Positions 1 to 64,000 of a stretch of 64,000 bases of DNA are shown one piece after another (within the stretch, counting starts at the first letter, position 1; each line of letters starts with the position of its first letter). The position numbers and the translations under genes were made by a program. Under the pieces are notes generated by a model. The model saw only the letters and a list, made by a program, of their open reading frames with translations. It had not been told where the DNA came from and did not search any database. Origin of the DNA: Streptomyces sp. NBS 14/10 (GTDB lineage Bacteria > Actinomycetota > Actinomycetes > Streptomycetales > Streptomycetaceae); NCBI RefSeq assembly GCF_002224125.1, contig NZ_NCSM01000010.1:1-64000 (forward strand). Reading direction: 5' to 3'.

Positions 1-352
1 CATTCTGCAAGGACCCCTTAGGCGATCCACGTGGGTCTTCGCGGCCGCTTGTTCTGCTGGCAGTAGACCGTCTGAGCGATACGGCCTGCCCCCGCACCTC
101 CTCCCCCGTGAGGCATCGTTTTTTAGCCACATCTGAAAGAGCGAACGCCACCTCTTCGGCGACCATGTTTCGCCAGGCTATTGGCTCCTCTGCACGCCAT
201 TTGGGCAGTTCATCACTGCCTCCATTATTCGTTGCACATGTAGCGAATAAATACTGACCAGAAGGATATTGGCGCGCCAGAATCCATCTCCGCAGGCGCG
301 ACTGAAAGGCTATGCCTGCTATCACTGCACTAGTAACGAAGGCGCCTTGCAT
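1..352 (-). CDS. Hypothetical protein, truncated by window edge
   Basis: An open frame on the minus strand starts at ATG 352, with GGGAG four bases upstream, and runs off the left edge after 117 codons without a stop. The N-terminus is hydrophobic (AFVTSAVIAGIAF), then the protein becomes hydrophilic and Arg/Ser rich. No family is recognised. The 322-546 ORF overlaps its start by about 30 bases, which would fit a two-gene operon. Local GC is lower than in the rest of the window, which suggests acquired DNA. Coding status is likely because of the intact frame and the ribosome binding site, but the product is unknown. Confidence 0.5.
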   Translation of the reverse strand, partial: MQGAFVTSAVIAGIAFQSRLRRWILARQYPSGQYLFATCATNNGGSDELPKWRAEEPIAWRNMVAEEVAFALSDVAKKRCLTGEEVRGQAVSLRRSTASRTSGREDPRGSPKGSLQN

Positions 353-546
353 GTGACTCCCACCGCTGACGAGACGCCCCACTGATCGAATCGCGACCAC
401 TCGACAAGGGGATAACCACGTGCACCAGTGCCGATTAACAGAACATGCTGATCAACACCAGCCCTGTACGCATGCCACCGGGTGTCAGGCCACCCCGGGT
501 CCGGCGCGGAACTCGTCTCTGCTGCCCTGGTTTCTGGCGACGGCAA
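322..546 (-). CDS. Small hypothetical ORF (74 aa)
   Basis: A 74-codon minus-strand ORF begins at TTG 546 with no convincing ribosome binding site. The product is polar with a short hydrophobic run (HVLLIGTGARGYPLVEW). The stop lies inside the start of the next minus-strand gene, which would permit translational coupling. Nothing identifies a family. It may be a real upstream operon member or a chance frame in lower-GC DNA. Confidence 0.3.
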   Translation of the reverse strand: MPSPETRAAETSSAPDPGWPDTRWHAYRAGVDQHVLLIGTGARGYPLVEWSRFDQWGVSSAVGVTCKAPSLLVQ

Positions 547-605
547 CTCTGCTTGGGTCTGTTGCAGCTGTGATCACAGCGATCAGGAGCTAGAGGACGT
601 GTCCG

Positions 606-695
606 ATGGACGATTCCGTTTCTCGCAAACCCTTCCAGGGAATGCTCTATTCACACGGTGAGACGATTTCAGCGAGGCGGGGGGCCTGCTCATGA
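606..695 (+). CDS. Very short ORF (29 aa) coupled to next gene
   Basis: ATG 606 follows a GAGGAC-like ribosome binding site. The frame ends at TGA 693-695, overlapping the ATG of the next ORF by four bases (ATGA), which is the usual arrangement for translational coupling. The 29-residue product begins MDDSVSRKPFQGMLY and ends in Cys-Ser. It matches no family I know. It could be a leader or a small peptide gene, and its short length makes the call weak. Confidence 0.3.
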   Translation: MDDSVSRKPFQGMLYSHGETISARRGACS

Positions 696-1006
696 GCGGT
701 ACGTCACGGTCGCATCAGAACGGCGCGGAGGCAGGGGACACGGCACCTGAGCCGGAGCGCCACAAGGTGAAGCAGATCGCGCTCAGGCCGCCCGCTGCGG
801 GACCGCTGCCCGAGCGCGACCACGACCGTTTCGGCGACGAGCACCCCGACCCCCTTGCCTCACTGCTGGCCAAGGTCAACAACGGGGAGGCCATCCCGAC
901 TCCTGGAGGCAGGGCAGGCAGCGAAGACCGCGATATCCACGAGGAGGAGTGGCGGGCACACGATCGCCACGGCCCCTATGGACAAGGGCGTCGTCGCAGG
1001 AATTGA
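692..1006 (+). CDS. Hypothetical hydrophilic protein (104 aa)
   Basis: ATG 692 lies after a G-rich stretch and overlaps the stop of the 29-aa ORF upstream. The 104-residue product is strongly hydrophilic, rich in Glu/Asp/Arg/Pro/Gly, has no hydrophobic core, and ends in RRRRN, so it is probably largely disordered. No domain is recognised. Its distance from the convergent deaminase gene (end 1126) leaves about 120 bases without a gene. Confidence 0.4.
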   Translation: MSGTSRSHQNGAEAGDTAPEPERHKVKQIALRPPAAGPLPERDHDRFGDEHPDPLASLLAKVNNGEAIPTPGGRAGSEDRDIHEEEWRAHDRHGPYGQGRRRRN

Positions 1007-1125
1007 CGCGACTCGGCTTCTGCCGTTCACCGACGCCGCCACCGGTCACTAGCCCGGCAAGCTCACACCACGGCAGGCCGGGCAATGATCAAAGGCTCTT
1101 GCGCTGCTCCACGCTGTGGACAGAG

Positions 1126-2016
1126 CTAATGGCTTAGGCTGACTCGCTTCGCGGTCAGACGCACATACCGGCTGAACGGCCTTACCTCAACTAGTTGAAA
1201 TTCTCCAGGGATCAACTCCAGCCCCTGCCCACCTGCTGCGGTCGGTCCGGATGATGGCAGAGTGCCAGGTACGTCAACGATCACGCGGTCCACAGCGTCA
1301 GCGAGCAACCGCGCCACTTCGTTGGAACTGTTTTCGATCAGCACCGTACGCGCGCCCGCCTCGGCCAAGGCGCGCAAAGCTTTCGTGGGCTCGTCGCCAA
1401 GCGGGGGAACCGGGACGCTGAAGGAATCTCCACCATGGCCGCCTGGTGTGCCTTCCTCGATCGTGCCATTCCGACGAATCACAAGATCGTGCGTGCGGCG
1501 CAACTCGTTGAAACCCTCGCCGTCGTGATCCTCGTCGGCACCGAGGGTGTACGCCCACGTGATGTGTGGCCTTCCCGTGCGCAGCGAGTGCAGCCACGGG
1601 CCCAGCACAAGCAACGCTTCCTGCTCCAGAACGCCCCGCTCCACCTCGATGCCGGCATGTTCCAGCACCGCCGCGCCACCCTCCCCGCGTGAGGTGGGAT
1701 CCATGACGGCCATCAGGACTCGGGACACCTTCGCGTCGATCAGCGCCTGTCGGCACGGCGGGGTCCGACCGTGGTGGTTGCACGGCTCCAGCGTCACGAC
1801 GGCCGTGCCACCCTCGGCCCGCTCCCCCGCTGCGGTCAGCGCGTTCACTTCGGCGTGGTGGTCTCCCTTGCGGAGGTGGTACCCCTCCCCGACCGGTACA
1901 CCGTCGCGGTCGAGGATCACGCACCCAACGGGCGGGTTCGGGCTCGTCGTCCCAAGACCTTGGGCGGAGATGGCGATTGCTCGCCGCATGGCCGCTAGTT
2001 CGTTCGGCGTGGCCAT
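1126..2016 (-). CDS. RibD-like cytidine/pterin-type deaminase with degenerate reductase half
   Basis: The N-terminal half is a clear RibD deaminase domain. It has the zinc site H54-A-E56 and PC-N-H-H-G-R-T-P-P-C with Cys79 and Cys88. In riboflavin synthesis this domain deaminates the pyrimidine intermediate made by RibA. The C-terminal half (about residues 145-296) starts like the RibD reductase (RPHITWAY) but lacks the normal K-x-x-x-x-x-DG region and is short, 296 aa in total against about 360 for full RibD. It may therefore not reduce. The ATG overlaps the stop of the upstream regulator (TGATG), so the two genes are one operon. A role outside bulk riboflavin synthesis, on a modified nucleobase or pyrimidine, is an inference. 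Confidence 0.75.
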   Translation of the reverse strand: MATPNELAAMRRAIAISAQGLGTTSPNPPVGCVILDRDGVPVGEGYHLRKGDHHAEVNALTAAGERAEGGTAVVTLEPCNHHGRTPPCRQALIDAKVSRVLMAVMDPTSRGEGGAAVLEHAGIEVERGVLEQEALLVLGPWLHSLRTGRPHITWAYTLGADEDHDGEGFNELRRTHDLVIRRNGTIEEGTPGGHGGDSFSVPVPPLGDEPTKALRALAEAGARTVLIENSSNEVARLLADAVDRVIVDVPGTLPSSGPTAAGGQGLELIPGEFQLVEVRPFSRYVRLTAKRVSLSH

Positions 2017-3563
2017 CAGAACCCCGCATTCTCCTTGACTGCGTCCAGTAGGTCCCGCACCGCTGGAACATTACTCGCCGCCGCAAGCGCGTTGATCGCC
2101 GTGACTGCCTCTTGCAGAGTGCGCCCGGAGCCTGAGCCGCGGGCCATATCGAGGACCGATGCGGCCTCGGCTGCGGCCTGCTCGTATTCCCGGATGCCCA
2201 CGTACGCCATGGCAAGGCGCGCCTGGGCAAACCCTCGGTCTCGCTGGTAGACGTCCGGAAGCCCAGCCAACGCGGTTTGGAAGGTCGCTACCGCACGGTC
2301 CGGACGCGAGAGGTTCAGCCAGCAATTCGCGCGCTGGATCTCGATATAGCTGGGCGTACAAAAGTCGCCGTGACCTGATCGCGCATCCCCGGATGAATCC
2401 ACGGAAGCGGCGAATTCGTGGGCCTCGTCCATTTTTCCATGACAGGCGATTTCGTCGCCGTCGAGCGCCAGGCCCTGCGCTTCCTGCTGGATGGCTGCCG
2501 CTTTCATCGGCCTGGTGAGAGCTCGTTCATGGCGCTGCACCGCCTGCGCGAGGCCGATCGTCTGACCCGCGTTCTGCTTCCCCGCTGCGAGCTGGCTCCG
2601 GCGGAACAGAGTCCACGACAACATGGCCTCGTCTCCGGCCTCCATGGCCCATTCCATGGCCCGGCTCGTCCACGTCTCGGCGCTGGCCATGTCCATGGAG
2701 TCCTCGTGAAGCCACGCGGCCGACTCGGCGTACTGGGCAGACAGCTTCAGCACCTCATGCCGGTACTCGCCCCGGCTGTCTTCCAGCAGATCTTGCAAGA
2801 CGTCGAGCTGTTGATGAACGGCCGTAAGAGCATGGCGCGGGCCGAAGAGGTTGTCTGCCCTGACAAGGACGTGCCACATGTCGCGAAGATGCTCGATCGC
2901 CGCTTCGTTCCGCGCTGCGGGAAGTCGGGGCTGCCTCACTGGGTTGGAGCGCACAACCCCGGCCGATACGTTGGCAGGCTTGAGGGCACCATTCCCCTGC
3001 AAGGCGATACCAATAGCATGCCCGAGAAGGGCTCGGCGATTTATCGGCACGATCTGCTCTTTCCCGTCGACGCGCACCGAAACCAAGAGGATTTCGGGTA
3101 GCGCATCCGCATCCGCCGAATCCGCTGGGTCCACGTGAACGGTCGGCAGACCGGAAGTCGTCTCTATTTGGAGTGCGGACGATGATTCGCCCGGGCCATC
3201 CAGGCCACTTCGAGCGTAGTCACGGGTTTGGGTGATGGCGTCCGTTGCCGGGGTACCCTCCCACGGACGCTCGGGGAGGTCGAGCATGTGGCCGGGAATG
3301 CCCAGACCGTCGGCGATGCGTTCCATGACGGCCTGACCGCGAATACCCCGAACACCTCGGATCACGTCGCCGACCCGGGAGCTGGTCATCTTGTCAACGG
3401 CTGCGGCAATTTCGGCATAGCTCGCTGGTCCTCGCCTGTTGTCGAGCCGGAAGATCTCCCCGAACTCCCGTCGCCTGCATGCCCGTTTCAGATCTTCGCT
3501 CTGCAAGAGGCGGTCCGGGATCGTGAGGGGGTACCCGCTGCGTCTGGCTTCACGTTCACTCAT
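2016..3563 (-). CDS. HTH regulator with C-terminal TPR-like repeats (515 aa)
   Basis: The first 110 residues contain an XRE-type helix-turn-helix region (SYAEIAAAVDKMTSSRVGDV then VMERIADGLGIPGHML). A linker follows, then helical repeats from about residue 230 to the end that look like TPRs (for example FAQARLAMAYVGIREYEQAAAEAASVL). Large HTH-TPR proteins of this architecture are common in Streptomyces as signal-responsive regulators. The gene is translationally coupled to the RibD-like gene downstream, so it probably controls that gene. Divergent to it, after 137 bases containing several GGG...CCC palindromes, is a broken ATPase gene. Confidence 0.75.
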   Translation of the reverse strand: MSEREARRSGYPLTIPDRLLQSEDLKRACRRREFGEIFRLDNRRGPASYAEIAAAVDKMTSSRVGDVIRGVRGIRGQAVMERIADGLGIPGHMLDLPERPWEGTPATDAITQTRDYARSGLDGPGESSSALQIETTSGLPTVHVDPADSADADALPEILLVSVRVDGKEQIVPINRRALLGHAIGIALQGNGALKPANVSAGVVRSNPVRQPRLPAARNEAAIEHLRDMWHVLVRADNLFGPRHALTAVHQQLDVLQDLLEDSRGEYRHEVLKLSAQYAESAAWLHEDSMDMASAETWTSRAMEWAMEAGDEAMLSWTLFRRSQLAAGKQNAGQTIGLAQAVQRHERALTRPMKAAAIQQEAQGLALDGDEIACHGKMDEAHEFAASVDSSGDARSGHGDFCTPSYIEIQRANCWLNLSRPDRAVATFQTALAGLPDVYQRDRGFAQARLAMAYVGIREYEQAAAEAASVLDMARGSGSGRTLQEAVTAINALAAASNVPAVRDLLDAVKENAGF

Positions 3564-3624
3564 GGGCGGCTCGCGAGGGTGTAGGGACGTGCGCGTCAGT
3601 CCAGCGTAGATCGCGCCACCTGCT

Positions 3625-3680
3625 GGGGTACCCCAATTCGCCCCTGGGAGTACCCCATTGGGTGTCCCGAACAGGGTCCC
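3625..3680. promoter_or_regulatory. Cluster of GGG-N-CCC palindromes between divergent genes
   Basis: Four related dyads lie in 56 bases: GGGGTACCCC at 3625-3634, GGGAGTACCCC at 3646-3656, GGGTGTCCC at 3660-3668 and GGGTCCC at 3674-3680. They sit between the start of the HTH/TPR regulator (3563, minus) and the ATPase pseudogene (3701, plus). The likely role is operator DNA for the divergent promoters, perhaps bound by the adjacent regulator. That is an inference from position and symmetry. Confidence 0.45.
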
Positions 3681-3700
3681 TCACCTGCACGCTTGTAGCC

Positions 3701-4188
3701 ATGAAGCCAGAGCGGACGAACCCGAGTGAGCGTGAGGTGGTCCGGCGTTGGGCCCGCCATCCGCGTTCTGTCAGCCTGGCACGCGCCGACTTGCGTAAGG
3801 CCCTGAGCGGTTGAGGCCTGGCGACCGTCGAGGACGTGGCGGTCCTGGTGCTGTCCGAGCTGGTGACGAACGCCGTTCGCCATGCACGGGTGTCGCCTGG
3901 CCGGGAGATCGAGACCCGGTACCTGCTCCAGGGGGAGAGCGTACGGATCGAGGTTCACGACGCCTCGGACGAGCGACCCAAGCTGAAGATCCCGAGCGTT
4001 GAAGTCCCACATGGCAGAGGGCTGGTCCTGGTGGAAGCGCTCGCGGACCGGTGGGGTGTGACCCCGCGTCCCCGGTGGTTGGCAAGTCGGTGTGGGCCGT
4101 GCTGACGGCTCCTAGCTCGGATGTTGGTCAAGGGATGAAGGGTGGGATGCGGCATGGCGAAGCGGACACCGAAATGGACGGCACATGA
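3701..4188 (+). pseudogene. Broken RsbW/anti-sigma-like ATP-binding protein
   Basis: The frame from ATG 3701 reads as the N-terminus of a Streptomyces HATPase_c regulator (HPRSVSLARADLRKAL) and then meets TGA at 3812-3814, after 37 codons. The same frame continues with GLATVEDVAVLVLSELVTNAVRHA, the typical N-box region, so the stop probably replaced a Trp codon (TGG). The G-box-like HGRGLVLVEALADRWG follows. The family's C-terminal VGKSVWAVL appears only in the -1 shifted frame after about 4072. One nonsense mutation and one frameshift therefore inactivate the gene. The shifted frame ends at 4188 and overlaps the next gene's start. Confidence 0.8.
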
Positions 4189-4357
4189 GCCGGACATCAT
4201 CACTGCGTACCGAGACGGCATGCGGGTCATAGAGATTCAGCGACGGTTCGGCATAGCGAGCACGATGCTCTACGACCTGCTTCATCGCAGAGGCGTACCG
4301 CTGCGCTCGGGCGGACGACAGGTTCCCTGGTGGGAAGGTGGCGCGCTGCTGCCTTAG
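4154..4357 (+). CDS. Small helix-turn-helix protein (67 aa)
   Basis: ATG 4154 has GGTGGGA six bases upstream and is preferred over GTG 4142. The product begins MAKRTPKWTAHEPD and contains a homeodomain/Hin-like helix-turn-helix (IEIQRRFGIASTMLYDLLHRRGV), so it is probably a DNA-binding protein. It follows the broken ATPase gene with a short overlap. Its stop codon is the first base triplet of a 186-base sequence repeated at 8881-9069. Targets are unknown. Confidence 0.55.
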   Translation: MAKRTPKWTAHEPDIITAYRDGMRVIEIQRRFGIASTMLYDLLHRRGVPLRSGGRQVPWWEGGALLP

Positions 4358-4540
4358 AGACGGGGCGGGGGCTGCCGCGCCCCGGGAAGGACCCGGTGGC
4401 CCTCGCCCTCCAACTCCCCTCGGCTCAGTGTCCGTGAGGCAAGCACACATCCTGTGAACTCCCCCGCCTCACTGACGTCACACGCTGCGCCCGGGGGTGG
4501 CGGCGGACCCGCACTGTCCGTCGTCTGCGGTCCGGCTCTC
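4355..4540 (+). repeat. Diverged direct repeat, copy 1, starting at a stop codon
   Basis: The segment resembles 8881-9069, sharing blocks such as GCTGCCGCGCCCCGGGAAGG, GTGAGGCAAGCACAC and GGCGGACC. Each copy begins at the TAG stop of an unrelated gene. The first 50 bases form a G+C-rich hairpin, weaker here than in copy 2, and probably terminate the HTH gene. The conserved remainder has no open frame that I trust. This copy lies outside AICE-1 and copy 2 lies inside it. Confidence 0.7.
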
Positions 4541-4707
4541 CGTGATCTTCATATCCGCTTGGCGGGTGGACGGCCGGACCGCGCATGAGTGGCCCCCGGC
4601 CCTGCCGAGATCACCGCTGATCCCGGCTGGGGCGGGCCGGTCGAGCCATACGGCAGCGGTCCAGCCGATCGGCTTCCGCGCCTACGGCACACCCATGTGT
4701 CGTTGCC

Positions 4708-5016
4708 TCAAGAGAGCAGGGCCGAGGTGGCCATTCGGTGCAGGCGCCGACAGTATCCGAGCTCTTCCGTATCGGTGATCACCGGCAGGGCTCGATCGAC
4801 GTCCGCGATGCAGTCGCGCAGTATCCGGTGGCGCTCTGCGTCGAGGAAGCCGCCGTTGTTCTGCCGGGTGGAAACGCACCCGGCGATGGCCGCGTCGAGC
4901 AGCACGACGTCGATGCCCGCCGGCTCCGAGCCGCGCAGTCCGGTCGGGAATGGCGTGCCCAGGTGTTCCTGCCACAGACGGGCCAGGGTCACCTCACGCT
5001 CACCCGCTCCGCTCAT
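4708..5016 (-). CDS. Conserved Streptomyces hypothetical protein (102 aa)
   Basis: ATG 5016 is preceded by GGAAGGTGAG at good spacing, so it is preferred over the upstream in-frame start at 5058. The product (MSGAGEREVTLARLWQEHL ... CIADVDRALPVITDTEELGYCRRLHRMA) resembles a short helical Streptomyces protein family that I recognise by pattern only. Function is unknown. It is the last gene before the left attachment repeat of AICE-1 and probably belongs to the flanking chromosome. Confidence 0.6.
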   Translation of the reverse strand: MSGAGEREVTLARLWQEHLGTPFPTGLRGSEPAGIDVVLLDAAIAGCVSTRQNNGGFLDAERHRILRDCIADVDRALPVITDTEELGYCRRLHRMATSALLS

Positions 5017-5062
5017 ACGGCTCACCTTCCCGTAGACGTTTTGGCCGCGAGCGCACACCGTC

Positions 5063-5165
5063 TGCTGTCAACACATACGCCAGAGGCCCCTTCCGATGAT
5101 CGGAAGGGGCCTCTGGCCTGGGGCGCGCTCGGCAGGATTCGAACCTGCAACCTCTTGATCCGTAG
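5063..5165. repeat. attL of AICE-1: duplicated tRNA-Arg 3' end and terminator
   Basis: This 103-base segment matches 16958-17060 with three visible mismatches. It contains a hairpin with a 15-bp stem (5081-5115) and the 3' 42 bases of tRNA-Arg (5124-5165, minus strand, acceptor GCGCTCG and T-arm). The tRNA match stops in the anticodon loop. This is the half tRNA left behind when an element integrates into the 3' part of a tRNA gene and restores it with its own copy. Confidence 0.9.
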
Positions 5166-5249
5166 GTTCGGGCGGGGGCCTGATAGCAGCCTCGGCCGTG
5201 CTCCGAAGCGGTGCCTGTACTGGGCCCCCGGAAGGCGCCGTGTGCCGAC

Positions 5250-5273
5250 GTTGCTGTCAACGTTGCTGTCACC
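5250..5273 (+). promoter_or_regulatory. Tandem GTTGCTGTCA(A/C)C repeats, left end of AICE-1
   Basis: Two adjacent 12-mers, GTTGCTGTCAAC then GTTGCTGTCACC, lie about 85 bases inside attL. The same pair in the opposite order occurs at 16943-16969 beside attR. Short repeats at both ends of an integrative element are typical of arm-type binding sites for its tyrosine integrase or for Xis. Protein binding is inferred. Confidence 0.55.
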
Positions 5274-5729
5274 CGCAGCCCACTGACCATAAGACTTTCG
5301 GAATCATCTCCCGTAGCTCGATGGGGACCTGCCGAGTCGCCAGTCGCTGGGCTTGTGGCCGCACATCGATTCCTCAGCAGCCGCATCCGCGCAGGCCACG
5401 ACCTCTTCGTCCCGAACTACGGGCCGGACGGTCGCTGAGGTCTGCTGGGCTGGTCAGCCGGTCGGCTGGGGCCGGTGTCGGTCGGCTGTGGTTGAGGCGG
5501 TTGCTGTACTTCGCTGCTGTACAGCACTCGCTGACGTGACCACGGCGCGCCGCCAACAGGCGCTGTGCGGCGGACTGCCCGCAGAGTCTCTGAATCTTGA
5601 TCTTTGGGTGAGAAGCAGCCCATCGACGCAATCCGGCCATAGCCTTGCAGCGACTCCTCAAGCAAGGTTGCTGACCGCAGAATTGCGGCATGATTCTGGT
5701 CGACTAAGTGGCTGCTGCGAGGGGGACGA
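5274..5729. other. Non-coding left end of AICE-1
   Basis: No gene is convincing here. Plus-strand frames such as 5211-5438 lack a ribosome binding site and a recognisable product, and the longer frames are shadows of the next gene. The stretch probably holds attachment-site DNA and the promoter of the membrane protein gene. Confidence 0.4.
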
Positions 5730-6389
5730 ATGGCCGCTACGACACCGCCCGTGCCTCCCGAGCCGCCGCCTTCCCCTCCGCCGGGACCTGGCGCGACGCC
5801 TCGACGTTTCGGGCAGCTGGCTTCGTGGATCTCTGCGATCACAGGCATCTTGGGGCTGGTGCTCGGCTTCTACGGGCTTCCGGTCGTGGTCAACTCACCG
5901 ACGGCCGAGAAAGCCCCTGCCCCAGCCACGCCTTCGGTGCCGGTTGAGACGACTTCGCCGTCGCCGTCGGCATCCTCGGGAACGCCTTCGCCCTCGGCGA
6001 GGACAAGCAAGCCGACGAAGAAGCCCTCGGACGTCTTCAAGTCCTTGACTCTGGAGATTGCCGAGGATTACGGAATCAGCCTGGACGATGATCCAATGCG
6101 CCCGGTCAGCCGAGACTATGACAAGGAGCTCTACTGGTACGACGGCGCTCTCTATGTCGGAGAGGGTGCCCAGATGGTGGTGTTGCATCGCCAGGAAAGC
6201 GGCACGTACCAGACGTGCAGCACTGTGACGCGCTTTGAGGATTACGTGAACATTCCCCTTGGGAAGGGAGACCGGTTCTGCCTTATTTCTCCAACGGGAT
6301 TGGTCGCCTTGGTTGAAAACGTCGGCGGTGACGGACCCTATGACGCGTACGTGACATTGAAGTTGACGATCTGGAATGGCTCGTATTAG
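5730..6389 (+). CDS. Single-pass membrane protein with extracytoplasmic domain
   Basis: ATG 5730 follows GAGGGGGA. The 219-residue product has a proline-rich cytosolic N-terminus (residues 1-25), one membrane segment (about 32-53, AITGILGLVLGFYGLPVVV), a Pro/Ser/Thr linker (60-100) and a folded C-terminal domain of about 115 residues with two Cys (about 165 and 186) that could pair outside the cell. No family is recognised. As the first gene inside AICE-1 it is cargo or a surface accessory; a surface-exclusion role would be a guess. Confidence 0.65.
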   Translation: MAATTPPVPPEPPPSPPPGPGATPRRFGQLASWISAITGILGLVLGFYGLPVVVNSPTAEKAPAPATPSVPVETTSPSPSASSGTPSPSARTSKPTKKPSDVFKSLTLEIAEDYGISLDDDPMRPVSRDYDKELYWYDGALYVGEGAQMVVLHRQESGTYQTCSTVTRFEDYVNIPLGKGDRFCLISPTGLVALVENVGGDGPYDAYVTLKLTIWNGSY

Positions 6390-6609
6390 GTCGCGTCTGG
6401 CGGGTCAGTGACGGAGCGCACGGCGGGTCGTTCTCGGCTGCGTGGGACGGAGCGACTCCCAGTCGGGCTCCCTACCCGACCGGGTGCTCGGCGGCCTAGT
6501 AGAACGGTGGTGGATACGATCAAAAACGTGGCCCTGACCTGTATGAATGGGGCCTTTGGCTGTCCGTTGAGGGCTCCGTGGTCCACCAGGGGTCCACAAG
6601 CACGTGACG

Positions 6610-7095
6610 TCAGACGGACTTCTCGGCTGGCGGTTTGCCATGCTCCAGATACACCGGGCGCCCCTGGGCCTTCGCGGTTACGGCTCGCTTCACTCGGCGG
6701 GCGAGTCGTGGGATGAGAAGTTGATCCAGGTCTTCTGCCGCGTGGAACTCGGCGGCCAGCAGCTCGTCAGACGCAAGCTTGATCGACGCTGCCGTGTCCG
6801 GGCTCAGCTCTCCGCCGTCGAAGAGATACAGGACCTTGTCGCCCTCAGCGTCGTTCGGTGCCCAGTCGACCACCAGCAGGGAGCCGATGGGCGGAGTGAT
6901 GCCCAGCTCCTCCTCGACCTCGCGGCGGCATGCGCTCAGGGGCGACTCCCCTGTCTCGATGTACCCGCCCGGAACCTCCCACATGGGCTTGTACGAGGGG
7001 CGGACCAGCAAGACACGATCTTGGGCATCGCAGAACAGCGCACCCGCTGCCATGCGCGGCCGTGCCATCCGCTGTACCTGCTCGTTCTCGGGCAT
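6610..7095 (-). CDS. Nudix hydrolase, Pif-like
   Basis: The Nudix box is complete: G44-x5-E50-x7-R58-E59-V-x-E62-E63-x-G65-I66, within GGYIETGE...CRREVEEELGI. These residues bind the metal that cleaves nucleoside-diphosphate-linked substrates. In pSAM2 a Nudix-motif protein, Pif, gives conjugative immunity against a second copy of the element. Position inside a pSAM2-like AICE, divergent from an HTH regulator, makes the same job plausible but unproven. The length of 161 aa is normal for the superfamily. A general nucleotide-sanitising role is the alternative. Confidence 0.8.
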   Translation of the reverse strand: MPENEQVQRMARPRMAAGALFCDAQDRVLLVRPSYKPMWEVPGGYIETGESPLSACRREVEEELGITPPIGSLLVVDWAPNDAEGDKVLYLFDGGELSPDTAASIKLASDELLAAEFHAAEDLDQLLIPRLARRVKRAVTAKAQGRPVYLEHGKPPAEKSV

Positions 7096-7204
7096 GTCAT
7101 GACCCTACTGGCCGTGGTCCTGAGGGGCTGAACGTGGTCTCTGTGTCTACCGGGACGCGACTCAGCATGTGACACTCGGCCGAGAAGAGTGAGGAGATAC
7201 AACG

Positions 7205-8419
7205 GTGCGTGGCATGACCGACCGCCTCCCATTCGGCGAGCGCGTGAAGTTCTACCGAAAGCGTCGCGGCCTTCATCAGTGGCAACTGGGCGAACTGCTC
7301 AACCGCTCCGAGGACTGGGTGTATCGGGTCGAGAAGGGCCGTATCCCAGTGAACAACGTCAAGATGCTGGCGGACCTGGCTGACGCCCTGCGGGTCCATG
7401 TGGAAGATCTGCAAGGGGCCCCGACGCTCCTCGACGATCACAAAGATCACGCGGGCAGCGTGCCCGCTATTCGCGCCGCTCTGATGCGTTCCCGGCGGCT
7501 GGCTGGCTCCTTGTACGACGCGCGGGAGCCGCTTCGCTTGGAACGCCTCACCGTGGAGGTGAACGACGCCTGGGGCATGTACCAGGATTCCCAGTACGCC
7601 CAGTTGGCCGGCCGCCTTCCGTCGCTTCTCGCTGACGCGCGCATGGCCACACATGAGTATTCCTCGGGGAAGGACAAGGCTCAGGCGCTCCGGCTGTTCG
7701 CCCTGGCGTGTCACGTCACGGCGGCATTCCTCCGCAAGCTGGGTGAGACGAATCTGGCTTGGACGGCTGCCGATCAGGGCGATGTAGCCGCGAATGCCTC
7801 GGGAGATCTGGATGCCATAGTTGCGCTGCGTCGGTGCGTGGCACACGTCCAGCTCGGTGCCGGACTGGCGGAGGAGGCCGTAAGCGTCACCCAGGACGCT
7901 GACGTTGATCTGCCGGATGGCTGGTGGGAGACGTCGCCCGTCTCGCTCTCCCTATACGGAACGCTTCATCTGAATGGGGCTGTCGCGGCTGCGCGGGTGC
8001 GTGACAGGTCTCTGGCCGACCACATGATCGGGAAGGCTCAGCGGGCGGCCGATCGGCTCGGGACAGACGCTAACGAGATGTGGACGGCTTTCGGTCCGAC
8101 CAACGTTGAGATTCATCGTCTGGCGCTGGCGCTTGAGTTCGAGGACGTACGACAGGCTGTCGACATAGCTCCGAGAGTGAAACCCCCTGCCGGGTTCCCC
8201 CCGGAGAGGCGCGCGAGAGCACGTCTCGATGTCGCTCGGGCGTACGGTGAGGCCGGAAGGACGGACGACGCCATCAATCATCTGAAGCGGGCCTACAGGG
8301 CCGCTCCAGAGCAGATGCGCGCACATGAGTTCGCCCGCGACTTGGCGCGTCGGCTGCACAAGCGGAGTGCCCGACGTGACGCTCACGAGCTGGCCGTGGG
8401 CCTTGGTGTGCTTGATTAG
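7205..8419 (+). CDS. XRE-family HTH regulator with TPR-like C-terminus (404 aa)
   Basis: GTG 7205 has GGAG eight bases upstream; ATG 7214 is a possible alternative. Residues 8-65 form an XRE HTH (GERVKFYRKRRGLHQWQLGELL ... VYRVEKGRIP). The remainder is alpha-helical and TPR-like, as in many Streptomyces signal-responsive regulators. It is divergent from the Nudix gene across about 110 bases and ends at a strong bidirectional terminator. It may control the Nudix gene and itself. Ligand and operator are unknown. Confidence 0.8.
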   Translation: MRGMTDRLPFGERVKFYRKRRGLHQWQLGELLNRSEDWVYRVEKGRIPVNNVKMLADLADALRVHVEDLQGAPTLLDDHKDHAGSVPAIRAALMRSRRLAGSLYDAREPLRLERLTVEVNDAWGMYQDSQYAQLAGRLPSLLADARMATHEYSSGKDKAQALRLFALACHVTAAFLRKLGETNLAWTAADQGDVAANASGDLDAIVALRRCVAHVQLGAGLAEEAVSVTQDADVDLPDGWWETSPVSLSLYGTLHLNGAVAAARVRDRSLADHMIGKAQRAADRLGTDANEMWTAFGPTNVEIHRLALALEFEDVRQAVDIAPRVKPPAGFPPERRARARLDVARAYGEAGRTDDAINHLKRAYRAAPEQMRAHEFARDLARRLHKRSARRDAHELAVGLGVLD

Positions 8420-8434
8420 CCGCTGAACTTCGCG

Positions 8435-8483
8435 AAAAAGCAGGGTGGACCCGGAAAATTCTTCCGGGTCCACCCTGCTTTTT
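8435..8483. terminator. Strong bidirectional terminator, 22-bp perfect stem
   Basis: AAAAAGCAGGGTGGACCC... (8435-8456) pairs perfectly with 8462-8483 around a five-base loop. The arms end in A5 and T5, so it can act on both strands. It closes the regulator gene, and the last arm lies just before the next gene's ribosome binding site. Confidence 0.9.
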
Positions 8484-8532
8484 GCTTCTACGGTCTTCCC
8501 GTTCAAAGCCCGCCTGGCCTTGGGAGCTTGCC

Positions 8533-8883
8533 GTGACCGTTGACGACGTGGACGTCTGCGCGATTGAGAAGACGATCGCCCGTGCTGTGGTCAAGCGGAC
8601 GGCGCTGCCTCCGTACGAAGAACTCTGTGAACTGCATGAGGCCCTGGTGAAGCACATCAAGGCACTGATGCCACTTGCCGAAAAGCTGGTCGGCCGTCTG
8701 AACCGGGGAACTGTGGACTGGTACCAGAAACGGAGCAGGTTGGACCTGATTCCTCATGAGCTCCGTCAAGGGCTCGGCTCTGGTTTGCTGTCGGCTGACT
8801 GGCACGTCCGAAGCCTTGGCTACACCTGTCAGTTCCTACTCGACAACTCCGGGGTGACCTCGGACGCACGGTCGATGACCTAG
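8533..8883 (+). CDS. DUF6415-like hypothetical protein (116 aa)
   Basis: GTG 8533 follows GGGAG at six bases and is preferred over TTG 8482, which lies in the terminator. The pattern LPPYEELCELHEALVKHIKALMP ... CQFLLDN resembles the small helical family called DUF6415 in Streptomyces. That is recognition by memory, not a search. No catalytic motif is visible. Its stop codon opens the second copy of the 4355-4540 repeat. Confidence 0.55.
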   Translation: MTVDDVDVCAIEKTIARAVVKRTALPPYEELCELHEALVKHIKALMPLAEKLVGRLNRGTVDWYQKRSRLDLIPHELRQGLGSGLLSADWHVRSLGYTCQFLLDNSGVTSDARSMT

Positions 8884-9069
8884 AGACTGGGCGGGAGCTG
8901 CCGCGCCCCGGGAAGGACCCGGCAGCTCCCGCCCGCCCCAACTCCCCTTGGTTCAGTGTCTGTGAGGCAAGCACACGCCTTGTGAGCTCCCCCGTCTCAC
9001 CGACGTCACCCACTGCGCCTTGGGGATAGCGGCGGACCTGCACACTCCGCCGTCTGCGGCCCGGCTCTC
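8881..9069 (+). repeat. Diverged direct repeat, copy 2, with strong hairpin terminator
   Basis: This copy of the 4355-4540 repeat starts at the TAG of the DUF6415-like gene. Here the hairpin is perfect: GGGCGGGAGCTGCCG (8889-8903) pairs with CGGCAGCTCCCGCCC around a 16-base loop. The following 140 bases keep blocks seen in copy 1 although no gene is apparent, which suggests a conserved transcript end or DNA site. Confidence 0.7.
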
Positions 9070-9947
9070 TGCACTCGCCACACCCGAGGCGGGGAGCCGG
9101 GCCGCGCACAACAACCACATATACGAAACCGGACCACCCCTTAAACCCTGGCAGGCCGCGAGGTGGTCCGGCGAAGAGTCCATGATCAGGACCCCGGTGC
9201 CGATGGTACCGGGGCGGTTGTCGTGCTCGCTTCGGCACTGCCCTGTCCCGGATGAGTTCAGGTGGAAGAAAGGGGTGTTGACGAGTGCGAGGCGGACGCG
9301 GCTGCGGTCTGAGGGGCTTGGGCCGGGACCTGGCACCGGGGGTAGGTCCCTACTCCTCCTGGGTGCGATTGCGTGGGGCCGGGTCTGATGCCTCGGGTTG
9401 GGAAAGTCAGCCACGACGGCGGGAGAGCCGACGGGGCACCCGCACGTGTGTACCTCAATCACCCACCGGCATCGGCCACTCTGCCATGTTGTTGGTCTTT
9501 GGCCCGCAGACGCCTCCGCGGCGCCCCGGCCGGCCAGTCGGCGATGGCGCGACCGGTCCGCAGACCGCGAGGAAACCGGGCGCCGCGCCACGGATCTTGT
9601 CGGATTTCGGCGGTCGATCGTACAGCTGGCCGGCCGGGCTCGTGGTCCTGGTCGTGCTGCTGCATCGGCGTCTCCGCTGTGGTCGACGGGAGCTCCGCGA
9701 GACGGCTGTTCCAGGTGCTGACTGTGTCTGGTGGGTTGCTGGTGTGGGGTGGCGCGCTGAGTGGGCCGGGGGTGCCGCTGAGCGGGGCGGCAGACAGGAG
9801 CGGGCGGCGGCCACGGGCCGCCAGCGCGCGCCGGCGGCCCGCGCAAGCGGGCCGCCTTGATCCAGTAAAGAAACTTTGAACAGCTCGCGTTCTGGGCGCC
9901 ATGTCGCCTGCCCAGTGCGCGGGGCCCGGAAGGAAGAAGAACGGAGC
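9070..9947. other. Non-coding hairpin-rich region of AICE-1
   Basis: No convincing gene. Inverted repeats stand out: CCGGACCACC (9129-9138) with GGTGGTCCGG (9162-9171), and CCCCGGT (9192-9198) with ACCGGGG (9208-9214). Open frames on both strands in 9285-9880 have improbable low-complexity products. The stretch could hold the transfer locus or a replication origin, but no iteron array was seen. Confidence 0.35.
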
Positions 9948-10031
9948 GTGATCGGCTCGTTGAGACGTGCTGCCAGCGGGAGAACGGCGCGTACTGCCGC
10001 GCAGACCATGAACGGGGGAACAGGATGCTGA
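9948..10031 (+). CDS. Very short ORF (27 aa), possible coupled leader
   Basis: GTG 9948 is preceded by GGAAGGAAGAAG, a good ribosome binding region. The 27-codon frame ends at TGA 10029-10031 and overlaps the start of the next short ORF. The product is Arg/Ala/Gly rich and unrecognised. Support rests on the ribosome binding site and the overlap only. Confidence 0.25.
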   Translation: MIGSLRRAASGRTARTAAQTMNGGTGC

Positions 10032-10135
10032 GCGACGAGGAACGGGCGCTTCTGGCGGAGATCGCGGCTATGGCTGAGCGACTGCGCGGTGAGCTTGAGG
10101 AGGTACACGCGCAGGTGGCGAAGATCAGGCCGTAG
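10025..10135 (+). CDS. Short helical peptide (36 aa)
   Basis: ATG 10025 overlaps the stop of the preceding short ORF. The 36-residue product begins MLSDEERALLAEIAAM and continues as one amphipathic Glu/Arg/Leu-rich helix with coiled-coil character, ending at TAG 10135. Short coiled-coil peptides of this kind are common in Streptomyces conjugative elements, but I recognise no defined family. The clean heptad-like pattern makes coding likely. Confidence 0.45.
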   Translation: MLSDEERALLAEIAAMAERLRGELEEVHAQVAKIRP

Positions 10136-10164
10136 CCAGCAGCGGTGATGGTCACGGCCCCCTT

Positions 10165-10201
10165 CCAGATATCTTCTGGTCCGTTTTGAGTACGCGTACT
10201 C
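10165..10201. promoter_or_regulatory. Two palindromes upstream of a membrane-protein gene
   Basis: CCAGA-TATCT-TCTGG (10165-10179) and the perfect 14-bp palindrome GAGTACGCGTACTC (10188-10201) lie 36-72 bases before ATG 10237. Both look like operator sites for a dimeric regulator. Which element regulator binds here cannot be told. Confidence 0.4.
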
Positions 10202-10236
10202 AGGTATGCGATGGCTGTGGTGTGCAGGGTGAAGCC

Positions 10237-10635
10237 ATGTTGAGCAGCAGGTTATGCCGTTGGATAAAGGGCATCGTCGTCTCGGCAGCCGCAGCCCATG
10301 CGACGTACTGGGTCTGGGAGTCCGCCAGTGAGTGGGAGTCGGAAGCGCAACAGGCCAATCCGGACGGGGGCATCGGCGCAGGGTTCATCGAAGGCGCGCT
10401 GGCCTCATTCGCCTGGTTGACGCTGGTGCCGGTGCTGCTGTGGGCAGGGATGCGGCTACTCCGGGAGCGAGACAATTACCTGCTGGTGACCATGGGGTCG
10501 GCGACGTGGATCTTCCTCGGAACTCAGGTGGCCGAGGGCGGCGCCAGCAGGGTGGAAACGGAGCTGTTCTTGGTCGCGTTCGCTCTGCTTGGCGGTTTCC
10601 TGTCACTGTTCCACCCCAGCTCACCAGAAGGGTGA
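10237..10635 (+). CDS. Small polytopic membrane protein (132 aa)
   Basis: ATG 10237 has AGGGTG at suitable spacing and is preferred over TTG 10186, which lies inside a palindrome. Four hydrophobic segments are visible (VVSAAAAHATYWVW, FAWLTLVPVLLWAGM, YLLVTMGSATWIFLG, LFLVAFALLGGFLSLF). No family is recognised. It is convergent with the GntR repressor gene, with only 17 bases between. A role in the cell envelope or in plasmid spread is possible from context only. Confidence 0.6.
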   Translation: MLSSRLCRWIKGIVVSAAAAHATYWVWESASEWESEAQQANPDGGIGAGFIEGALASFAWLTLVPVLLWAGMRLLRERDNYLLVTMGSATWIFLGTQVAEGGASRVETELFLVAFALLGGFLSLFHPSSPEG

Positions 10636-10652
10636 TCGATCTGGAGGACGGG

Positions 10653-11093
10653 CTACGAGCGCTGCCGCGACTTCAGTTCGGCGACTTCCTGCTTGAGGGT
10701 CTGGACCTCTGCGTTCAAGGTGCGCATCTGATCACGGAGTGCGTGGAGGATTTCAGTCAGGGACCCGGGGGCCTGAGTGCTGTCCGGGCCTGACTCTCCC
10801 TCGTCGACCGTCTGGCCACCCGTGAAGTTCTTGGCTTCGATCAGCTCGCCTCCGGGGCCGACGGCATCCGCCACGTAGCTGCCGCGTCCCTGAACGGTGT
10901 AGACCAGACCCTCTTCGCGTAGGACGCGCACGGCACTGCGGGCGGTCATGCTGGCGACCTCGAACCGCTCCTCCAACTCCCGGTAGGAAGGGAGCTGTTC
11001 GCCCGGTTTGATCCTGCCCGCCTCGATGTCACGCCGAACGGCGTCGGCGACTTGCCGATACGGCGGGCGCGGGTCGTTCGTCGGCGGCTTCAT
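10653..11093 (-). CDS. GntR-family repressor, KorSA-like
   Basis: Residues 10-75 form a GntR winged helix (YRQVADAVRRDIEAGRIKPG ... VLREEGLVYTVQGRGSYV). The C-terminus lacks a large effector domain and ends in a coiled coil (LHALRDQMRTLNAEVQTLK). This short GntR type matches KorSA of pSAM2, which represses replication and transfer genes. The gene is divergent from the transfer operon. The 150-base gap holds several palindromes and a -35/-10 pair, so it probably represses both its own and the transfer promoter. Confidence 0.85.
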   Translation of the reverse strand: MKPPTNDPRPPYRQVADAVRRDIEAGRIKPGEQLPSYRELEERFEVASMTARSAVRVLREEGLVYTVQGRGSYVADAVGPGGELIEAKNFTGGQTVDEGESGPDSTQAPGSLTEILHALRDQMRTLNAEVQTLKQEVAELKSRQRS

Positions 11094-11112
11094 GGGCTCA
11101 GGGTAGCCCGAG

Positions 11113-11200
11113 TTAGCACATCTAACACAGCCCCCCCATAGGTCATCACTGCTAGCCCTGAAATCATCGTTGACACTGCTAGCACTGATGCGCTCTACTT
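11113..11200 (+). promoter_or_regulatory. Transfer-operon promoter with KorSA-type operators
   Basis: GTTAG-CACAT-CTAAC (11113-11127) is a perfect dyad. TGCTAGCC (11151-11158) and the palindrome TGCTAGCA (11178-11185) repeat a GCTAGC core. TTGACA at 11171-11176 and TCTACT at 11195-11200, 18 bases apart, form a plausible promoter, with the second GCTAGC core in the spacer. A repressor bound there would block polymerase. Binding by the adjacent GntR protein is inferred. Confidence 0.65.
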
Positions 11201-11246
11201 GGAACCCGCCGCAGAGCGCGGTGGATACCGAAAAGGAGTTCGAAAC

Positions 11247-11579
11247 ATGGCGCGCATTCGCGTGGGACTGCTGCCCTCGACGATGTTCATGGTCGGCACG
11301 CTGCCGGTGCCGAAGATCGCGGACCAGGAGACGGGCAAGATCGCCCAGGATCGGGACACCGGTGAGGACCTGTTCACGCTGACGGTGTTCCTCATGGAGG
11401 ACGGCCGGGCGGAACAGATGAAGCTCACCGTTCCGAAGTCCGGTCTGCCGGACGGGCTGAACCTGGGCCTCCCGGTCCGGCCGGTGGAGCTGTTCGCCAC
11501 TCCGTGGGCGCGCATCTTCAACGGTCAGCTGTCGGACGGGATCGCCTACCGGGCGGCGGCGCTGGAGCTGGTCAAGTGA
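11247..11579 (+). CDS. SCO3933-family regulatory protein
   Basis: ATG 11247 has AAGGAG at eight bases. The 110-residue protein (VPKIADQETGKIAQDRDTGE ... NGQLSDGIAYRAAAL) matches the pattern of the small SCO3933-type protein that starts AICE transfer operons. It is first in the operon after the repressed promoter and overlaps the next gene by four bases (GTGA). The family is labelled regulatory but its molecular role is not established. Confidence 0.75.
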   Translation: MARIRVGLLPSTMFMVGTLPVPKIADQETGKIAQDRDTGEDLFTLTVFLMEDGRAEQMKLTVPKSGLPDGLNLGLPVRPVELFATPWARIFNGQLSDGIAYRAAALELVK

Positions 11580-11773
11580 CGGCCCCCGCGCCTGAGCCGG
11601 TCTATCCGGTGGCGCCGGAGAGCGGGGATGACGACTCGCGCTTCACGAACGGTCTGCTCCTGGACGTGGTCGAGGTGATCGAGTCGCACGGCTACCCGAA
11701 GTTCGTATCCGGTCGTGACCTGCTGGAACTCCGGATCTCTCTGTACCGATTCCTCTACGAGAACAAGGACTGA
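11576..11773 (+). CDS. Small hypothetical protein of transfer operon (65 aa)
   Basis: GTG 11576 overlaps the preceding stop (GTGA), so the genes are translationally coupled. The product has an acidic Pro-rich N-terminus and a helical C-terminus (FTNGLLLDVVEVIESHGYPK, LLELRISLYRFLYENKD). It resembles short proteins between the SCO3933-type gene and traB in other AICEs, and no function is known. TraB starts three bases after its stop. Confidence 0.65.
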   Translation: MTAPAPEPVYPVAPESGDDDSRFTNGLLLDVVEVIESHGYPKFVSGRDLLELRISLYRFLYENKD

Positions 11774-11775
11774 CT

Positions 11776-13158
11776 GTGACGGTGGGTGAAGTCATCGGGT
11801 TGGCCCCGGCTTTGGCCGGGGCGGCCCTGGCCCTGAGCACCATATGGGCCGTGTGGTGGGTGGTGCGCTACGTGCGTGCCGACAAGATGACGCGGGCGAG
11901 CATCCGGCAGGCTATCCGGGTGCGGTGGGGCTGGCGGCGGCTGGCTCCGATGGCTGGCCTGTCGGTGACCGACAAGACGCCTCCGGCTGCCGTGATCGTG
12001 GCGCCGGACGGAAAGGTGCCCAAGCCTCGGGTCCTCATCCCGAAGATCAAGGTCAGGGCCGACCGGTACGGCGTCGTGGTGCGGGCCGTGTGCCTGCCCA
12101 AGGTCAGTCTGGCGGAGTTCCAGCGGGCGGCCCCGTACCTGGCTGACGCGTGGCGGTGTACGCGAGTCTCGGTCCTCCCAGAGAAGCCGGGGCAGCTGGT
12201 TATCCGTGGCGTACGGGTTGACCCGCTGATCGTGCCGACCGAGCACATACCCACTGGTGAGGTTTCTGAGGAACTGGCCGTGTGGGGCCTGGGGGTGGAC
12301 GAGTATGCCCAGCCGGTCGACGTGAGCCTGTCGGACGTGCCCGGGGTCACGGTGGCCGGACTGCCCGGGTTCGGCAAGACCTCGCTGATCAACAAGTTCA
12401 TCTGCGACACCGCCCCCTCGGATGCGATCCAGTACGCCGTAGCCGACGGCAAGGTGACCTCCTCCCATGAGGGCGACTACGCCGACCTGGCACAACGCAT
12501 GTTCGCGTTCGTCGGCGATGACCTCGAAGAAGCGAACGCGCTGTTCAAGCGGCTGGTGAAGCTGCGGCGGGACCGCTCGGCGTCCATCCGCGCCGTGCTC
12601 GGCGTCAAAAACATGTGGCACCTCGGCCCCTCCGCCACCTGGCCGCTGACCGTGCTGATCGTGGATGAGGCACACACCTACTTCCGCGACTACAAGGGGT
12701 CCGACGCGCAGACGAAGAAGCTCGCGGCGCTGGCCGCCGACAACGCCCGGCTGGTCGAGGACCTGGTGAAGAAGGGCCGCAGCGTCGGCATCCTGGTGAT
12801 CATCGCGACACAGAAAGCGACCGGGGACGCCATTCCCACGTTCATCCGGGACGTGTGCCCGGTGGGCCTGTCCTTCGCCCAGAAGACCGCAGAGGCAGCC
12901 GTGGCCGCACTCGGGGAGGACATCCGCAATTGGCCGGACGCCAACCCAACCGCGCTCCAGGACCCGGTCTATGTCGGCGTGGCCTCGATGGCCCAACAGG
13001 GCCGACCCGGCTTCACCCGCATCCGCACTCCGTACGTGGCTGATGAGGACGCTGCCCGCATCGCGGCCGACACCGCCCATCTGACCCGCGACCCGGCCGA
13101 ACTCCTCGACGAACAACTGACCAGTCCCACCAGTGCGCCGGTCCTCCTGGCCAAGTGA
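11776..13158 (+). CDS. traB: TraB/TraSA-like FtsK-SpoIIIE DNA translocase
   Basis: GTG 11776 follows the previous stop by two bases. An N-terminal hydrophobic segment (IGLAPALAGAALALSTIWAVWWVV) anchors the protein. The FtsK-type ATPase has Walker A GLPGFGKTS at about residue 194 and Walker B VLIVDEAH at about 292, then the IIATQK motif. TraB proteins of Streptomyces form a hexameric pore that moves double-stranded DNA between hyphae without a relaxase. At 460 aa it is close to TraSA. A C-terminal winged helix for site recognition is not obvious here. Confidence 0.9.
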   Translation: MTVGEVIGLAPALAGAALALSTIWAVWWVVRYVRADKMTRASIRQAIRVRWGWRRLAPMAGLSVTDKTPPAAVIVAPDGKVPKPRVLIPKIKVRADRYGVVVRAVCLPKVSLAEFQRAAPYLADAWRCTRVSVLPEKPGQLVIRGVRVDPLIVPTEHIPTGEVSEELAVWGLGVDEYAQPVDVSLSDVPGVTVAGLPGFGKTSLINKFICDTAPSDAIQYAVADGKVTSSHEGDYADLAQRMFAFVGDDLEEANALFKRLVKLRRDRSASIRAVLGVKNMWHLGPSATWPLTVLIVDEAHTYFRDYKGSDAQTKKLAALAADNARLVEDLVKKGRSVGILVIIATQKATGDAIPTFIRDVCPVGLSFAQKTAEAAVAALGEDIRNWPDANPTALQDPVYVGVASMAQQGRPGFTRIRTPYVADEDAARIAADTAHLTRDPAELLDEQLTSPTSAPVLLAK

Positions 13159-13215
13159 GAACGGCTTGACCCTCTGCACCTCGACCAGCCCGACACCGGA
13201 AGGAGGTGAACACCT

Positions 13216-13899
13216 ATGTCTGAGGATCGGATCACTCAGCGCACCGTGACCGTCGTCATGGCCATCATCGCGGGCCTGGCCTTCGTCTTCTCCTTCGGCA
13301 ACGTCTGGGCCCTGGCCCTGCGCCTGGGCATCCCCCGGCCGATCGCCCCGCTGATCGCTCCCATGGTTGACCTGTCGGTCGTCGGCCTCCTGGTGGCCCT
13401 GCGCTACCTGTCCCTGCGCGGCATCGCCGCTGAGCAGATCAAGGGCGCCACGCGCTTGATGCACCTGTCCGGGCTGCTGACCCTGGCCCTCAACGTCGCC
13501 GAACCCCTCGTCGCCAAGCACTACGGCCGCGCCGCCGTGGACGCCGTCGCCCCGCTCCTCCTCCTGGGCTGGGGAGCCGTCGGCCCGCAACTCCTGCGCC
13601 ACTTCCACGCTGTCGCCCACACCGCTCCCGCCCTGGCGGCCACCCCGGACCCGGCTCCGGCCGAGACAGCTCCCGCGCCGGTCGCCGAGCCTGACGCCGC
13701 CCCGGCCCCGGTTCCGGCTCCGGCTCCGGAAGCCGTGACACCCCCGGCGGTCACCGTGCCCGCGCCGCTGCTGAACGCCGCCCGCACGATCGCCGACACC
13801 TACCAGGCCGACCACGGAGCGCCCATCACACCGGCCCAGCTCCGGACCCGCCTCGGCGTCGCGCTCCCCCTGGCCACTGCCACGCACGCCCAGCTCTGA
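13216..13899 (+). CDS. DUF2637 membrane protein, SpdA/SpdB-like spread protein
   Basis: ATG 13216 has a perfect AGGAGGTGA site. The first 135 residues carry about four membrane helices (VVMAIIAGLAFVFSFGNVWALAL, PLIAPMVDLSVVGLLVAL, LSGLLTLALNVAEPLV and VAPLLLLGWGAVGPQLL). This is the DUF2637 pattern common in AICE transfer operons. An Ala/Pro-rich linker (140-190) leads to a short helical tail. Such proteins are linked to intramycelial spreading of transferred DNA. Confidence 0.8.
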   Translation: MSEDRITQRTVTVVMAIIAGLAFVFSFGNVWALALRLGIPRPIAPLIAPMVDLSVVGLLVALRYLSLRGIAAEQIKGATRLMHLSGLLTLALNVAEPLVAKHYGRAAVDAVAPLLLLGWGAVGPQLLRHFHAVAHTAPALAATPDPAPAETAPAPVAEPDAAPAPVPAPAPEAVTPPAVTVPAPLLNAARTIADTYQADHGAPITPAQLRTRLGVALPLATATHAQL

Positions 13900-13961
13900 C
13901 CCCGTGCCGGCCGTTCCGGCAATCCGAACTCGCCCCGCCCTACCGGGCTCGATTCGCCATG

Positions 13962-14004
13962 CCCCGAGCAGCACCCGCACGCCCTGGCCTGCCGCTGCTC
14001 GGGG
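13962..14004 (+). terminator. Hairpin between spread gene and rep
   Basis: CCCCGAGCAGC (13962-13972) pairs with GCTGCTCGGGG (13994-14004) across a 21-base loop. It lies 28 bases before the rep start, without a T-run. It may end transfer transcripts or modulate rep expression. Confidence 0.5.
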
Positions 14005-14031
14005 CCCCTCCTCCCAGAAAGGAAGCCACCC

Positions 14032-15480
14032 GTGAAACGCCCCCTGGACCTGCGCCACGTGGCGAGCCTGGCCCTGCGGGACCTCATCGAACTCGCCCAC
14101 CTGCCCGACTTCGCCCGCGTCCACGACCAGATCAGCCGCGTCCGGGGCTGCACCCGCCCCGTTCAGCTCGTCGGCACCACACAGACCCTCGACACCACGA
14201 CCAACGCGGTGCTGCGGTCGTACAGCACCGCCGACGAGCCGACCGGCCGCCTCCTGACCGCGTGCGGCAACCGCCGCTCCTCCCGCTGTCCGGCCTGCTC
14301 CCGCCTGTACGCCGCCGACACCTACCACCTGATCAAAGCCGGACTCTCCGGCGGCAAGCAGGTGCCTGAAGCGGTCCGCACGCACCCGCGCCTCTTCGTC
14401 ACCCTGACCGCTCCGTCGTTCGGGCCGGTGCACAACCGCCGCACCACCGACGCGGGCAAGAACCTGGCCTGCCGCTGCGGCACCCGCCACTCAGCTGATG
14501 ATCCGGCCCTCGGCACGCCGCTGGCTCCGGCCACGTACGACTACGCGGGGGCCGTGCTGTGGAACGCGCACGCGGGAGCGCTGTGGGCCCGGTTCACCAC
14601 CTACCTGCGCCGTGAGCTGGCCGCGCACCTCGGCATGACGCAGAAGGCACTGAACGCGGCGCTGCGCGTCTCCTTCGCCAAGGTGGCCGAGTACCAGCGG
14701 CGCGGCCTGGTCCACTTCCACGCCGTGATCCGCCTCGACGGCCCGGAAGGCAGCAACCAGCCCCCGCCCGCCTGGGCCACCACCGACGCACTCACCCACG
14801 CGGTCAAGGCGGCGACCGGGCGTGCCGTGCTCACCGTTGTCTCCAAGGCGGTCGGGGAGCGCGAGCTGCGGTGGGGTGATCAGCTCGACATCCGGGAGAT
14901 CGCCGCTCTCGGGGACGGTGAGCTGACCGATCAGAAGGTCGCCGCCTACGTCGCGAAGTACGCCACCAAGAGCGCCGAGGACTCCGGCACCGTGGACCGC
15001 TCCCTGCGCTGCTCGCACTGCGCCGGACGTGGCTACCAGTACGGCCCTGACAGCTTCCGGGACCTGTGCGAGTCGTGCGAGGGCACCGGACAGTCCGAAC
15101 CCATCGCGGACCTTCCCGTGCACAGCCACGTCCGCCAGATGATCCGCACCGCCTGGGACCTCGGCCACCTGCCCGAATTCGCTGAGCTCAAGCTCTGGAA
15201 GTGGGCTCACATGCTCGGGTTCCGGGGTCACTTCTCCAGCAAATCGCGCCGCTACTCCACCACCCTCGGCGCGCTCCGCGACGTACGCCGCGCCTGGCGC
15301 GCCGAGCAAGCACGCCCCGCGGGAGCTCCCGAGACGAACGAGGAAACCACCCTCGTCCTCTCCCACTGGCAATACCTCGCCTCCGGCTACAGCCCCGGTG
15401 AAGAACTGATCGCCGCCCAGGTACGCCATGACCTCACCCAAGCCCAACAACTCAAGACGGAAGGAGCCCCCTGGCTGTGA
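14032..15480 (+). CDS. repSA: RepSA-like rolling-circle replication initiator
   Basis: GTG 14032 follows AGAAAGGAAG. The protein has Cys pairs near residues 88-91 (CPAC) and 144-146, the HUH metal motif H-F-H at about residue 227 (GLVHFHAVIRLDG) and the nucleophile region YVAKYATKS at about 306. A CxxC-GxG zinc-ribbon-like pair lies near 325-350. This is the order seen in pSAM2 RepSA, which nicks the origin after excision. Its stop overlaps the xis start. The origin itself was not located. Confidence 0.85.
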   Translation: MKRPLDLRHVASLALRDLIELAHLPDFARVHDQISRVRGCTRPVQLVGTTQTLDTTTNAVLRSYSTADEPTGRLLTACGNRRSSRCPACSRLYAADTYHLIKAGLSGGKQVPEAVRTHPRLFVTLTAPSFGPVHNRRTTDAGKNLACRCGTRHSADDPALGTPLAPATYDYAGAVLWNAHAGALWARFTTYLRRELAAHLGMTQKALNAALRVSFAKVAEYQRRGLVHFHAVIRLDGPEGSNQPPPAWATTDALTHAVKAATGRAVLTVVSKAVGERELRWGDQLDIREIAALGDGELTDQKVAAYVAKYATKSAEDSGTVDRSLRCSHCAGRGYQYGPDSFRDLCESCEGTGQSEPIADLPVHSHVRQMIRTAWDLGHLPEFAELKLWKWAHMLGFRGHFSSKSRRYSTTLGALRDVRRAWRAEQARPAGAPETNEETTLVLSHWQYLASGYSPGEELIAAQVRHDLTQAQQLKTEGAPWL

Positions 15481-15656
15481 CGGCCCTGCTCAACGTGGAC
15501 CAGGTCGCCGCTCGACTCCAGGTCAGCCGCTGGACGGTCTACAACCTCATCCGCTCGCGCGAACTGGCCTCCCTGACCATCGGCCGCTGCCGCCGCATCA
15601 CCGAAACCGCCCTGCACGACTACATCACCCGACAGACCGAACGAGAGGCCGCCTGA
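15477..15656 (+). CDS. xis: Excisionase, MerR-like helix-turn-helix
   Basis: GTG 15477 overlaps the rep stop (GTGA) and the gene's TGA overlaps the int ATG (TGATG), so rep, xis and int are translationally linked. The 59-residue product is a winged HTH (VDQVAARLQVSRWTVYNLI ... LTIGRCRRITETALHDYI), the usual form of AICE Xis proteins that bend DNA at the attachment sites and steer Int towards excision. Confidence 0.85.
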   Translation: MTALLNVDQVAARLQVSRWTVYNLIRSRELASLTIGRCRRITETALHDYITRQTEREAA

Positions 15657-16927
15657 TGGGCAAGAAGAACGCGAACGGTGAGGGCTCGATCTGGCAGCGG
15701 CAGGACGGCCGTTGGGCAGGTTCGGCCTATGTGCTCACCGCTGACGGGACGTACAAGCGGCAGTACGTCTACGGCAAGTCGTGGGACGACGTCCACGACA
15801 AGCTGACCCGGCTCAAGGCGGACTCACAGAGCGGGGTCCCCGCCGCCACGTCCAAGCTCACCGTAGGGGAGTTCATGACCTACTGGTTGATGCACGTGGC
15901 GCGCCTCAAGGTCCGACCCACCACGTACGCCGCATACGAGTCGCTGACGCGGAACTACCTCATACCGGGGCTCGGCAAGAAGAAGCTGACGCGGCTCACC
16001 GCACGCGATATCCGCTCGTTCCTCGTCACGACCGCGCGTACTTGCCAGTGCTGCGCGCAGGGCAAGGACAAGGCCCGGCCGGAGCGCAAGCGCCGCTGCT
16101 GCGCGCTCGGCGAGTGCTGCGAGGGATACCCGTCCGATCGGACCGTGCGCTTCCTCCTGGTGATCCTGCGGGCCGCTCTCCAGCACGCCGTACGCGAGGA
16201 CGAGTTGCCGCGCAACGTCGCCCGGAACGTCGAGCTGGGGATGGGGACGAAGCGCGAGATAGAGCCACTGACAGCTCAGGAGGGGCGTCGGCTCCTGGCC
16301 GCCGCCCGAGGTGATCGGCTGTGGGCCGTCTACGAGCTGGCCGTACGGATCGGGCTGCGGCGTGGGGAAGTGCTGGGGCTTCGCTGGCAGGACGTTGACC
16401 TGTACGACGGCGTCCTTACCGTCCGGCAGACGCTTCAGCGGGTCGGCGGGAAGTTGGTGGCCTCCTCCCCCAAGACGGAGCGATCCGCTCGGCGGGTCGC
16501 CCTACCCGACGAGTGCGTCACCGCGCTCCGGGCCCGGAAGGCACAGCAACGGGCGGACAAGATCGCGGCCGAGGAGTGGAAGGGCGATGCGAACGATCTG
16601 GTCTTCACCACCCGGCGCGGAACGCCGATCGAGCCGCGCAACCTGAACCGCGCCTTCAGCCTGATGTGCGACAGAGCCAAGATCCGCCGTGTCCGCTTTC
16701 ACGATCTCCGCCATACGTGCGCGTCGCTGCTCCACGAGCAGGGGGCCGACGCTCGGACGATCATGGAAGTCCTGGGTCACAGCTCCATCCGCGTGACCAT
16801 GGACATCTACACGTTCGTCCGGATCGACTCGCAGCGCTCGGCCTTCGATCGCGTGGGGGCCGTCCTCCGTGACAGCAACGACGGCGATGACGGTGACGGC
16901 CTGGGCGGAGTCCTCGCGATCGTCTGA
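15656..16927 (+). CDS. int: Tyrosine integrase of AICE-1
   Basis: ATG 15656 overlaps the xis stop. The 423-residue protein has an N-terminal arm-binding region, a core-binding SAM-like domain with an unusual Cys-rich insertion (CQCC, CC, CC between about residues 126 and 155), and the catalytic set Arg in GLRRGE (about 232), HDLRHT (about 348), LGHSS (about 372) and Tyr in DIYTF (about 384). It ends about 90 bases before the intact tRNA-Arg. The Cys cluster may bind zinc. Confidence 0.92.
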   Translation: MGKKNANGEGSIWQRQDGRWAGSAYVLTADGTYKRQYVYGKSWDDVHDKLTRLKADSQSGVPAATSKLTVGEFMTYWLMHVARLKVRPTTYAAYESLTRNYLIPGLGKKKLTRLTARDIRSFLVTTARTCQCCAQGKDKARPERKRRCCALGECCEGYPSDRTVRFLLVILRAALQHAVREDELPRNVARNVELGMGTKREIEPLTAQEGRRLLAAARGDRLWAVYELAVRIGLRRGEVLGLRWQDVDLYDGVLTVRQTLQRVGGKLVASSPKTERSARRVALPDECVTALRARKAQQRADKIAAEEWKGDANDLVFTTRRGTPIEPRNLNRAFSLMCDRAKIRRVRFHDLRHTCASLLHEQGADARTIMEVLGHSSIRVTMDIYTFVRIDSQRSAFDRVGAVLRDSNDGDDGDGLGGVLAIV

Positions 16928-16942
16928 TCAGTGCCGCGCGGC

Positions 16943-16969
16943 GGTTGCTGTCACCGTTGCTGTCAACGC
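16943..16969 (+). promoter_or_regulatory. Tandem GTTGCTGTCA(C/A)C repeats, right end of AICE-1
   Basis: GTTGCTGTCACC then GTTGCTGTCAAC lie directly after int, and the second overlaps the start of the attR repeat. They mirror 5250-5273 at the left end in reversed order. They are likely arm-type sites for Int or Xis; the binding partner is inferred. Confidence 0.55.
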
Positions 16970-17060
16970 ATACGCCAGAGGCCCCTTCCGATGATCGGAA
17001 GGGGCCTCTGAGCTGGGGCGCGCTCGGCAGGATTCGAACCTGCAACCTCTTGATCCGTAG
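16958..17060. repeat. attR of AICE-1
   Basis: This 103-base partner of 5063-5165 spans the terminator and the 3' portion of the intact tRNA-Arg. Identity with attL ends at base 17060, in the anticodon loop of the tRNA, which marks the edge of the recombined segment. Confidence 0.9.
16976..17010 (-). terminator. tRNA-Arg terminator
   Basis: CAGAGGCCCCTTCCG and its exact complement form a 15-bp stem with a five-base loop, just downstream of tRNA-Arg on the minus strand. A copy lies at 5081-5115 in attL. Confidence 0.8.
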
Positions 17061-17091
17061 TCAAGTGCTCTATCCGTTAAGCTACGAGCGC
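17019..17091 (-). tRNA. tRNA-Arg(ACG)
   Basis: The minus strand reads GCGCTCG for the 5' acceptor strand (17085-17091), an anticodon stem CTTGA/TCAAG with loop CTACGGA (anticodon ACG), a GGTTCGAAT T-loop and a matching CGAGCGC with discriminator G. Length is 73 bases. It is the integration target of AICE-1, which has restored its 3' end. Confidence 0.95.
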
Positions 17092-17331
17092 TTGGCTTCC
17101 CGGCGATCTTTCTTGCCGGTCGGCGTTGCGGGGACAACATTACATGACCTGCGGCGTCAGGCGAAATCCGTTTCCCTCACCCCCTCTGAACTGGGAAAAC
17201 TCCCTTTTGGCGGCCATCCGGAAGATCGGCGGGGAGCGTCTGCGCGCACGGCAAGAGAAGGCGTGGCGCTCATGGGACGCAGCCGCCGGATGATCACGGT
17301 GGGGGTTCACGAGAGTGGGGAATCGCAGCAG

Positions 17332-17355
17332 AGCCCCGGCCGTGGGGCCGGGGCT
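17332..17355 (-). terminator. Hairpin downstream of tRNA-Ser(GCT)
   Basis: AGCCCCGGCC (17332-17341) and GGCCGGGGCT (17346-17355) form a perfect 10-bp stem with a four-base loop, ten bases beyond the 3' end of tRNA-Ser. Confidence 0.75.
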
Positions 17356-17365
17356 CCGGTGAGTG

Positions 17366-17455
17366 CGGAGGCTCCGGGATTTGAACCCGGGATGGGGGGT
17401 TACCCCAAACCGCATTAGCAGTGCGGCGCCATAGACCAGACTAGGCGAAGCCTCC
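17366..17455 (-). tRNA. tRNA-Ser(GCT)
   Basis: The minus strand starts GGAGGCT and ends AGCCTCC with discriminator G. It has anticodon loop CTGCTAA (anticodon GCT) and a long variable arm (GGGGTAACCCCC), as expected for a type II serine tRNA of 90 bases. Confidence 0.93.
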
Positions 17456-17660
17456 ATGCACACCGAGCATATTCGCGCGAGCGAGATGCGGTGTGTGCAG
17501 ATGATGTCACAGCCCAGGGGGATGTCACCAATCGCCGCCTACGGTACTCGGCTGGCGGGGCGCATCGCAAAGCCCTTATGGCGGCGCAACGCGCACGACG
17601 GCGGCGCGTTAGAGGTGCAGGGGCAGTGTGCCCCGCTGTGATCACACCTGGAGCGCCCCC

Positions 17661-18113
17661 ATGCCCCTGCTGCACCGCCTTGCCGTCGCCGTCGTCACGG
17701 CGGCCGCCTCCGCCACCGCGATGAGCGCCACCGCCTGGGCGGCCGCGCCCGTGCCGCTGCCGATGCCGTATGACGACGGGGGCACCGATCACCTGATCGT
17801 GACCGTGTCGCGGAGCGGCGGTGCCGCGGACTCTGTCACGTACACGCTGGCGTGCCATCCCACGGGCGGGACACACCCGGCCGCGCACGGGGCGTGCGAT
17901 CAGCTGGACTCGGCGACGGTGTGGGGGAGGGATCCGTTCGCGCCCGTGCCGCCCGGGGCGATGTGCACGGGGCAGTACGGGGGGCCGGCCACCGCGCAGC
18001 TGCGCGGTCGTTGGGCGGGGCGGCCGGTGGACGCGGAGTTCTCGCGGGTCAATGGCTGCGAGATCGCCCGATGGGACAGATTTTCCGTTGTTTTGCGCCT
18101 TCCTGGGAGCTGA
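17661..18113 (+). CDS. SSI-family subtilisin inhibitor-like protein
   Basis: ATG 17661 follows GGAG. A Sec signal peptide (LLHRLAVAVVTAAASATAMSATAWA, cut near residue 29) leads to the inhibitor domain with the four conserved Cys (CHPTGGTHP, ACDQL, AMCTGQYGGP, NGCEIARW). SSI proteins are secreted dimers that block subtilisin- or trypsin-like proteases during aerial growth. By alignment with SSI (C-P-M/V-Y), the scissile bond here is C-T-Gly/Gln-Y, giving Gly at P1, whereas characterised members have Met, Lys or Arg. Protease preference is therefore doubtful. Total length is 150 aa, normal for the family. Confidence 0.88.
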   Translation: MPLLHRLAVAVVTAAASATAMSATAWAAAPVPLPMPYDDGGTDHLIVTVSRSGGAADSVTYTLACHPTGGTHPAAHGACDQLDSATVWGRDPFAPVPPGAMCTGQYGGPATAQLRGRWAGRPVDAEFSRVNGCEIARWDRFSVVLRLPGS

Positions 18114-18338
18114 CCTGGGGATTGACCAGGCCTGGGACAGAACGGCCGGAGAGCAGACCCAGGTGGTTTGTCCGGGCGTGCGCCGAGACGCGTACGTCGT
18201 GCTGCGACCTCCCTCTCATCTACCGCCGCGTCCGCCCCCGCTGCCCGTAGACTTCCCTGAGGACACTCCACGGACGGGGCGGCACAACGACCGCGAGTGT
18301 CGGGGCAAGGTGCGGTACATCAGGGAGGAAGCGTCGTC

Positions 18339-21300
18339 GTGAGCAGCAGGCCATCCCGAGGCGCTGCTCGCCTCGCAGCCATACTCGACGCCCTTCCCGA
18401 CGCACTGCTGCTGGTCAACTGCAACGGCACGGTCGTCAACGCCAACCACATCGCGCTCGAGACCTTTGAGGTGCCGGGAACAGCGCTGGTCGGCCGTGGT
18501 CTGCTGGATCTTCTCCCCTCCTTCGACTCCAATCGCATTCCGGGCTCGATGCGCCGCCCCGGCGACGAGGACGAGGGCGGTCGCACCAAGCCGACGCGGA
18601 TGATCGCGCGGCGCACCGACGGCATGCAGTTCCCCGTCGAGGTCACCAGCGCCAACCTGGAGGACGGCAAGACCCCTTACGCCGACCAGTACAGCTACAC
18701 CGGCGACGAACTGCTGATGATCGTCGTGCGCGACCTGACCGGGACGCTCGACACAGAGGCCGAGCTCGCCCGCCAGCAGCGCCAGACCGAGATGATTCTG
18801 CGCGCGGCGGCGGAGGGCGTGGTCGGCGTGGACACCGAGGGCAAGGTGGTCCTCGTCAACCCGTCCGCGGCGCAGATCCTCGGCTACCGGGCCAGTGACC
18901 TGGGCGGTCAGGAGCTTCATCCTCTTGTACACCACTCGCGCCCGGACGGTTCCCCTCTGCCGTACGAGGAGTCCCCGCTCACCGAGACCCTGCGCTCCGG
19001 CCGTAAGTACCGGGTGCGCGGCCAGGTGCTGTGGGCGAAGGACGGCAGCCCCGTACCGGTCGACCTGACGACCGCGCCCGTGCGGGACGGGGAGCAGCTG
19101 GTCGGCGCGGTGATGACCTTCACCGACCGGCGGCCCGAGGAAACCCTCGCGGCGACCCACGCGGAAGAGGTCGAAAACCTCACGGCCAAGCACGCGAAGG
19201 AGCTGGAAAAGCTCACCGCGCGCCACACGGAGGAGCAGAAGAAGCTCACGGCGCAGCTCGCCAAGGAGCGGAAGGAACTCACCGCGCAGCTCACCCGCGA
19301 GCGGGAGGCGCACACCGAGCGGTACGACGCGCTGGCCGCTCGCAACGCCCAGCTGCTCGCCGTCCTCGACCAGTCGCTGCGCGGCCCGTTGGTGGAGCTG
19401 CGCGGCGAGCTCGGCGTGCTCGCCGACGACCCGGCCGGGCAGCTGTGGCCCGAGGCCAACCAGATCCTGCACCACCTCGCCGCCGGGTACACCCGGATGA
19501 CCACGCTGGTGGACAACGTCCTGAGCTACCAGCAACTCGACTCGGGCGACGAGGAGTTCACCCGGCACGCGGTCTCGATGGACGAGGTCGTCGCGGACGG
19601 CGTCGAGGGCGCGGTCGAGCTGATCGGCCCCGGGCGGGCGCAGTTCGCCGTGCACGCGCCGCCGATCGAGGCCGAGGTGGACGCGGAGCGGCTGGCGCAG
19701 GCGCTGGCGCACCTGATCGCGGACGTGGCGGGGGTCGACTCCACCGGCAAGGCGGCCGGGGGCCCGGGCGGCGCGACGGGCGACTCGACCATCGTGGTCG
19801 CGGCGGCGCAGCGCGGCGATGTCGTACGGATCGAGGTGCGCGGGCCGTACGCGGGCGGCGATCCCGTACACGAGCCGATCGTCCGCGGGATCGTGCGGCG
19901 GCACGGGGGCGTGCTGCAGACGCATGAGATGCCGGGCATGGGCGGGCATGCCTACGTCCTCGAGGTGCCGATCTCCGCGGCCGCCGCCGCCCAGGCGGAC
20001 CAGACGGCCCAGGCCGAGAGCGCCGCAGGGGCGTCGGGGCGTACGTCCGGCCGGGGCACCGGCGCCGGGAACACCGGTGCGGGCTCCGGTCCGGGCTCCG
20101 GTGCAGGCTCCACGGCCGGCCAGGGCGGGACGAACGGCACGGGCACCGGCCAGACCCCGACCGGACCGACCGGACGGCGCGCACGGCGCGGCCCGGCCGG
20201 AGCGGCCGCAGGCGGAACCAACGGGGCCGGTACGAACGGCTCCGGTACGAACGCCGCGGGTACGAACGGCGCCGGGACCGACGGAAGCGGTGCCAACGGG
20301 GGTGCGGACGGACAGCCCCCCGCGCGCGGCGCCGACCCGCGTACGCCCAGCACCCAGGGCGCCGGTCACCGCGGCGCGCACGCCGGTTCCGTGCCCGCGG
20401 GGCCCGCGGCGCCCGCGCCCGACGGCGACGACACCACCCCGGGGCAGCCGGCCGCGGCCGGGGAACCGCAGCCGACCGGGCGCCGGCGCGCCCGCCGCCA
20501 CCCCGACGAGGAACAGCAGCCGGCGGTCGCGAACGCGAACGCCCAAACCGACGGCCAGGGTTCGGGGGCCCATCGCCATGCCCGCGGCGCCGGCCCACAG
20601 GCCGGCCCACAGGCCGGCCCCCAGGCCGGTCGGCAACCCGGCCCCCAGCCCGGTCAGCAAGCCAACCCGCAGCCCGGTCCCCAGCCCGCCGCGATGGGGC
20701 CGGTGCCGCCGCAGGGCATGGCCGGGCAGCCGTCGCCCCCCGCCGGGAGGCGGGCCCGTCGCGGCGCCCCGGCCGAGGCCGGACAGGGGCGGGCCGCCCT
20801 CGCGCTGCCGCCCGCGGCGGCCGACGGCGCCCCGCCGGCCGGCGGCCGACCCGGCGCTCCCGGCCCCGGCACGCCCCCGCCCGCCCAGGGCGGATCGGCT
20901 ATGCCCGCCCTCTCCGCCGCACGCACCCCCGACCAACAGCAGCAGACCAACTGGGAGCAGCCCCCGAGCGGCGCGAACGCGGGCCCCGGCCCGCTGCCCC
21001 CTGCCCAGCCGGCCGCCCAGCCCGCCGCCCAGCCCGCCGGACGACGGCGGACCCGGCGCGCACTCGCCGAAGCGCCCGGGCGAGCCGAGGCCGATGAGGC
21101 GCAGCCGCAACCCCAGCCCCAAGCTCAACCCCAGCCACAGCCCGCGGGTGACCCGGTCGGCGGCCGGTCCCCGTTCGCGCTGCCGCCCGCGGCGGCCGAC
21201 CGGACCCCGCAGTCCGCGCTGCCGCCGGAGCTCGGGCCCGTGGGCCTCGTCCCCGCACAGCACGGAGCACGGGACCCGCGCGGAGGCGCCCCTCAAGCCG

Positions 21301-22973
21301 CCCAAGCAGCCCAAGGCAGCCACGGCGGGCACAGCGGGCACGGCGCCCAGGCCACCCAAGGCGGCGCGCCCGTACCAAGCAGGGGCGGCGGCCTCGCCGT
21401 ACGCGGCGGCCCCGTACCGCCCAACGCCGGTCGGCCGTCCGGCGGATGGCCGGCCGCCCCCGGTCCCGGCACGCCCCCGCCCGCCCAAGGCGGTTCGGCC
21501 TTGCCCGCCCTCCCCGCCGCACGCACCCCCGACCAACAGCAGCAGAACGACTGGGCCCAGCCCCCGAGCGGCCAGGCCGCGCCGGACGGCCCGTACGACA
21601 CGGACGAGGGTCCGTACGACGCCTACGACGCGGGCGAGATGGACGACGCCCCGCAGCCCACCGGGCGGCGGCGGGCCCGGCGGCCGTTGGCCGACGAGCA
21701 GTCGGCGCCCGGCGGGATGCCCGCCATGGAAGAGGGCGCGCCGCAGCCGGGCCCCTGGCCGGGCGCCCCCGCGCAGCCCCAGCCCCAGCCCTTGCCGCAA
21801 CCCCAGCGCCGGCCACAGCAGTTGCCCGCCGAGGCCGGGCCGGGCCCCGATGCCTCACAGGGGCGCGCGATCAGCGTGCGGACCCTGGGGCAGGGCGTGC
21901 CGTTCGCGCAGCAGGTCTCGGAGCAGCACCCGCACCACCCGCAGGGCCAGCCCCAGACGCCGTCCGGCGGCACGGCCTCGGCCGGGGCCTTGGGCAGGCG
22001 GCGCAAGCTGGCGGCCCGGCCCGACCCGGCGGCCCCGGCCGCCTCGGCCGAGCTCGAACCGGCCGGCCGCGCCCAGCCGCGCCCCCAGCAGGGACCTGGA
22101 CCGGGGCGTCCCGGCTCGCCCCAGACCGGGGGCCGCGCCTTCGCGATCGGCGCGCCCGACGAGGGCGCCGAGGGCCCGGAGCCGCTGGACGGGCCGAACG
22201 GCGCCATCGAGATCGTCGACGACCGCACCCCGCCGCCCGACGACGAGCTGCCGCCCGAGCCTCTGGACAACCCGCGCCGGCTGCTCGTATGGCCCGCGCC
22301 GGACATGTCCACGCAGCAGGCGCTCAGCGACCGCGGCTACCGTCCGGTGATCGTGCACTCGCGCGAGGAGGTGGACGCGCAGATCGCGGCGTACCCGGCC
22401 GCGCTGTTCGTCGACCCGCTGACCGGGCCGATCACCCGTACGGCGCTGCAGTCGCTGCGTACCGCGGCGGTCGCCGCCGAGGTGCCGGTGCTGGTGACGG
22501 CGGGGCTCGGCCAGGCGTCGCGCGAGGCGGCGTACGGGGCCGACCCGGCCGTCCTGTTCAAGGCGCTCGCCCCGCGCGACAGCGAACAGCACCCGCCGCG
22601 GGTCCTGCTGATCGAGGAGCACCAGCCGATCTCCGAGGCGCTGACGGCGACGCTGGAGCGGCGCGGTATGCAGGTCGCGAGGGCGGCGACGGACGCGGAC
22701 GCGGTGGCGCTCGCCGCGCAGATGCGGCCGAATCTGGTGGTCATGGACCTGATGCAGGTGCGCCGCCGCCGGGCCGGGATCGTGGACTGGCTGCGCGGGA
22801 ACGGGCTGCTCAACCGCACCCCGCTGGTCGTCTACACCTCCGCCGACATCGATCCGGCCAACCTGTCGCGGCTGAGCTCGGGCGAGACCGTGCTGTTCCT
22901 CGCGGAGCGCTCGACGAGCGCGGAGGTGCAGGGGCGGATCGTGGATCTGCTGGCCAAGATCGGCAACAACTGA
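18339..22973 (+). CDS. Giant PAS-kinase-like/receiver hybrid protein with disordered linker
   Basis: GTG 18339 follows GGGAGGAA. The 1544-residue protein has two PAS domains (about 10-110 and 145-265), a charged coiled coil (269-342), a HisKA-like helix pair where the usual H-E-x-x-T-P reads SLRGPLVEL and so lacks the phospho-acceptor His, and a reduced HATPase fold (about 440-545). About 750 Pro/Gly/Gln/Ala-rich residues follow, with six GRR(R)xRR motifs. Two receiver-like domains end the protein (about 1310-1410 and 1418-1540), the second keeping VVMDL. It looks like a sensory scaffold rather than an active kinase. Its relatives in Streptomyces are annotated as sensor kinases. Confidence 0.75.
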   Translation: MSSRPSRGAARLAAILDALPDALLLVNCNGTVVNANHIALETFEVPGTALVGRGLLDLLPSFDSNRIPGSMRRPGDEDEGGRTKPTRMIARRTDGMQFPVEVTSANLEDGKTPYADQYSYTGDELLMIVVRDLTGTLDTEAELARQQRQTEMILRAAAEGVVGVDTEGKVVLVNPSAAQILGYRASDLGGQELHPLVHHSRPDGSPLPYEESPLTETLRSGRKYRVRGQVLWAKDGSPVPVDLTTAPVRDGEQLVGAVMTFTDRRPEETLAATHAEEVENLTAKHAKELEKLTARHTEEQKKLTAQLAKERKELTAQLTREREAHTERYDALAARNAQLLAVLDQSLRGPLVELRGELGVLADDPAGQLWPEANQILHHLAAGYTRMTTLVDNVLSYQQLDSGDEEFTRHAVSMDEVVADGVEGAVELIGPGRAQFAVHAPPIEAEVDAERLAQALAHLIADVAGVDSTGKAAGGPGGATGDSTIVVAAAQRGDVVRIEVRGPYAGGDPVHEPIVRGIVRRHGGVLQTHEMPGMGGHAYVLEVPISAAAAAQADQTAQAESAAGASGRTSGRGTGAGNTGAGSGPGSGAGSTAGQGGTNGTGTGQTPTGPTGRRARRGPAGAAAGGTNGAGTNGSGTNAAGTNGAGTDGSGANGGADGQPPARGADPRTPSTQGAGHRGAHAGSVPAGPAAPAPDGDDTTPGQPAAAGEPQPTGRRRARRHPDEEQQPAVANANAQTDGQGSGAHRHARGAGPQAGPQAGPQAGRQPGPQPGQQANPQPGPQPAAMGPVPPQGMAGQPSPPAGRRARRGAPAEAGQGRAALALPPAAADGAPPAGGRPGAPGPGTPPPAQGGSAMPALSAARTPDQQQQTNWEQPPSGANAGPGPLPPAQPAAQPAAQPAGRRRTRRALAEAPGRAEADEAQPQPQPQAQPQPQPAGDPVGGRSPFALPPAAADRTPQSALPPELGPVGLVPAQHGARDPRGGAPQAAQAAQGSHGGHSGHGAQATQGGAPVPSRGGGLAVRGGPVPPNAGRPSGGWPAAPGPGTPPPAQGGSALPALPAARTPDQQQQNDWAQPPSGQAAPDGPYDTDEGPYDAYDAGEMDDAPQPTGRRRARRPLADEQSAPGGMPAMEEGAPQPGPWPGAPAQPQPQPLPQPQRRPQQLPAEAGPGPDASQGRAISVRTLGQGVPFAQQVSEQHPHHPQGQPQTPSGGTASAGALGRRRKLAARPDPAAPAASAELEPAGRAQPRPQQGPGPGRPGSPQTGGRAFAIGAPDEGAEGPEPLDGPNGAIEIVDDRTPPPDDELPPEPLDNPRRLLVWPAPDMSTQQALSDRGYRPVIVHSREEVDAQIAAYPAALFVDPLTGPITRTALQSLRTAAVAAEVPVLVTAGLGQASREAAYGADPAVLFKALAPRDSEQHPPRVLLIEEHQPISEALTATLERRGMQVARAATDADAVALAAQMRPNLVVMDLMQVRRRRAGIVDWLRGNGLLNRTPLVVYTSADIDPANLSRLSSGETVLFLAERSTSAEVQGRIVDLLAKIGNN
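20860..20972 (+). repeat. Internal duplication in hybrid sensor gene, copy 1
   Basis: This 113-base block recurs at 21460-21572, exactly 600 bases later, with few differences. Both encode a PGPGTPPPAQGGSA ... ARTPDQQQQ ... QPPSG segment in the disordered linker, so the linker grew by duplication. Confidence 0.85.
21460..21572 (+). repeat. Internal duplication in hybrid sensor gene, copy 2
   Basis: Second copy of the 113-base block at 20860-20972. The changes are mainly synonymous or conservative (AMPALS to ALPALP), which fits selection to keep the peptide. Confidence 0.85.
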
Positions 22974-23064
22974 GTCCGTGCCGCCGTGGCCGCCGCCCCG
23001 GCCAGTCCACTCCGGGCTGGCTGGTGGGCGGCGTTATGAACCGGGCGGGTTATGACCAGGGCCG

Positions 23065-23661
23065 TTATGACCCGTCCGTGCCGGTGAGGCGTCGGACGGC
23101 CGTACGGAGCGATTCGCGCAGCTGTGCCGCGTCCTCCTCCGTCTCGCCGACGAGCAGATTGCGGAACTGCGACACGGCGACGGGCCAGCCCGCCAGCGCG
23201 CTGATGATGAACACCAGGTGCTCCGGTGGGAGGTACCGCTCGATCGCGCCCTTCTCCTGCGCGGCGGCGAAGGCGGCTGCCTTCGCGGCGTAGTACTCCC
23301 GGCGCTCCTGTTCGCGCTGGACCTCGAAACCGCCGCTTCCGTACTCCAGGCCCTCCCAGAGCATCAGCCGCAGCAACTCGGGGCGCGCGGCGTGGTAGGC
23401 CATCAGCCGGTCCAGATAGCCGTCCGGGTTCTCGGGGTCGGGCGGGACCGCGGCCGCGAGGTCCAGCATGGCGTGTTGGACCACCTGCCTGAACAGCTCG
23501 GCCTTGTCGCCGAAGTAGGCGTAGATGAGCTGCTTGTTGGCCTTCGCCTCGCGGGCGATGCGATCGATGCGGGCGCCCGCGATGCCGTGGGCGGCGAACT
23601 CCGCGGTGGCCGCCGCGAAGATCCGGGCTTTGGTCGCCTCCGCGTCCCTTGTCGATGCCAT
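23065..23661 (-). CDS. TetR-family repressor of the divergent MFS gene
   Basis: ATG 23661 gives a 198-residue TetR protein. The HTH is at residues 10-50 (TKARIFAAATAEFAAHGIAGARIDRIAREAKANKQLIYAYFGDK), followed by a helical ligand domain with many aromatic residues. It is divergent from an MFS transporter across 123 bases holding two related dyads. The pair and its neighbours match the arrangement I recall for S. coelicolor SCO4008 (TetR) and SCO4007 (MFS). It probably represses the transporter until a hydrophobic drug-like ligand binds. Confidence 0.88.
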   Translation of the reverse strand: MASTRDAEATKARIFAAATAEFAAHGIAGARIDRIAREAKANKQLIYAYFGDKAELFRQVVQHAMLDLAAAVPPDPENPDGYLDRLMAYHAARPELLRLMLWEGLEYGSGGFEVQREQERREYYAAKAAAFAAAQEKGAIERYLPPEHLVFIISALAGWPVAVSQFRNLLVGETEEDAAQLRESLRTAVRRLTGTDGS

Positions 23662-23670
23662 GGAGCCAGA

Positions 23671-23736
23671 GTAACCAACTATCTGGTTGACAAGGTCCCC
23701 CTGGACCCGCAGACTCACAACCAACCAGTTAGTTAC
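23671..23736. promoter_or_regulatory. TetR operators in the divergent promoter
   Basis: GTAACCAACTATCTGGTTGACA (read in two parts, 23671-23692) and AACCAAC-CA-GTTAGTT (23719-23735) carry inverted copies of AACTAnCTGGTTG. TTGACA at 23687-23692 is a likely -35 box inside the first dyad. A TetR dimer here would shut off both genes. Confidence 0.7.
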
Positions 23737-23784
23737 TAGCCGGGTACCCAGCCCGGAACGAGCCCCGCGCGGAGGTTTACAGCG

Positions 23785-25095
23785 ATGACGGGTACGAATA
23801 CGGTCACACCGACCGCGCCCGGTCACCCCACCAGCAGCGGCGCCGGGAGGCGCGGCCCTGCCCATACCCGTACCCGCACCTGGCGCGACGGCCCGCCCAC
23901 CGGCGTGTTCCTCGCGGTCGTCGCCCTGTGCACCGCTGTGACCGCCGCCAACATCTACCTCGCCGCGCCGCTTCTCAACCTCATCGCCCGCGACCTCGGC
24001 GTCGCCCCGTCGGCCGCCGGGTGGATCGCCTCCGTCGCCCAGCTCGGCTACGCGGCCGGGCTGCTGCTCTTCGCACCCCTCGGCGACACCGCCGACCGCC
24101 GCCGCCTGGTCGGCGCGCTGTCCGTCGCGGCGGCCGCGGCCCTGGTCGTCGCGGGGCTGGCGCCGGGGCTGCCCGCGCTCGGTGCCGCCGTGTTCGCGGC
24201 CAGCGCCGCCACGGTCGTACCGCAGCTGCTGGTGCCGCTCGTCGCCGAACGCGCCCCCGCCGCGCGGCGCGGTCGCCACCTCGGCGTCGTCGTCGCGGGG
24301 CTGTTCGCCGGAGTGGTCGCGGCCCGGGTGCTGGGCGGGCTCGCCGGACAGGCGTACGGCTGGCGCGCGGTCTTCCTCGGCGCGGCGGGCCTCACCGCGC
24401 TCATCGGCCTGGCGACCGCCGTACTGCTGCCCGCCGAGACCCGGCCGCGGACGAAGACCGACCCGCTGGCGGCCCTCAAGGGCATCGCGCGAGTGCCTCG
24501 GGTGCTGGCCGCCTCCGCCGAGCTGCGGAGCGCATGTCTGCGGCAGGCCGGGATGTACGGGGCGTGGAGCGCCCTGTGGACGGCCCTGGCCCTGCTGCTC
24601 ACCGGGCCCGGTTACGGGATGTCCACGGGTGCGGCCGGGCTGTTCGGCCTCTTCGGGCTGACCGCGACCGCCGTGGGGCCGCTGGCCGGCGGGCTGGTGG
24701 ACCGGTTCGGGGTGGCCCGGGTGGTCGGCTTCGCGTATGTGCTCGCCGCCGTCTCCGTACCGCTGTTCTGGCTCGGCGGCTCGTGGATCTGGGCGCTGTG
24801 CGCGGCGGCCGTGCTGCTGCACGCGGGGCTGATGGCGGGACAGGTGGCCAACCAGACCCGGGCCCTGACCGCGACCGCCTCGCCGGCCACGGCCAACACC
24901 GCTTATATCGTCGCGGCGTTCATCGGCGGAGCGGCCGCCTCCGCGCTCGCCGCGCCGGCGTTCGGGCACTGGGGCTGGAGCGGGGTGTGCGCCGTCGCCG
25001 CCTGCTGGCTGGCCCTGGGCTGGCTCGGCGCCGCCGGGCGCCCCGGCCGTGTCACCCGTGTCGCCCGGACTGCCCGTGCCGCCCGTACGCGCTGA
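23785..25095 (+). CDS. MFS transporter, drug-efflux type
   Basis: ATG 23785 begins a 436-residue protein with about 12 membrane helices. The first is VFLAVVALCTAVTAANIYLAAPLL, and the loop LFAPLGDTADRRRLVGAL is the MFS motif A (G-x-x-x-D-R). Length and pattern fit the proton-driven efflux families. Control by the divergent TetR protein is strongly suggested by the operator-filled gap. The substrate is unknown, probably a cationic or amphiphilic compound if it matches SCO4007. Confidence 0.88.
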   Translation: MTGTNTVTPTAPGHPTSSGAGRRGPAHTRTRTWRDGPPTGVFLAVVALCTAVTAANIYLAAPLLNLIARDLGVAPSAAGWIASVAQLGYAAGLLLFAPLGDTADRRRLVGALSVAAAAALVVAGLAPGLPALGAAVFAASAATVVPQLLVPLVAERAPAARRGRHLGVVVAGLFAGVVAARVLGGLAGQAYGWRAVFLGAAGLTALIGLATAVLLPAETRPRTKTDPLAALKGIARVPRVLAASAELRSACLRQAGMYGAWSALWTALALLLTGPGYGMSTGAAGLFGLFGLTATAVGPLAGGLVDRFGVARVVGFAYVLAAVSVPLFWLGGSWIWALCAAAVLLHAGLMAGQVANQTRALTATASPATANTAYIVAAFIGGAAASALAAPAFGHWGWSGVCAVAACWLALGWLGAAGRPGRVTRVARTARAARTR

Positions 25096-25240
25096 ATGCT
25101 TTCGGGCGCATCGGGGCCTGCAGGGGGCGCGGCTGGTCATCCGCGCCCCCCTGTCGGCCGTCCGACCGAGCCGCGTCACGTTCGGCCCGGGCAGCCGGGT
25201 GAGACGGGTCGGGGCAGGCCGGGTACGACGGATCGGAGCA

Positions 25241-25285
25241 GGTCAGGTCAGGTCAGGTCAGGTCAGGTCAGGTCAGGTCAGGTCA
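25241..25285. repeat. Pentanucleotide tandem repeat GGTCA x9
   Basis: Nine perfect GGTCA units. The stop codon of the minus-strand acyl-CoA ligase (25278-25280) lies inside the last units, so the array begins at the very end of the gene. Slippage here could alter copy number without changing much of the protein. Confidence 0.95.
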
Positions 25286-26930
25286 GCTGCGTGACTTCCA
25301 GCTCGCCGTCCGCGTAACGCCTGCGGATGACCTTCTTGTCGAACTTCCCGACGCTCGTCTTCGGCACCTCCTCGATCAGCGCCCAGCGCTCCGGCAGCTG
25401 CCAGTGCGCGACCCGCTCCGCGAGGAACGCCCGAAGCGCCTCGTAACCGACGCCGGAACCGTCCTTGAGCACCACTGTCGCCAGCGGGCGCTCCCCCCAC
25501 TTCTCGTCCGGCACTGCCACCACCGCCGCCTCGGCGACATCGGGGTGGGCCATCAGGTGGTTCTCCAGCTCCACCGACGAAATCCACTCACCGCCCGACT
25601 TGATGACGTCCTTCGCCCGGTCCGTCAGCGTCAGGAAGCCGTCCTCCGTTATGGCGCCGACATCGCCGGTCTTCAGCCAGCCGTCCGGCGTGAACTTGTC
25701 CTCCGGGCGGAAGGGCTCGCCCTCGGCCCCGCCGAAGTACGCGCCCGCGATCCACGGGCCGCGCACCTCCAGTTCGCCCACCGATGTGCCGTCCAAGGGC
25801 ACGAGCTCGCCGTCGGCCGAGGTCAGCCGGTACTCCACCGAAGCCGGGAACAGGCCCTGGGACTCCCGGTACCGCCACTCCTCCTCCGCAGTGAGACCAG
25901 CGGGCGGATGGGCCACGGACCCGAGCGGCGAGAGCTCCGTCATGCCCCACGCGTGCACGACCCGGATGCCGTGCCGCTCCTCGAACGCCCTCATCAGGGA
26001 TGGCGGGCAGGCCGCCCCGCCGATGTAGACCTCGCGCAGACTGGACACGTCTCGCGGCCTCGCATCGAGCTCGGCCAGCAGCCCCTGCCAGATGGTGGGG
26101 ACGGCGGCGCTGACGGTGGGCCGGACCGCTTCGATCATGTCGGCGAGCGGTCCGGGCTGCAGAAAGCGGTCGGGCATCAGGATCGAGGCGCCCGTCATGA
26201 AGGCGGAGTGCGTGGTGCCCCACGCGTTCGCATGGAACATCGGCACCACAGGCAACACCATCTCCTTCCCCGACATGCCGAAGCCCTCAACGCTGTTGAT
26301 CTGCATCGAGTGCAGGTAGATCGAACGGTGGCTGTAGGCCACACCCTTGGGGTCGCCGGTCGTGCCGGAGGTGTAGCACAGCGCCGCCGCCCGGCGCTCG
26401 TCGATGACGGGCCACGGGTAGCGCACGGGACGGCCCTCGATCAGCTCCTCGTAGTCGTGGACGGTTGCCCGGCAGCCGTCCAGTACGGAACGGTCTCCCG
26501 GCCCGGCGACGACCACGTGCTCGACGGACTTCAGCCCCGGCAGAAGCGGGGCGAGCAGCGGCAGCAGCGAGCCGTTGACGATGATCACGCGGTCGGCGGC
26601 GTGATTGACGACCCAGGTCAGCTGGGCGGCGGGCAGACGCAGATTGAGGGTGTGCAGTACGGCGCCCATCGAGGGCACCGCCAGATACGCCTCCAGATGC
26701 TCACAGTTGTTCCACATGAGCGAGCCCACGACCTGGCCCTCTTCGACGCCGAGCTCATCGTGCAGGGCGTTCGCGAGCTGGATGGACCGCAGGCCCACCT
26801 CGTGGAAAGTACGGCGCTGCGGCTCGCCGTCACCGGTCCAGGTGACGACCTGTGCCTTGCCATGCGCGAGCGCCCCATGGACGAGGATGCGGGTCACGGT
26901 CAGCGGTACGTCCTGCATCGTGCTGAACAC
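25278..26930 (-). CDS. Long-chain fatty acid-CoA ligase (AMP-binding)
   Basis: GTG 26930 has GGAGG at five bases. The 550-residue protein has the adenylation motifs [11 protein letters not shown] (about 190), [11 protein letters not shown] (about 330), GWLKTGDVG (about 420), the [13 protein letters not shown] hinge and the catalytic Lys in [11 protein letters not shown] near the C-terminus. It activates a fatty or other carboxylic acid to its CoA ester through an acyl-AMP. Its location beside a steroid side-chain-type operon suggests, but does not show, a lipid-catabolic substrate. Confidence 0.9.
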
Positions 26931-27047
26931 CGGGGCCTCCAGGGTGCGGGTTTACGCGCGGGTCAAGGTGTCCGCCGATTGTGCAGCCGACCGGGCGGTA
27001 TGTCACTACTCGGTGGTGACCACACCGGACCCGCTCCCCTGGCCGGG

Positions 27048-27164
27048 CAGATGGCTCAGGCAAGTGGCTCAAGCCGGTGGCTCAGGCAGGTGGCTCAAGC
27101 AGGTGGCTCAAGCAGGTGGCTCAAGCAGGTGGCTCAAGCAGGTGGCTCAAGCAGGTGGCTCAGG
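27048..27164. repeat. 13-bp tandem repeat x9 starting at a stop codon
   Basis: Nine units of caggtggctcaag or close variants fill 27048-27164; six central and right units are nearly identical. The TGA stop of the minus-strand sigma gene (27160-27162) is part of the rightmost unit, so the array begins at the gene end. It occupies half of the gap to the acyl-CoA ligase start. Confidence 0.95.
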
Positions 27165-27690
27165 CAGCCCGGGTGAGGGCCGGGTCCTCGCGCAGTTTGC
27201 CGAGGGCGCGCGAGACGGCGCTCTTGACCGTGCCCACGGACACTCCCAGCACCTCGGCCGTCTGAGCCTCGCTCAGGTCCTCGTAATACCTGAGGACGAC
27301 CATGGCCCGCTGCCGGTCCGGCAGCCGCAGCACCGCACGCCACATCGCGTCCCGCAACACCTGCTGTTCGGCCGGGTCCGGAGCGGGGACCGGATCCGGC
27401 TCGGGCATCTCCTCGCACACAAACTCGTCGACCTTGCGCTTACGCCACTGCGAGGTCCGCGTGTTCACCAACGCCCGGCGGACATAACCGTCCAGCGCGT
27501 TGTGGTCCTCTATCCGCTCCCACGCCAGATACGTCTTGGCCAGCGCGGTCTGCAGCAGGTCCTCCGCGTCCCAGGCGTTCGCGCTCAACGCGCGGGCGGT
27601 GCGCAGCAGCACCGGCCCGCGCGCCCGCACATACGACGCGAAGCACGGGAACGCGGCGGTGGACGCGCCGTTGCACACACTCGTGGTCAT
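27160..27690 (-). CDS. ECF sigma factor, SigE-family type
   Basis: ATG 27690 gives 176 residues. Region 2 (YVRARGPVLLRTARALSANAWDAEDLLQTALAKTYLAWERI) and region 4 (AVLRLPDRQRAMVVLRYYEDLSEAQTAEVLGVSVGTVKSAVSRALGKL) are complete, with a linker containing DEFVCEEMPEPDP between them. No anti-sigma gene is adjacent. The close GGGAGG before ATG gives poor spacing, so a start slightly upstream is possible. Confidence 0.85.
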   Translation of the reverse strand: MTTSVCNGASTAAFPCFASYVRARGPVLLRTARALSANAWDAEDLLQTALAKTYLAWERIEDHNALDGYVRRALVNTRTSQWRKRKVDEFVCEEMPEPDPVPAPDPAEQQVLRDAMWRAVLRLPDRQRAMVVLRYYEDLSEAQTAEVLGVSVGTVKSAVSRALGKLREDPALTRAA

Positions 27691-27854
27691 ACCTCCCACG
27701 CTAGGAGCGGGCCGCGGGCCGGGGATCGGCCGTAAGTGCCGAAGCCGCCTCACCCTCAGGTTGTAGGGGTAGGGCTGGCACCACCTCCTGCGGGGGGAGG
27801 GGCGGCGCAGACGACGTCAGGGTTGTGCCCCAAGGGTGGGATGGGGCGGGGGAG

Positions 27855-28784
27855 TCAGCCGATGATCGCCACGGGTGCGTCGACCTTGTTGCGGTCGATA
27901 TGCAAGGTCCGGCCGCCGTGCTTCTCGGTGACATTGCCTACGTACTGGTGGATACGGCGGTGCGGATGCCAGGCGCTCTTGGGCAGGACCGGTTCACCGG
28001 ACAGTGACGCCTTCCCGCTCCACCGCGCGAACCACATCACGGAGGGGAGGTGGTGTTTACCGGCCTCCCGGGCCTTCTCCAGATGCAGCACCCCCGACTC
28101 GGCGCTGCTGTAGAAGCCCGGGAAGTAGCCGTGTGAGCGCACTTCACGGCACCAGCCGCGAATGAAGGAGAGGGTGGTCTTGGCACAGCTGGTGCGCGTC
28201 TGGTCGTACGCCTCCATGTCGAGGTAGAGCGCGCTGCGCTTCTTGATGGCCAGCGCCTTGGCACGCTTGACCGCGTCCTTGCCTTCCTCGCGCCCCTGCG
28301 AGGTGGGCTTGCTGCCGATGGTGACGTGCTTCTTGTTCGTGTTGCGGACGCAGGGGGACTGCGAGCCGACGTAGATGGGCAGCACCCGCCAGCCGATGTC
28401 GCGGGTCCCCCGCATCCAGGAGACGGTGAGGTTCGGCTGGTTCGGGCAGGCCCGGCCACGGCCGCCGTAGTAGACGCCGACCGCCCGGTACTTGGAGCTG
28501 TTCCAGGCGCGCAGGGTCGAGAGCGAGGGGGCATGGCAGGTGTCGAGGGCCCAGCCCTGGAAGACCTTGGCGCCCAGCGGCCGTGGGTCGGGGAGGGCCA
28601 CCGCCGGGGAGAAGCCGCGGGCTACCGCCGGGAAGGAGGCGGGGGCTGCCCCCGGGGAGGAGGCAGGGGCTGCCGCCGAGGAGGAGGCGGCGGAAGGGGC
28701 GCCGACGATCAGCGTGGCCAGCGTCGCGGACAGGCCGATCGCACATCCGACGATCTTCCATCTGATCTTCTTTCTTCGGTCCAT
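27855..28784 (-). CDS. Secreted DUF1906/Rv2525c-like glycoside-hydrolase-fold protein
   Basis: ATG 28784 begins MDRRKKIRWK then a hydrophobic signal (IVGCAIGLSATLATLIVGAPSAAS) and an Ala/Ser/Pro linker rich in ASSPGAAP-type repeats. The domain from about residue 75 (GWALDTCHAPSLSTLRAW, GVYYGG, WRVLPIYVGSQ, ALYLDMEAY, YSSAES) matches the DUF1906 TIM-barrel family of secreted proteins. Four or more Cys may form disulfides. A cell-wall carbohydrate substrate is inferred from the family. No clear ribosome binding site is visible. Confidence 0.75.
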   Translation of the reverse strand: MDRRKKIRWKIVGCAIGLSATLATLIVGAPSAASSSAAAPASSPGAAPASFPAVARGFSPAVALPDPRPLGAKVFQGWALDTCHAPSLSTLRAWNSSKYRAVGVYYGGRGRACPNQPNLTVSWMRGTRDIGWRVLPIYVGSQSPCVRNTNKKHVTIGSKPTSQGREEGKDAVKRAKALAIKKRSALYLDMEAYDQTRTSCAKTTLSFIRGWCREVRSHGYFPGFYSSAESGVLHLEKAREAGKHHLPSVMWFARWSGKASLSGEPVLPKSAWHPHRRIHQYVGNVTEKHGGRTLHIDRNKVDAPVAIIG

Positions 28785-28837
28785 ATGAGGAGTCAAAGTG
28801 CCGGTGGGGGGACCGGGCCCGCAGACACGCGCGCGGT

Positions 28838-30004
28838 TCAGCCGTCTGCCCCGATGAGCAGCCCGGATGTCGGTACCCCGGTGCCCGCCGTGACCAGGAC
28901 GCGGGCCGCGTGCGGGACCTGGTTCACGGAGGTGCCGCGTATCTGGCGGACCGCTTCGGCTATTCCGTTCATCCCGTGCAGATACGCCTCCCCGAGCTGG
29001 CCGCCATGGGTGTTGAGCGGCAGCGCGCCGTCGGCGACAAAGCCCGGGGCCTCCCCTCGCCCGCAGAAGCCGAACTCCTCCAGCTGCATCAGCACAAACG
29101 GCGTGAAGTGGTCGTAGAGGATGCCCGCGTCGATGTCGTCAGGGGTCAGCCCGCTGCTGCGCCACAGCTGGCGCGCGACCACTCCCATCTCGGGCAGGCC
29201 GGTCAGATCGTCCCGGTAGAAGCTCGTCATCTGCTCCTGCCCCCGGCCCGCGCCCTGCGCCGCGGCGGTGATCACGGCGGGCGGACGCGGCAGATCACGC
29301 GCCCGCTCGACGCTGGTGACCACGAGGGCCTGGCCGCCATCGGTCTCCTGGCAGCAGTCCAGCAGCCGCAGCGGCTCGACGATCCAGCGGGAGGCGGCGT
29401 GGTCGGCGAGGGTGATCGGCTTGCCGTAGAAGTACGCGGCCGGGTTGGTAGCGGCGTGGCGGCGGTCCATGACGGCCACATGGCCGAAGACGTCCGGAGC
29501 CAGGCCGTAGCTGTACAGATAGCGCTGCGCGGCCATGGCGACCCAGGAGGCGGGGGTCAGCAGGCCGAAGGGCAGCGCCCAGCCGAGCGCGGTGCCTTCG
29601 GCCGACGGCTCGCGGTGCTGCACCCCGGACCCGAAGCGGCGGCCGGAGCGCTCATTGAACGCGCGGTAACAGACCACCACGTCGGCGACGCCCGTAGCCA
29701 CGGCGAGCGCGGCCTGCTGGACGGTGGCGCAGGCGGCTCCCCCGCCGTAGTGGACGCGGGAGAAGAACGAGAGCTCGCCGATGCCGCACGCCTGCGCCAC
29801 GGTGATCTCGGGGCTGGTGTCCATGGTGAAGGTGACCAGCCCGTCGACGTCGGCGGGGGTGAGCCCGGCGTCGTCCAGGGCGGTCTGCACGGCCTCGACG
29901 GCCAGTTTCAGCTCGCTACGGCCGGAGTCCTTGGAGAACTCAGTGGCCCCGATGCCCACGACGGCCGCCCGGCCGCCGAGCGTGTCGGCTCCGCGGACGC
30001 TCAT
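28838..30004 (-). CDS. Ltp2-like thiolase/retro-aldolase of steroid side-chain degradation
   Basis: The 388-residue protein has the SCP2-thiolase pattern (VVGIGATEFSKDSG, HYGGGAACATVQQAALA, HGGQLGEAYLHGMNGIAEAV). In Mycobacterium tuberculosis Ltp2 works with ChsH2 to cleave the last three-carbon piece of the cholesterol side chain as propionyl-CoA. Here it is the last gene of a five-gene operon with the same gene content and overlaps the preceding MaoC gene by four bases. Assignment rests on family pattern plus operon match. Confidence 0.8.
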   Translation of the reverse strand: MSVRGADTLGGRAAVVGIGATEFSKDSGRSELKLAVEAVQTALDDAGLTPADVDGLVTFTMDTSPEITVAQACGIGELSFFSRVHYGGGAACATVQQAALAVATGVADVVVCYRAFNERSGRRFGSGVQHREPSAEGTALGWALPFGLLTPASWVAMAAQRYLYSYGLAPDVFGHVAVMDRRHAATNPAAYFYGKPITLADHAASRWIVEPLRLLDCCQETDGGQALVVTSVERARDLPRPPAVITAAAQGAGRGQEQMTSFYRDDLTGLPEMGVVARQLWRSSGLTPDDIDAGILYDHFTPFVLMQLEEFGFCGRGEAPGFVADGALPLNTHGGQLGEAYLHGMNGIAEAVRQIRGTSVNQVPHAARVLVTAGTGVPTSGLLIGADG

Positions 30005-30477
30005 CGTGCCTCCCCCTGCGGGGAGTCCGTCTCGCGCTGTGGGGAGTCCGTCTCGCGCTGTGGGGAGTCCGTCTCGCTCGCTGGGAAATCCAGGGACAGC
30101 CGCACGGTGACCTTGCCCATGACGTGGTTCCCGATGCCGTTGCGCCCGGTCACCGAGACCTCCGCGGTGCCGTCGGTGACCGCCGTGACCTGCCCGGTCA
30201 GCAGCATCTCGTCGCCGGGGTAGTTGGGTGCGCCGAGCCGGATGGCGACCTTCTGGAGCCGGGCGTGCGGCCCGAAGTGATCCGTGATGTACCGGCCGAC
30301 CAGGCCATTGGTCGTCAGGATGTTCATAAAGATGTCCGGGGAGCCCTTCTCCTTGGCCGCCTCGGCATCGTGGTGGACGTCCTGGTAGTCGCGGGAGGCG
30401 ATCGCGCCGGAGACGATGAGGGTCCGGGTGATCGGAATACGCAGCGGTGGCAGCTCGTCGCCGACGCGGACCGTCAT
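30001..30477 (-). CDS. MaoC-like hydratase, ChsH1-like, with ETDSPQR tail repeats
   Basis: The hotdog-fold hydratase pattern (SGAIASRDYQDVHHDAEAA) has the Asp and His of the family's active-site region. In the igr operon ChsH1 pairs with the MaoC part of ChsH2 to hydrate the side-chain enoyl-CoA. The C-terminus ends in three ETDSPQ(R/G) heptads encoded by a 21-bp tandem repeat (about 30020-30082), which probably lies outside the fold. Both ends overlap the neighbouring genes (ATGA). Confidence 0.78.
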   Translation of the reverse strand: MTVRVGDELPPLRIPITRTLIVSGAIASRDYQDVHHDAEAAKEKGSPDIFMNILTTNGLVGRYITDHFGPHARLQKVAIRLGAPNYPGDEMLLTGQVTAVTDGTAEVSVTGRNGIGNHVMGKVTVRLSLDFPASETDSPQRETDSPQRETDSPQGEAR

Positions 30478-31736
30478 CCGGCCACCCCCGTCAGCTCATC
30501 GCCCAGCTCGGCCAGGAGCGCGGGCGCCGGTCCGAGATACGCGTCCAGCTGTCGGCCCCACAGAAAGTGCCGGTGGACCGGGTGCTCCACATCGGCGCCG
30601 ATGCCGCCGTGCAGATGCTGGCCCGAGTGCACCACCCGCTTGCCCGCCTCACAGGCCCACCAGGCCGTGGTGAGCGCATGGGTGGCGGCGGGCAGGCCCT
30701 GGTCGTAGCGCCAGGCCGCCTCGTACGCCGTGACCCGGATGGCCTCGGTGTCCATATGAGCGTCCGCCGCGCGCATCAGCACGCCCTGATGGGTGGAGAG
30801 CGGGCGGCCGAACTGCTCGCGGACCGCGGTGTGGTGGACCACCCGGTCGAGCGAGCCCCGGCAGACCCCGGCCTGCAGCCCGGCGAACGCGGCGCGGGCC
30901 CGGCCGAGCACATCGGCATGGGTCCCCTCGCCCCCAAGCAGCTCGGCGGGCACGTCGTCCAAGGTCAGCCGGCCCGCCGCCCACGGCGCGGTGGTCTCAA
31001 CGGCCTCGACCAGAGCCGCGCCGACCCCATCCGCGGCGGTCCCGTCCGCCTCGGTCCCGGCGGCTTCGGTCCTGCTGTCTGCGGTCCCGCTGCCTTCGGC
31101 CCCGCCGCCCTCGGTCCCGCCGCCTTCAGTCCTGTCGGCTTCGGTCCCGGCGGCGTGGACGTCGACCAGGAAGCAGCGCGGCTCCGCCCGTAACCCCGCA
31201 GAGGCCGCAGGGCCCGCGTCCGTACCCTGGGCCGCCTCCGCCTCATGGCCCGCCCCCGCCTCATGGGCCCACACCACGACATCGGCCGGCACCAGGACAT
31301 GGGTCGCCGCCCGGAGCCAGGGCACGGCAGGGAAGGCGCCGCTCAGCCGCCAGCCATGCGCCGTCCGACGAGCGGTGGCCACCCCCGAGCCGAACGCGCC
31401 CGTCGCTACCGCGGTGCCCTCCCGCAGGGCGGGCAGCAGCCGGTCTCGCTGCTCCGCCGTGCCATGGACGGCCACCGGCAGCACTCCGTACGCACATGTC
31501 ACCGCGAGCGGCACCTGGGCGGTGGTCCTGCCCTGCTCCTCCAGCAGCAGAACGAGCCCGACCAGGCCGATCTCCTCCACAGCGGCCGGAAGCCCCGCGG
31601 CGCACAGCGCCTTCCACAGCTCGGCGTCAGTGCCGGTGCCGAGAGCGGACAGCCGCTCGTGGGTGGACAGGTCGCCGAAGATCTCCGCCGCCAGCTCGCG
31701 CGCGGCTCCCTGCTCCACGGTGGGCGCGAAGTCCAT
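30474..31736 (-). CDS. Acyl-CoA dehydrogenase subunit, FadE28/ChsE1-like
   Basis: ATG 31736 overlaps the previous stop. The 420-residue protein shows the acyl-CoA dehydrogenase helical frame at its C-terminus (VREQFGRPLSTHQGVLMRAADAHMD, GQHLHGGIGADVEHPVHRHF). In M. tuberculosis FadE28 forms a heterotetramer with FadE29 and neither works alone. Residues about 193-237 are an Ala/Gly/Thr/Glu-rich insert from a 15-bp tandem repeat, absent from usual family members, which probably forms a surface loop. Confidence 0.78.
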   Translation of the reverse strand: MDFAPTVEQGAARELAAEIFGDLSTHERLSALGTGTDAELWKALCAAGLPAAVEEIGLVGLVLLLEEQGRTTAQVPLAVTCAYGVLPVAVHGTAEQRDRLLPALREGTAVATGAFGSGVATARRTAHGWRLSGAFPAVPWLRAATHVLVPADVVVWAHEAGAGHEAEAAQGTDAGPAASAGLRAEPRCFLVDVHAAGTEADRTEGGGTEGGGAEGSGTADSRTEAAGTEADGTAADGVGAALVEAVETTAPWAAGRLTLDDVPAELLGGEGTHADVLGRARAAFAGLQAGVCRGSLDRVVHHTAVREQFGRPLSTHQGVLMRAADAHMDTEAIRVTAYEAAWRYDQGLPAATHALTTAWWACEAGKRVVHSGQHLHGGIGADVEHPVHRHFLWGRQLDAYLGPAPALLAELGDELTGVAG

Positions 31737-32734
31737 CAGGCCACCGCCCCTCGGAAGGCGGGAAGCTCCAAGTCGGCGTCCACGCGGATGAACTCCAGCT
31801 CGACGGGCATCCCGATGCGGACCTTGTCGTACGGCACCCCCGTGATGTTGCTGATCATCCGCACCCCTTCCGCGAGCTCGATCAGGCCTACGGCGTACGG
31901 AGGGTCGAAGGCCGGGAACGGCGGGTGGTGCATGACGACATAGCTGAACACCGTCCCGCCGCCCGACGCCTCGACCGTCTCCCACTCCTGGCAGCCGCAC
32001 GCACCGCATCCGGGGAGCCAGGGGAAGCGGAGTGCCCCGCAGTCCGTGCAGCGCTGGATGAGCAGTCTGTGCTCGGCGACCCCCGCCCAGAAGCCGGCGT
32101 TGTCACGGTTGATCACGGGGCGCGGCCGCCGCGCCTCCTTCACCTCGGCTGTCCGCTCCTTCGCTGTCCGCTCCTTCCCCGCCGATGTCCGCCGCGCCGG
32201 GGCGTACTTGAGGATGCGGAAGCGGTGTTTTCCGACCAGCTCCCCACCGGCCCGGATGTCCATACGCGTCGTGACGAAATGGCCGGAGCCCAGTTTGGTG
32301 GTCTTGCGGGGCGAGACCGACTCGATCACCGCGTCGAAGGTGATCCGATCGCCCGACCGCAAAGGGCGCAGATACTCCTGCTCGCAGTCCGTGGCGACAA
32401 CCGAGGTGCAGCCCGCCCCGTCGAGGAGGGCCAACAGCTCGTCGTACGCCTCGGACCGAGCCGAGCCGCCCACGTGGCCGGACAGCCCGCCCATCGTCCA
32501 CACCTGCAGCATCGTCGGCGGTGCGATGGCCGGATAGGCGGGGTTGGTGTCGCCCATCGCCTCGCACCAGTGCCTGATCATCGCCTCGTTGACCGGATCC
32601 TTGCCCTCGCCCCCGGACGCGGCCGCCCGGCCCTCGTACGCCCGCAGCCGCCCATAAAAGTCATCAGCGCCGGAGCCACCGCCAGCCGTCCGCTCACCAG
32701 CAGCCCCCTCACCGACCGTCCGCTCATCGGTCAT
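31736..32734 (-). CDS. MaoC-DUF35 fusion, ChsH2-like
   Basis: The N-terminal 180 residues form a MaoC-type domain (MIRHWCEAMGDTNPAYP, YLRPLRSGDRITFDAVIESV). The C-terminal half is a DUF35 domain with zinc-ribbon Cys (CTDCGALRFPWLPGCGACGC) and OB fold. This is the domain order of ChsH2 (Rv3542c), whose MaoC part hydrates enoyl-CoA with ChsH1 while its DUF35 part binds Ltp2. It overlaps both neighbours. An Arg/Lys/Glu-rich stretch with KERTAKERTAE joins the halves. Confidence 0.8.
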   Translation of the reverse strand: MTDERTVGEGAAGERTAGGGSGADDFYGRLRAYEGRAAASGGEGKDPVNEAMIRHWCEAMGDTNPAYPAIAPPTMLQVWTMGGLSGHVGGSARSEAYDELLALLDGAGCTSVVATDCEQEYLRPLRSGDRITFDAVIESVSPRKTTKLGSGHFVTTRMDIRAGGELVGKHRFRILKYAPARRTSAGKERTAKERTAEVKEARRPRPVINRDNAGFWAGVAEHRLLIQRCTDCGALRFPWLPGCGACGCQEWETVEASGGGTVFSYVVMHHPPFPAFDPPYAVGLIELAEGVRMISNITGVPYDKVRIGMPVELEFIRVDADLELPAFRGAVA

Positions 32735-33900
32735 CGCTGCCCCCGCCGCATGCCGAGGCGCATCGTGGCCACGATTTCCCGCTGTACCTCACTCGCACCG
32801 CCCCCGAAGGTGTTGATCTGCGCGGCCCGGTTCATCCGCTCGAGCTCGCCGTCGCCGAACGCGCCCGGCGATCCCGCCCGGATCAGCCCCGCTTCCCCCA
32901 CAATCTCCTGACACATCCTGTACACCTCGACGGCGCTTTCGGTTCCCGCGAACTTGACTCCGCTCGCATCGCCCGGGCTCAGCGTCCCCGTCCCCACATC
33001 CCCCACCAGCCGCCAGTTGAGCAGCCGGGTGGCCGCCAGCCGGGCGTGCGCCTCCGCGAGCCGGGACCGCACCCAGGGCTGGTCGGCGGGGCGCACACCG
33101 GTCTGCGGATCCGGCGTGCGGGCATGGGCGAGCGCCGCCTCGTAGAAGTCCTCGGCCTGCATACCGATGGCGGCGAGCGCGACCCGCTCGTGGTTGAGCT
33201 GGTTGGTGATCAGTCCCCAGCCGCCGTTCTCCTCGCCCACGAGGTGGTCGGCCGGGACGCGGACCGAGTCGTAGTACGTCGCTGTGGTGGTCAGCCCCGC
33301 CACCGTCTCGATCGGCGTCCAGGAGAAGCCGGGAGTGTCGGTCGGCACCAGGATGATGGAGATGCCTTCGTGTTTGCGGGCCGCCGGGTCAGTGCGGCAG
33401 GCCAGCCAGATCCAGTCGGCGTTGTGCGCGTTGCTGGTGAAGGTCTTGGCCCCGTCGATCAGCCACTCGTCGCCGTCCCGCACGGCCCTGGTGCGCAGGG
33501 AGGCGAGGTCCGTGCCGGCCTCCGGCTCCGAATAGCCGATGGCGAAGACGACTTCGCCGCTGAGGATGCGCGGCAGGAAGGTCCGCTTCTGCTCCTCGGT
33601 GCCGTACTTCATCAGCGTCGGGCCGACGGTGTTGAGCGTGACCATGGAGACCGGAGCGCCCGCCCGGTACGCCTCGTCGAAGAAGACGAACTGCTCGTCG
33701 GGCCCGCGCCCTTGGCCGCCGTACTCGACGGGCCAGCCGAGCCCCAGCAGACCGTCGGCACCGATGCGCCGCAGCAGTTGCCGCTGCAGGGCCGGGTCAT
33801 TCGGCAGCGCGGCACGCGTCTCGGGGGTGATCAGATCGTGGAAGTAGCCGCGGAGTTCCTCTCGCAGCCGCCGCTGGCGGGGGGTGGGGGCGAGGTGCAT
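32731..33900 (-). CDS. Acyl-CoA dehydrogenase subunit, FadE29/ChsE2-like
   Basis: ATG 33900 has AAGGGGAG upstream and is preferred over longer starts; 389 residues match FadE29 length (387). Visible motifs are VFAIGYSEPEAGTDLASL and WLIDGAKTFTSNAHNADWIW near the flavin, and the C-terminal INTFGGGASEVQREIVA. It heads the five-gene operon (chsE2, chsH2, chsE1, chsH1, ltp2 order), with a 13-bp palindrome 55-70 bases upstream. It probably oxidises the shortened side-chain acyl-CoA together with the FadE28-like partner. Confidence 0.82.
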   Translation of the reverse strand: MHLAPTPRQRRLREELRGYFHDLITPETRAALPNDPALQRQLLRRIGADGLLGLGWPVEYGGQGRGPDEQFVFFDEAYRAGAPVSMVTLNTVGPTLMKYGTEEQKRTFLPRILSGEVVFAIGYSEPEAGTDLASLRTRAVRDGDEWLIDGAKTFTSNAHNADWIWLACRTDPAARKHEGISIILVPTDTPGFSWTPIETVAGLTTTATYYDSVRVPADHLVGEENGGWGLITNQLNHERVALAAIGMQAEDFYEAALAHARTPDPQTGVRPADQPWVRSRLAEAHARLAATRLLNWRLVGDVGTGTLSPGDASGVKFAGTESAVEVYRMCQEIVGEAGLIRAGSPGAFGDGELERMNRAAQINTFGGGASEVQREIVATMRLGMRRGQR

Positions 33901-33954
33901 GGGCAGCGGTCTCCCCTTCGCTCGACGGCGTCGCACATCCAGGCCGAAAGCTTT

Positions 33955-33972
33955 CTGACTATCTGTCAGATA
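33955..33972. promoter_or_regulatory. Overlapping palindromes upstream of the side-chain operon
   Basis: CTGAC-TATCT-GTCAG (33955-33969) overlaps TATCTG-T-CAGATA (33960-33972). These dyads sit at promoter distance from the first gene and resemble TetR-type operators. They differ from the mycobacterial KstR motif (TnnAACnnGTTnnA), so a different regulator is likely. No regulator gene is adjacent. Confidence 0.55.
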
Positions 33973-34494
33973 ATTCGACGCTGTCAAGGTCGCGCGACCG
34001 CGGACAAGGCGGTGCGGCGGCACCCCAGTACCACCGCACGGCCGTATGACCTCAACCGTCCCCTGGAATCAATGAATCACTTCCTCCACGGTCGACAAGA
34101 GTCGGAGAGACGCGCAACCAGAGTTGCCCAGCCGATCATCGGCGAACCACACAACCCGGCTCATTACCACGCAAGCATGATTGAGGTGCGTGAGCGCAGC
34201 GCGCGTGGCGAGGGCGCGCGGAACGTTTAAAAGGGCTCGCCTACCTCTTACTTTCGGCCACCATCAGGGGCGACACCGCCCCCACGATCCCAAGTTGTAC
34301 AGAAAGTGACCTGTGCGCTACGCGTTTCAGTGGGACTATCGTGAGGGCGCGACGAGACGCTCCGTGAGGGGATGGCACGGCCACTGGTCGGCGCTTCCGC
34401 ACCCAGGCGGACAGTGAATCCGGTTTCCCGCTCTCCCCATGACCGGACGCTCGGCAACCGTGACAGCTACACCAAGGCGGGACCAGGGGGAGCC
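33973..34494. other. Intergenic region between side-chain operon and membrane protein
   Basis: No gene is supported. The stretch is less G+C-rich near 34230-34330 and probably holds the promoter of the 34495 gene. In-frame sequence from ATG 34372 continues into that gene, so an N-terminal extension is possible. Confidence 0.4.
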
Positions 34495-35292
34495 GTGCAC
34501 GAGCTCTATGCACAGGGGTGGTTCGCACACTTCGTGTTACCCATGGGGCTCTGCGCGCTGGTCACCTGGATCTCGCTGGTGTACCGGTTCGCCGAGAAGG
34601 GCCGACTGCTGGGGACCACGCGGTCGATGGCACTGTGCGGCACGATCATGGCCTGCACCTGCGCCGCGGCGCTGATCACCATCACGCTCCTGCTGCCCCA
34701 CGCCGCCGACGTACCGCCCGCCGTGGCCGCGGCCGCCGCCGGGGGCGCGCTGGCCCCGCGGGTCCGCCAGCAGCAGAACCAGCAGTCCACCCCGCCTTTC
34801 GTCGCCGTGATCACCCTGGGGATCGCCGTACTGCTCGGCCATCTGGAACGCCGGCTGGTCCACGACATGTACTGCCACTGCGAACGGTTGGTCCGGGACT
34901 TCCAGGACGTCGCGCAGCTCCGCATGTTCGCCTTCGACGCCCGCGCGCACCTGTGCGGCTGTGCCCTGCAGGCCAAAGACAAGGCGGCCATCGACGGTCT
35001 GTACGAAGACGTGGTAGCGCTACTGGACGAGGCCACGAAGGTCGAGGCCGAAGTCGAGGCGAACAGACGGCAGCGAGAACTTCAGGACTTCCCCAAAGAG
35101 CTGCACAGCCGGACGAAAGAGGAGGCGGAGGACTGCCGGCAGGCCCTGGCCAAGGCCAAGGAAGCCTGCGTGCTGATGCTCAAATTCGGCTACAAGCACG
35201 GGAAGCGCAGCGGCGACAGGGACCTCATGCGGATCCGGCAGACGGCGATGGCCGTCGAACCGCTCGCAGAGGCCCCCGCGCCACATCCGTGA
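34495..35292 (+). CDS. Membrane protein with C-terminal cytosolic helical domain
   Basis: GTG 34495 follows AGGGGGAG; ATG 34372, with its own AGGGG, would add 41 residues. Two or three membrane helices (VLPMGLCALVTWISLVY, MALCGTIMACTCAAALITITLLL, FVAVITLGIAVLLGHL) precede a charged helical domain rich in Lys/Glu with several Cys (HDMYCHCERL, AHLCGCAL). No family is recognised. The next gene is convergent and encodes an HTH protein. Confidence 0.6.
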   Translation: MHELYAQGWFAHFVLPMGLCALVTWISLVYRFAEKGRLLGTTRSMALCGTIMACTCAAALITITLLLPHAADVPPAVAAAAAGGALAPRVRQQQNQQSTPPFVAVITLGIAVLLGHLERRLVHDMYCHCERLVRDFQDVAQLRMFAFDARAHLCGCALQAKDKAAIDGLYEDVVALLDEATKVEAEVEANRRQRELQDFPKELHSRTKEEAEDCRQALAKAKEACVLMLKFGYKHGKRSGDRDLMRIRQTAMAVEPLAEAPAPHP

Positions 35293-35313
35293 CGCGCCCG
35301 TCCCGACCCCTCT

Positions 35314-35640
35314 TCAATGGGTATAGACGTACGCGTCGGAACCGCCGTGCCGCATCGTGGTCACGTCCTGCGGAACGGCCTTGGGCTCGGCGAAGCTGAT
35401 TCTCACGTCGAGTTCAAGCGCCTCTGCCACGGCGGCGAGGCTGCGCAGCGTCAGGTTCTCGTCGCCGGAGAGGATCTGACTCACCCGGCCCGGGCTCACA
35501 CCCATCAGCCTGGCGAGGTCAGCCCGGCTCATGTCGCGCTTGCCCAAAGCCCCGGCCACCTCCACGGTGGCCTGCCGAGCGAGCCGCGCACCGGCGGCGT
35601 CGGCGGCCTCCGCCCTCACACCCTTGCTCTTCCACGACAA
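35314..35640 (-). CDS. XRE-family HTH protein (108 aa)
   Basis: The frame starts at TTG 35640 with GGAG nine bases upstream. Residues 30-85 form a clear HTH (ALGKRDMSRADLARLMGVSPGRVSQILSGDENLTLRSLAAVAEALELDVRISF), much like antitoxin-type XRE regulators. No toxin gene is adjacent; the neighbour is the convergent membrane protein, 22 bases away. It could act as a stand-alone regulator. Confidence 0.7.
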   Translation of the reverse strand: MSWKSKGVRAEAADAAGARLARQATVEVAGALGKRDMSRADLARLMGVSPGRVSQILSGDENLTLRSLAAVAEALELDVRISFAEPKAVPQDVTTMRHGGSDAYVYTH

Positions 35641-36310
35641 GATGCATCACTCCAAACTAAGCGGGTCGCCTTCCTGGCCTGACTCCTCACTTCACAGTGT
35701 CAGGATCCCACCTTTAGCTTCAGCTAAAAGCCCACTTTCGGCTCAATCTCGCGAGGAGCCGCCGGATCGCGCCGCATTTCCCGGGCGTGACCTGCAAGGA
35801 CGGCAGGCACCATACGTTTTCGGCCAGATCGCGACCGGAGGGGCCGTCCGGACCCTCTTCCGTGCGCACAAGGTGCGCACGGAAGGGCGCCCCTCCACGA
35901 GGGCAAGGTGGACCGCTGCTGTCGGCGCACAGGGGCAACCCGGTGGGCACCTGCGCGCGCCGGCCTGCACGCTGCCGGACGAGGGCTTGGGGCGAACTGG
36001 TGCCGTCCGGCAGCACTCCCCGCGTCGGCTCCGCCTGAACGGACAGCGGGGAGTCGTACGACACCAGGGGCCTCAAGCGGCGCGCCACCCTCACCGTCGC
36101 GGACGACGCGGACGGCTGCGCCCCGCTCTATAAGTCCCGATCGTCCCTACATGGCCGTTAGACACTAAAAGTGTTCAACGCCGGGAAAAATATCCGGGAA
36201 TTGTCACGCCTTCTCGTTAAGTTCGCCTTACAAGCGATCCGGCCAGCAAAGAAACCGTCTTCCGCTGTTAGCTTCATACGGCTGTAACCGCAGAACCAGG
36301 GGAGAATGAA
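35641..36310. other. Gene-free stretch with a 13-bp perfect hairpin
   Basis: No gene is convincing. CTTCCGTGCGCAC (35857-35869) pairs exactly with GTGCGCACGGAAG (35873-35885) around a three-base loop. CTGCCGGAC near 35970 and GTCCGGCAG near 36007 form a longer-range dyad. Several frames cross the area without ribosome binding sites. It may be a decayed gene or structured RNA; the AT-richer end (36140-36300) is the promoter of the secreted protein gene. Confidence 0.4.
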
Positions 36311-36718
36311 TTGCGCAGCAAGAAAATTGTTCAGGGCGGAATATCCGTACTGGCCATGGCGGCGTTCGCAGTGGCCATGGCGCCGGGCTCCGCTCAGGCG
36401 ATTACCTGGGACCACGGGCCGCTGTATGACGGCGGCAGGGCCGCGGCGGCCTACTTCGAGGAGAACGGCGACCATGTAAAGGTCTGCGACACCAAGTCCG
36501 ATGGCAAGAAGGCGTGGGTGAACGTCTACGACCACATGACCGGCAAGTTCTTGTACAGCCTCACCGACACCACGAACGACGGGAAGTGCAGTTACCGGCA
36601 CGCGTCGGACGGCGGCGTGTACAACCTTCCGGAAAACCACGACATTGGCTTCTCCGTCTCGAAGGAGCCCTCGGACAATACGGATTCCGAGTATTACGTG
36701 TACTTCAACGACCACTAG
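36311..36718 (+). CDS. Small secreted protein (135 aa)
   Basis: TTG 36311 has GGGGAGA at five bases; no in-frame ATG fits. A signal peptide (KKIVQGGISVLAMAAFAVAMAPGSAQA, cut after about residue 29) precedes a 105-residue polar domain (YDGGRAAAAYFEENGDHVKVCDTKSDGKKAWVNVYD ... YYVYFNDH) with two Cys. It resembles the many small exported Streptomyces proteins of unknown role. Base composition is lower in GC than neighbouring genes. A hairpin follows the stop. Confidence 0.7.
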   Translation: MRSKKIVQGGISVLAMAAFAVAMAPGSAQAITWDHGPLYDGGRAAAAYFEENGDHVKVCDTKSDGKKAWVNVYDHMTGKFLYSLTDTTNDGKCSYRHASDGGVYNLPENHDIGFSVSKEPSDNTDSEYYVYFNDH

Positions 36719-36739
36719 GAATCGTCCAGTTGAGTGACA

Positions 36740-36773
36740 CCGAGCGGAAACGGCGGCGGCCGTTCCCGCTCGG
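36740..36773 (+). terminator. Hairpin terminator after secreted protein gene
   Basis: CCGAGCGGAAACGG (36740-36753) pairs with CCGTTCCCGCTCGG (36760-36773) with one mismatch and a six-base loop, 22 bases past the stop codon. There is no T-run, as is usual in high-GC hosts. Confidence 0.75.
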
Positions 36774-36938
36774 CCGTTCCGCCCCCTTCTCAAGCCATGC
36801 ACGCCCCGGCCGTATGCTGACGCCTGCGCCAACGGGAAGAAAGGCGCTGACCGCTCCCTGGCCGCCGATATCGCCATGCTCGTGGAGGCTTCGGTCCACG
36901 GTGGGATTCGGGCGGCCGGAGTGAGACACCGCCAACGC

Positions 36939-36973
36939 AGAAGGGGCGCCCCTTGGATCGGGGCGCCCCTTCT
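36939..36973. terminator. 14-bp perfect hairpin beside attL of AICE-2
   Basis: AGAAGGGGCGCCCC (36939-36952) pairs with GGGGCGCCCCTTCT (36960-36973) around a seven-base loop. It lies downstream of the tRNA-Ser remnant on the minus strand and is probably the original tRNA terminator. Confidence 0.8.
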
Positions 36974-36990
36974 GGCCTGCTCATTCTCTC

Positions 36991-37056
36991 ACCTGGGCGG
37001 AGGCTGAGGGATTTGAACCCTCGGTGACATCGCTGCCACGACGGTTTTCAAGACCG
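36991..37056. repeat. attL of AICE-2: duplicated tRNA-Ser 3' end
   Basis: These 66 bases are identical to 51853-51918. They contain the 3' 59 bases of tRNA-Ser(TGA) (36998-37056, minus strand), ending just beyond the anticodon stem. The sequence then diverges into element DNA. This is the remnant left by integration. Confidence 0.92.
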
Positions 37057-37169
37057 ACAAGCGTTCACCGGTCTCACCCGCCCTGACCTGCGTGTTAAGC
37101 CCGCTTGATGCACTCTGCGGGGCTCCTGGCCCACGTATGGCCCACGAGCCCCGAGGAAGGGCCTACTCG

Positions 37170-38108
37170 TCACCGCTTGCGAGGCTCCATCTGCTCCGGC
37201 GTCGCCACGCAGCGGAACCCGGTGTCATCGTCGTGCATCGTGTCGTTGGCATCGTTGGGGATGGCCGGCACTCCCCGGAACAAAGGGCTCGTGAAGGCGC
37301 TCCCACGGAGTTCGTAGCGACCGGGCGTTGTCGCCGTTGCCAGCCACTCCCACACGTTCCCCACCATGTCGTAGACCCCGTAGGGCGAGACGCCGCTGTG
37401 GTACCGAGAGACGGACGTCGTGCGCTCCACGCCGGTCTCCCGGACATTGCACTTGGCCGCAGTCTTCTGATCTCCCCAAGGGAAAGTACGCCCGGAGGTG
37501 CCGCGCGCCGCTTTCTCCCACTGCTCGGCTATCGGCAGCGACTTGCCCGCCCATGTCGCGTACGCCTGCGCGTCTCGCCAAGTCACGTGCACGACAGGGT
37601 GGTCGTACAGGTCGCGGGGACATCGGCCGTTCTCCCAGTGCTCAGGCACGGCGTGCCGAGTGGCCGCGCAGAACCGCGCGTAATCGGCGTTGGTCGTCGG
37701 GAATGTGTCTATATGGAATTCTTCAACCCATACGGGCTCATCGTCTTCCCCGGACAGGAAGATTCCTTCCGGGACGTGCGCCATGAGTTTCCCGTCGCCG
37801 GGGTGCTTCACGTATTCGCCGCTGCTCGTCTGGTCGCCGTCAGGCTCGATGATGGCATGGGCGGGGATGTCATCCACCGCCAAGATGCCGACGAAGCGCC
37901 CTTGGGCGTCCTTGTCAGCTTTGGCAAGCAACGTGTCTAAGGCGGCTTGGTTCACCATGCGGAGGGAGGCATCTTCGCCGTCCGCCTCCCACCGAGAGAC
38001 GATGCGATCGGATACCCCGAGCTTTTCGGCAAACTCCATAAGGCTCATGCGTACGGCTTCACGCATCGCCTTGACTTCACGTCCGGTCCATTTCGTAACG
38101 AGTGGCAT
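37170..38108 (-). CDS. HTH-SUMF1 fusion protein lacking the FGE cysteines
   Basis: The N-terminus (residues 1-65) is an XRE-like HTH (REVKAMREAVRMSLMEFAEKLGVSDRIVSRWEADG). From about residue 110 a SUMF1/formylglycine-generating-enzyme fold follows (VWVEEFHIDTFPTTNADYARF, HPVVHVTWRDAQAYATWAGKSLP, YDMVGNVWEW, DDDTGFRCVA). The region that holds the copper-binding Cys pair in true FGE reads RGSAFTSPLFRGV with no Cys, so sulfatase activation is unlikely. The C-type-lectin-like fold may instead sense a ligand and set DNA binding. The aminotransferase gene lies 51 bases upstream on the same strand. Confidence 0.8.
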   Translation of the reverse strand: MPLVTKWTGREVKAMREAVRMSLMEFAEKLGVSDRIVSRWEADGEDASLRMVNQAALDTLLAKADKDAQGRFVGILAVDDIPAHAIIEPDGDQTSSGEYVKHPGDGKLMAHVPEGIFLSGEDDEPVWVEEFHIDTFPTTNADYARFCAATRHAVPEHWENGRCPRDLYDHPVVHVTWRDAQAYATWAGKSLPIAEQWEKAARGTSGRTFPWGDQKTAAKCNVRETGVERTTSVSRYHSGVSPYGVYDMVGNVWEWLATATTPGRYELRGSAFTSPLFRGVPAIPNDANDTMHDDDTGFRCVATPEQMEPRKR

Positions 38109-38159
38109 GGGCTACCTCTGTCATGAATTGCCGCCCCACTGAGGGGCGGCGGCGCGCGT

Positions 38160-38945
38160 CTACAGGCGCTCGCCGGGGATACCGGCGTAGGCGTCACGCA
38201 GCGCTGCAAGCACGGGGTGGTCCTGTGGGAACTGCACGTCATCGATCGCACTGACGGAGCGCACGCCGATCGTCACGTTCGTCGCGAATGCAGCAGCCAT
38301 CTTCGGAATGTCGGTGAGCCGCACCGGGGTGGTGATCTGCTTCGGAGCATCGAGGCTCTGGAGCAACAGCATTGTCGTGCCCGGTAGTACGGGAGCGTCC
38401 GGCCAAATGACCGTCCCGTCCTGGTCGACGAAGCCAAGATTCCAAGTGCCGCCCTCGGAAACTCGGCCGTCCGGCTCGATGAACACGGCATCGTCGAATC
38501 CGGCGAGTTGAGCATCACGACGAAGCCGGAGCTGCGGGTGAAGCCCAATGTGCTTCACCTTCGCGTTGTCGCGGGTGAAGGGGAAGGTCTTGGCCGTGAG
38601 GGGCGGAGGCGACAGGGCACCCCCGGGCCGCAGGTTCACCAGGATGTGCGGGTCCTTGGCGTCGCTGGGGCGCCCCATGTCGAGCGCGGGGTCGAAGACG
38701 GTGATGCGGAGGCCGGCGACCCCAGTGATGCCGTCGGCTGCCTTCCGGATGTAGTTCAGGGTCTGCTCGCGGTCCAACTCGACACCGAAGACGATGCGGC
38801 AGTCGCGCACCAAGCGGTCTAGATGGAGCGACAACCCCCGGACACTGCCGTCCTCCATCCGCATTGACGTGAAGTGCCCGTAGTTCGTGAGAGCGAGGCT
38901 CTGGAGGTCTTCGAGGGTGGCGGGTTTCCCGTTGAGTTCGGCCAT
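38160..38945 (-). CDS. Class IV PLP aminotransferase/ADC lyase-like enzyme
   Basis: ATG 38945 gives 261 residues. The family Lys lies in VKHIGLHPQLRLRRDAQLAGFDDAVF, and EPDGRVSEGGTWNLGF carries the conserved Glu and Asn. FATNVTIGVRSVSAID fills the usual C-terminal position. Class IV enzymes transaminate branched-chain or D-amino acids or cleave aminodeoxychorismate; the substrate cannot be told. No ribosome binding site is evident, so translation may be leaderless. It is followed by the HTH-SUMF1 gene and preceded by a GntR gene on the same strand. Confidence 0.75.
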   Translation of the reverse strand: MAELNGKPATLEDLQSLALTNYGHFTSMRMEDGSVRGLSLHLDRLVRDCRIVFGVELDREQTLNYIRKAADGITGVAGLRITVFDPALDMGRPSDAKDPHILVNLRPGGALSPPPLTAKTFPFTRDNAKVKHIGLHPQLRLRRDAQLAGFDDAVFIEPDGRVSEGGTWNLGFVDQDGTVIWPDAPVLPGTTMLLLQSLDAPKQITTPVRLTDIPKMAAAFATNVTIGVRSVSAIDDVQFPQDHPVLAALRDAYAGIPGERL

Positions 38946-39098
38946 GGGGCCAGTCTTGCAGCCCCTCAGGGCCCGCCAACACCCCGGTATGCAGCCAAAG
39001 TTCGGATTAGTTCGGTGTAGGGGCGGCGGGAGTACGTACTCACGGCGCGCTCGCCAGGACACGCTAAGTGCATGACGACGAGCACACCGCGAGAGACG

Positions 39099-39482
39099 CT
39101 AAGCGCCGGACTCCCCCTCCACGGAGCCCACAGCCGCCTCAAGCTGCTTGACGCGTTCGACGAGACCGGCCAGTTCGGTCGACACGCGCGCAACCTCGAC
39201 TTGCAGGTCGTTCAGGCGTTGCGCTGCTTCGCGGGGACCCCGCTCGCCGGGGGCGGTGTCACGGACGTAGGTGCCGCTCCCCGAGACACCTTCCACCAGC
39301 CCCTCATCCCGGAGCTGCGCGTAGGCGTTCTGCACGGTCATCAAGGAAACGCCGAGCTTCTTGGCGTAGGCCCGACCTCCGGGGAGGCGATCCCCAGGAC
39401 CGAACGTCCCTGCGGCGATCTCGTCTCTGATCCTGGCGGCGATCTCGCGGGCGTTGGGCTTCCGCTTCGGCTGTGAGTCCAC
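39099..39482 (-). CDS. GntR-family repressor of AICE-2
   Basis: Residues 10-75 form a GntR winged helix (AREIAARIRDEIAAGTFGPGDRLPG ... VQNAYAQLRDEGLVEGVSGSGTYV). The rest is a coiled coil (LNDLQVEVARVSTELAGLVERVKQLEAAV), as in KorSA-like proteins. Three copies of an AGCGACCTAGGTCGCT-type palindrome lie immediately upstream, so it very likely represses its own gene and the divergent transfer operon. Confidence 0.88.
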   Translation of the reverse strand: MDSQPKRKPNAREIAARIRDEIAAGTFGPGDRLPGGRAYAKKLGVSLMTVQNAYAQLRDEGLVEGVSGSGTYVRDTAPGERGPREAAQRLNDLQVEVARVSTELAGLVERVKQLEAAVGSVEGESGA

Positions 39483-39493
39483 CCCAAAAGCGT

Positions 39494-39593
39494 ACTTGAC
39501 CTAGGTCGTTTGGAATCAGGTCGTGCGGGCTCTTGACGACCCACAAGCGACCTAGGTAGCTTTCACATCAACGGCAAGCGACCTAGGTCGCTT
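39494..39593. promoter_or_regulatory. Three GntR operators around a CCTAGG core
   Basis: ACTTGACCTAGGTCGTTT (39494-39511), AAGCGACCTAGGTAGCTT (39545-39562) and the perfect palindrome AAGCGACCTAGGTCGCTT (39576-39593) are near-identical 18-mers. Centres are 51 and 31 bases apart, close to whole helical turns, which suits cooperative binding. The first lies 12 bases from the GntR start codon. A half-site-like TTTTGACCTGGG follows at about 39606. Confidence 0.85.
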
Positions 39594-40082
39594 CGCTTCC
39601 TGGGTCTTTTGACCTGGGGAGTTGCCTGGTCCCGACGTGGCCCCGAGCGGACCCGGACGGACTCAGCACGACCGCACGAATGCACAGGGCGGGGACGCTG
39701 CAATCCCGCTAAAGGCCAGGGGACAGGGCTTCGGCCCGACTGGCGAGGTGGCCCGGTGACCGCGAGCAACGGCCGGAGGGTGGGGACTCAAGTCCCCCTT
39801 GCAGTGCGTATCCCCTGTTCAGCGGCCTTGAAGGAGTGGCAGTGAGTCAACGAAAGCGATGGGCGCCGCCGTGATCGACCGGCACGGCGGCGCCTGTTCG
39901 TCATCCCCGTTCGCGGCGTCTTCCGCCGACGAACAATCCGGTCCCTCTTCTTCCTGCCATCGCAGCGGCTAGCGCTGCGGCCGGTTGCCTCCTCCGCCCG
40001 TCCGGCTCACGCACTGCGTGGGGCCGTACGGACGGGGTTGAGGGGAGCCGGACATCCCGGCCCCACTCCAAGGAGGACAGAC
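39594..40082. other. Leader region with a 10-codon ORF and hairpins
   Basis: The stretch before the first transfer gene has no full gene. GTG 39842 with AAGGAG upstream opens an 11-codon frame (MSQRKRWAPP, stop 39872-39874). Its stop lies inside a perfect 12-bp stem, GGCGCCGCCGTG (39862-39873) with CACGGCGGCGCC (39883-39894). A nested dyad follows near 39997-40036. The longer frame 39609-39845 lacks support. This resembles an attenuator but could be plain termination. Confidence 0.4.
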
Positions 40083-40280
40083 ATGGCGAAGAACAACCAG
40101 GAAGACGGGACGGTCGTGAACGTGGCCACCCCCGGCAGCGTGGTCGGCATCCAGTGCGGCGGCAGCATCGTCGGCTCCACCGTCACCGTGAACGGCAACA
40201 GCGTCGACCAGTACCCCGGCGGCCGGTGGATCGACATCGAGGACATGGACCGCAGCCTCATCTCCAACCCTGACGACTGA
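40083..40280 (+). CDS. Small hypothetical protein (65 aa)
   Basis: ATG 40083 has a near-perfect AAGGAGG at six bases. The product is polar, with a Gly/Val/Ser/Thr-rich middle (VVNVATPGSVVGIQCGGSIVGSTVTVNG) that could form short beta strands, and an acidic tail. No family is recognised. A hairpin at 40302-40329 follows, so it may be expressed on its own at a high level. Confidence 0.65.
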   Translation: MAKNNQEDGTVVNVATPGSVVGIQCGGSIVGSTVTVNGNSVDQYPGGRWIDIEDMDRSLISNPDD

Positions 40281-40301
40281 CCCATCACCTCAACGGCGCG
40301 C

Positions 40302-40329
40302 GACGCCCGGTGCTGCAACACCGGGCGTC
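40302..40329 (+). terminator. Perfect 11-bp hairpin
   Basis: GACGCCCGGTG (40302-40312) pairs with CACCGGGCGTC (40319-40329) around six bases, between the 65-aa gene and the transfer operon. It probably limits read-through. Confidence 0.8.
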
Positions 40330-40369
40330 GCTGTTCGGGCCGTTCAACCCTTGAGAGGAACCACGACCC

Positions 40370-40639
40370 ATGAAGCACATCGGTGCACTTCAGTCGGTTG
40401 TTACCGCCGACCCGTCCGACCGTGAGCCGACGGTCGCGGAGCTGGACGCGATTGAGCGCGAGATGCCCGTCATCACGGCCGAGGTCGAGTTGCTGGACGC
40501 GTTCATCATGACGCTTGACCGGCCGGTATTCGAGCTGGACGCGCGCCGTATCCGTCGGGCCCGTCGCCGGGTGCTGGCCGCCCGCCGGGAGCTCTCGAAC
40601 CGCGCCACCGTGGTGAGCACGTCGAGGGTGGGCGCGTGA
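40370..40639 (+). CDS. DUF6284-like protein (89 aa)
   Basis: ATG 40370 follows GAGAGGAA. The helical product (EPTVAELDAIEREMPVITAEVELLDAFI ... RRIRRARRRVLAARRELSNRA) fits the short DUF6284 pattern found at the start of many AICE transfer operons; recognition is by memory. The basic C-terminal helix could bind nucleic acid. Its stop overlaps the next start (GTGA). Confidence 0.6.
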   Translation: MKHIGALQSVVTADPSDREPTVAELDAIEREMPVITAEVELLDAFIMTLDRPVFELDARRIRRARRRVLAARRELSNRATVVSTSRVGA

Positions 40640-41091
40640 GCACCCTGGACGCGAGTCTCACCGCCGCGCATGCGGAGGTGAAGGCGGAGATCGCCCGGAC
40701 CGACAACAAGACCAGCCTGATGCTGGCGTTCATCGGTGCTCTGCTGGCCGGTGTGTGGACCGTCGCCAACGGCGCTCACCTTCCGGCCCCCGTCTACGTG
40801 GTCGGCGGCATGGGTGTGGCGCTGCTGGTCACTGCTGCGGCGCTGCTGCTGCGGGCGGTGCGGCCGAACCTGGGCGGTGCCCGTCCGATGGGCTTTCCGC
40901 TGTGGGCGACGCTCACGGCCGAGGAGATCCGCGCGACGCTGGCCGAGGACCGGCGCGAGCAGGACATCGCGAACCTGTCGCGTATCGCGGTCGCCAAGTT
41001 CGCCAACCTGCGCCGCGCGGTCGACCTGACCTGTGCGGGCGGTGTGCTGCTGATCGTGGCCGCCGGTATCGCGGTGGGGGGTGCGCTGTGA
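40636..41091 (+). CDS. Pycsar-effector-like membrane protein (DUF5706/PycTM type)
   Basis: GTG 40636 overlaps the preceding stop. The 151-residue protein starts with a helix (LTAAHAEVKAEIARTDNKTSLMLAFIGALLAGVWTV). It has membrane segments near 30-50 and 55-78 and one at the C-terminus, and the motif LSRIAVAKFANLRRAVDL between them. This is the pattern of the transmembrane effectors of Pycsar phage defence, which open membranes when bound by cyclic CMP or UMP. No pyrimidine cyclase gene is adjacent, so here the domain may have a conjugation or self-defence role. Confidence 0.65.
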   Translation: MSTLDASLTAAHAEVKAEIARTDNKTSLMLAFIGALLAGVWTVANGAHLPAPVYVVGGMGVALLVTAAALLLRAVRPNLGGARPMGFPLWATLTAEEIRATLAEDRREQDIANLSRIAVAKFANLRRAVDLTCAGGVLLIVAAGIAVGGAL

Positions 41092-41423
41092 ACGAGCCCA
41101 CCACATACTCCATCCCGGATCCGCTGCCCGTGGACGTGACTGCGCTGCTGCGGGCCGTGCATGACGCGCTCGATATCCCCGACGCCGACACCATCGAGGA
41201 CGACCGCATCCGCGCCCGGCTGCTCGACCGGCGGGTGTCCGACGCCCGGATCGTCCTCGCGTCGGTCCTGAAGTACGAGGTCCTTGGCGAGGTTGGCGTA
41301 GCGGACGCGGCCAGGCAGTTGCGTGGCTGGACGGCTGAACGCCCCGTGACCTACACACCGTGGGCCGACCGCCGTGACGGCCGGCCCGGTACCGACGACG
41401 CCCCGGAAGGAAGTGCACCGTGA
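41088..41423 (+). CDS. Hypothetical transfer-operon protein (111 aa)
   Basis: GTG 41088 overlaps the previous stop (GTGA). The soluble product is helical in its centre (VDVTALLRAVHDALDIPDADTIEDDRIRARLLDRRVSDARIVLASVL) and ends in a polar tail. No family is recognised. Tight coupling on both sides shows it is a real operon member. Confidence 0.6.
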   Translation: MNEPTTYSIPDPLPVDVTALLRAVHDALDIPDADTIEDDRIRARLLDRRVSDARIVLASVLKYEVLGEVGVADAARQLRGWTAERPVTYTPWADRRDGRPGTDDAPEGSAP

Positions 41424-41638
41424 ACGGAACCACCACGCGGACCGGGGCCGGAGCCCGGTTCCTCAACTACGTCCTGTTCGGATGCCTGCTGCTCATCCTG
41501 GCCCTCCAGGCCCCCGGCGTCACCCTTGGTGTTCTTGCCGGGGTCGGCGCGCTGCTGGTCTGGGTGGCCGCTCAGCCGGTCGTGTGGGCGTTCTTCCTTG
41601 GCCTTGCCGCGCACCGCCTGGGGAGGTGGCGCCCGTGA
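41420..41638 (+). CDS. Small membrane protein (72 aa)
   Basis: The 72-residue product has two hydrophobic segments (FLNYVLFGCLLLILALQAPGV, TLGVLAGVGALLVWVAAQPVVWAFFLGLAA) and a short basic tail. Start and stop overlap the neighbouring genes by four bases. It is probably a spread-type (Spd) membrane protein, on the basis of size and context. Confidence 0.6.
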   Translation: MNGTTTRTGAGARFLNYVLFGCLLLILALQAPGVTLGVLAGVGALLVWVAAQPVVWAFFLGLAAHRLGRWRP

Positions 41639-42798
41639 CTACCGAGCGCCGTACCCAGGGAAGTGGCGTGACGCAGACGCGCAGGGAGTTGACGCGGGCA
41701 CAGAAGGGGGTTCTGACGGCCGCGTTCGTGCCGATGCTCGCCACGGGCGTTGTCGGCGGGATCGGCACGTACAGCAACATCGGTCTCGCCTATGGCACGG
41801 GGACCGCGCTCGGTGCTCTTGGTGCCGGTGAGGGCGCGACGGCGGTGCTCGCCCTGGTGCTGCTGGGGCTGACCATGCTGGGGCAGTCCTCGCCGCGCGT
41901 CGTACGGATCGGGCTGTGGGCGTTGCCCTCCGCCGCCGCCGTCATGGGTGCCATGGCCGCGCCGGACCCGGGGCGGACCGTGATCTACGCCTTGACCCCG
42001 ATGGGCATGTCCGTCTCGGCGGAGGGCATGGCGTTCCTCGCGCGCCGGATCGTCGTCCACACCGACGGCCGCGACGCGGAGAACGAGCGGCGCACTGCCG
42101 ACATCGTTCAGGCCCTCGCCTACCACCGCGCCCGCGCCGCACACCACCCGAGCGATCGGATCAAGTGGTGGTCGGAGCGCAAGTCATGGCGTCTGGCCCG
42201 CAAGGTCGGGGTCGGGGACGCGGCGCTTGGATCGAGGCTGCTGGATGTCCAGCGCGACCGAATCACGGACGGCGCGGATGCCGCGCTCGCCTCGATGTTC
42301 GGCGGCACCGGCCCCGTATCCACCCCGGTCGCGAATGCGGAGGAATCTACCGAGACAATGAGGAATCGGTCTACGGCTGACCTGCGGGAATCGACCCCGG
42401 CGCCGTCGGTCGTGCTCACCCGGTCTTCGGTGCCCGATCCGGTGGGGGTCGACTTCGTGAAGCCGACTCTTCCCCTCAAGCCGGTGCCCGTGATCGCCCC
42501 GGCGGCCGACCCGGTCAAGGCCGATCCTGCGCCGACCGGACGTCGGGCGGTGGCAGCCGCCTCCCCCCGATCCCGTCGGGCGACCGGCCGGGTTCCGGAG
42601 GTGGCACGGTCGCCCCGACCGAAGCGCACGACCGAACAGTTGCTCACTGAGGCCCGCACCGCTACGGCCGACTGGCCCGCCGACCGGATCACGGCGGAGG
42701 GCATCCGCCGCACGGTCCGCACCTCGCCGGCCAACGCGCGGATGCTGCGGGACACGATCCTCGCCGAACGCGCCAACGACGGCGGTAAGGCCGCGTGA
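41635..42798 (+). CDS. Conjugal-transfer membrane protein (387 aa)
   Basis: GTG 41635 overlaps the previous stop. About four membrane helices lie in residues 25-135 (FVPMLATGVVGGIGTYSNIGLAYG, ATAVLALVLLGLTMLG, IGLWALPSAAAVMGAMAA). A long cytosolic region follows with a Pro/Ala-rich linker and a C-terminal helical domain (TEQLLTEARTATADWPADRITAEGIRRTVRTSPANARMLRDTI) that looks like a winged-helix or DNA-binding tail. It resembles spread proteins of AICE operons. The exact role is unknown. Confidence 0.6.
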   Translation: MTTERRTQGSGVTQTRRELTRAQKGVLTAAFVPMLATGVVGGIGTYSNIGLAYGTGTALGALGAGEGATAVLALVLLGLTMLGQSSPRVVRIGLWALPSAAAVMGAMAAPDPGRTVIYALTPMGMSVSAEGMAFLARRIVVHTDGRDAENERRTADIVQALAYHRARAAHHPSDRIKWWSERKSWRLARKVGVGDAALGSRLLDVQRDRITDGADAALASMFGGTGPVSTPVANAEESTETMRNRSTADLRESTPAPSVVLTRSSVPDPVGVDFVKPTLPLKPVPVIAPAADPVKADPAPTGRRAVAAASPRSRRATGRVPEVARSPRPKRTTEQLLTEARTATADWPADRITAEGIRRTVRTSPANARMLRDTILAERANDGGKAA

Positions 42799-43178
42799 AG
42801 CGGCTGACCCTCGCCGACTGCTTCGACCCGACCGGGGAGCGCTTCGGCATCCCCACCTTCCCGTGGCGGTGCGCCCCGGACGACTTGGCCACCCGCCGCC
42901 AACTGCGCAGTCGGGGACTGCGGCCGGGTGGTCAGGATGTCGCGGCGCAGCTCCTGCGCCCGCGTCGTCGGCGGGAACCGCTGACCGCGTACCTGTACCG
43001 GGTCGACCTCGCCCGGCCGGTGCGTCCGATGACCCCGGCGCGGTGGCGTGCGCACGCAGCGATGATGCGCGCCCGCCGCCGCTGCCCCAAGTGCCGTCGG
43101 GACGCCGGATACGTCATCCCGCCCACGCTCGGAACCTGCGTGACCTGCGCCTATCCCGAGGAACAGCGCGCCGCCTGA
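42795..43178 (+). CDS. RRQRL-motif zinc-binding protein (127 aa)
   Basis: The start GTG 42795 overlaps the preceding stop. The product has a basic ATRRQLRSRGLRPGG motif and a Cys4-type zinc site (CPKCRRDAGYVIPPTLGTCVTCAY) at the C-terminus. This matches the RRQRL-motif family seen next to traB in AICEs. It may bind DNA at the transfer locus. Name recognition is by pattern. Confidence 0.65.
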   Translation: MKRLTLADCFDPTGERFGIPTFPWRCAPDDLATRRQLRSRGLRPGGQDVAAQLLRPRRRREPLTAYLYRVDLARPVRPMTPARWRAHAAMMRARRRCPKCRRDAGYVIPPTLGTCVTCAYPEEQRAA

Positions 43179-43262
43179 ACCACCCCGAATCCCGGGTCCG
43201 GCCGCCCGACCTTCCACAGCAAGCCGGCCGGACCCTTCGACTCCCGAAGGAGTAGGTACATC

Positions 43263-45488
43263 GTGACGGAAACCACCGCGTTCCCGCCCCCGAATGAGCC
43301 GGAGGACACCAACGAGCGGACGGCTGACGTGTTGCCGTTCCCGCTGAAGAAAGACACCACCCCTGCCGCTGCCCCCGCCGAGGGTCCGGTGAAGCCGGGG
43401 GAGTGGGAGGCCGAACTTCCCGACTCCGACGACCCGGAGGCCGAGGGGTTGGCCGAGGGTGAGCCGGTTGACCCGGCGCGTGAGGTCTACCCGCCGTCGG
43501 TGGCGGAGTGGATGGAGGCCAAGGACGAGGCGCGCTTGCCGGTGCTGCCGGATTGGGTGAAGCTGCCCGACCAGCGCACGGCCGTGCGCAAGTGGGCGGT
43601 GCGTCACTACTCGGCCGTGGTCGGCTACCACGCCGTGCGCCTGCCGTGCATCTACACCCCGAAGATCCTCATCTACTCGCCCCGCGGGGCGTGGCGCTGG
43701 TCGGCCGCGATCGGCCGGTGGGTCTTCGATGCCGAGGGCAAGCCTCTGCGGCACGCCGCTGTGGCGGCTGAGGATGCGGCGGAGTACCTGAAGCTGTCGC
43801 GGCAGCGCAACGACCGCGTGAGGCTGCGGGGCATCGTGGCCACGATCGCCGCCTTCATCGGGCTGGCCGCCGCGCTGACGCTGTATGTCATGGCGCCGTC
43901 GTGGCTGCTCCTGTTGTCCATCGCCGCTCTGACGACGACGCTGGGAGTGGTGGGGGCGCCGGCCGACCGGCCGCTGATCGACCTGGCCAAGGTGACGTTC
44001 CGCAAGCGGCGGCTGTCCTCGGACATCGTCATCCGGGCACACGAGGTTGCCGGGCTGACCAGCAAGGATCAGACGATCGCTTTCCCGCGCCCGATCGGCC
44101 GGGACGGCGATGGATGGCGGGTCGTGGTGGATCTGCCGTACGGCAAGACGTTCGAGGACGCGATGAAGGCGCATGCGCGTCTCGCGTCCGGTATGGACAT
44201 CGCCCCGACTCAGTTGTTCCTGGACAAGGATGAGACGAGCGGGCGGCGGGTGTCGTACTGGATCGCCGACCGTGACCCGCTCGCCGTGCCGTCGGGCAAG
44301 TCGCCGCTGCTGGGGGCGACGCGGGTGGACTTCTGGAAGCCGTTCCCGTGGGGCGTGGACGAACGCGGCAACCCGGTCATGGCCACGATGCTGTGGCTGT
44401 CGCTGCTGGTCGGCGCCGTACCGCGCCAGGGCAAGACGTTCTCCGCCCGCACGATCGCGCTCGCCGCCGCGCTGGACCCGTACGTCAGGCTGTACGTGTT
44501 CGACGGCAAGGCGTCCCCGGACTGGCGCACGTTCACCAAGGTCGCCCACCGCATCGGGTTCGGCATCGTGCCCAAGCACGGGTTCGACCCGGTTCAGCAC
44601 CTGCTGACGTCGCTGCGCGAGCTGAAGGCGGACGTCGAAGACCGGTACCACCGGCTGTCCGAACTGCCGCTGCACATCTGCCCCGAGGGCAAGCTCACCC
44701 CGGAAATCAGCCGGGACAAGAAGCTGAACATGCCCCTCACGCTGTTCGTGGTGGATGAGGTGCAGGAGTACCTGACCCACCCCGAGCACGGCAAGGAGAT
44801 CCTGTCTCTCCTGGTCTACCTCGCCCGGGTCGCCCCGGCCGTCGGTGTCTCGGTGATGACAGCGACGCAGAAGCCGGACGACAAGGCGTGCCCCTCGGAG
44901 CTGCGTGACCAGCACCAGGCCCGATTCGCCCTGCGCGTCGGCGCCTACCAGGTCTCGGACACCATCCTCGGTGCGGGCTCGTACTCGGAGGGCTTGGACG
45001 CGTCGAAGCTGCTGAAGTCGCACAAGGGCGTGGGGCTGCTCAAGGGCATGTCGGATGACTCCGGCATCGTCCGCACCTACCTGGCCGACGGGCGTGACGC
45101 GGAGCGCATCCTGACCCGCGCCGCCGCGCTGCGCGAGGCCGAGGGCACCCTGTCGGGCGACGCGGCCGGGGACGCCCCGGCCCCCGAGGTGTCCGCCACG
45201 ATCCTCGACGACGTGGCGGCCGTGCTCGGCAAGGGCGAGGCCAAGGTGTGGTCCGAGACCATCGTTGACCGCCTCGCCGACCTGCGCCCCGAGGTCTACC
45301 GCCCGTGGGCGGAGCTGGAGCCCAAGCCCAAGGCCGAAGCGCTCACCGCCGCGCTCAAGCCGTTCGGCATCGGGACGGTTCAGATCAGCCGCCGCATCGA
45401 CGGCGAGCAGGTCAACAAGCGCGGCATCAAGCGCGACGACATCGCCACCGCGATTACGGAGCGCAACAAGAAGAGGGACGCCGGATAG
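43263..45488 (+). CDS. traB: TraB-like FtsK/SpoIIIE conjugal DNA translocase
   Basis: GTG 43263 follows AAGGAG. The acidic N-terminus leads to two membrane helices (about 195-240, IVATIAAFIGLAAALTLYVM and LLLLSIAALTTTLGVVG). The ATPase has Walker A GAVPRQGKT at about residue 383 and Walker B LFVVDEVQ at about 493, then VMTATQKPDD. The C-terminal winged helix (VWSETIVDRLADLRPEVYRPW ... ISRRIDGEQVNKRGIKRDDI) would read 8-bp recognition sequences at the transfer locus. It moves double-stranded DNA into the recipient. At 741 aa it is longer than the AICE-1 TraB. Confidence 0.9.
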   Translation: MTETTAFPPPNEPEDTNERTADVLPFPLKKDTTPAAAPAEGPVKPGEWEAELPDSDDPEAEGLAEGEPVDPAREVYPPSVAEWMEAKDEARLPVLPDWVKLPDQRTAVRKWAVRHYSAVVGYHAVRLPCIYTPKILIYSPRGAWRWSAAIGRWVFDAEGKPLRHAAVAAEDAAEYLKLSRQRNDRVRLRGIVATIAAFIGLAAALTLYVMAPSWLLLLSIAALTTTLGVVGAPADRPLIDLAKVTFRKRRLSSDIVIRAHEVAGLTSKDQTIAFPRPIGRDGDGWRVVVDLPYGKTFEDAMKAHARLASGMDIAPTQLFLDKDETSGRRVSYWIADRDPLAVPSGKSPLLGATRVDFWKPFPWGVDERGNPVMATMLWLSLLVGAVPRQGKTFSARTIALAAALDPYVRLYVFDGKASPDWRTFTKVAHRIGFGIVPKHGFDPVQHLLTSLRELKADVEDRYHRLSELPLHICPEGKLTPEISRDKKLNMPLTLFVVDEVQEYLTHPEHGKEILSLLVYLARVAPAVGVSVMTATQKPDDKACPSELRDQHQARFALRVGAYQVSDTILGAGSYSEGLDASKLLKSHKGVGLLKGMSDDSGIVRTYLADGRDAERILTRAAALREAEGTLSGDAAGDAPAPEVSATILDDVAAVLGKGEAKVWSETIVDRLADLRPEVYRPWAELEPKPKAEALTAALKPFGIGTVQISRRIDGEQVNKRGIKRDDIATAITERNKKRDAG

Positions 45489-45499
45489 GCCCTCACGAG

Positions 45500-45589
45500 C
45501 CGCTACCGGTAGCGGCAGGAGTCGCTACCGGTAGCAACCCCGCTAGCGACCTATACCGCTCCTGATCTGGCCGCTAGCGTCTAGCGGCC
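45500..45589. promoter_or_regulatory. Cluster of palindromes downstream of traB
   Basis: CCGCTACCGGTAGCGG (45500-45515) and GCTACCGGTAGC (45524-45535) share a CTACCGGTAG core with centres 22 bases apart, about two helical turns. GGCCGCTAG-CGT-CTAGCGGCC (45569-45589) follows. The DNA between traB and the next gene is otherwise unusually AT-rich for the window. Candidate roles are a TraB recognition locus, an operator or a terminator. Confidence 0.55.
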
Positions 45590-45630
45590 CACCTGCGGAA
45601 ACCCTTCAAACCACCTCCTGAGAGGCCCTG

Positions 45631-45882
45631 ATGAGCCTTCCCGCCCTCGATACCGCCTTCCTTCTCGTGGTCACGCTCGGTTACAGCATCAAGTGCTGGC
45701 TGAGCCCGTTCGGCAACTGCCGCAAGTGCGACGGCATGGGCCACGACCTCAAGACCGACCGCAAGGGACGCCTCAAGCGCGGCAAGGACTGCCGCCGCTG
45801 CCAGGCCACCGGCAAGCGCATACGCGTCGGCCGCTGGATCTACAACCGCGCCACGCGCACCTACCGCGCCGGCACCCGCTGA
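45631..45882 (+). CDS. Small membrane-anchored zinc-finger-like protein (83 aa)
   Basis: An N-terminal hydrophobic helix (LDTAFLLVVTLGYSIKCWL) precedes a DnaJ-like Cys pattern (CRKCDGMGHD ... CRRCQATGKRIRVG) that could bind zinc. The basic C-terminus suggests contact with nucleic acid. It follows the palindrome cluster after traB. No named family is recognised. Confidence 0.6.
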   Translation: MSLPALDTAFLLVVTLGYSIKCWLSPFGNCRKCDGMGHDLKTDRKGRLKRGKDCRRCQATGKRIRVGRWIYNRATRTYRAGTR

Positions 45883-45899
45883 CCACCCCGGGAGAACCC

Positions 45900-46094
45900 G
45901 TGATCATCACCATCCCCCTCGTACTGCTGCTCGCCGGCGGCCTCGCCCTGCTCCTGCGCTTCAAGGCCCTCGGTGCCGGTGCGGCCGTAGTCGCCGCGCT
46001 CTTCGGCTTCTACCTCGCCGACACCGACGCCAGCGACACCGTCAACCAACTCGTCACCGCCGTCACCAGCGCACTCGCCGGAAACGACCAGTAG
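45900..46094 (+). CDS. Small membrane protein (64 aa)
   Basis: GTG 45900 lies after GGGAGAA. The product is almost all hydrophobic helix (IITIPLVLLLAGGLALLL, GAGAAVVAALFGFYLA) with a short polar tail. It is typical of small spread-operon membrane proteins. Family unknown. Confidence 0.6.
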   Translation: MIITIPLVLLLAGGLALLLRFKALGAGAAVVAALFGFYLADTDASDTVNQLVTAVTSALAGNDQ

Positions 46095-46108
46095 AAGGGA
46101 GACCGGAC

Positions 46109-46582
46109 GTGCACGAACCCACCACACCCCACCACTGGCCCGCCCCGGCCGGGCACGACGCGGCGGCAATGGAACTCCACCACCCCACGCCCGTCATGCC
46201 CGCGCACACGGCACCGCTCGTGCCCATGCAGCCGGGCGCCATACCGGCGGTGGCGAGCGTCGTCATGCCCGACGGCCGAGTCATCACCGGCTACGCCATC
46301 GAGCCCGCCAAGCCCGCCCCGGTCGCGGCCAAGCCGGCCGTCTCGCGGACGGCGGTGAACGTCGCGCTCGGCGGCATGGGGTTCCTCGCCGTGTGCGGCG
46401 GGCTCGTGCTGCTCACCACGTTCATCGCGGCCCTCGCCGCGCTCATCCACCAACTCATCATCCTCGCCGCCGTCATCTTCGGCGGCTGGATCGCCATCCA
46501 GGTCTTCGGCCACCGCTCCGGCGGCGGCACGACGGTCAACATCCGCAAGGCCGTCATCAAGCGCAACCACTTCCACACCTAG
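46109..46582 (+). CDS. DUF6251-like membrane protein (157 aa)
   Basis: GTG 46109 has AAGGGAG upstream. A His/Pro-rich N-terminus and PDGRVITGYAIEPAKP precede two membrane helices (VALGGMGFLAVCGGLVLLTTFIAALAALI and LIILAAVIFGGWIAIQVFG) and a basic tail. It resembles the DUF6251-type proteins of AICE operons, judged from memory. A role in DNA spreading is inferred from position. Confidence 0.6.
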   Translation: MHEPTTPHHWPAPAGHDAAAMELHHPTPVMPAHTAPLVPMQPGAIPAVASVVMPDGRVITGYAIEPAKPAPVAAKPAVSRTAVNVALGGMGFLAVCGGLVLLTTFIAALAALIHQLIILAAVIFGGWIAIQVFGHRSGGGTTVNIRKAVIKRNHFHT

Positions 46583-46594
46583 CCGGGAGATCTC

Positions 46595-46876
46595 ATGGCA
46601 ACGCGTCTGGTCACCTGCTACATCGCCGTGTGCGACCTGTGCGGCGCCACCACCGACGCCGACGGCTTCACCCCTCACCTCGACAGCCCGGAAGAGGCCG
46701 TCCGGTACATCACCGAAACCGCCTTCGGCGACGACGCATGGACCCTCACCCCGGACGGCCGACTCGTCTGCGACACCGTCACCGACACGGCCCACGAAAC
46801 CGTCCACGAGCAGGCCGGCAAGCGCATCCCCACCCCGGGCCCGGACGCCATGTGCGTCACCTTCCCCACCACCTGA
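46595..46876 (+). CDS. Hypothetical protein with CxxC motif (93 aa)
   Basis: ATG 46595 follows CGGGAGA. The product has CDLCGATTDADG near its N-terminus and one further Cys, and is otherwise acidic. No family is recognised. It sits in a compact series of small operon genes. Confidence 0.55.
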   Translation: MATRLVTCYIAVCDLCGATTDADGFTPHLDSPEEAVRYITETAFGDDAWTLTPDGRLVCDTVTDTAHETVHEQAGKRIPTPGPDAMCVTFPTT

Positions 46877-46901
46877 ACCGCTACCCGAGAGGAGCCCCGG
46901 C

Positions 46902-47159
46902 ATGAAGACCCCACGCCCCCGGCTGCGTATCCGTCGCACCACCTGGCCCCGCCACGCGCTCATCCTCGCCGAAACCCCCCGGCCCGACTGCCCCCGCTGC
47001 GAAGGCGACGGCGGCACGGCACACGACTACGGCGACTACGAAACCGGCGAATACGCGGGCACCGACTGGGATCCCTGCATCTGCTGGAACGAAAACCACC
47101 GCTGGACCCTGCTCCCCCTCCCGCGCCTCCCCCGCTACAGCAACGAGCCCCCGTTCTAG
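46902..47159 (+). CDS. Hypothetical zinc-ribbon-like protein (85 aa)
   Basis: ATG 46902 follows GAGAGGAG. A basic N-terminus precedes CPRCEGDGG ... CIC, a possible metal site split by acidic residues. The function is not recognised. It is the last small gene before the prim-pol gene. Confidence 0.55.
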   Translation: MKTPRPRLRIRRTTWPRHALILAETPRPDCPRCEGDGGTAHDYGDYETGEYAGTDWDPCICWNENHRWTLLPLPRLPRYSNEPPF

Positions 47160-47242
47160 ACACGGCTGGGGCGGCCGTCTCTCGCCAAAGTCACGGCCGC
47201 CCCGGTCTCCCAGCACCGTCAAGAGAACTGGAGACATCCAGC

Positions 47243-48127
47243 ATGACACCTGAATGCAAGACCCCGCCCACGCGCGCCACGACTCCAGCCAGGGACCACC
47301 TACGAACCGCGCTGGAACTGGCCGCGTCCGGTGTACCGCCGCTTCCCCTGCGGGCCGGAAAGGTCCCATTCGGGAACTGCCGCCGCTGCGCGGACAACGC
47401 GTGCGGCGGTCGGCCGAACATGAAGAGCCCCGGGCCGTGCAACTGCCCGCGTCCCTGCCATGCGTGGGCTGCCGCGACCACCGACCTGGACGTCATCAAC
47501 TCCCATATCTGGCGCCGGGCGTGGCTTCGCGCAAGCGCGGTCGCCTATCACCCGGGCGGGGCGGGGCTGACGGTCGTGGACCTGGACAACGCCGAAGCGA
47601 TCGTGTGGGCACGCAAGAACCTGCCGACCACGCAGACCGTGCCCACCACCCGGGGTGAGCACTGGCTCTACCTCGGTCGGATGCAGTCCGCGAACGCGGT
47701 CCGGCCCGGCGTGGACATCAAGTCCACCATGGCCTACGCACGCTGGCTCGGGTTCGGCACCGGCACCATGACCGCGCTGCCGGATGCCGTGCGCGCGCTG
47801 GCCGTGAGCAAGCCCTCCCCGGCCCGGCCCGCACCGCAGGCCATCACCGTGCCCGCACGGGCCGGAGAAGGGGCGTGCCCTCACCGCACGCCCACCTATC
47901 TGGACCGTGGCATCGCCATGGCCGAGCAACGCATCACCGAGGCCACCAGCGGCGTGCACAGCACCGTCTACCGCACCTTCCTGGCTGTGCTCTCCACACA
48001 TGGCCGGTGCGGCTGCCTCACCGAGGACCACATCGCGCGGCTGTTCACCGCCGCGCAGACCAAGGGCGAATCCCCCCGGCACTGCACCGACGCATGGACC
48101 AACGCCCGCGCCAAGTTGGGACTGTGA
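47243..48127 (+). CDS. Bifunctional DNA primase/polymerase (prim-pol)
   Basis: ATG 47243 has AACTGGAG upstream. The prim-pol pattern is visible (LELAASGVPPLPLRAGKVPF, an inserted Cys-rich loop CRRCADNACGG ... CNCPRPCHAW, then GLTVVDLDN with catalytic acidic residues, and HWLYLG). The C-terminal 80 residues form a helical domain. It works with the next gene as the AICE replication initiator pair. Confidence 0.85.
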   Translation: MTPECKTPPTRATTPARDHLRTALELAASGVPPLPLRAGKVPFGNCRRCADNACGGRPNMKSPGPCNCPRPCHAWAAATTDLDVINSHIWRRAWLRASAVAYHPGGAGLTVVDLDNAEAIVWARKNLPTTQTVPTTRGEHWLYLGRMQSANAVRPGVDIKSTMAYARWLGFGTGTMTALPDAVRALAVSKPSPARPAPQAITVPARAGEGACPHRTPTYLDRGIAMAEQRITEATSGVHSTVYRTFLAVLSTHGRCGCLTEDHIARLFTAAQTKGESPRHCTDAWTNARAKLGL

Positions 48128-48129
48128 CC

Positions 48130-49605
48130 ATGTCCGACGACGAGAAGAACCCCGCCCGCGAGGTCATCACCAACTACGCACAGGCGCACTTCCGGTACTT
48201 CCGCACCGCCGACGGCACCGTGTACGCGCAGAGGAACAGCCACCCCGTGGCTCGGCCGATCCGCTCACAGGGCACCACGGGCAGCCACCGGCAGGAACTC
48301 ATGGTGGGTCTCTTCCGCGACGGGGTGGGTGTGTTCAACGGCACCGCCATGAAGGAGGCGCTGGACCTGATCGAGGCGCTCGCGCTGACGGAGGCCGTGC
48401 AGCCCGTGCACATCCGCGTCGCCCCCGGATTCGACGGGGCGACGTGGCTGGACCTCGGGCGCAGCGACGGGCAGTCCGTGCGCATCCACCCCACCGGATG
48501 GGACATCCGCACCCCGGACCCGCAGGAAGTCTGCTGGCGGCGTACCCAGCTCACGGGGGAACTGCCTCTGCCGGCGAAGGACACCAACGGCAAGGGCATC
48601 GATCTGCTGATGCGACTGTGCAACTTCGCCAACGCGGAGACCGAGTGCCTGGCCATCGCGTGGCTCATCGGCTGCCTGGGTCCGACCGTGCCCGTCCCGG
48701 CCCCGTTCCTCACCGGCCCGCAAGGCGCGGGCAAGTCCACCGGTGGGCGGATGCTCGTGCGGATCATCGAGGGCATGACCGGGGACCTGCGCCGGGCGCC
48801 GAAGGATGAGGAGAACCTGATCACGGCGGTGGCAGCCGGTTGGGTCACTGCCCTGGACAACCTCTCCCACATGACCCCGGAGCTGTCCGATGCGATGTGC
48901 TGCATCGTCACCGGAGCCGAGAACGTCAAGCGCGCCCTGTTCACCGACGGGGACGTCTTCCGCATCGGCTACCGCCGCCCCCTTCTCCTGACAGGCATCG
49001 ACGTGGGCGTGATCCGGCCCGACCTCGCCGAACGGCTGTTGCCCCTGCGTCTGGAACGCCCCCGCGTCCGGCGCACCGAAGCAGAACTGTGGTCCGACTT
49101 CGCAGAGGTCTTGCCCGTCATCCTCGGCTCTCTCCTCGACCTCACCGTGCAGGTGCGCGCGGCTGAGGCAGACATCCCGACCGACCTGCGCATGGCCGAC
49201 TTCGCGCACCTGTGCGCGCAGCTCGACGCGGCCACCGGTCTGGGAGCGCTCGCCGCCTACCGGGCAAGCCTGGACGACCTCAACGACGACGTCATCGAGG
49301 GCGATCTCCTCGCGCAGACCGTGCTCAAGCACGCCGCCGGCATCGACCCGGGCACCGAGCAGCGGATGACGTCCGCCGAATGGCTGCACTGCCTCACGGG
49401 CCTCTACAGCGGTGAGGAGTGCCGTCCCCTTCCCAAAGGGTGGCCGACTACCGGCAAGGTGCTCTCAGACCGCCTCAAGCGGCTTCAGCCCACCCTCGCG
49501 GCCCGGGGCGTCCTCATCGACTGGGGACGCACCAAGACATCCCGCTACATCGAGATCGCACGGCCATCCGCGCCGCCCCCGCCCGAGCAGGAAGCGGCCT
49601 TCTGA
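48130..49605 (+). CDS. Replication ATPase/helicase partner of prim-pol
   Basis: ATG 48130 starts two bases after the prim-pol stop. The 491-residue protein has Walker A GPQGAGKST at about 195 and the pattern of phage-type replicative ATPases (TALDNLSHMTPELSDAMCCIVTG, FRIGYRRPLLLTGID). The C-terminus carries a winged-helix-like part. The TGCGTCACC iteron array lies 170 bases downstream, so this protein or prim-pol probably binds it and opens the origin. Confidence 0.8.
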   Translation: MSDDEKNPAREVITNYAQAHFRYFRTADGTVYAQRNSHPVARPIRSQGTTGSHRQELMVGLFRDGVGVFNGTAMKEALDLIEALALTEAVQPVHIRVAPGFDGATWLDLGRSDGQSVRIHPTGWDIRTPDPQEVCWRRTQLTGELPLPAKDTNGKGIDLLMRLCNFANAETECLAIAWLIGCLGPTVPVPAPFLTGPQGAGKSTGGRMLVRIIEGMTGDLRRAPKDEENLITAVAAGWVTALDNLSHMTPELSDAMCCIVTGAENVKRALFTDGDVFRIGYRRPLLLTGIDVGVIRPDLAERLLPLRLERPRVRRTEAELWSDFAEVLPVILGSLLDLTVQVRAAEADIPTDLRMADFAHLCAQLDAATGLGALAAYRASLDDLNDDVIEGDLLAQTVLKHAAGIDPGTEQRMTSAEWLHCLTGLYSGEECRPLPKGWPTTGKVLSDRLKRLQPTLAARGVLIDWGRTKTSRYIEIARPSAPPPPEQEAAF

Positions 49606-49778
49606 CCGCGCGCACCATGACGCACAAGCAAGAGGAGCACCCGCGCACGCGTGCTCCTCTTGCTGTTCGGCGGCGGCGCCGCCCTGCGATGGTCGCGCCG
49701 CGAAGCGGCTCCTTCTTCACGCTCTGAGCCGCACAACAACAGACACCACCCCCTCCCTTGTCCGAAGTAAGAGGACGC

Positions 49779-49988
49779 TGCGTCACCTGCGTCACCCACA
49801 CCCCGTAGACGGCACGTGACCTGCCGAAACAGCGGTGACGCAGACGGCCGATTCTTGCGTCACCCCGCGTCACCCGCGTCACCCGGTGACGAAGACCTGC
49901 GTCACCGGGTGACGCACCCCCACTCCTCTGCGTCACCCTAAACCCGCAGGTCAGAGCCGCGAATGACGCAGATGACGCGGGTGACGCA
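49779..49988. repeat. Iteron array: candidate replication origin of AICE-2
   Basis: Eight exact copies of TGCGTCACC or its complement occur at 49779, 49788, 49834(-), 49856, 49898, 49908(-), 49929 and 49980(-). Close variants (CGCGTCACC at 49866 and 49875, ATGACGCA at about 49963) lie between them, all within 210 bases. Repeated 9-mers beside replication genes are the hallmark of an iteron-controlled origin. Confidence 0.85.
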
Positions 49989-50055
49989 GAAATCCGAACC
50001 TCGGACACACGCGGGTCCCAGAAGTCCCCGCCATCAGAGCGAAGGAGTCGAACGC

Positions 50056-50244
50056 GTGGCACGCGACGAGAAGATCAAGCTCCCCGACGTCCTCAAAGAG
50101 ATCAAGATGAGCCGCGCCGCCTTCTACCGCATGCGCGCACGCGGCCAGGCACCACGTATCCAGAAACTCCCCAACGGCCAACTCCGCGTCAGCCGCGCCG
50201 ACCTCGATGCCTGGTGGGCGTCCTGCGAGCAGCGTGCCGCGTAA
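50056..50244 (+). CDS. xis: Excisionase of AICE-2
   Basis: GTG 50056 has AAGGAG at eight bases. The 62-residue winged HTH (VLKEIKMSRAAFYRMRARGQAPRIQKLPNGQLRVSRADLDAWWA) is the usual Xis type. It lies between the iteron array and int, separated from int by a strong terminator. Confidence 0.85.
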   Translation: MARDEKIKLPDVLKEIKMSRAAFYRMRARGQAPRIQKLPNGQLRVSRADLDAWWASCEQRAA

Positions 50245-50261
50245 GTTCGATCGCTTCAACA

Positions 50262-50296
50262 GGGGCCCGCATTCATCGCGGGCCCCTTTTTCTTTT
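50262..50296 (+). terminator. Intrinsic terminator between xis and int
   Basis: GGGGCCCGC (50262-50270) pairs with GCGGGCCCC (50278-50286) around seven bases and is followed by TTTTTCTTTT. A T-run of this quality is rare in this DNA, so termination should be efficient. Confidence 0.88.
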
Positions 50297-50308
50297 ACCT
50301 GGAGAGAC

Positions 50309-51724
50309 ATGCTCACGTACGACGTCGATTTCTGGTCCATCCGCAAGCGCGCCGGCCGCCCGAAGCCGTGGGAACTACGTTGGCGGGTAGGCGAGCAGTC
50401 CCACTCACGGAGCTTCAAGCTCAAGACGCAAGCGGAGGGGCGCCAGTCACAGTTGATGGCCGCTTTGCGCGACCGTCAGCGATTCGACGAGGAAACCGGA
50501 CTTCCCGAAGGCGAGTTGACAGCTCGCAATTCGCCTTCTTGGTACGAGCACGTCACGGAGTACGCACTCATGAAGTGGCCGCGAGCTGCGGCCAAGCACC
50601 GAGCGAGCATTGCGGAATCGCTCGCCGTCGTGACCCCCACACTCGTGACAACCAAGCGAGGGGCGCCCAGCGCGGCGGTGTTGCGTGCCGCCCTGTACCA
50701 GTGGGCGTTTCGGGCTGTTCGTGGCCCCGAAGGGACCTGGGTATCGCGTCACGTCGTTGAGGAGCCGCCCGCCGAAATCCGAGCGGCCTTGGAGTGGATT
50801 GCCGCGCATTCCATCAAGGTCAAGGCTTTGGAGGACCCCGCGCTTCTGCGTCCGGCCCTCGATGCGCTCACGCTTCGAATGGACGGGAGCAAGGCGGCGG
50901 AAAACACGACCCGCCGCAAGCGCATGGTGCTGAGTAATGTGCTGCGCTACACAGTCGAGGAGAAAGGACTACTCACGGCAAACCCTCTGCACCGCGTGGA
51001 CTGGGCACCTCCCGAGAGCGACGACGAAATTGACTTCCGGTACGTCCCCGGCCCTGCTGTGGCTCGCGCCCTGCTCGGGGCTGTCCGTGATTCCGGGCCC
51101 CGTGGCGAGCACCTACACGCGTTCTTCGGATGCCTCTACTACGCGGCCATGCGCCCCGGTGAGATCGTCGCACTCAAGGAGTCGGACTGCACCTTGCCGC
51201 CCAATACGCCGGAGGCCGTGAAGGAGTGGGGCGAACTACTGCTCGGGGAGAGTCGCCCGGAGGTAGGGGGCGGTTGGACAGACGAGGGCACGTCGTACGA
51301 GAAGCGCGGGCTCAAGCGCAGAAAGCGCGGCGCAACTCGGACTGTGCCCATCCCGCCCGTTCTCGTGCATCTGCTCCGGGAGCACATCGCCCGATATGGC
51401 ACCGCCGACGACGGACGACTGTTCCGGGCGGCACGAGGAGGGCGAGTGCCGTCTACGGAGTACTGCGGTGTCTGGGAGAGCGCGCGGAAGGCGGTGCTCC
51501 CTCCCGGTGAGGTCAAATCCAAGCTCGCGGAAGTGCCGTACTCGCTGCGGCATGCTGGCGTTTCTCTCTGGATCAAGTCGGGCGTGGACCCTGCGGAGGT
51601 CGCCGCGCGAGCGGGTCACAGCATCGCTGTGCTGTACCGCTTCTACGCCAAGATCCTCAAGGGTGGCCAGCAGCACTCGAACAACCTGATTGCTCGCGTC
51701 CTCGACGAGGAAGATCGGCCCTGA
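50309..51724 (+). CDS. int: Tyrosine integrase of AICE-2
   Basis: ATG 50309 has GGAGA at four bases, just after the terminator. The 471-residue protein has a long N-terminal core-binding part and the catalytic set Arg in MRPGE (about 281), YSLRH (about 411, with Tyr in place of the first box-II His), AGHS (about 437) and Tyr in RFYAK (about 445). It lies 130 bases from the tRNA. Int and Xis separated by a terminator suggests different expression levels. Confidence 0.9.
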   Translation: MLTYDVDFWSIRKRAGRPKPWELRWRVGEQSHSRSFKLKTQAEGRQSQLMAALRDRQRFDEETGLPEGELTARNSPSWYEHVTEYALMKWPRAAAKHRASIAESLAVVTPTLVTTKRGAPSAAVLRAALYQWAFRAVRGPEGTWVSRHVVEEPPAEIRAALEWIAAHSIKVKALEDPALLRPALDALTLRMDGSKAAENTTRRKRMVLSNVLRYTVEEKGLLTANPLHRVDWAPPESDDEIDFRYVPGPAVARALLGAVRDSGPRGEHLHAFFGCLYYAAMRPGEIVALKESDCTLPPNTPEAVKEWGELLLGESRPEVGGGWTDEGTSYEKRGLKRRKRGATRTVPIPPVLVHLLREHIARYGTADDGRLFRAARGGRVPSTEYCGVWESARKAVLPPGEVKSKLAEVPYSLRHAGVSLWIKSGVDPAEVAARAGHSIAVLYRFYAKILKGGQQHSNNLIARVLDEEDRP

Positions 51725-51802
51725 CTCTGGCCCACAGATGGCCCATACGTACTGGTCAGAACTGGGATACGGGCGAGAAAGGGTGAGACAACCTGAACGC
51801 GA

Positions 51803-51833
51803 AAGGGGTGCTCCGGAGACCGGGGCACCCCTT
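51803..51833. terminator. Hairpin between int and tRNA-Ser
   Basis: AAGGGGTGC-T-CCGG pairs with CCGG-G-GCACCCCTT around three bases. It lies after int and downstream of the tRNA on the opposite strand, so it can end transcripts from both sides. Confidence 0.75.
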
Positions 51834-51852
51834 CTGACCAGCTAGTTCGCTG

Positions 51853-51918
51853 ACCTGGGCGGAGGCTGAGGGATTTGAACCCTCGGTGACATCGCTGCCA
51901 CGACGGTTTTCAAGACCG
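51853..51918. repeat. attR of AICE-2
   Basis: These 66 bases are identical to attL at 36991-37056. The match ends at base 51918 in the anticodon stem of tRNA-Ser, the edge of the recombined core. Confidence 0.92.
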
Positions 51919-51946
51919 TTCCCTTAGGCCGCTCGGGCAAGCCTCC
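51860..51946 (-). tRNA. tRNA-Ser(TGA)
   Basis: The minus strand reads GGAGGCT ... AGCCTCC with discriminator G. It has anticodon arm ACGGTCTTGAAAACCGT (anticodon TGA) and a long variable arm. Length is 87 bases. It is the integration target of AICE-2. Confidence 0.95.
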
Positions 51947-51991
51947 TCGCGCCGCGCCCGCCTGGGGCGGCGCGGGGATCAGCCTAGCGCG

Positions 51992-53563
51992 TCAGCTGTC
52001 ACCCTTGCGCTGTCCCAGGGTGACCTCGGTCGTGGACTGTTTGCCGTCGCGCTTGTAGGTGATGGTGACCTTGTCACCCGGCTTGTGCGTCCAGATCTCG
52101 CTGATCAGGGTCGGGCCGCTGTCGATCACCGTGTCGTTGAGCTTGACGATGACGTCGCCGGCCTTCAGGCCGGCCTTGTCGGCCGGGCCGCCGGGGACGA
52201 CTGCCTGGCTGCCGCCGGTGCCGTTGCCCGCGATGGTGGCGCCGGCGCCGGTGTCTTTCATGTTGACCGTGGCCTCGATCACCGGGTAGACGGGCTCGCC
52301 GGTCTTGATCAACTGCTGGGCGACGTGCTTGGCCTGGTTGATGGGGATGGCGAAGCCGAGGCCGATGCTGCCGGACTGCTGGGTCTCGCCGCCGAGGCCG
52401 CCGCCGTTGCCCGCGGACTGGATGGCGGAGTTGATGCCGATGACGCCGCCGTCGCCGTTCAGCAGGGGGCCGCCGGAGTTGCCGGGGTTGATGGAGGCGT
52501 CGGTCTGCAGGGCGCTCATGTACGAGGCGTTGCCGCCGCCGCCGTCGCTGGAGGCGACCGGGCGGTTCTTGGCGCTGACGATGCCGGTGGTGACGGTGCC
52601 GGAGAGGCCGAAGGGGGCGCCGATGGCGACGGTGGCGTCGCCGACCTGGACCTTGTCGGAGTTGCCGAGCGGGAGCGGGGTGAGTTTGGCGCCCGAGGCG
52701 TTCTTCAGCTTGACGACGGCGACGTCGTAGCCCTGGGCGCGGCCGACGACCTCGGCGGTGTAGCGCTTGCCGTTGGAGAAGGTGGCGGTGAGCTTGCCGT
52801 TGTCGGCGGCGGAGGCGACGACGTGGTTGTTGGTGAGGATGTGGCCCTGTGTGTCGTAGACGAAGCCGGTGCCGGTGCCGCCTTCGCCGTTGCTGCCCTG
52901 GGCCTCGATGGTGACCACGCTCGGCAGGGTCTTGCTCGCGATGTCGGAGACGGAGCCGGGCGTACGGCTCTCCGACTTCGGGTTGCCGAGGGCCGAGATC
53001 GTGGTCGAGTCGCTGCCGTCGCTCTGGTCCGCGGCCCAGTAGCCGATGCCGCCGCCGATGCCTCCGGCGACGAGGACGGCGGCCAGGAGGGCGGCGACGA
53101 GCCCGCCGGAGCGCTTGCGTGCCGGGGGCTGGGAGGGCGGGGCGGGAACGGTCCCCCATGGGTCGGCCGGGCCGCCGGGGGAGCCGTGGAGGGCCTGCGG
53201 GCCGTCCTGGGGGGCCTGGCCTTCGGCCCACCACGCCGCCGTACCGCCGGAGCCCGCGGCCGGGTCGGGGAGGGGGTGTCCGGCGCCGGAGGTGACGGGG
53301 GCGCCCTCGGCCGTGACGGCCGGGGGCGAGGCGGGCGGGGCCACAGGTGGGGTGGGGACCGGGGGCGCGGGCTCGGGCAGGCGGGATCCCGCCGCCGACT
53401 CGCCCGGCGGGCCTATTGGCCCGGACGGGACGTCCGGGGCCGCGCCGACCGCCGGCTTGAAGTCTGGCGCCGGGGGCACGGCGGGGTCGGGGTGCGGTGT
53501 CGGAGGTGCCGGACGCGACCCGGCCTCAGGCGGAACGGCAGCGCCCTCGTTCTCGGTGCTCAC
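51992..53563 (-). CDS. HtrA/DegP-like membrane-anchored serine protease with PDZ
   Basis: GTG 53563 has AGGAGAG upstream. The first 150 residues are Pro/Ala/Gly-rich and cytosolic. One membrane helix (about 152-178, GGLVAALLAAVLVAGGIGGGIGYW) follows, then a trypsin-fold protease with catalytic His in NNHVV (about 249), Asp in DVAVVKL (about 281) and Ser in GNSGGPLL (about 364). A C-terminal PDZ domain (GGPADKAGLKAGDVIVKLND) ends the protein. Such proteases handle misfolded exported proteins. The catalytic triad is intact. Confidence 0.92.
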   Translation of the reverse strand: MSTENEGAAVPPEAGSRPAPPTPHPDPAVPPAPDFKPAVGAAPDVPSGPIGPPGESAAGSRLPEPAPPVPTPPVAPPASPPAVTAEGAPVTSGAGHPLPDPAAGSGGTAAWWAEGQAPQDGPQALHGSPGGPADPWGTVPAPPSQPPARKRSGGLVAALLAAVLVAGGIGGGIGYWAADQSDGSDSTTISALGNPKSESRTPGSVSDIASKTLPSVVTIEAQGSNGEGGTGTGFVYDTQGHILTNNHVVASAADNGKLTATFSNGKRYTAEVVGRAQGYDVAVVKLKNASGAKLTPLPLGNSDKVQVGDATVAIGAPFGLSGTVTTGIVSAKNRPVASSDGGGGNASYMSALQTDASINPGNSGGPLLNGDGGVIGINSAIQSAGNGGGLGGETQQSGSIGLGFAIPINQAKHVAQQLIKTGEPVYPVIEATVNMKDTGAGATIAGNGTGGSQAVVPGGPADKAGLKAGDVIVKLNDTVIDSGPTLISEIWTHKPGDKVTITYKRDGKQSTTEVTLGQRKGDS

Positions 53564-53779
53564 AGCTCTCTCCTCATGTGCACGACAGTTTGCTTCGGCG
53601 GCCCACGCTTACGAATGTCCGACGTAAGCTTTTCCCACCGCGCGTCAGACCGCTGTAAGGAGCGGTGGCCCCGTGGGCTACCAACCTTTATCCCGGACAA
53701 AGCGGACCGCCGCCAATCCGCGCGGCGGTGGACGGGACCTCCTGCGACGCCCCGCACCGGGCGGTGGCACCATAACGCG

Positions 53780-54613
53780 GTGACCTATGAGCGCCCGGAC
53801 CGGGACATCCCCCCCGGTCCGTACACCCCCTCCGTCGTGGCCCACCGCGGCGCCTCCGAGGACGCCCCCGAGCACACCCTGGCCGCGTACCGCCGGGCCA
53901 TCGAGGACGGCGCCGACGCGCTCGAATGCGACATCCGGATGACCGCGGACGGGCACCTGGTCTGCGTCCACGACCGCCGCGTCAACCGCACCTCCAACGG
54001 CCGGGGCGCCGTCTCCGCGCTCGAGCTGGCCGATCTCGCCGCCCTCGACTTCGGCTCCTGGAAGGGGCAGGCGAGCGACAAGGAGGAGCCGGACCGTGAC
54101 AGCCGCGACAACACCGCGGTCCTCACCCTCGAACGGCTCCTGGAGCTCGTCGCCGACGCGGGACGCCGCATCGAGCTGGCCATCGAGACCAAGCACCCGA
54201 CCCGCTGGGCCGGCCAGGTCGAGCAGCGGCTGCTCGACCTGCTCCGCCGCTACGGCCTCGACTCCCCGCCGCCGGGCGAGCCCTCGCGCGTGCGCGTCAT
54301 GAGCTTCTCGGCGCGCTCGCTGCACCGGGTGCACGCGGCGGCCCCCGCGGTCCCCACGGTCTATCTGATGCAGTTCCTGCTGCCGCGCCACCGGGACGGC
54401 GCGCTGCCGCGCGGGGTGCGCATCGCGGGGCCGAGCATCCGGATCGTACGGAATCACCCCGACTACGTGGCGCGCCTGCACCGCGCGGGGCACCGAGTGC
54501 ACGTATGGACCGTCGACGATCCGGCCGATGTCGAACTGTGCGCTCATCTGGGCGTCGACGCGGTGATTACGAACCGCCCCAAACAGGTACTGTCCCAACT
54601 CGGACGCTCATAA
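53780..54613 (+). CDS. Glycerophosphodiester phosphodiesterase
   Basis: GTG 53780 opens a 277-residue TIM-barrel protein with the GDPD signatures VVAHRGASEDAPEHTLAAYRRAIEDGADALECDIRMTADGHLVCVHD. They include the HR, E-x-D and H metal and acid-base residues. It hydrolyses deacylated phospholipids to glycerol-3-phosphate and an alcohol. No signal peptide is seen, so it is cytosolic. It is divergent from HtrA. Confidence 0.9.
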   Translation: MTYERPDRDIPPGPYTPSVVAHRGASEDAPEHTLAAYRRAIEDGADALECDIRMTADGHLVCVHDRRVNRTSNGRGAVSALELADLAALDFGSWKGQASDKEEPDRDSRDNTAVLTLERLLELVADAGRRIELAIETKHPTRWAGQVEQRLLDLLRRYGLDSPPPGEPSRVRVMSFSARSLHRVHAAAPAVPTVYLMQFLLPRHRDGALPRGVRIAGPSIRIVRNHPDYVARLHRAGHRVHVWTVDDPADVELCAHLGVDAVITNRPKQVLSQLGRS

Positions 54614-54753
54614 TGGGCATTACAAGGCGTGCACCGGCGCGTTCGGTACGTATTTGATCGTGACGAGTGCGTCACCAGATGCCACATGGCCTGTTTCTGC
54701 TCCAGCCCTGCGGGGCATCCATCCCGTGGCGTGGGGCTAAGGAGGTCTCGGGG

Positions 54754-55278
54754 GTGGCGTTGGTGGTGGCACGGCAGGTGCCGACGTCTTCGACCATGGC
54801 CGTACCCCATGGTCCTGCGGGCGTAGGTGCGGCACGGCACCGGATGCGTGACGATTTGAGCAGGACTGGGGTATCGGATTCGGTCATAGACGATGCGGTA
54901 CTGATCCTTTCGGAACTACTCAGCAACGCATGGCGACATGGTCGGCCATTGGGCTCCGACGCTGGCGACGGGACCGTCCGGGCAGCCTGGCACGTCGACG
55001 AGTACGGCCGGCTGACCGTAGAAGTGACCGACGGCGGCGGACCGACAAGGCCGGTTCCGGCCAACCCCTCGATCACTGCGCGTGGCGGCCGCGGGCTCAA
55101 CATCATCACGTCGCTCGCCGAGGACTGGGGGGTGCGCGACGACATCGGGGAAGTGACCGTATGGGCGTCGCTTCCCGCCCATGACGGCTTCCGTGACGGA
55201 CTCAGCAGGCCCGTCACCCTCCTCCCGAGGCTCGACCCCGATCTCGACTTCGCCGCCGATCTGGACGAGCTCGCCTAA
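54754..55278 (+). CDS. RsbW-like ATP-binding regulatory protein
   Basis: GTG 54754 is chosen because AAGGAGG lies eight bases upstream. The 174-residue product (MALVVARQVPTSSTMAVPHGP) carries HATPase_c motifs (VIDDAVLILSELLSNAWRHG, VEVTDGGGP, GGRGLNIITSLAEDWGV). Streptomyces has many such anti-sigma-factor-type kinases. No anti-anti-sigma or sigma gene is adjacent. An acidic tail (LDPDLDFAADLDELA) is unusual. Confidence 0.8.
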   Translation: MALVVARQVPTSSTMAVPHGPAGVGAARHRMRDDLSRTGVSDSVIDDAVLILSELLSNAWRHGRPLGSDAGDGTVRAAWHVDEYGRLTVEVTDGGGPTRPVPANPSITARGGRGLNIITSLAEDWGVRDDIGEVTVWASLPAHDGFRDGLSRPVTLLPRLDPDLDFAADLDELA

Positions 55279-55721
55279 GACTTGATCCGTGATTCCCGTA
55301 GGAGGTACGGACTGCATCCGGTTCGGCTGGTCCGGGCGCTCCGGCGTGGTCACCTTGCGGTGTCTCATCCGGGGTTGCTCGGGGCGTGCCCGGAGTTCGG
55401 TGAGCAGAGGCCCGCCGTTCAGCGGGCTGCCGCAGGTGTTGTACCGGCGAGCCGGTGGTCAGCACCTCACGCGGTTGACTCACGCAGGCCGTCTTATCGG
55501 CCATCGCCGACCGTACCAGCTCGCCAGGTCGGCGAATCACGGAATACCTCTTAGGGCATACGGTCGGCCTCGCCGACGGGGTTCGCCGACTGGGTTCGGC
55601 CAAAGGGCTAGGCTCCCGCCCGTACCAGTCGTACGGGCCGTACGGAGCGACCGCGGCCGTACGAGACGCACGCGGCCGTACGAGGACGCCACGAGCCGCA
55701 CGATCGGGAGACAGCCACGCC
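55279..55721. other. Gene-free gap before DUF5926 gene
   Basis: No supported gene. Frames here lack ribosome binding sites. The end of the gap has a short run of GTACG(A/G)-containing repeats (cgtacgggccgtacggagcg, ccgtacgagacg, ccgtacgaggacg at about 55620-55690), which may hold the promoter of the DUF5926 gene. Confidence 0.4.
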
Positions 55722-56690
55722 ATGGGCAAGAAGCGCCGCCCCCAGACGACGAAGGCCGGACCGCGGGTCACGAGCGCGGAGATCCCCGTGGTGGGGGCGC
55801 GCGAGCCCTGCCCGTGCGGCTCGGGCCGCCGCTACAAGGCCTGCCACGGCCGGGAGGCCGCGCACGCCGTCACCGAGCTGGTGCAGCGCCCCTTCGAAGG
55901 GCTGCCCGGCGAATGCGACTGGGTCGCGCTGCGTGAGCTCGTACCCGCCGCGACCGTCGAGCTGAACCTCGTCGAGGGCCTGCCCGAGGACATCCCGTCC
56001 GTGACCCTCGCCACCGTGCTGCCCATGGCCTGGCCGGCGCTGCGCCGCGACAACGGCGCCGTGCTCCTCGGCCTGCAGAACGACACCGCCTCCGGTGACA
56101 TCAGCCGCGACCTGGCCGACACCCTGCAGCGCGCCCTGACCGCCGAGCCGGGGACGCCGGTCGCCGCCGAACGGGTCGCCGGAGAGGGCCCGCGGCTGCA
56201 GGATCTGCTCGATCCGAAGGGCGGTTTTTCGCCGACCCTGCACGAGGGGTTCGAGTTCTGGCTCGAGGACGCCGCGAGCGCCACCGGTGAGGTCGCCGCA
56301 TCCCTCGAACGGGCGAACGCGGCCGCCATCCCGACCGCCCGGCTCACCAGCGTCGAGGCCGCGTACTGGTGCCGTACGCCGGAGAAGAACCACCTGCGCT
56401 GGGTGATGTCCCACCCGGAGGAGCAGCTGCTCGACGCCCTCGCGCGGCTGCACGCCGCAGGCGCCTCCTCGCTCGGCGAGGGCACCCGGCTGGTCGGCTC
56501 CTTCCGGGCGCACGGCCTCACCGTGCCGGTGTGGGACCTTCCCGGCGCGATGGGCGCGGAGGAGACGGAGAAGCCCGCCGAGGCGTTCGCGGAGCGGCTC
56601 GCCGAGGCGCTGGCCTCCGACACCCCGCTGACCGCCGAACAGCGGCGGGCGCGCGGCGGTCTCACCAACCGTCAGGTGACGCTCAGCTGA
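55722..56690 (+). CDS. DUF5926 protein with N-terminal SEC-C motif
   Basis: ATG 55722 follows GGGAG. The N-terminus has a zinc-binding SEC-C motif (REPCPCGSGRRYKACHG, residues 27-44). The remaining 280 residues match the actinobacterial DUF5926 pattern (WPALRRDNGAVLLGLQND, EKNHLRWVMSHPEEQLLDALARL). The SEC-C motif binds zinc and often contacts protein partners. Biological role is unknown; it is a conserved backbone gene. Confidence 0.85.
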   Translation: MGKKRRPQTTKAGPRVTSAEIPVVGAREPCPCGSGRRYKACHGREAAHAVTELVQRPFEGLPGECDWVALRELVPAATVELNLVEGLPEDIPSVTLATVLPMAWPALRRDNGAVLLGLQNDTASGDISRDLADTLQRALTAEPGTPVAAERVAGEGPRLQDLLDPKGGFSPTLHEGFEFWLEDAASATGEVAASLERANAAAIPTARLTSVEAAYWCRTPEKNHLRWVMSHPEEQLLDALARLHAAGASSLGEGTRLVGSFRAHGLTVPVWDLPGAMGAEETEKPAEAFAERLAEALASDTPLTAEQRRARGGLTNRQVTLS

Positions 56691-56826
56691 CGGTCGTACC
56701 GGGCTCGGACGCGGGGCGACCGTACACGTGACACTGCTCACAACTCTCCGCTACACCCTGCAATTACGCGTCCGGAAATCCGCGATCGAATTTGCGAACC
56801 GCCGATCTCTTGTTACGGTTTTAAAA

Positions 56827-56866
56827 GCCCGGTCGCTGGTGCATCCCCCGTCGCCAGCGACCGGGC
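56827..56866 (+). terminator. 13-bp hairpin terminator
   Basis: GCCCGGTCGCTGG (56827-56839) pairs with CCAGCGACCGGGC (56854-56866). The preceding T/A-rich bases (ttgttacggttttaaaag) would give a T-tail on the minus strand, so it may work in both directions. Confidence 0.8.
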
Positions 56867-57329
56867 GCTTCCATGTCCGCTCCACGGCCCGCGCCCCGCG
56901 CAGGCGCACCGGGCGGCCAACGCCCCCCGCGGTGCCGTGAGTTGACTCCCGTACCGCGCGGCCTCGGCAGACCTCTCCCGCCGCGACCTCGGACGGTTCT
57001 CCTCGCGACCGCGGACCGCTCCCGTCGCAACCGCAACCGCGAGGGCACACACGGCCGTCTCCGCGCCGCGGGCGGCCTCGCGGCCACCGGGCCCCGGCGA
57101 CGGCACCCACGGCGCCGCTCGCCGCCTCTCCGGCGTTCCGCGAGCCATCCCCGGGCGGGTCCATCCCCGGACACGCCACCGGGCCGCGTGCGCCACCGGG
57201 CCGCGCCAAGACCCCGGGCACGCACGTACGGCGGGGCGGGGTCAACAGGCGCGCCGGGAGGCGTCAGAGGCGTGAGTACAGGCGGTGTCAGGAGACCTCA
57301 GTGGGCCTCAGGGGGCACGGCAGGCGTCG
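56867..57329. other. Gene-free G+C-rich gap
   Basis: Long frames exist on both strands, but their Arg/Pro/Gly-rich products and lack of ribosome binding sites mark them as chance. Nothing else was seen. Confidence 0.4.
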
Positions 57330-58004
57330 TCAGAAGGCGAGTCGGCTGCCGCCGTCGGGTGCGCTGGTGCTCGCCTCGACCAGCGCGTCCACCACCGTGG
57401 TGACCTCGGGCAGCCACGGCCGCCCCCCGCGGCGCAGCGGGGCCCGCTCCCAGCGCACCCCGCCCGCGCCGATCTGCGAGGGGGGCAGCACCAGATAGCC
57501 GCCCTCGCCGTGGAACCGCAGCGAGCTGGGCACCCAGTCCTGGCGGTACAGCAGATCGCCGAGCTCTTCGAGGGAGTACGGGGCCACCAGAAGCGCCCAC
57601 CGGGTGGGCGTGGCGATCACGGGGCCGAGCCGTACACCGGACCGCTCGATGGCGTCCAGGGCCCGCATCCCGGCGACCGCCGGCAGGCTCACCGCGCACG
57701 GGCCCCGCCCTCCGGTGGCCAGGAGCACGGGCGCGGTCGGGCGGTTCGTCCACCACCAGCGCACCATGCGCGGGTCCGTGGTCGCCGCGAGGAGTACGGG
57801 GTCGAAGGGGTGGCCGCCGGGCACCGCGCAGTCCGGCTGGGGGCATCCGCACTCGCGCGGCCGGCCGCTGCCGGGCGCCAGGCCCACGCCGGGGAGTACG
57901 GGCCACTGCCACTCGGTGGCGCAGGTGAGCGCCGCACGGAGCAGCGGCGATCGCGCACCGCGCCGCAGCGAGAACTTGCGTCGCCTTCCGAGGATCTCGC
58001 GCAT
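57330..58004 (-). CDS. Prim-pol-domain protein (224 aa), backbone gene
   Basis: ATG 58004 has AAAGGA upstream. The protein starts with a basic segment and shows the short actinobacterial prim-pol pattern (LTCATEWQWPVLPGVGLAPG, CGCPQPDCAVPGGHPFDPVLLAATTDPRMVRWWW, HGEGGYLVLPPSQIGAGGVRW). Unlike the AICE-2 prim-pol it has no helicase neighbour. The usual acidic catalytic residues are not obvious by eye, so a non-enzymatic role is possible. Confidence 0.78.
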   Translation of the reverse strand: MREILGRRRKFSLRRGARSPLLRAALTCATEWQWPVLPGVGLAPGSGRPRECGCPQPDCAVPGGHPFDPVLLAATTDPRMVRWWWTNRPTAPVLLATGGRGPCAVSLPAVAGMRALDAIERSGVRLGPVIATPTRWALLVAPYSLEELGDLLYRQDWVPSSLRFHGEGGYLVLPPSQIGAGGVRWERAPLRRGGRPWLPEVTTVVDALVEASTSAPDGGSRLAF

Positions 58005-58558
58005 GAGCGCTCGTTCCTTTCCGTTAACGCCGAGGGCTGTTCCGTCGCACTACATGGCACTTCACAAGGCACTACGTGGCGCTGTCCGGAGATGTTCGGC
58101 CCGTCACACCACGTGGATCACAAGTCACTGCGCGTACAAGGCAGCGCATCACGCCTCAGGCCGAGCGTGGAACGTGGCGAAGGGTGGCGCGCGCATGGCG
58201 CTTGCCGTCTTCGGTGGTGCTTCCCTCGCCACTCGGGGATGGGCGTCGGCCGTTGCCGTCTATGACGCCTGGACCGGCCACGGGGTTCCGGGGCGGTCCC
58301 AACTGCCCCTGCCCTTCTCCGAATGTGTACCCGCCGCGGCGGGTACGACGCGCTGTCGAATGACGCCAGTCGACCCTAAATAGGCAACGTAACGACCTCT
58401 TTTCAGCCAAGTTCAATTCAGCACAGACACCAACAAGACCACCGGGACAATGCTGGACATCGCCTCTCGGGTGCGTGTACATCTGGAGACAGTAGCGGCA
58501 CCGTAGCGGCGCAGCACGACAGGGGGTTTGCGATGCTATTGAGCAAGCCGGAGGCCGC
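58005..58558. other. Intergenic region with 20-bp palindrome
   Basis: The perfect palindrome GTACCCGCCGCGGCGGGTAC (58327-58346) stands out. A frame ending at 58383 crosses it but lacks support. The AT-richer part (58380-58510) probably holds the promoter of the PP2C-type gene. Confidence 0.45.
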
Positions 58559-60040
58559 GTGCGAAGGCAGTGGGCCATGAGCTCACCCCACCCGCCGAAA
58601 GTGGCCGGAATCGATCCTTCCCTCCCCGCCCCCACGCACACTTCCGACCCCGTCACGCCGCCCCACGCCCCCAACCCCGGCCCCAGCCCCGCCGCCGATC
58701 CCGCGGTCCAGGACCATCTGGCCGGGTGGCTCTCGGACCTGACCACCCTCCACGAACTCACCGAGCGACTCGCCCTTACGGGCACGCTGGACGACGCGCT
58801 GGACGAGCTCCTGCGCGCCGGAGCCTCGCTCGTCGGCGCCCGGCGCGGGCTGGTCGCGCTGGAACCGGCCGACGGGCTCGGCCCGGTCACCACCGTCGGC
58901 CTCGGCCTCGGGCGCGCCGACCTCGGCCATATCGAGACGATCCCGCGCGGCACCGCGTCCGCCGGCCACCTCCTGGACGGGCTGCCCGAGCCGGACGGCG
59001 AGCCGCAGCCCGGCATCGCCCACCCCGACATCCCGGGCGAGGCCGAACTCGACCCGCGCCACCGCGAAGTCGCCGCCCGCCTGGGCTACTCCGCGAGCTA
59101 CGCCGTGGCCCTGGACCCGCTCGCCGACCCCGGCACCGCCTCGAACAGTCACACGGGCGCCCCAGGCCCCCTCGGGCGGCTCGGCGCGGCCGCGTGGCTG
59201 TACGACGAACCGGCCGAGCCCGCGGAGCGCCAGCGCCACCTCGTGGGCCTGTACTGCCGCTACGCCGCCGCGCACCTCGCCCGGCTGGTCGAGCTCGCCC
59301 GCGCCCGCGCCACCGTCGCGACCATCCAGGAGGAGCTGCTGCCCACGCGGCTGCCCCGGATCCCCGGAGTCCGCCTCGCCGTACGCCACCGCGCCGCTCC
59401 CCGCGGGGGCGGCGACTGGTACGACGCGCTGCCGCTGCCCGACGGCGCGCTCGGCCTGTCCGTCGGCGGGGTGACCGGATCCGGCCCCAGCGCGGTCGCC
59501 GCGATGGGGCGGCTGCGGGCGTCCCTGCGCGCGTACGCCGTGATGGAGGGCGAGGATCCGGTGGCCGTGCTCTCCGACCTCGAACTGCTGCTGCGGCTGA
59601 CCGAACCCGCCCGCTCCGCGACCGCGCTCTTCGCCTACTACGAGCCTCTGCCGCGCAGGGTGGTGCTGGCCGGGGCCGGACACTGCCCGCCGCTGATCAC
59701 CGGCGAGCGGCGCACCGAGTTCGTGGAGACCGCCCTGTCCGCGCCGCTCGGCATGCTCTCCTGCTGGGAAGCGCCCAGCGTGGAGCTCGAACCGGGCCGC
59801 GGAGAAACGCTCCTCTTCTACAGCGACGGGCTGCTCCACCGCACCGGAGAGCCCATGGACCGGGCCTTCGCACGGCTGCACACGGCCGCCGCGAGCGCCC
59901 CCAGGGCCGTACGGAGCGACCCGGACGGCTTCGCGGACCATCTGCTGCGCACGGTCCTCCCCAGCGGCGGGACGGGCCAGGGCGCGGACGCGGACGACGG
60001 CACGGAGGACGTCGTCCTGCTCGTCGCCCGCTTCGACTGA
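58559..60040 (+). CDS. GAF-PP2C (SpoIIE-type) phosphatase-like protein
   Basis: GTG 58559 has GGAGG five bases upstream; ATG 58577 is an alternative. A Pro-rich N-terminus and a GAF-like domain (about 55-235, LHELTERLALTGTLDDALDELLRAGASLVG) precede the SpoIIE-type phosphatase domain. GGDWYDALPLPDG (about 284) keeps the first metal Asp. The second, normally in G-D-V-x-G-x-G, reads SVGGVTGSG with Gly for Asp. The C-terminal EDVVLLVARF keeps its Asp. The missing residue may weaken or abolish activity; if active it would act on an anti-anti-sigma factor. Confidence 0.82.
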   Translation: MRRQWAMSSPHPPKVAGIDPSLPAPTHTSDPVTPPHAPNPGPSPAADPAVQDHLAGWLSDLTTLHELTERLALTGTLDDALDELLRAGASLVGARRGLVALEPADGLGPVTTVGLGLGRADLGHIETIPRGTASAGHLLDGLPEPDGEPQPGIAHPDIPGEAELDPRHREVAARLGYSASYAVALDPLADPGTASNSHTGAPGPLGRLGAAAWLYDEPAEPAERQRHLVGLYCRYAAAHLARLVELARARATVATIQEELLPTRLPRIPGVRLAVRHRAAPRGGGDWYDALPLPDGALGLSVGGVTGSGPSAVAAMGRLRASLRAYAVMEGEDPVAVLSDLELLLRLTEPARSATALFAYYEPLPRRVVLAGAGHCPPLITGERRTEFVETALSAPLGMLSCWEAPSVELEPGRGETLLFYSDGLLHRTGEPMDRAFARLHTAAASAPRAVRSDPDGFADHLLRTVLPSGGTGQGADADDGTEDVVLLVARFD

Positions 60041-60183
60041 CCCCGCCGACCCGCCACCCATCAACCGACCCGCCACCAACCACCCGAAACCGGCCATAGC
60101 CCGCGATCACCTGTGCTTCATGCACATCCCGGCTGTCATACCCCCCACCTACCATGGACACGGTCCAGCTCGAGGAGGATGAC

Positions 60184-61668
60184 GTGACCGAGGAGCCCAC
60201 TTCCGAGGCCCTGGAGACCCCAGAGGCCGGGGAGCAGCCCATCAAGCAGCGGAAGAACAGCCTTTACACAGGCATTTCCGACGAGCTCACCGAAAACATG
60301 AGGTCAGGCTGGGACGACACCGAGCTGCGCGGCCTGGAGCCCATCGAGCAGGCGCCGCACACCGCCCGCCGCCGCGCCGAGCTCTCCGCGCGATTCCCCG
60401 GGGAGCGCCTGGTCATCCCCGCGGGCAATCTGCGCACCCGCTCCAACGACACCGAGTACGGGTTCCGCGCCGCCACGGAGTACGCGTATCTGACCGGCGA
60501 CCAGACCCACGACGGCGTCCTGGTCCTGGAGCCGGACGGCGCCGAGGGCCACACCGCGACCGTGTACCTGCTGCCCCGTTCCAACCGGGAGAACGGCGAG
60601 TTCTGGCTGGACGGCCAGGGCGAGCTGTGGGTCGGCCGCCGGCACAGCCTCGCCGAGGCCGAGCAGCTGCTGGGCCTGCCGGCCAAGGACGTGCGCGAGC
60701 TCGCCGACGCGCTGCGGGCCGCGACCGGCCCGGTGCGCATCGTGCGCGGCCATGACGCCGGTCTCGAAGCGGCGCTGACGGACAAGGTCACCGGCGAGCG
60801 CGACGCGGAGCTGCGGACGTTCCTCAGCGAGCAGCGCCTGGTCAAGGACGAGTTCGAGGTCGGCGAGCTGCAGGCGGCCGTCGACTCGACCGTGCGCGGC
60901 TTCGAGGACGTGGTCAAGGTCCTCGACAAGGCCGAGGCCACCTCCGAGCGCTATATCGAGGGCACGTTCTTCCTGCGCGCCCGCGTCGAGGGCAACCACG
61001 TCGGCTACGCCTCCATCTGCGCCGCCGGCCCGCACGCCACCACGCTCCACTGGGTGCGCAACGACGGCCCGGTCCGCTCCGGGGAGCTGCTGCTCCTGGA
61101 CGCGGGCGTGGAGACCCCCACGCTCTACACCGCCGATGTGACCCGCACGATCCCCATCAACGGCCGCTTCACCCCGCTGCAGCGCAAGATCTACGACGCG
61201 GTGTACGAGGCGCAGGAAGCGGGCATCGCCGCGGTCAAGCCGGGCGGGAAGTACCTCGACTTCCACGACGCCGCCCAGCGGGTCCTGGCCGCGAAGCTGG
61301 TCGAGTGGGGGCTGATCGAGGGCCCGGTCGAGCGCGTTCTGGAGCTGGGCCTGCAGCGCCGCTGGACGCTCCACGGCACCGGCCACATGCTCGGCATGGA
61401 CGTCCACGACTGCGCCACGGCCCGCCGGGAGGCGTACGCGGAGGGCACCCTGGAGCCCGGTATGTGCCTCACGGTCGAGCCCGGCCTGTACTTCCAGGCC
61501 GACGATCTGACCGTGCCCGAGGAGTACCGGGGCATCGGCGTCCGTATCGAGGACGACATTCTGGTCACGGAGGACGGCAGCCGAAACCTCTCGGCCGCCC
61601 TGCCGCGCACCTCGGATGACGTCGAGGCGTGGATGGCCGCGCTCCTTCAGGGCTCGCAGGGCTCGTAA
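60184..61668 (+). CDS. pepP: Xaa-Pro aminopeptidase (aminopeptidase P family)
   Basis: GTG 60184 has GAGGAG six bases upstream; ATG 60154 has no site. The creatinase/aminopeptidase fold has all five metal ligands: Asp in LLLDAGVE, Asp in TADVTRT, His in HGTGHMLGMDVHD, Glu in LTVEPGLY and Glu in RIEDDIL. It removes the N-terminal residue before proline using two metal ions. The length of 494 aa is typical of the Streptomyces PepP proteins. It is cytosolic. Confidence 0.92.
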   Translation: MTEEPTSEALETPEAGEQPIKQRKNSLYTGISDELTENMRSGWDDTELRGLEPIEQAPHTARRRAELSARFPGERLVIPAGNLRTRSNDTEYGFRAATEYAYLTGDQTHDGVLVLEPDGAEGHTATVYLLPRSNRENGEFWLDGQGELWVGRRHSLAEAEQLLGLPAKDVRELADALRAATGPVRIVRGHDAGLEAALTDKVTGERDAELRTFLSEQRLVKDEFEVGELQAAVDSTVRGFEDVVKVLDKAEATSERYIEGTFFLRARVEGNHVGYASICAAGPHATTLHWVRNDGPVRSGELLLLDAGVETPTLYTADVTRTIPINGRFTPLQRKIYDAVYEAQEAGIAAVKPGGKYLDFHDAAQRVLAAKLVEWGLIEGPVERVLELGLQRRWTLHGTGHMLGMDVHDCATARREAYAEGTLEPGMCLTVEPGLYFQADDLTVPEEYRGIGVRIEDDILVTEDGSRNLSAALPRTSDDVEAWMAALLQGSQGS

Positions 61669-61741
61669 GACGTCGGTCAGGGCTCGGGCAGCGGTCGGTC
61701 AGGGCTCGCGGGGCTGGTGACCAGCGGTATCGTCCGGTTCC

Positions 61742-63346
61742 ATGGCGGAATCCCGGGTCAATTCGGCAGACGGCCTCGGCAGTGACCTCCACCTGGAGCT
61801 GTCCGGTACGGGCAGCCGCCGGGCGGCCCTGATGGGGGCGCTGCGCGAGGCCATCCGCAGTGGCCGGCTCGCCCCCGGCACCCGGCTGCCGTCCTACCGC
61901 TCCCTCGCCGTCGACCTCGGCCTGGCCCGGAACACCGTGGCCGACGCCTACGCCGAGCTGGTCGCCGAGGGCTGGCTGACCGCCCGCCAGGGCTCCGGCA
62001 CCCGGGTCGCGCCCCGCGCCGCCCCGCCCCCGCCCCGGCGCGCCCGGGGACGAGGGCAGGGGCGGGGCCGCCCGGCCGTGGGTGTCGGCGTGCCGCCCGC
62101 CGCCGCGCCGACCGGAGGCGGGCCCGTACGGCGGGCCCGGAGAGCGCCCGCGCGTCCTCCCGAGCCCGTCCACAATCTGCTGCAGGGCCAGCCCGACGCC
62201 GCCTCCTTCCCCCGGGCCGCATGGCTGGCCTCCGGCCGCCGCGCCCTGACCGCCGCGCCCAACGAGGCCTTCGGCCCCGGCGACCCGCAGGGGCGCCCGG
62301 AGCTGCGCCGCGCGCTGGCCGAGTATCTGGCCCGTGTCCGCGGGGTGCGCACCGACGCCGACCGGATCGTCATCTGCTCCGGGTACGCCCACGCGCTGCG
62401 GCTGCTGGCCGGAACGCCGGCGCTGCGCGGCACGGCGGCCGTGGAGGCGTACGGCCTCGGCTTCCACCGCTCGCTGCTCACCGCAGCCGGGATCCGTACC
62501 GTGCCGCTGTCCCTGGACGCGGACGGCGCCCGCACCGAGGAGCTGGCCTCGCACCAGGGCGTACGGACCGTGCTGCTCACCCCCGCCCACCAGTTCCCCA
62601 CCGGCGGGCCGCTGCACCCGCGGCGCCGGGCGGCCGCCGTCGACTGGGCCCGGGCCTGCGGCGGGCTGGTCCTGGAGGACGACTACGACGGCGAGTTCCG
62701 CTACGACCGCAAGCCCGTGGGCGCCGTCCAGGGCCTGGACCCGGACCATGTGCTGTACGTCGGATCGGTCAGCAAGAGCCTGTCCCCGGCCCTGCGGCTG
62801 GGCTGGATGGTGCTGCCCGACCACCTCGTGGACGAGGTCCTGGCCGCCAAGGGGGAACGGGAGGCGTGGGCGAGCGCGCTCGACCAGCTGACTCTCGCCG
62901 ACTTCATCGAATCGGGCGGGTACGACCGGCACATCCGCCGGATGCGCCAGCGCTACCGCCGCCGCCGGGACCAGCTGGTCGCCATCCTCGCCGAACGCGC
63001 CCCGCACATCCGCGTCAGCGGTGTGGCGGCGGGGCTGCACGCGGTGCTCGAACTGCCGCCGGGCACCGAGCGGTCCGTCGTCCAGGCCGCCGCCTGGCAG
63101 GGCCTGGCCATCGAGGGCCTGGCCGACTACGCCCACCCGGACGCCGCCGGTCCGCCCCGCGAGGGCCTGGTCGTGGGCTACGCCACCCCGCCCGACCACT
63201 CCTTCACGGGCGCGCTGGACGCGCTGTGCCGTGGGCTCCCACCCGACCTCGGCGACTCCACCGCACCCACAACGACCGCACCCCCAACAAGCGCGCGGGA
63301 CGACGGGGCTGTCACACCCCCGTCAGCGAGTCCTCGCGCCACTTGA
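61742..63346 (+). CDS. MocR-type GntR regulator with aminotransferase domain
   Basis: The N-terminal GntR winged helix (ALMGALREAIRSGRLAPGTRLPSYRSLAVDLGLARNTVADAYAELVAEGWLTARQGSGT) is joined by an Arg/Pro/Gly-rich linker (about 95-145) to a fold-type I aminotransferase domain with the PLP Lys in GSVSKSLSPALRLG (about 345) and EDDYDGEFRY. MocR proteins use PLP or aminosugar/GABA-type ligands to control transcription. Its last 35 bases overlap the end of the convergent ATPase gene. Confidence 0.88.
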   Translation: MAESRVNSADGLGSDLHLELSGTGSRRAALMGALREAIRSGRLAPGTRLPSYRSLAVDLGLARNTVADAYAELVAEGWLTARQGSGTRVAPRAAPPPPRRARGRGQGRGRPAVGVGVPPAAAPTGGGPVRRARRAPARPPEPVHNLLQGQPDAASFPRAAWLASGRRALTAAPNEAFGPGDPQGRPELRRALAEYLARVRGVRTDADRIVICSGYAHALRLLAGTPALRGTAAVEAYGLGFHRSLLTAAGIRTVPLSLDADGARTEELASHQGVRTVLLTPAHQFPTGGPLHPRRRAAAVDWARACGGLVLEDDYDGEFRYDRKPVGAVQGLDPDHVLYVGSVSKSLSPALRLGWMVLPDHLVDEVLAAKGEREAWASALDQLTLADFIESGGYDRHIRRMRQRYRRRRDQLVAILAERAPHIRVSGVAAGLHAVLELPPGTERSVVQAAAWQGLAIEGLADYAHPDAAGPPREGLVVGYATPPDHSFTGALDALCRGLPPDLGDSTAPTTTAPPTSARDDGAVTPPSASPRAT

Positions 63347-63800
63347 GGATCTTGTCGAAGCTGACCACCACACCGCCGTGCCCCGGGCGGTCGCGGTAGC
63401 GGACCCGGTCGGTCAGCGCCTCGATCAAAAAGAGCCCTCGCCCATGCTCTGCCTGGGCGGGGGCCGGCTGTCTCGCGGGGGACCGGTCCTGGGGGGACTT
63501 GGCCCAGTCGCCCCGGTCGGGACGGGAGGGGCGGCGGGGAAATCCGGGACCGGAGTCGGTGACCTCGATGCGGCAGGTGTCGCCGTCGATATAGGCCGTG
63601 ACTCTGTAGTCCCCGCCCGCGCCGTCCGCGCCACCGCCGTGCTCGACCGCATTCGCGCAGGCCTCGGAGAGGGCGACCGACAAGTCGTAAGAGATTTCGG
63701 GATCGACCCCTGCTGTCTCCATGGTGCCGAGGAGCAGGCGCCGGGCGAGCGGGACGCTCGCCGACTCACGCGGCAGATGGAGTGACCACCAGATGCTCAT
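63312..63800 (-). CDS. RsbW-like ATP-binding regulator (162 aa)
   Basis: ATG 63800 begins MSIWWSLHLPRESASVPLARRLL, the family N-terminus. HATPase_c motifs are YDLSVALSEACANAVEHG (N-box), IEVTDSGPGFP and HGRGLFLIEALTDRV. It is full length and resembles anti-sigma kinases that bind sigma-F-type factors. The C-terminal end is convergent with, and overlaps, the MocR gene by 35 bases. No partner genes are visible before the window ends. Confidence 0.82.
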   Translation of the reverse strand: MSIWWSLHLPRESASVPLARRLLLGTMETAGVDPEISYDLSVALSEACANAVEHGGGADGAGGDYRVTAYIDGDTCRIEVTDSGPGFPRRPSRPDRGDWAKSPQDRSPARQPAPAQAEHGRGLFLIEALTDRVRYRDRPGHGGVVVSFDKILKWREDSLTGV

Positions 63801-64000
63801 ACTCCAGCCTCCCGGCCACGGCTCGACATACCGTTACGTATTGCCTGGGTCCATGGTCCGTAAGCGTCCGATTGACGTGACTCCGCTCATTCGGCGGAAG
63901 CGCGTATTCCGTATATCGGTGTATGGGGCTGTCCAGGTGTGCGTCGGTACGCCCCACCCGCCGTCGGGGAAACCCGGGCCCAGTGGGATGATGGCGCGGC
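63801..64000. other. Upstream region of the ATPase gene at window end
   Basis: A minus-strand frame at 63766-63957 overlaps the ATPase start and has no clear support. The moderately AT-rich DNA at 63825-63930 probably contains the ATPase promoter. Confidence 0.35.

Follow-up and report, generated by a model that had tools for sequence, protein, structure and literature searches.

A portable AT4/HTH-SUMF1 gene pair with a predicted tandem-heptamer operator, at one end of a Streptomyces AICE

The locus and its carrier element

We analysed 64,000 nt of Streptomyces sp. NBS 14/10 (contig NZ_NCSM01000010.1, positions 1-64,000, forward strand), a stretch that we call the window. It contains an AICE that carries at one end a pair of genes, hereafter the cassette: AT4, from a class IV PLP enzyme family, and HTH-SUMF1, in which a helix-turn-helix precedes a SUMF1 fold. 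The features are listed below.

37057..51918: AICE with the cassette at one end (tRNA-Ser 3'-half repeat, Pfam)
37170..38108, minus strand: HTH-SUMF1 gene, for a 312-aa protein with an XRE-type HTH and an FGE/SUMF1-fold domain (ORF, Pfam, model)
37197..37814, minus strand: SUMF1/FGE-fold domain, residues 99-304, without copper cysteines
37920..38084, minus strand: HTH part, residues 9-63 (HTH_3 match, secondary structure of the model)
37986..38012, minus strand: recognition-helix stretch, residues 33-41 (SDRIVSRWE), covarying with operator bases 3-4
38160..38945, minus strand: AT4 gene, encoding 261 aa of a class IV PLP enzyme family (PRK09266/NF006734); Lys131 and Glu164 present
38952..38957, minus strand: putative -10-like box AAGACT, kept in the three promoter groups compared
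38974..38979, minus strand: putative -35-like box TTGGCG, conserved as GTGTTGGC in the 14-copy AICE clade
38999..39015, minus strand: predicted HTH-SUMF1 operator CCGAACT-AAT-CCGAACT, a tandem direct repeat at -70 to -54 from the AT4 start codon
39099..39482, minus strand: short GntR-type regulator gene, 127 aa, found as a close companion only in the AICE clade (Pfam)
39499..39588: three palindromes with core ACCTAGGT, at 39499, 39550 and 39581, presumed GntR operators
50207-51724: AICE integrase gene
51858-51946: intact tRNA-Ser at the AICE end opposite the cassette

The 3' half of the tRNA-Ser is repeated, with copies ending at 37056 and 51918. Pfam recognised Prim-Pol and HTH_17 genes in the element, and its Tra-like and Rep-like genes, neither with a Pfam match, were assigned by look. 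Judged from this layout the carrier of the cassette is an AICE at tRNA-Ser: it has the integrase and the tRNA attachment site of that class, the integrase match being slightly under the Pfam cut-off (25.6 bits against 27.1). An earlier sequence-only reading of this DNA had proposed such a mobile-element setting, and we agree.

The HTH-SUMF1 fusion pointed out in that reading is real and conserved. The protein matches the Pfam domains FGE-sulfatase (E 1.3e-34) and HTH_3 (E 3.5e-5; 24.2 bits against a cut-off of 23), the latter as expected of an XRE-family HTH, and has 77 unique intact relatives. The structure prediction that had been suggested gave, from a more diverse alignment, a model with a mean pLDDT of 92 (76 in an earlier model), with HTH helices at residues 9-19, 23-30, 34-46 and 51-63. 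Structural searches assigned to the SUMF1 part the fold of FGE, EgtB, PvdO and CalU17; their rows span residues 97-306, and the HTH part falls outside them. At the sequence level, the first 69 residues weakly match the transcriptional regulator 9sf2 (E 0.0011). Many members of the family bear the database name “SUMF1/EgtB/PvdO family nonheme iron enzyme”.

True FGE binds copper through two cysteines near its C-terminus, which PDB titles give as C336 and C341 for the human enzyme. They are absent here, as the sequence-only reading had claimed, because no cysteine occurs at residues 221-299 of the window protein and the corresponding segment has the consensus KGSAFTSPFFR in 45 HTH-SUMF1 sequences. 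Relatives carry other cysteines, at 249 and 256. The protein has the domain and the fold of a true FGE without this cysteine pair, and it is unlikely to act as one. Seven residues (H157, W158, N285, A287, M291, D293 and D295) are conserved at 0.98-1.00 among 57 representatives, and the family-typical C-terminal residues are N285, A287, M291, D293, D295 and T296. Key positions near the C-terminus hardly vary, whereas those of the DNA-reading helix do.

Upstream and on the same strand lies AT4, where both the coordinates and an Aminotran_4 match covering the whole domain (Pfam, E 9.2e-33) agree with the class IV PLP gene described previously. K131 and E164, which we take to be the catalytic Lys and the PLP-site Glu, are kept in at least 97% of 75 cassettes and at least 95% of 39 stand-alone copies. 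AT4 would on this evidence be a class IV PLP enzyme. It also matches an NCBIfam model above its cut-off, the model being named “hypothetical protein”, and its PDB matches are weak (best E 4.6e-7). The start codon is most likely the ATG at 38943-38945, because nearly all relatives align from there, which disfavours the GTG at 39062. In 14 AICE-clade copies the median dN/dS was 0.098 for AT4 and 0.066 for HTH-SUMF1.

A two-gene unit across actinobacteria

Searching for further fusions and their neighbours, as the sequence-only reading had recommended, we found AT4 upstream of HTH-SUMF1, on the same strand and 8-76 bp away, in 75 of the 77 unique intact HTH-SUMF1 genes compared; lack of co-occurrence, named in advance as an objection to the pairing, was not what we observed. 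Since the pair recurs in so many relatives, it is not a chance arrangement. AT4 is full-length in 74 of the 75 cassettes, and one has an AT4 remnant. In Streptomyces, its relatives, Nocardia and Arthrobacter, the cassettes sit on AICEs, on plasmids and on large chromosomal contigs. These gene comparisons show AT4 and HTH-SUMF1 as one portable two-gene unit across actinobacteria, with most neighbours changing. SUMF1 and AT4 distances correlate over the 75 cassettes (r = 0.88, uncorrected for relatedness).

AT4 without HTH-SUMF1 is common and the reverse is rare: HTH-SUMF1 was missing from all 39 stand-alone AT4 regions. Broken or partial HTH-SUMF1 copies of fewer than 280 residues were found at L041/L124, L042, L142, L143, L147, L149/L250, L150 and L239. 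Among viral contigs, three distant loci match HTH-SUMF1. Eight phage records matched the SUMF1 part only, from query residue 109 onward, and no match covered more than 80% of the query. Our search of mainly open-access literature, through titles and abstract openings, found no publication on the pair.

The sequence-only reading placed the cassette under a GntR switch, and this part did not hold. The GntR gene (Pfam, E 2e-17) and its three presumed operators are there as described, and the core ACCTAGGT occurs nowhere else in the window. A GntR of at least 79% identity, however, stands beside only 13 of the 75 cassettes, all in the AICE clade, and a promoter and an operator of its own are predicted for AT4. 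Of the 14 AICE-clade copies examined, 13 have palindromes with this core in the 1.5 kb upstream of AT4; in the window they precede gntR only, with none at AT4. We therefore rejected GntR as the AT4 switch, most cassettes having no close gntR, and propose that the gene serves the AICE clade as a switch in its own right. The cassettes at L037, L123 and L217 have a GntR of 31-44% identity. KorSA-type GntR/HutC repressors carry a C-terminal UTRA ligand domain, for which Pfam gave no match in the 127-aa protein.

Predicted operator, promoter and recognition helix

The -10-like AAGACT ends 6 nt ahead of the AT4 ATG, which suggests a leaderless-type promoter. About 70 nt before AT4, tandem heptamers 10-11 bp apart were found in 68 of 75 cassettes, presence or absence being judged partly by eye; a clear site was missing in seven (L040 from Arthrobacter, L123, L128, L227, L236, L238 and L241). 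This predicted operator of the AT4/HTH-SUMF1 cassette is new here. The mean best repeat match in 50 cassettes was 6.76 of 8, against 4.68 +/- 0.12 in shuffled sequence; for 38 stand-alone AT4 promoters it was 5.21, against 5.14 +/- 0.14. An AT4 tree of all 56 representatives with a full AT4, site-less cassettes included, and 39 stand-alone AT4 contained 15 independent supported pairs in which one side has HTH-SUMF1 and the other does not; a strong repeat tracked HTH-SUMF1 in 7.7 of them and went the opposite way in none (median p 0.008). A first test gave 6.6 of 12 pairs in the same direction, again with none opposite, and was biased because it was limited to cassettes with a recognised site. 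An inverted repeat, GAGTACGTACTC, is conserved in the AICE clade 15 bp upstream of the direct repeats; we rejected it as the shared HTH-SUMF1 operator since it did not turn up in the two other promoter groups compared.

The recognition helix of HTH-SUMF1 and the operator half-sites covary. For half-site bases 3-4, the top five of the 312 HTH-SUMF1 columns are R39, S33, I36, V37 and S38. When promoter offsets were scanned, helix columns made up 3-5 of the ten best at -9, -8, +2 and +3, which are bases 3-4 of both half-sites and gave the strongest helix signal among the positions tested; there were three helix columns at -20 and -18, and 0-2 at the remaining offsets. At offset -2 the mean helix signal was high as well (0.307), but so was the background. 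Where residue 39 is K or R, a C occupies half-site base 3 or 4 in 49 of 49 cases; with another residue 39, 16 of 19 have no C at either base, and the rule is broken at three loci (L232, L234 and L235). On the tree, 5.5 of six independent pairs follow the residue-39/base link and none opposes it, a modest result (median p 0.06), and the link between residue 33 and base 3 involves two well-supported pairs only. Base 2 shows little link to the helix, column 14 outranks 39 for base 4 alone, and columns outside the helix (99, 14 and 12) follow closely in the ranking.

By analogy, a PhoP- or SARP-like host regulator might bind the 11-bp repeats; this is disfavoured, because the repeats covary with the HTH-SUMF1 helix. 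Since the DNA-reading helix and the repeats before AT4 change together, HTH-SUMF1 likely switches its own cassette and is best read as its dedicated regulator. If so, the covariation amounts to a protein-DNA code, open to testing, by which a helix of XRE type reads direct repeats.

Proposed regulation and competing explanations

We propose, with a probability of about 0.6, that HTH-SUMF1 would bind the tandem repeats in front of AT4 and thereby control the AT4-HTH-SUMF1 unit itself, that its SUMF1 domain would bind a small molecule, namely a substrate or product of AT4, and that this binding would turn the operon up. Binding is suggested because a helix-site link recurring in independent lineages is hard to obtain otherwise; a sensing role is suggested by the SUMF1 domain, which retains the FGE fold and a set of near-invariant C-terminal residues without the copper cysteines. 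Activation is favoured because the repeats lie upstream of the predicted leaderless-type promoter, with no overlap of the -35-like and -10-like boxes; position alone is insufficient to separate it from repression. The cassette probably switches in response to a small molecule, and it is plausible that AT4 makes or removes the putative signal read by SUMF1. From the small-molecule circuit on a mobile element imagined in the sequence-only reading, the two-gene unit and an HTH tied to the DNA before AT4 stand; the GntR switch and regulation of the element's promoters do not.

If this is true, a transcription factor has taken as its sensor an enzyme fold known from sulfatase activation and ergothioneine synthesis, and many members carry a database name that would mislead. 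The cassette would be a naturally occurring pair of regulator and enzyme that is portable and is carried by AICEs, plasmids and chromosomal contigs, and knowing the ligand would hint at what an uncharacterised family of class IV PLP enzymes acts on. We suggest only tentatively, and at somewhat less than even odds, that HTH-SUMF1 founds a class of one-component regulators in which a dead FGE fold reads a metabolite of the partner PLP enzyme and drives both genes from head-to-tail heptamer arrays, as a self-insulating transferable circuit whose protein-DNA code can be read; with the sensor pocket frozen while helix and sites drift together, several copies could share a cell without cross-talk.

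A close likeness is to the XRE-cupin regulators of Pseudomonas (ErfA, PsdR, PauR and kin), which, as outlined in PMC7901475, likewise join an XRE HTH to an enzyme-type fold as sensor and mostly act on one or two targets close to their own gene, the genes being exchanged as units. Their sensor is a cupin, whereas Pfam identifies the C-terminal domain of HTH-SUMF1 as FGE-sulfatase; HTH-SUMF1 is almost always paired with a single class IV PLP family, and its site is a tandem direct repeat. The characterised members are repressors that inhibit the neighbouring metabolic genes (PMC7901475), and the same local logic in the cassette would make HTH-SUMF1 an autorepressor, with a metabolite releasing the AT4 operon. 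We consider this the most serious rival and still rather doubtful, given repeats that stand clear of the conserved promoter boxes and run head to tail, where, according to PMC12565409, XRE motifs are palindromic as a rule.

MocR regulators, too, fuse an HTH to an enzyme-derived fold, and they control amino-group metabolism, direct-repeat operators being common among them (PMC5320631). Their HTH belongs to another family (GntR) and their PLP aminotransferase fold is itself the sensor, whereas the cassette has a separate PLP protein with catalytic-type residues and an FGE-fold sensor. HTH and PLP enzyme are here separate genes, unlike the single fused MocR protein, and the 127-aa GntR ends about 54 residues past its HTH match.

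An unlikely explanation is that the SUMF1 domain represents a new type of enzyme, sharing a pathway with AT4, to which the HTH merely ties its dose. It has the fold of enzymes, and the seven near-invariant residues would suit catalysis; they would fit a binding pocket too, and the copper cysteines are missing. Compared with other proteins of the PF03781 fold (FGE, SUMF2, PvdO, EgtB and CalU17), HTH-SUMF1 has an HTH in front, no copper cysteines and its own C-terminal residues. EgtB has an N-terminal DinB-like domain with iron-binding His ahead of its FGE domain; Pfam found in HTH-SUMF1 no such domain, only HTH and FGE-sulfatase, and the EgtB NCBIfam score was 67 against a cut-off of 360. FGS/CLec domains of conflict systems and diversity-generating retroelements have the same fold, with a proposed role as effector or as ligand or antigen sensor (PMC7159879, PMC10907252). 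In those accounts their binding region is hypervariable, whereas in HTH-SUMF1 the C-terminal positions are near-invariant and it is the DNA-reading helix that varies.

A two-gene unit with an XRE HTH on plasmids and AICEs also recalls a toxin-antitoxin or defence pair stabilising the element, with AT4 as toxic enzyme and HTH-SUMF1 as antitoxin and autoregulator. We regard this as very improbable, because AT4 is often found without HTH-SUMF1 and the reverse is rare: a type II toxin is not kept without its antitoxin, as AT4 is in the 39 stand-alone regions, and a free toxin would hardly allow the at least 15 supported state changes on the tree. PADLOC gave weak matches only (HTH_VI, RmrA and CasR; best E 4e-4).

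The position of the cassette at the element end, adjoining the attachment site and beside the GntR gene, might suggest that its circuit controls AICE excision or transfer, which we rate more improbable still. The predicted operator is present once in the window and its sole perfect match in the 12.1-Mb host genome is the cassette's own, which leaves both this idea and the regulation of element promoters that had been expected without support; the GntR palindromes are separate from this operator, and unrelated plasmids also carry the cassette, as do other genomes that lack the AICE backbone of the window. Lastly, that HTH-SUMF1 is a degraded remnant without function, a possibility raised for its SUMF1 part in the sequence-only reading and suggested by the broken copies above, is refuted for the window gene as far as sequence can do so, by the constraint in the AICE clade (dN/dS about 0.07), the number of unique intact copies and the coordinated changes of the operator.

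Linkage of the two genes

HTH-SUMF1 and AT4 form a cassette in a mobile element (AICE, 37057-51918), near a GntR gene:

37170-38108 (-): HTH-SUMF1, 312 aa, XRE-type HTH plus FGE/SUMF1-fold domain
38160-38945 (-): AT4, class IV PLP enzyme family
38999-39015: head-to-tail repeat CCGAACT-AAT-CCGAACT upstream of AT4, predicted operator
39099-39482 (-): GntR gene, own palindromes at 39499-39588

We compared 96 loci, of which 85 were unique and 77 intact (at least 280 residues). AT4 lay 8-76 bp upstream of HTH-SUMF1, on the same strand, in 75 of the 77; at L123 it was a 34-residue remnant, which leaves 74/77 whole pairs. The exceptions were L148 (HTH-SUMF1 of 440 residues, AT4 395 bp off) and L248 (intact HTH-SUMF1, no AT4). 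The pair is conserved, and the adjacency on which the sequence-only reading had built its two-gene circuit is borne out. The surrounding genes mostly differed from locus to locus: a short family (f2) was near the cassette in 18/44 loci, its like position in one plasmid record being annotated as an ATP-binding protein, and 9/44 had homologs of Tra, Prim-Pol or Rep from the window's AICE backbone nearby.

HTH-SUMF1 was found in 37/392 Streptomyces genomes (E 1e-54 or better; own genome and broken copies counted), 14/200 genomes at the family level (E 1e-60) and 2/396 at the phylum level (E 1e-40), own genome counted in both. It was also found in 26/150 genomes of the genus of G440 (E 1e-60), which we infer to be Nocardia because locus L213 is identical to the Nocardia farcinica record L198. 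Twelve plasmid records matched it with at least 80% query coverage, and one Arthrobacter contig carried the pair (L040). Chiefly open-access literature searches found no paper on the pair, nor did the terms searched find a mention of it in the available parts of the AICE papers PMC8584621, PMC3218068 and PMC9513070.

Among 14 copies from the clade of the window cassette (AICE clade; 91 pairs), median dN/dS was 0.066 for HTH-SUMF1 and 0.098 for AT4; within HTH-SUMF1 it was 0.056 in the HTH, 0.053 in the SUMF1 part and 0.12 in the linker (75 pairs). AT4 retained Lys131 and Glu164 in 97% or more of the 75 cassettes. Across 57 representatives, several C-terminal SUMF1 residues were near-frozen (N285 at 1.00; A287, M291, D293, D295 and T296 at 0.98), D286 (0.72) and D294 (0.60) being less fixed. 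Helix positions 34, 36 and 39 were conserved at only 0.30-0.39, and other HTH positions were as variable.

AT4 without HTH-SUMF1, and other identities

AT4 occurred in 79/392 Streptomyces genomes (84 matches, E 1e-45 or better), 35 matches being beside HTH-SUMF1 and 49 not. Of these 49 regions 39 were taken in, ten weaker ones being left out; region L194, which is the odd cassette L148 again, was kept out. Neither an HTH-SUMF1 nor a GntR homolog was found in any of the 39. A tree combining the 39 stand-alone genes with 56 cassette representatives showed 18 changes in the presence of HTH-SUMF1, of which at least 15 fell on well-supported branches (18 and 12 in an earlier tree with 50 representatives); we read most changes as losses of HTH-SUMF1, the tree counting changes without direction. 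An enzyme common without its regulator, and a regulator rare without its enzyme, is what would be expected of a regulator serving the enzyme.

A toxin-antitoxin pair is not plausible, as AT4 widely stands alone. MocR identity is ruled out, the two being separate genes, as are EgtB (no DinB domain found by Pfam) and a true FGE (copper cysteines absent). The proposal that the cassette is under a GntR switch was not supported: the GntR palindromes precede the GntR gene itself in 13/14 AICE-clade copies and none was found at AT4 in the 14, and a GntR homolog of at least 79% identity accompanied 13/75 cassettes, with weaker ones at L037 (44%), L123 and L217 (both about 31%).

Candidate operator and recognition helix

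Repeats were scored as the best 8-letter match at 10 or 11 bp distance in the -90 to -35 region. The 75 cassettes scored 8 (12), 7 (42), 6 (13) or 5 (8), the first 50 averaging 6.76 vs 4.68 +/- 0.12 when shuffled; 38 stand-alone promoters averaged 5.21 vs 5.14 +/- 0.14. Scores of at least 7 were reached by 37/56 cassette representatives vs 2/38 stand-alone promoters, and of at least 6 by 49/56 vs 10/38. In 15 independent tree pairs differing in HTH-SUMF1, a repeat of at least 7 changed together with HTH-SUMF1 in 7.7 and against it in 0 (averages; median p 0.008); lowering the cut to 6 gave 9.6 and 1.1 pairs (median p 0.012). Window and genome each contain a single copy of the perfect motif; at one mismatch the genome has six further matches, vs one match for the reversed control. 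Some Nocardia promoters (e.g., L222, L233) have three or four copies by eye.

A -10-like box 6-7 nt before the AT4 ATG is conserved in all three promoter groups compared, and a -35-like stretch in both Streptomyces groups. With the -10-like box this close to the ATG the AT4 transcript may be leaderless, and as both boxes lie downstream of the repeats, the repeats would be upstream of the promoter.

One of the two stand-alone promoters scoring at least 7 is at L174 (AT4 at 4969-5742), with a perfect CCGAACTTTCACCGAACTT repeat and no HTH-SUMF1; this AT4 is sister to a cassette, so HTH-SUMF1 was probably lost recently. A palindrome, GAGTACGTACTC (39030-39041), lies 15 bp upstream of the direct repeats and is conserved in the AICE clade, with variant forms in L037, L120 and L122.

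Half-sites (single repeat copies) vary by clade, and both copies tend to change jointly.

Half-sites and accompanying recognition helices
GAACTT: SDR..SKW or SDR..SRW
GAAGTT: SQRQLVTW and STRQLVNW
GAAGTT in one copy, GCAGTT in the other: SERTLSTW
GACGTT: NPR helices in Streptomyces (distal copy often GACTT) and again in Nocardia
GTCCT: PERRVEKW (L199)
GCAATT: SVRIVSTW

Two Nocardia loci with NPR helices deviate (L200, GACATT and GCAACT; L212, GACGTT and GGCCTT). Sites were accepted in 68/75 cassettes by the scorer and then by eye, two being set by hand; dropping 18 near copies left 50 loci below 90% identity, in which adjusted mutual information was computed between half-site bases and each of the 312 protein columns. 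For proximal bases 3-4 the top columns were R39, S33, I36, V37 and S38, all of which fall within the modelled recognition helix (34-46) or at its beginning; next came Y99, A14 and V12. For distal bases 2-4, S33, I36 and R39 came first. Taken singly, base 4 ranked A14 first and R39 second, base 3 had S33 and S38 on top, and base 2 gave little signal. In a control scan of 86 promoter offsets on 49 loci (83 variable enough for testing), helix columns among the ten best numbered 5, 4, 3 and 3 at offsets -9, -8, +2 and +3, the positions of bases 3 and 4 in both half-sites. Offsets -20 and -18 had 3 each, consistent with a third copy, and all others 0-2.

With Lys or Arg at residue 39, C stood at base 3 or 4 in 49/49 loci; with other residues it was absent in 16/19 (exceptions L232, L234, L235). 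On a SUMF1-part tree, six independent supported pairs differing at residue 39 had the base going the same way in 5.5 and the opposite way in 0 (p 0.03-0.06), and just two such pairs bear on residue 33. The close pair L214/L222 combines TERQVSNW with GAATTT and GAATTC vs SERMVSKW with GAACTT twice; L232 is a counterexample (TERQVSNW, yet GAACTT). Lys or Arg contact to the G paired with C is general helix-DNA chemistry, and a basic residue 39 with a C in the site is the pattern that such a contact would give.

Proposed role and neighbouring features

We consider HTH-SUMF1 a putative dedicated regulator of its own operon (probability roughly 0.6); that it would bind DNA, taken alone, we hold with higher confidence. 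Three Nocardia genomes (G792, G868, G872) each carry two distinct intact cassettes (L215, L218, L229, L236-L238), whose helices differ in all three; both operator sites are readable in G792, and differ. In these few cases, differing helices would fit insulation of co-resident cassettes. The SUMF1 domain is likely a sensor, and its ligand might be a substrate or product of AT4. This guess is economical and follows the analogy of XRE-cupin units (PMC7901475, in the part available) and of MocR regulators, which, according to the available part of PMC5320631, often use direct repeats.

An ORF in the same AICE (40636-41091(+)) encodes a Pycsar effector membrane domain (PF18967, E 6e-17) and has a 64% relative at a similar place in L115. 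The Tra-like protein (43263-45488(+)) has a P-loop-like stretch, GAVPRQGKT, and a 135-aa protein just outside the element (36311-36718(+)) has a signal-peptide-like start by look; neither had a Pfam match at 0.01. What ARAGORN calls a tRNA-Ser at 36999-37084 joins the displaced 3' half of the attachment site to a foreign 5' half, and the intact tRNA-Ser gene lies at 51858-51946.
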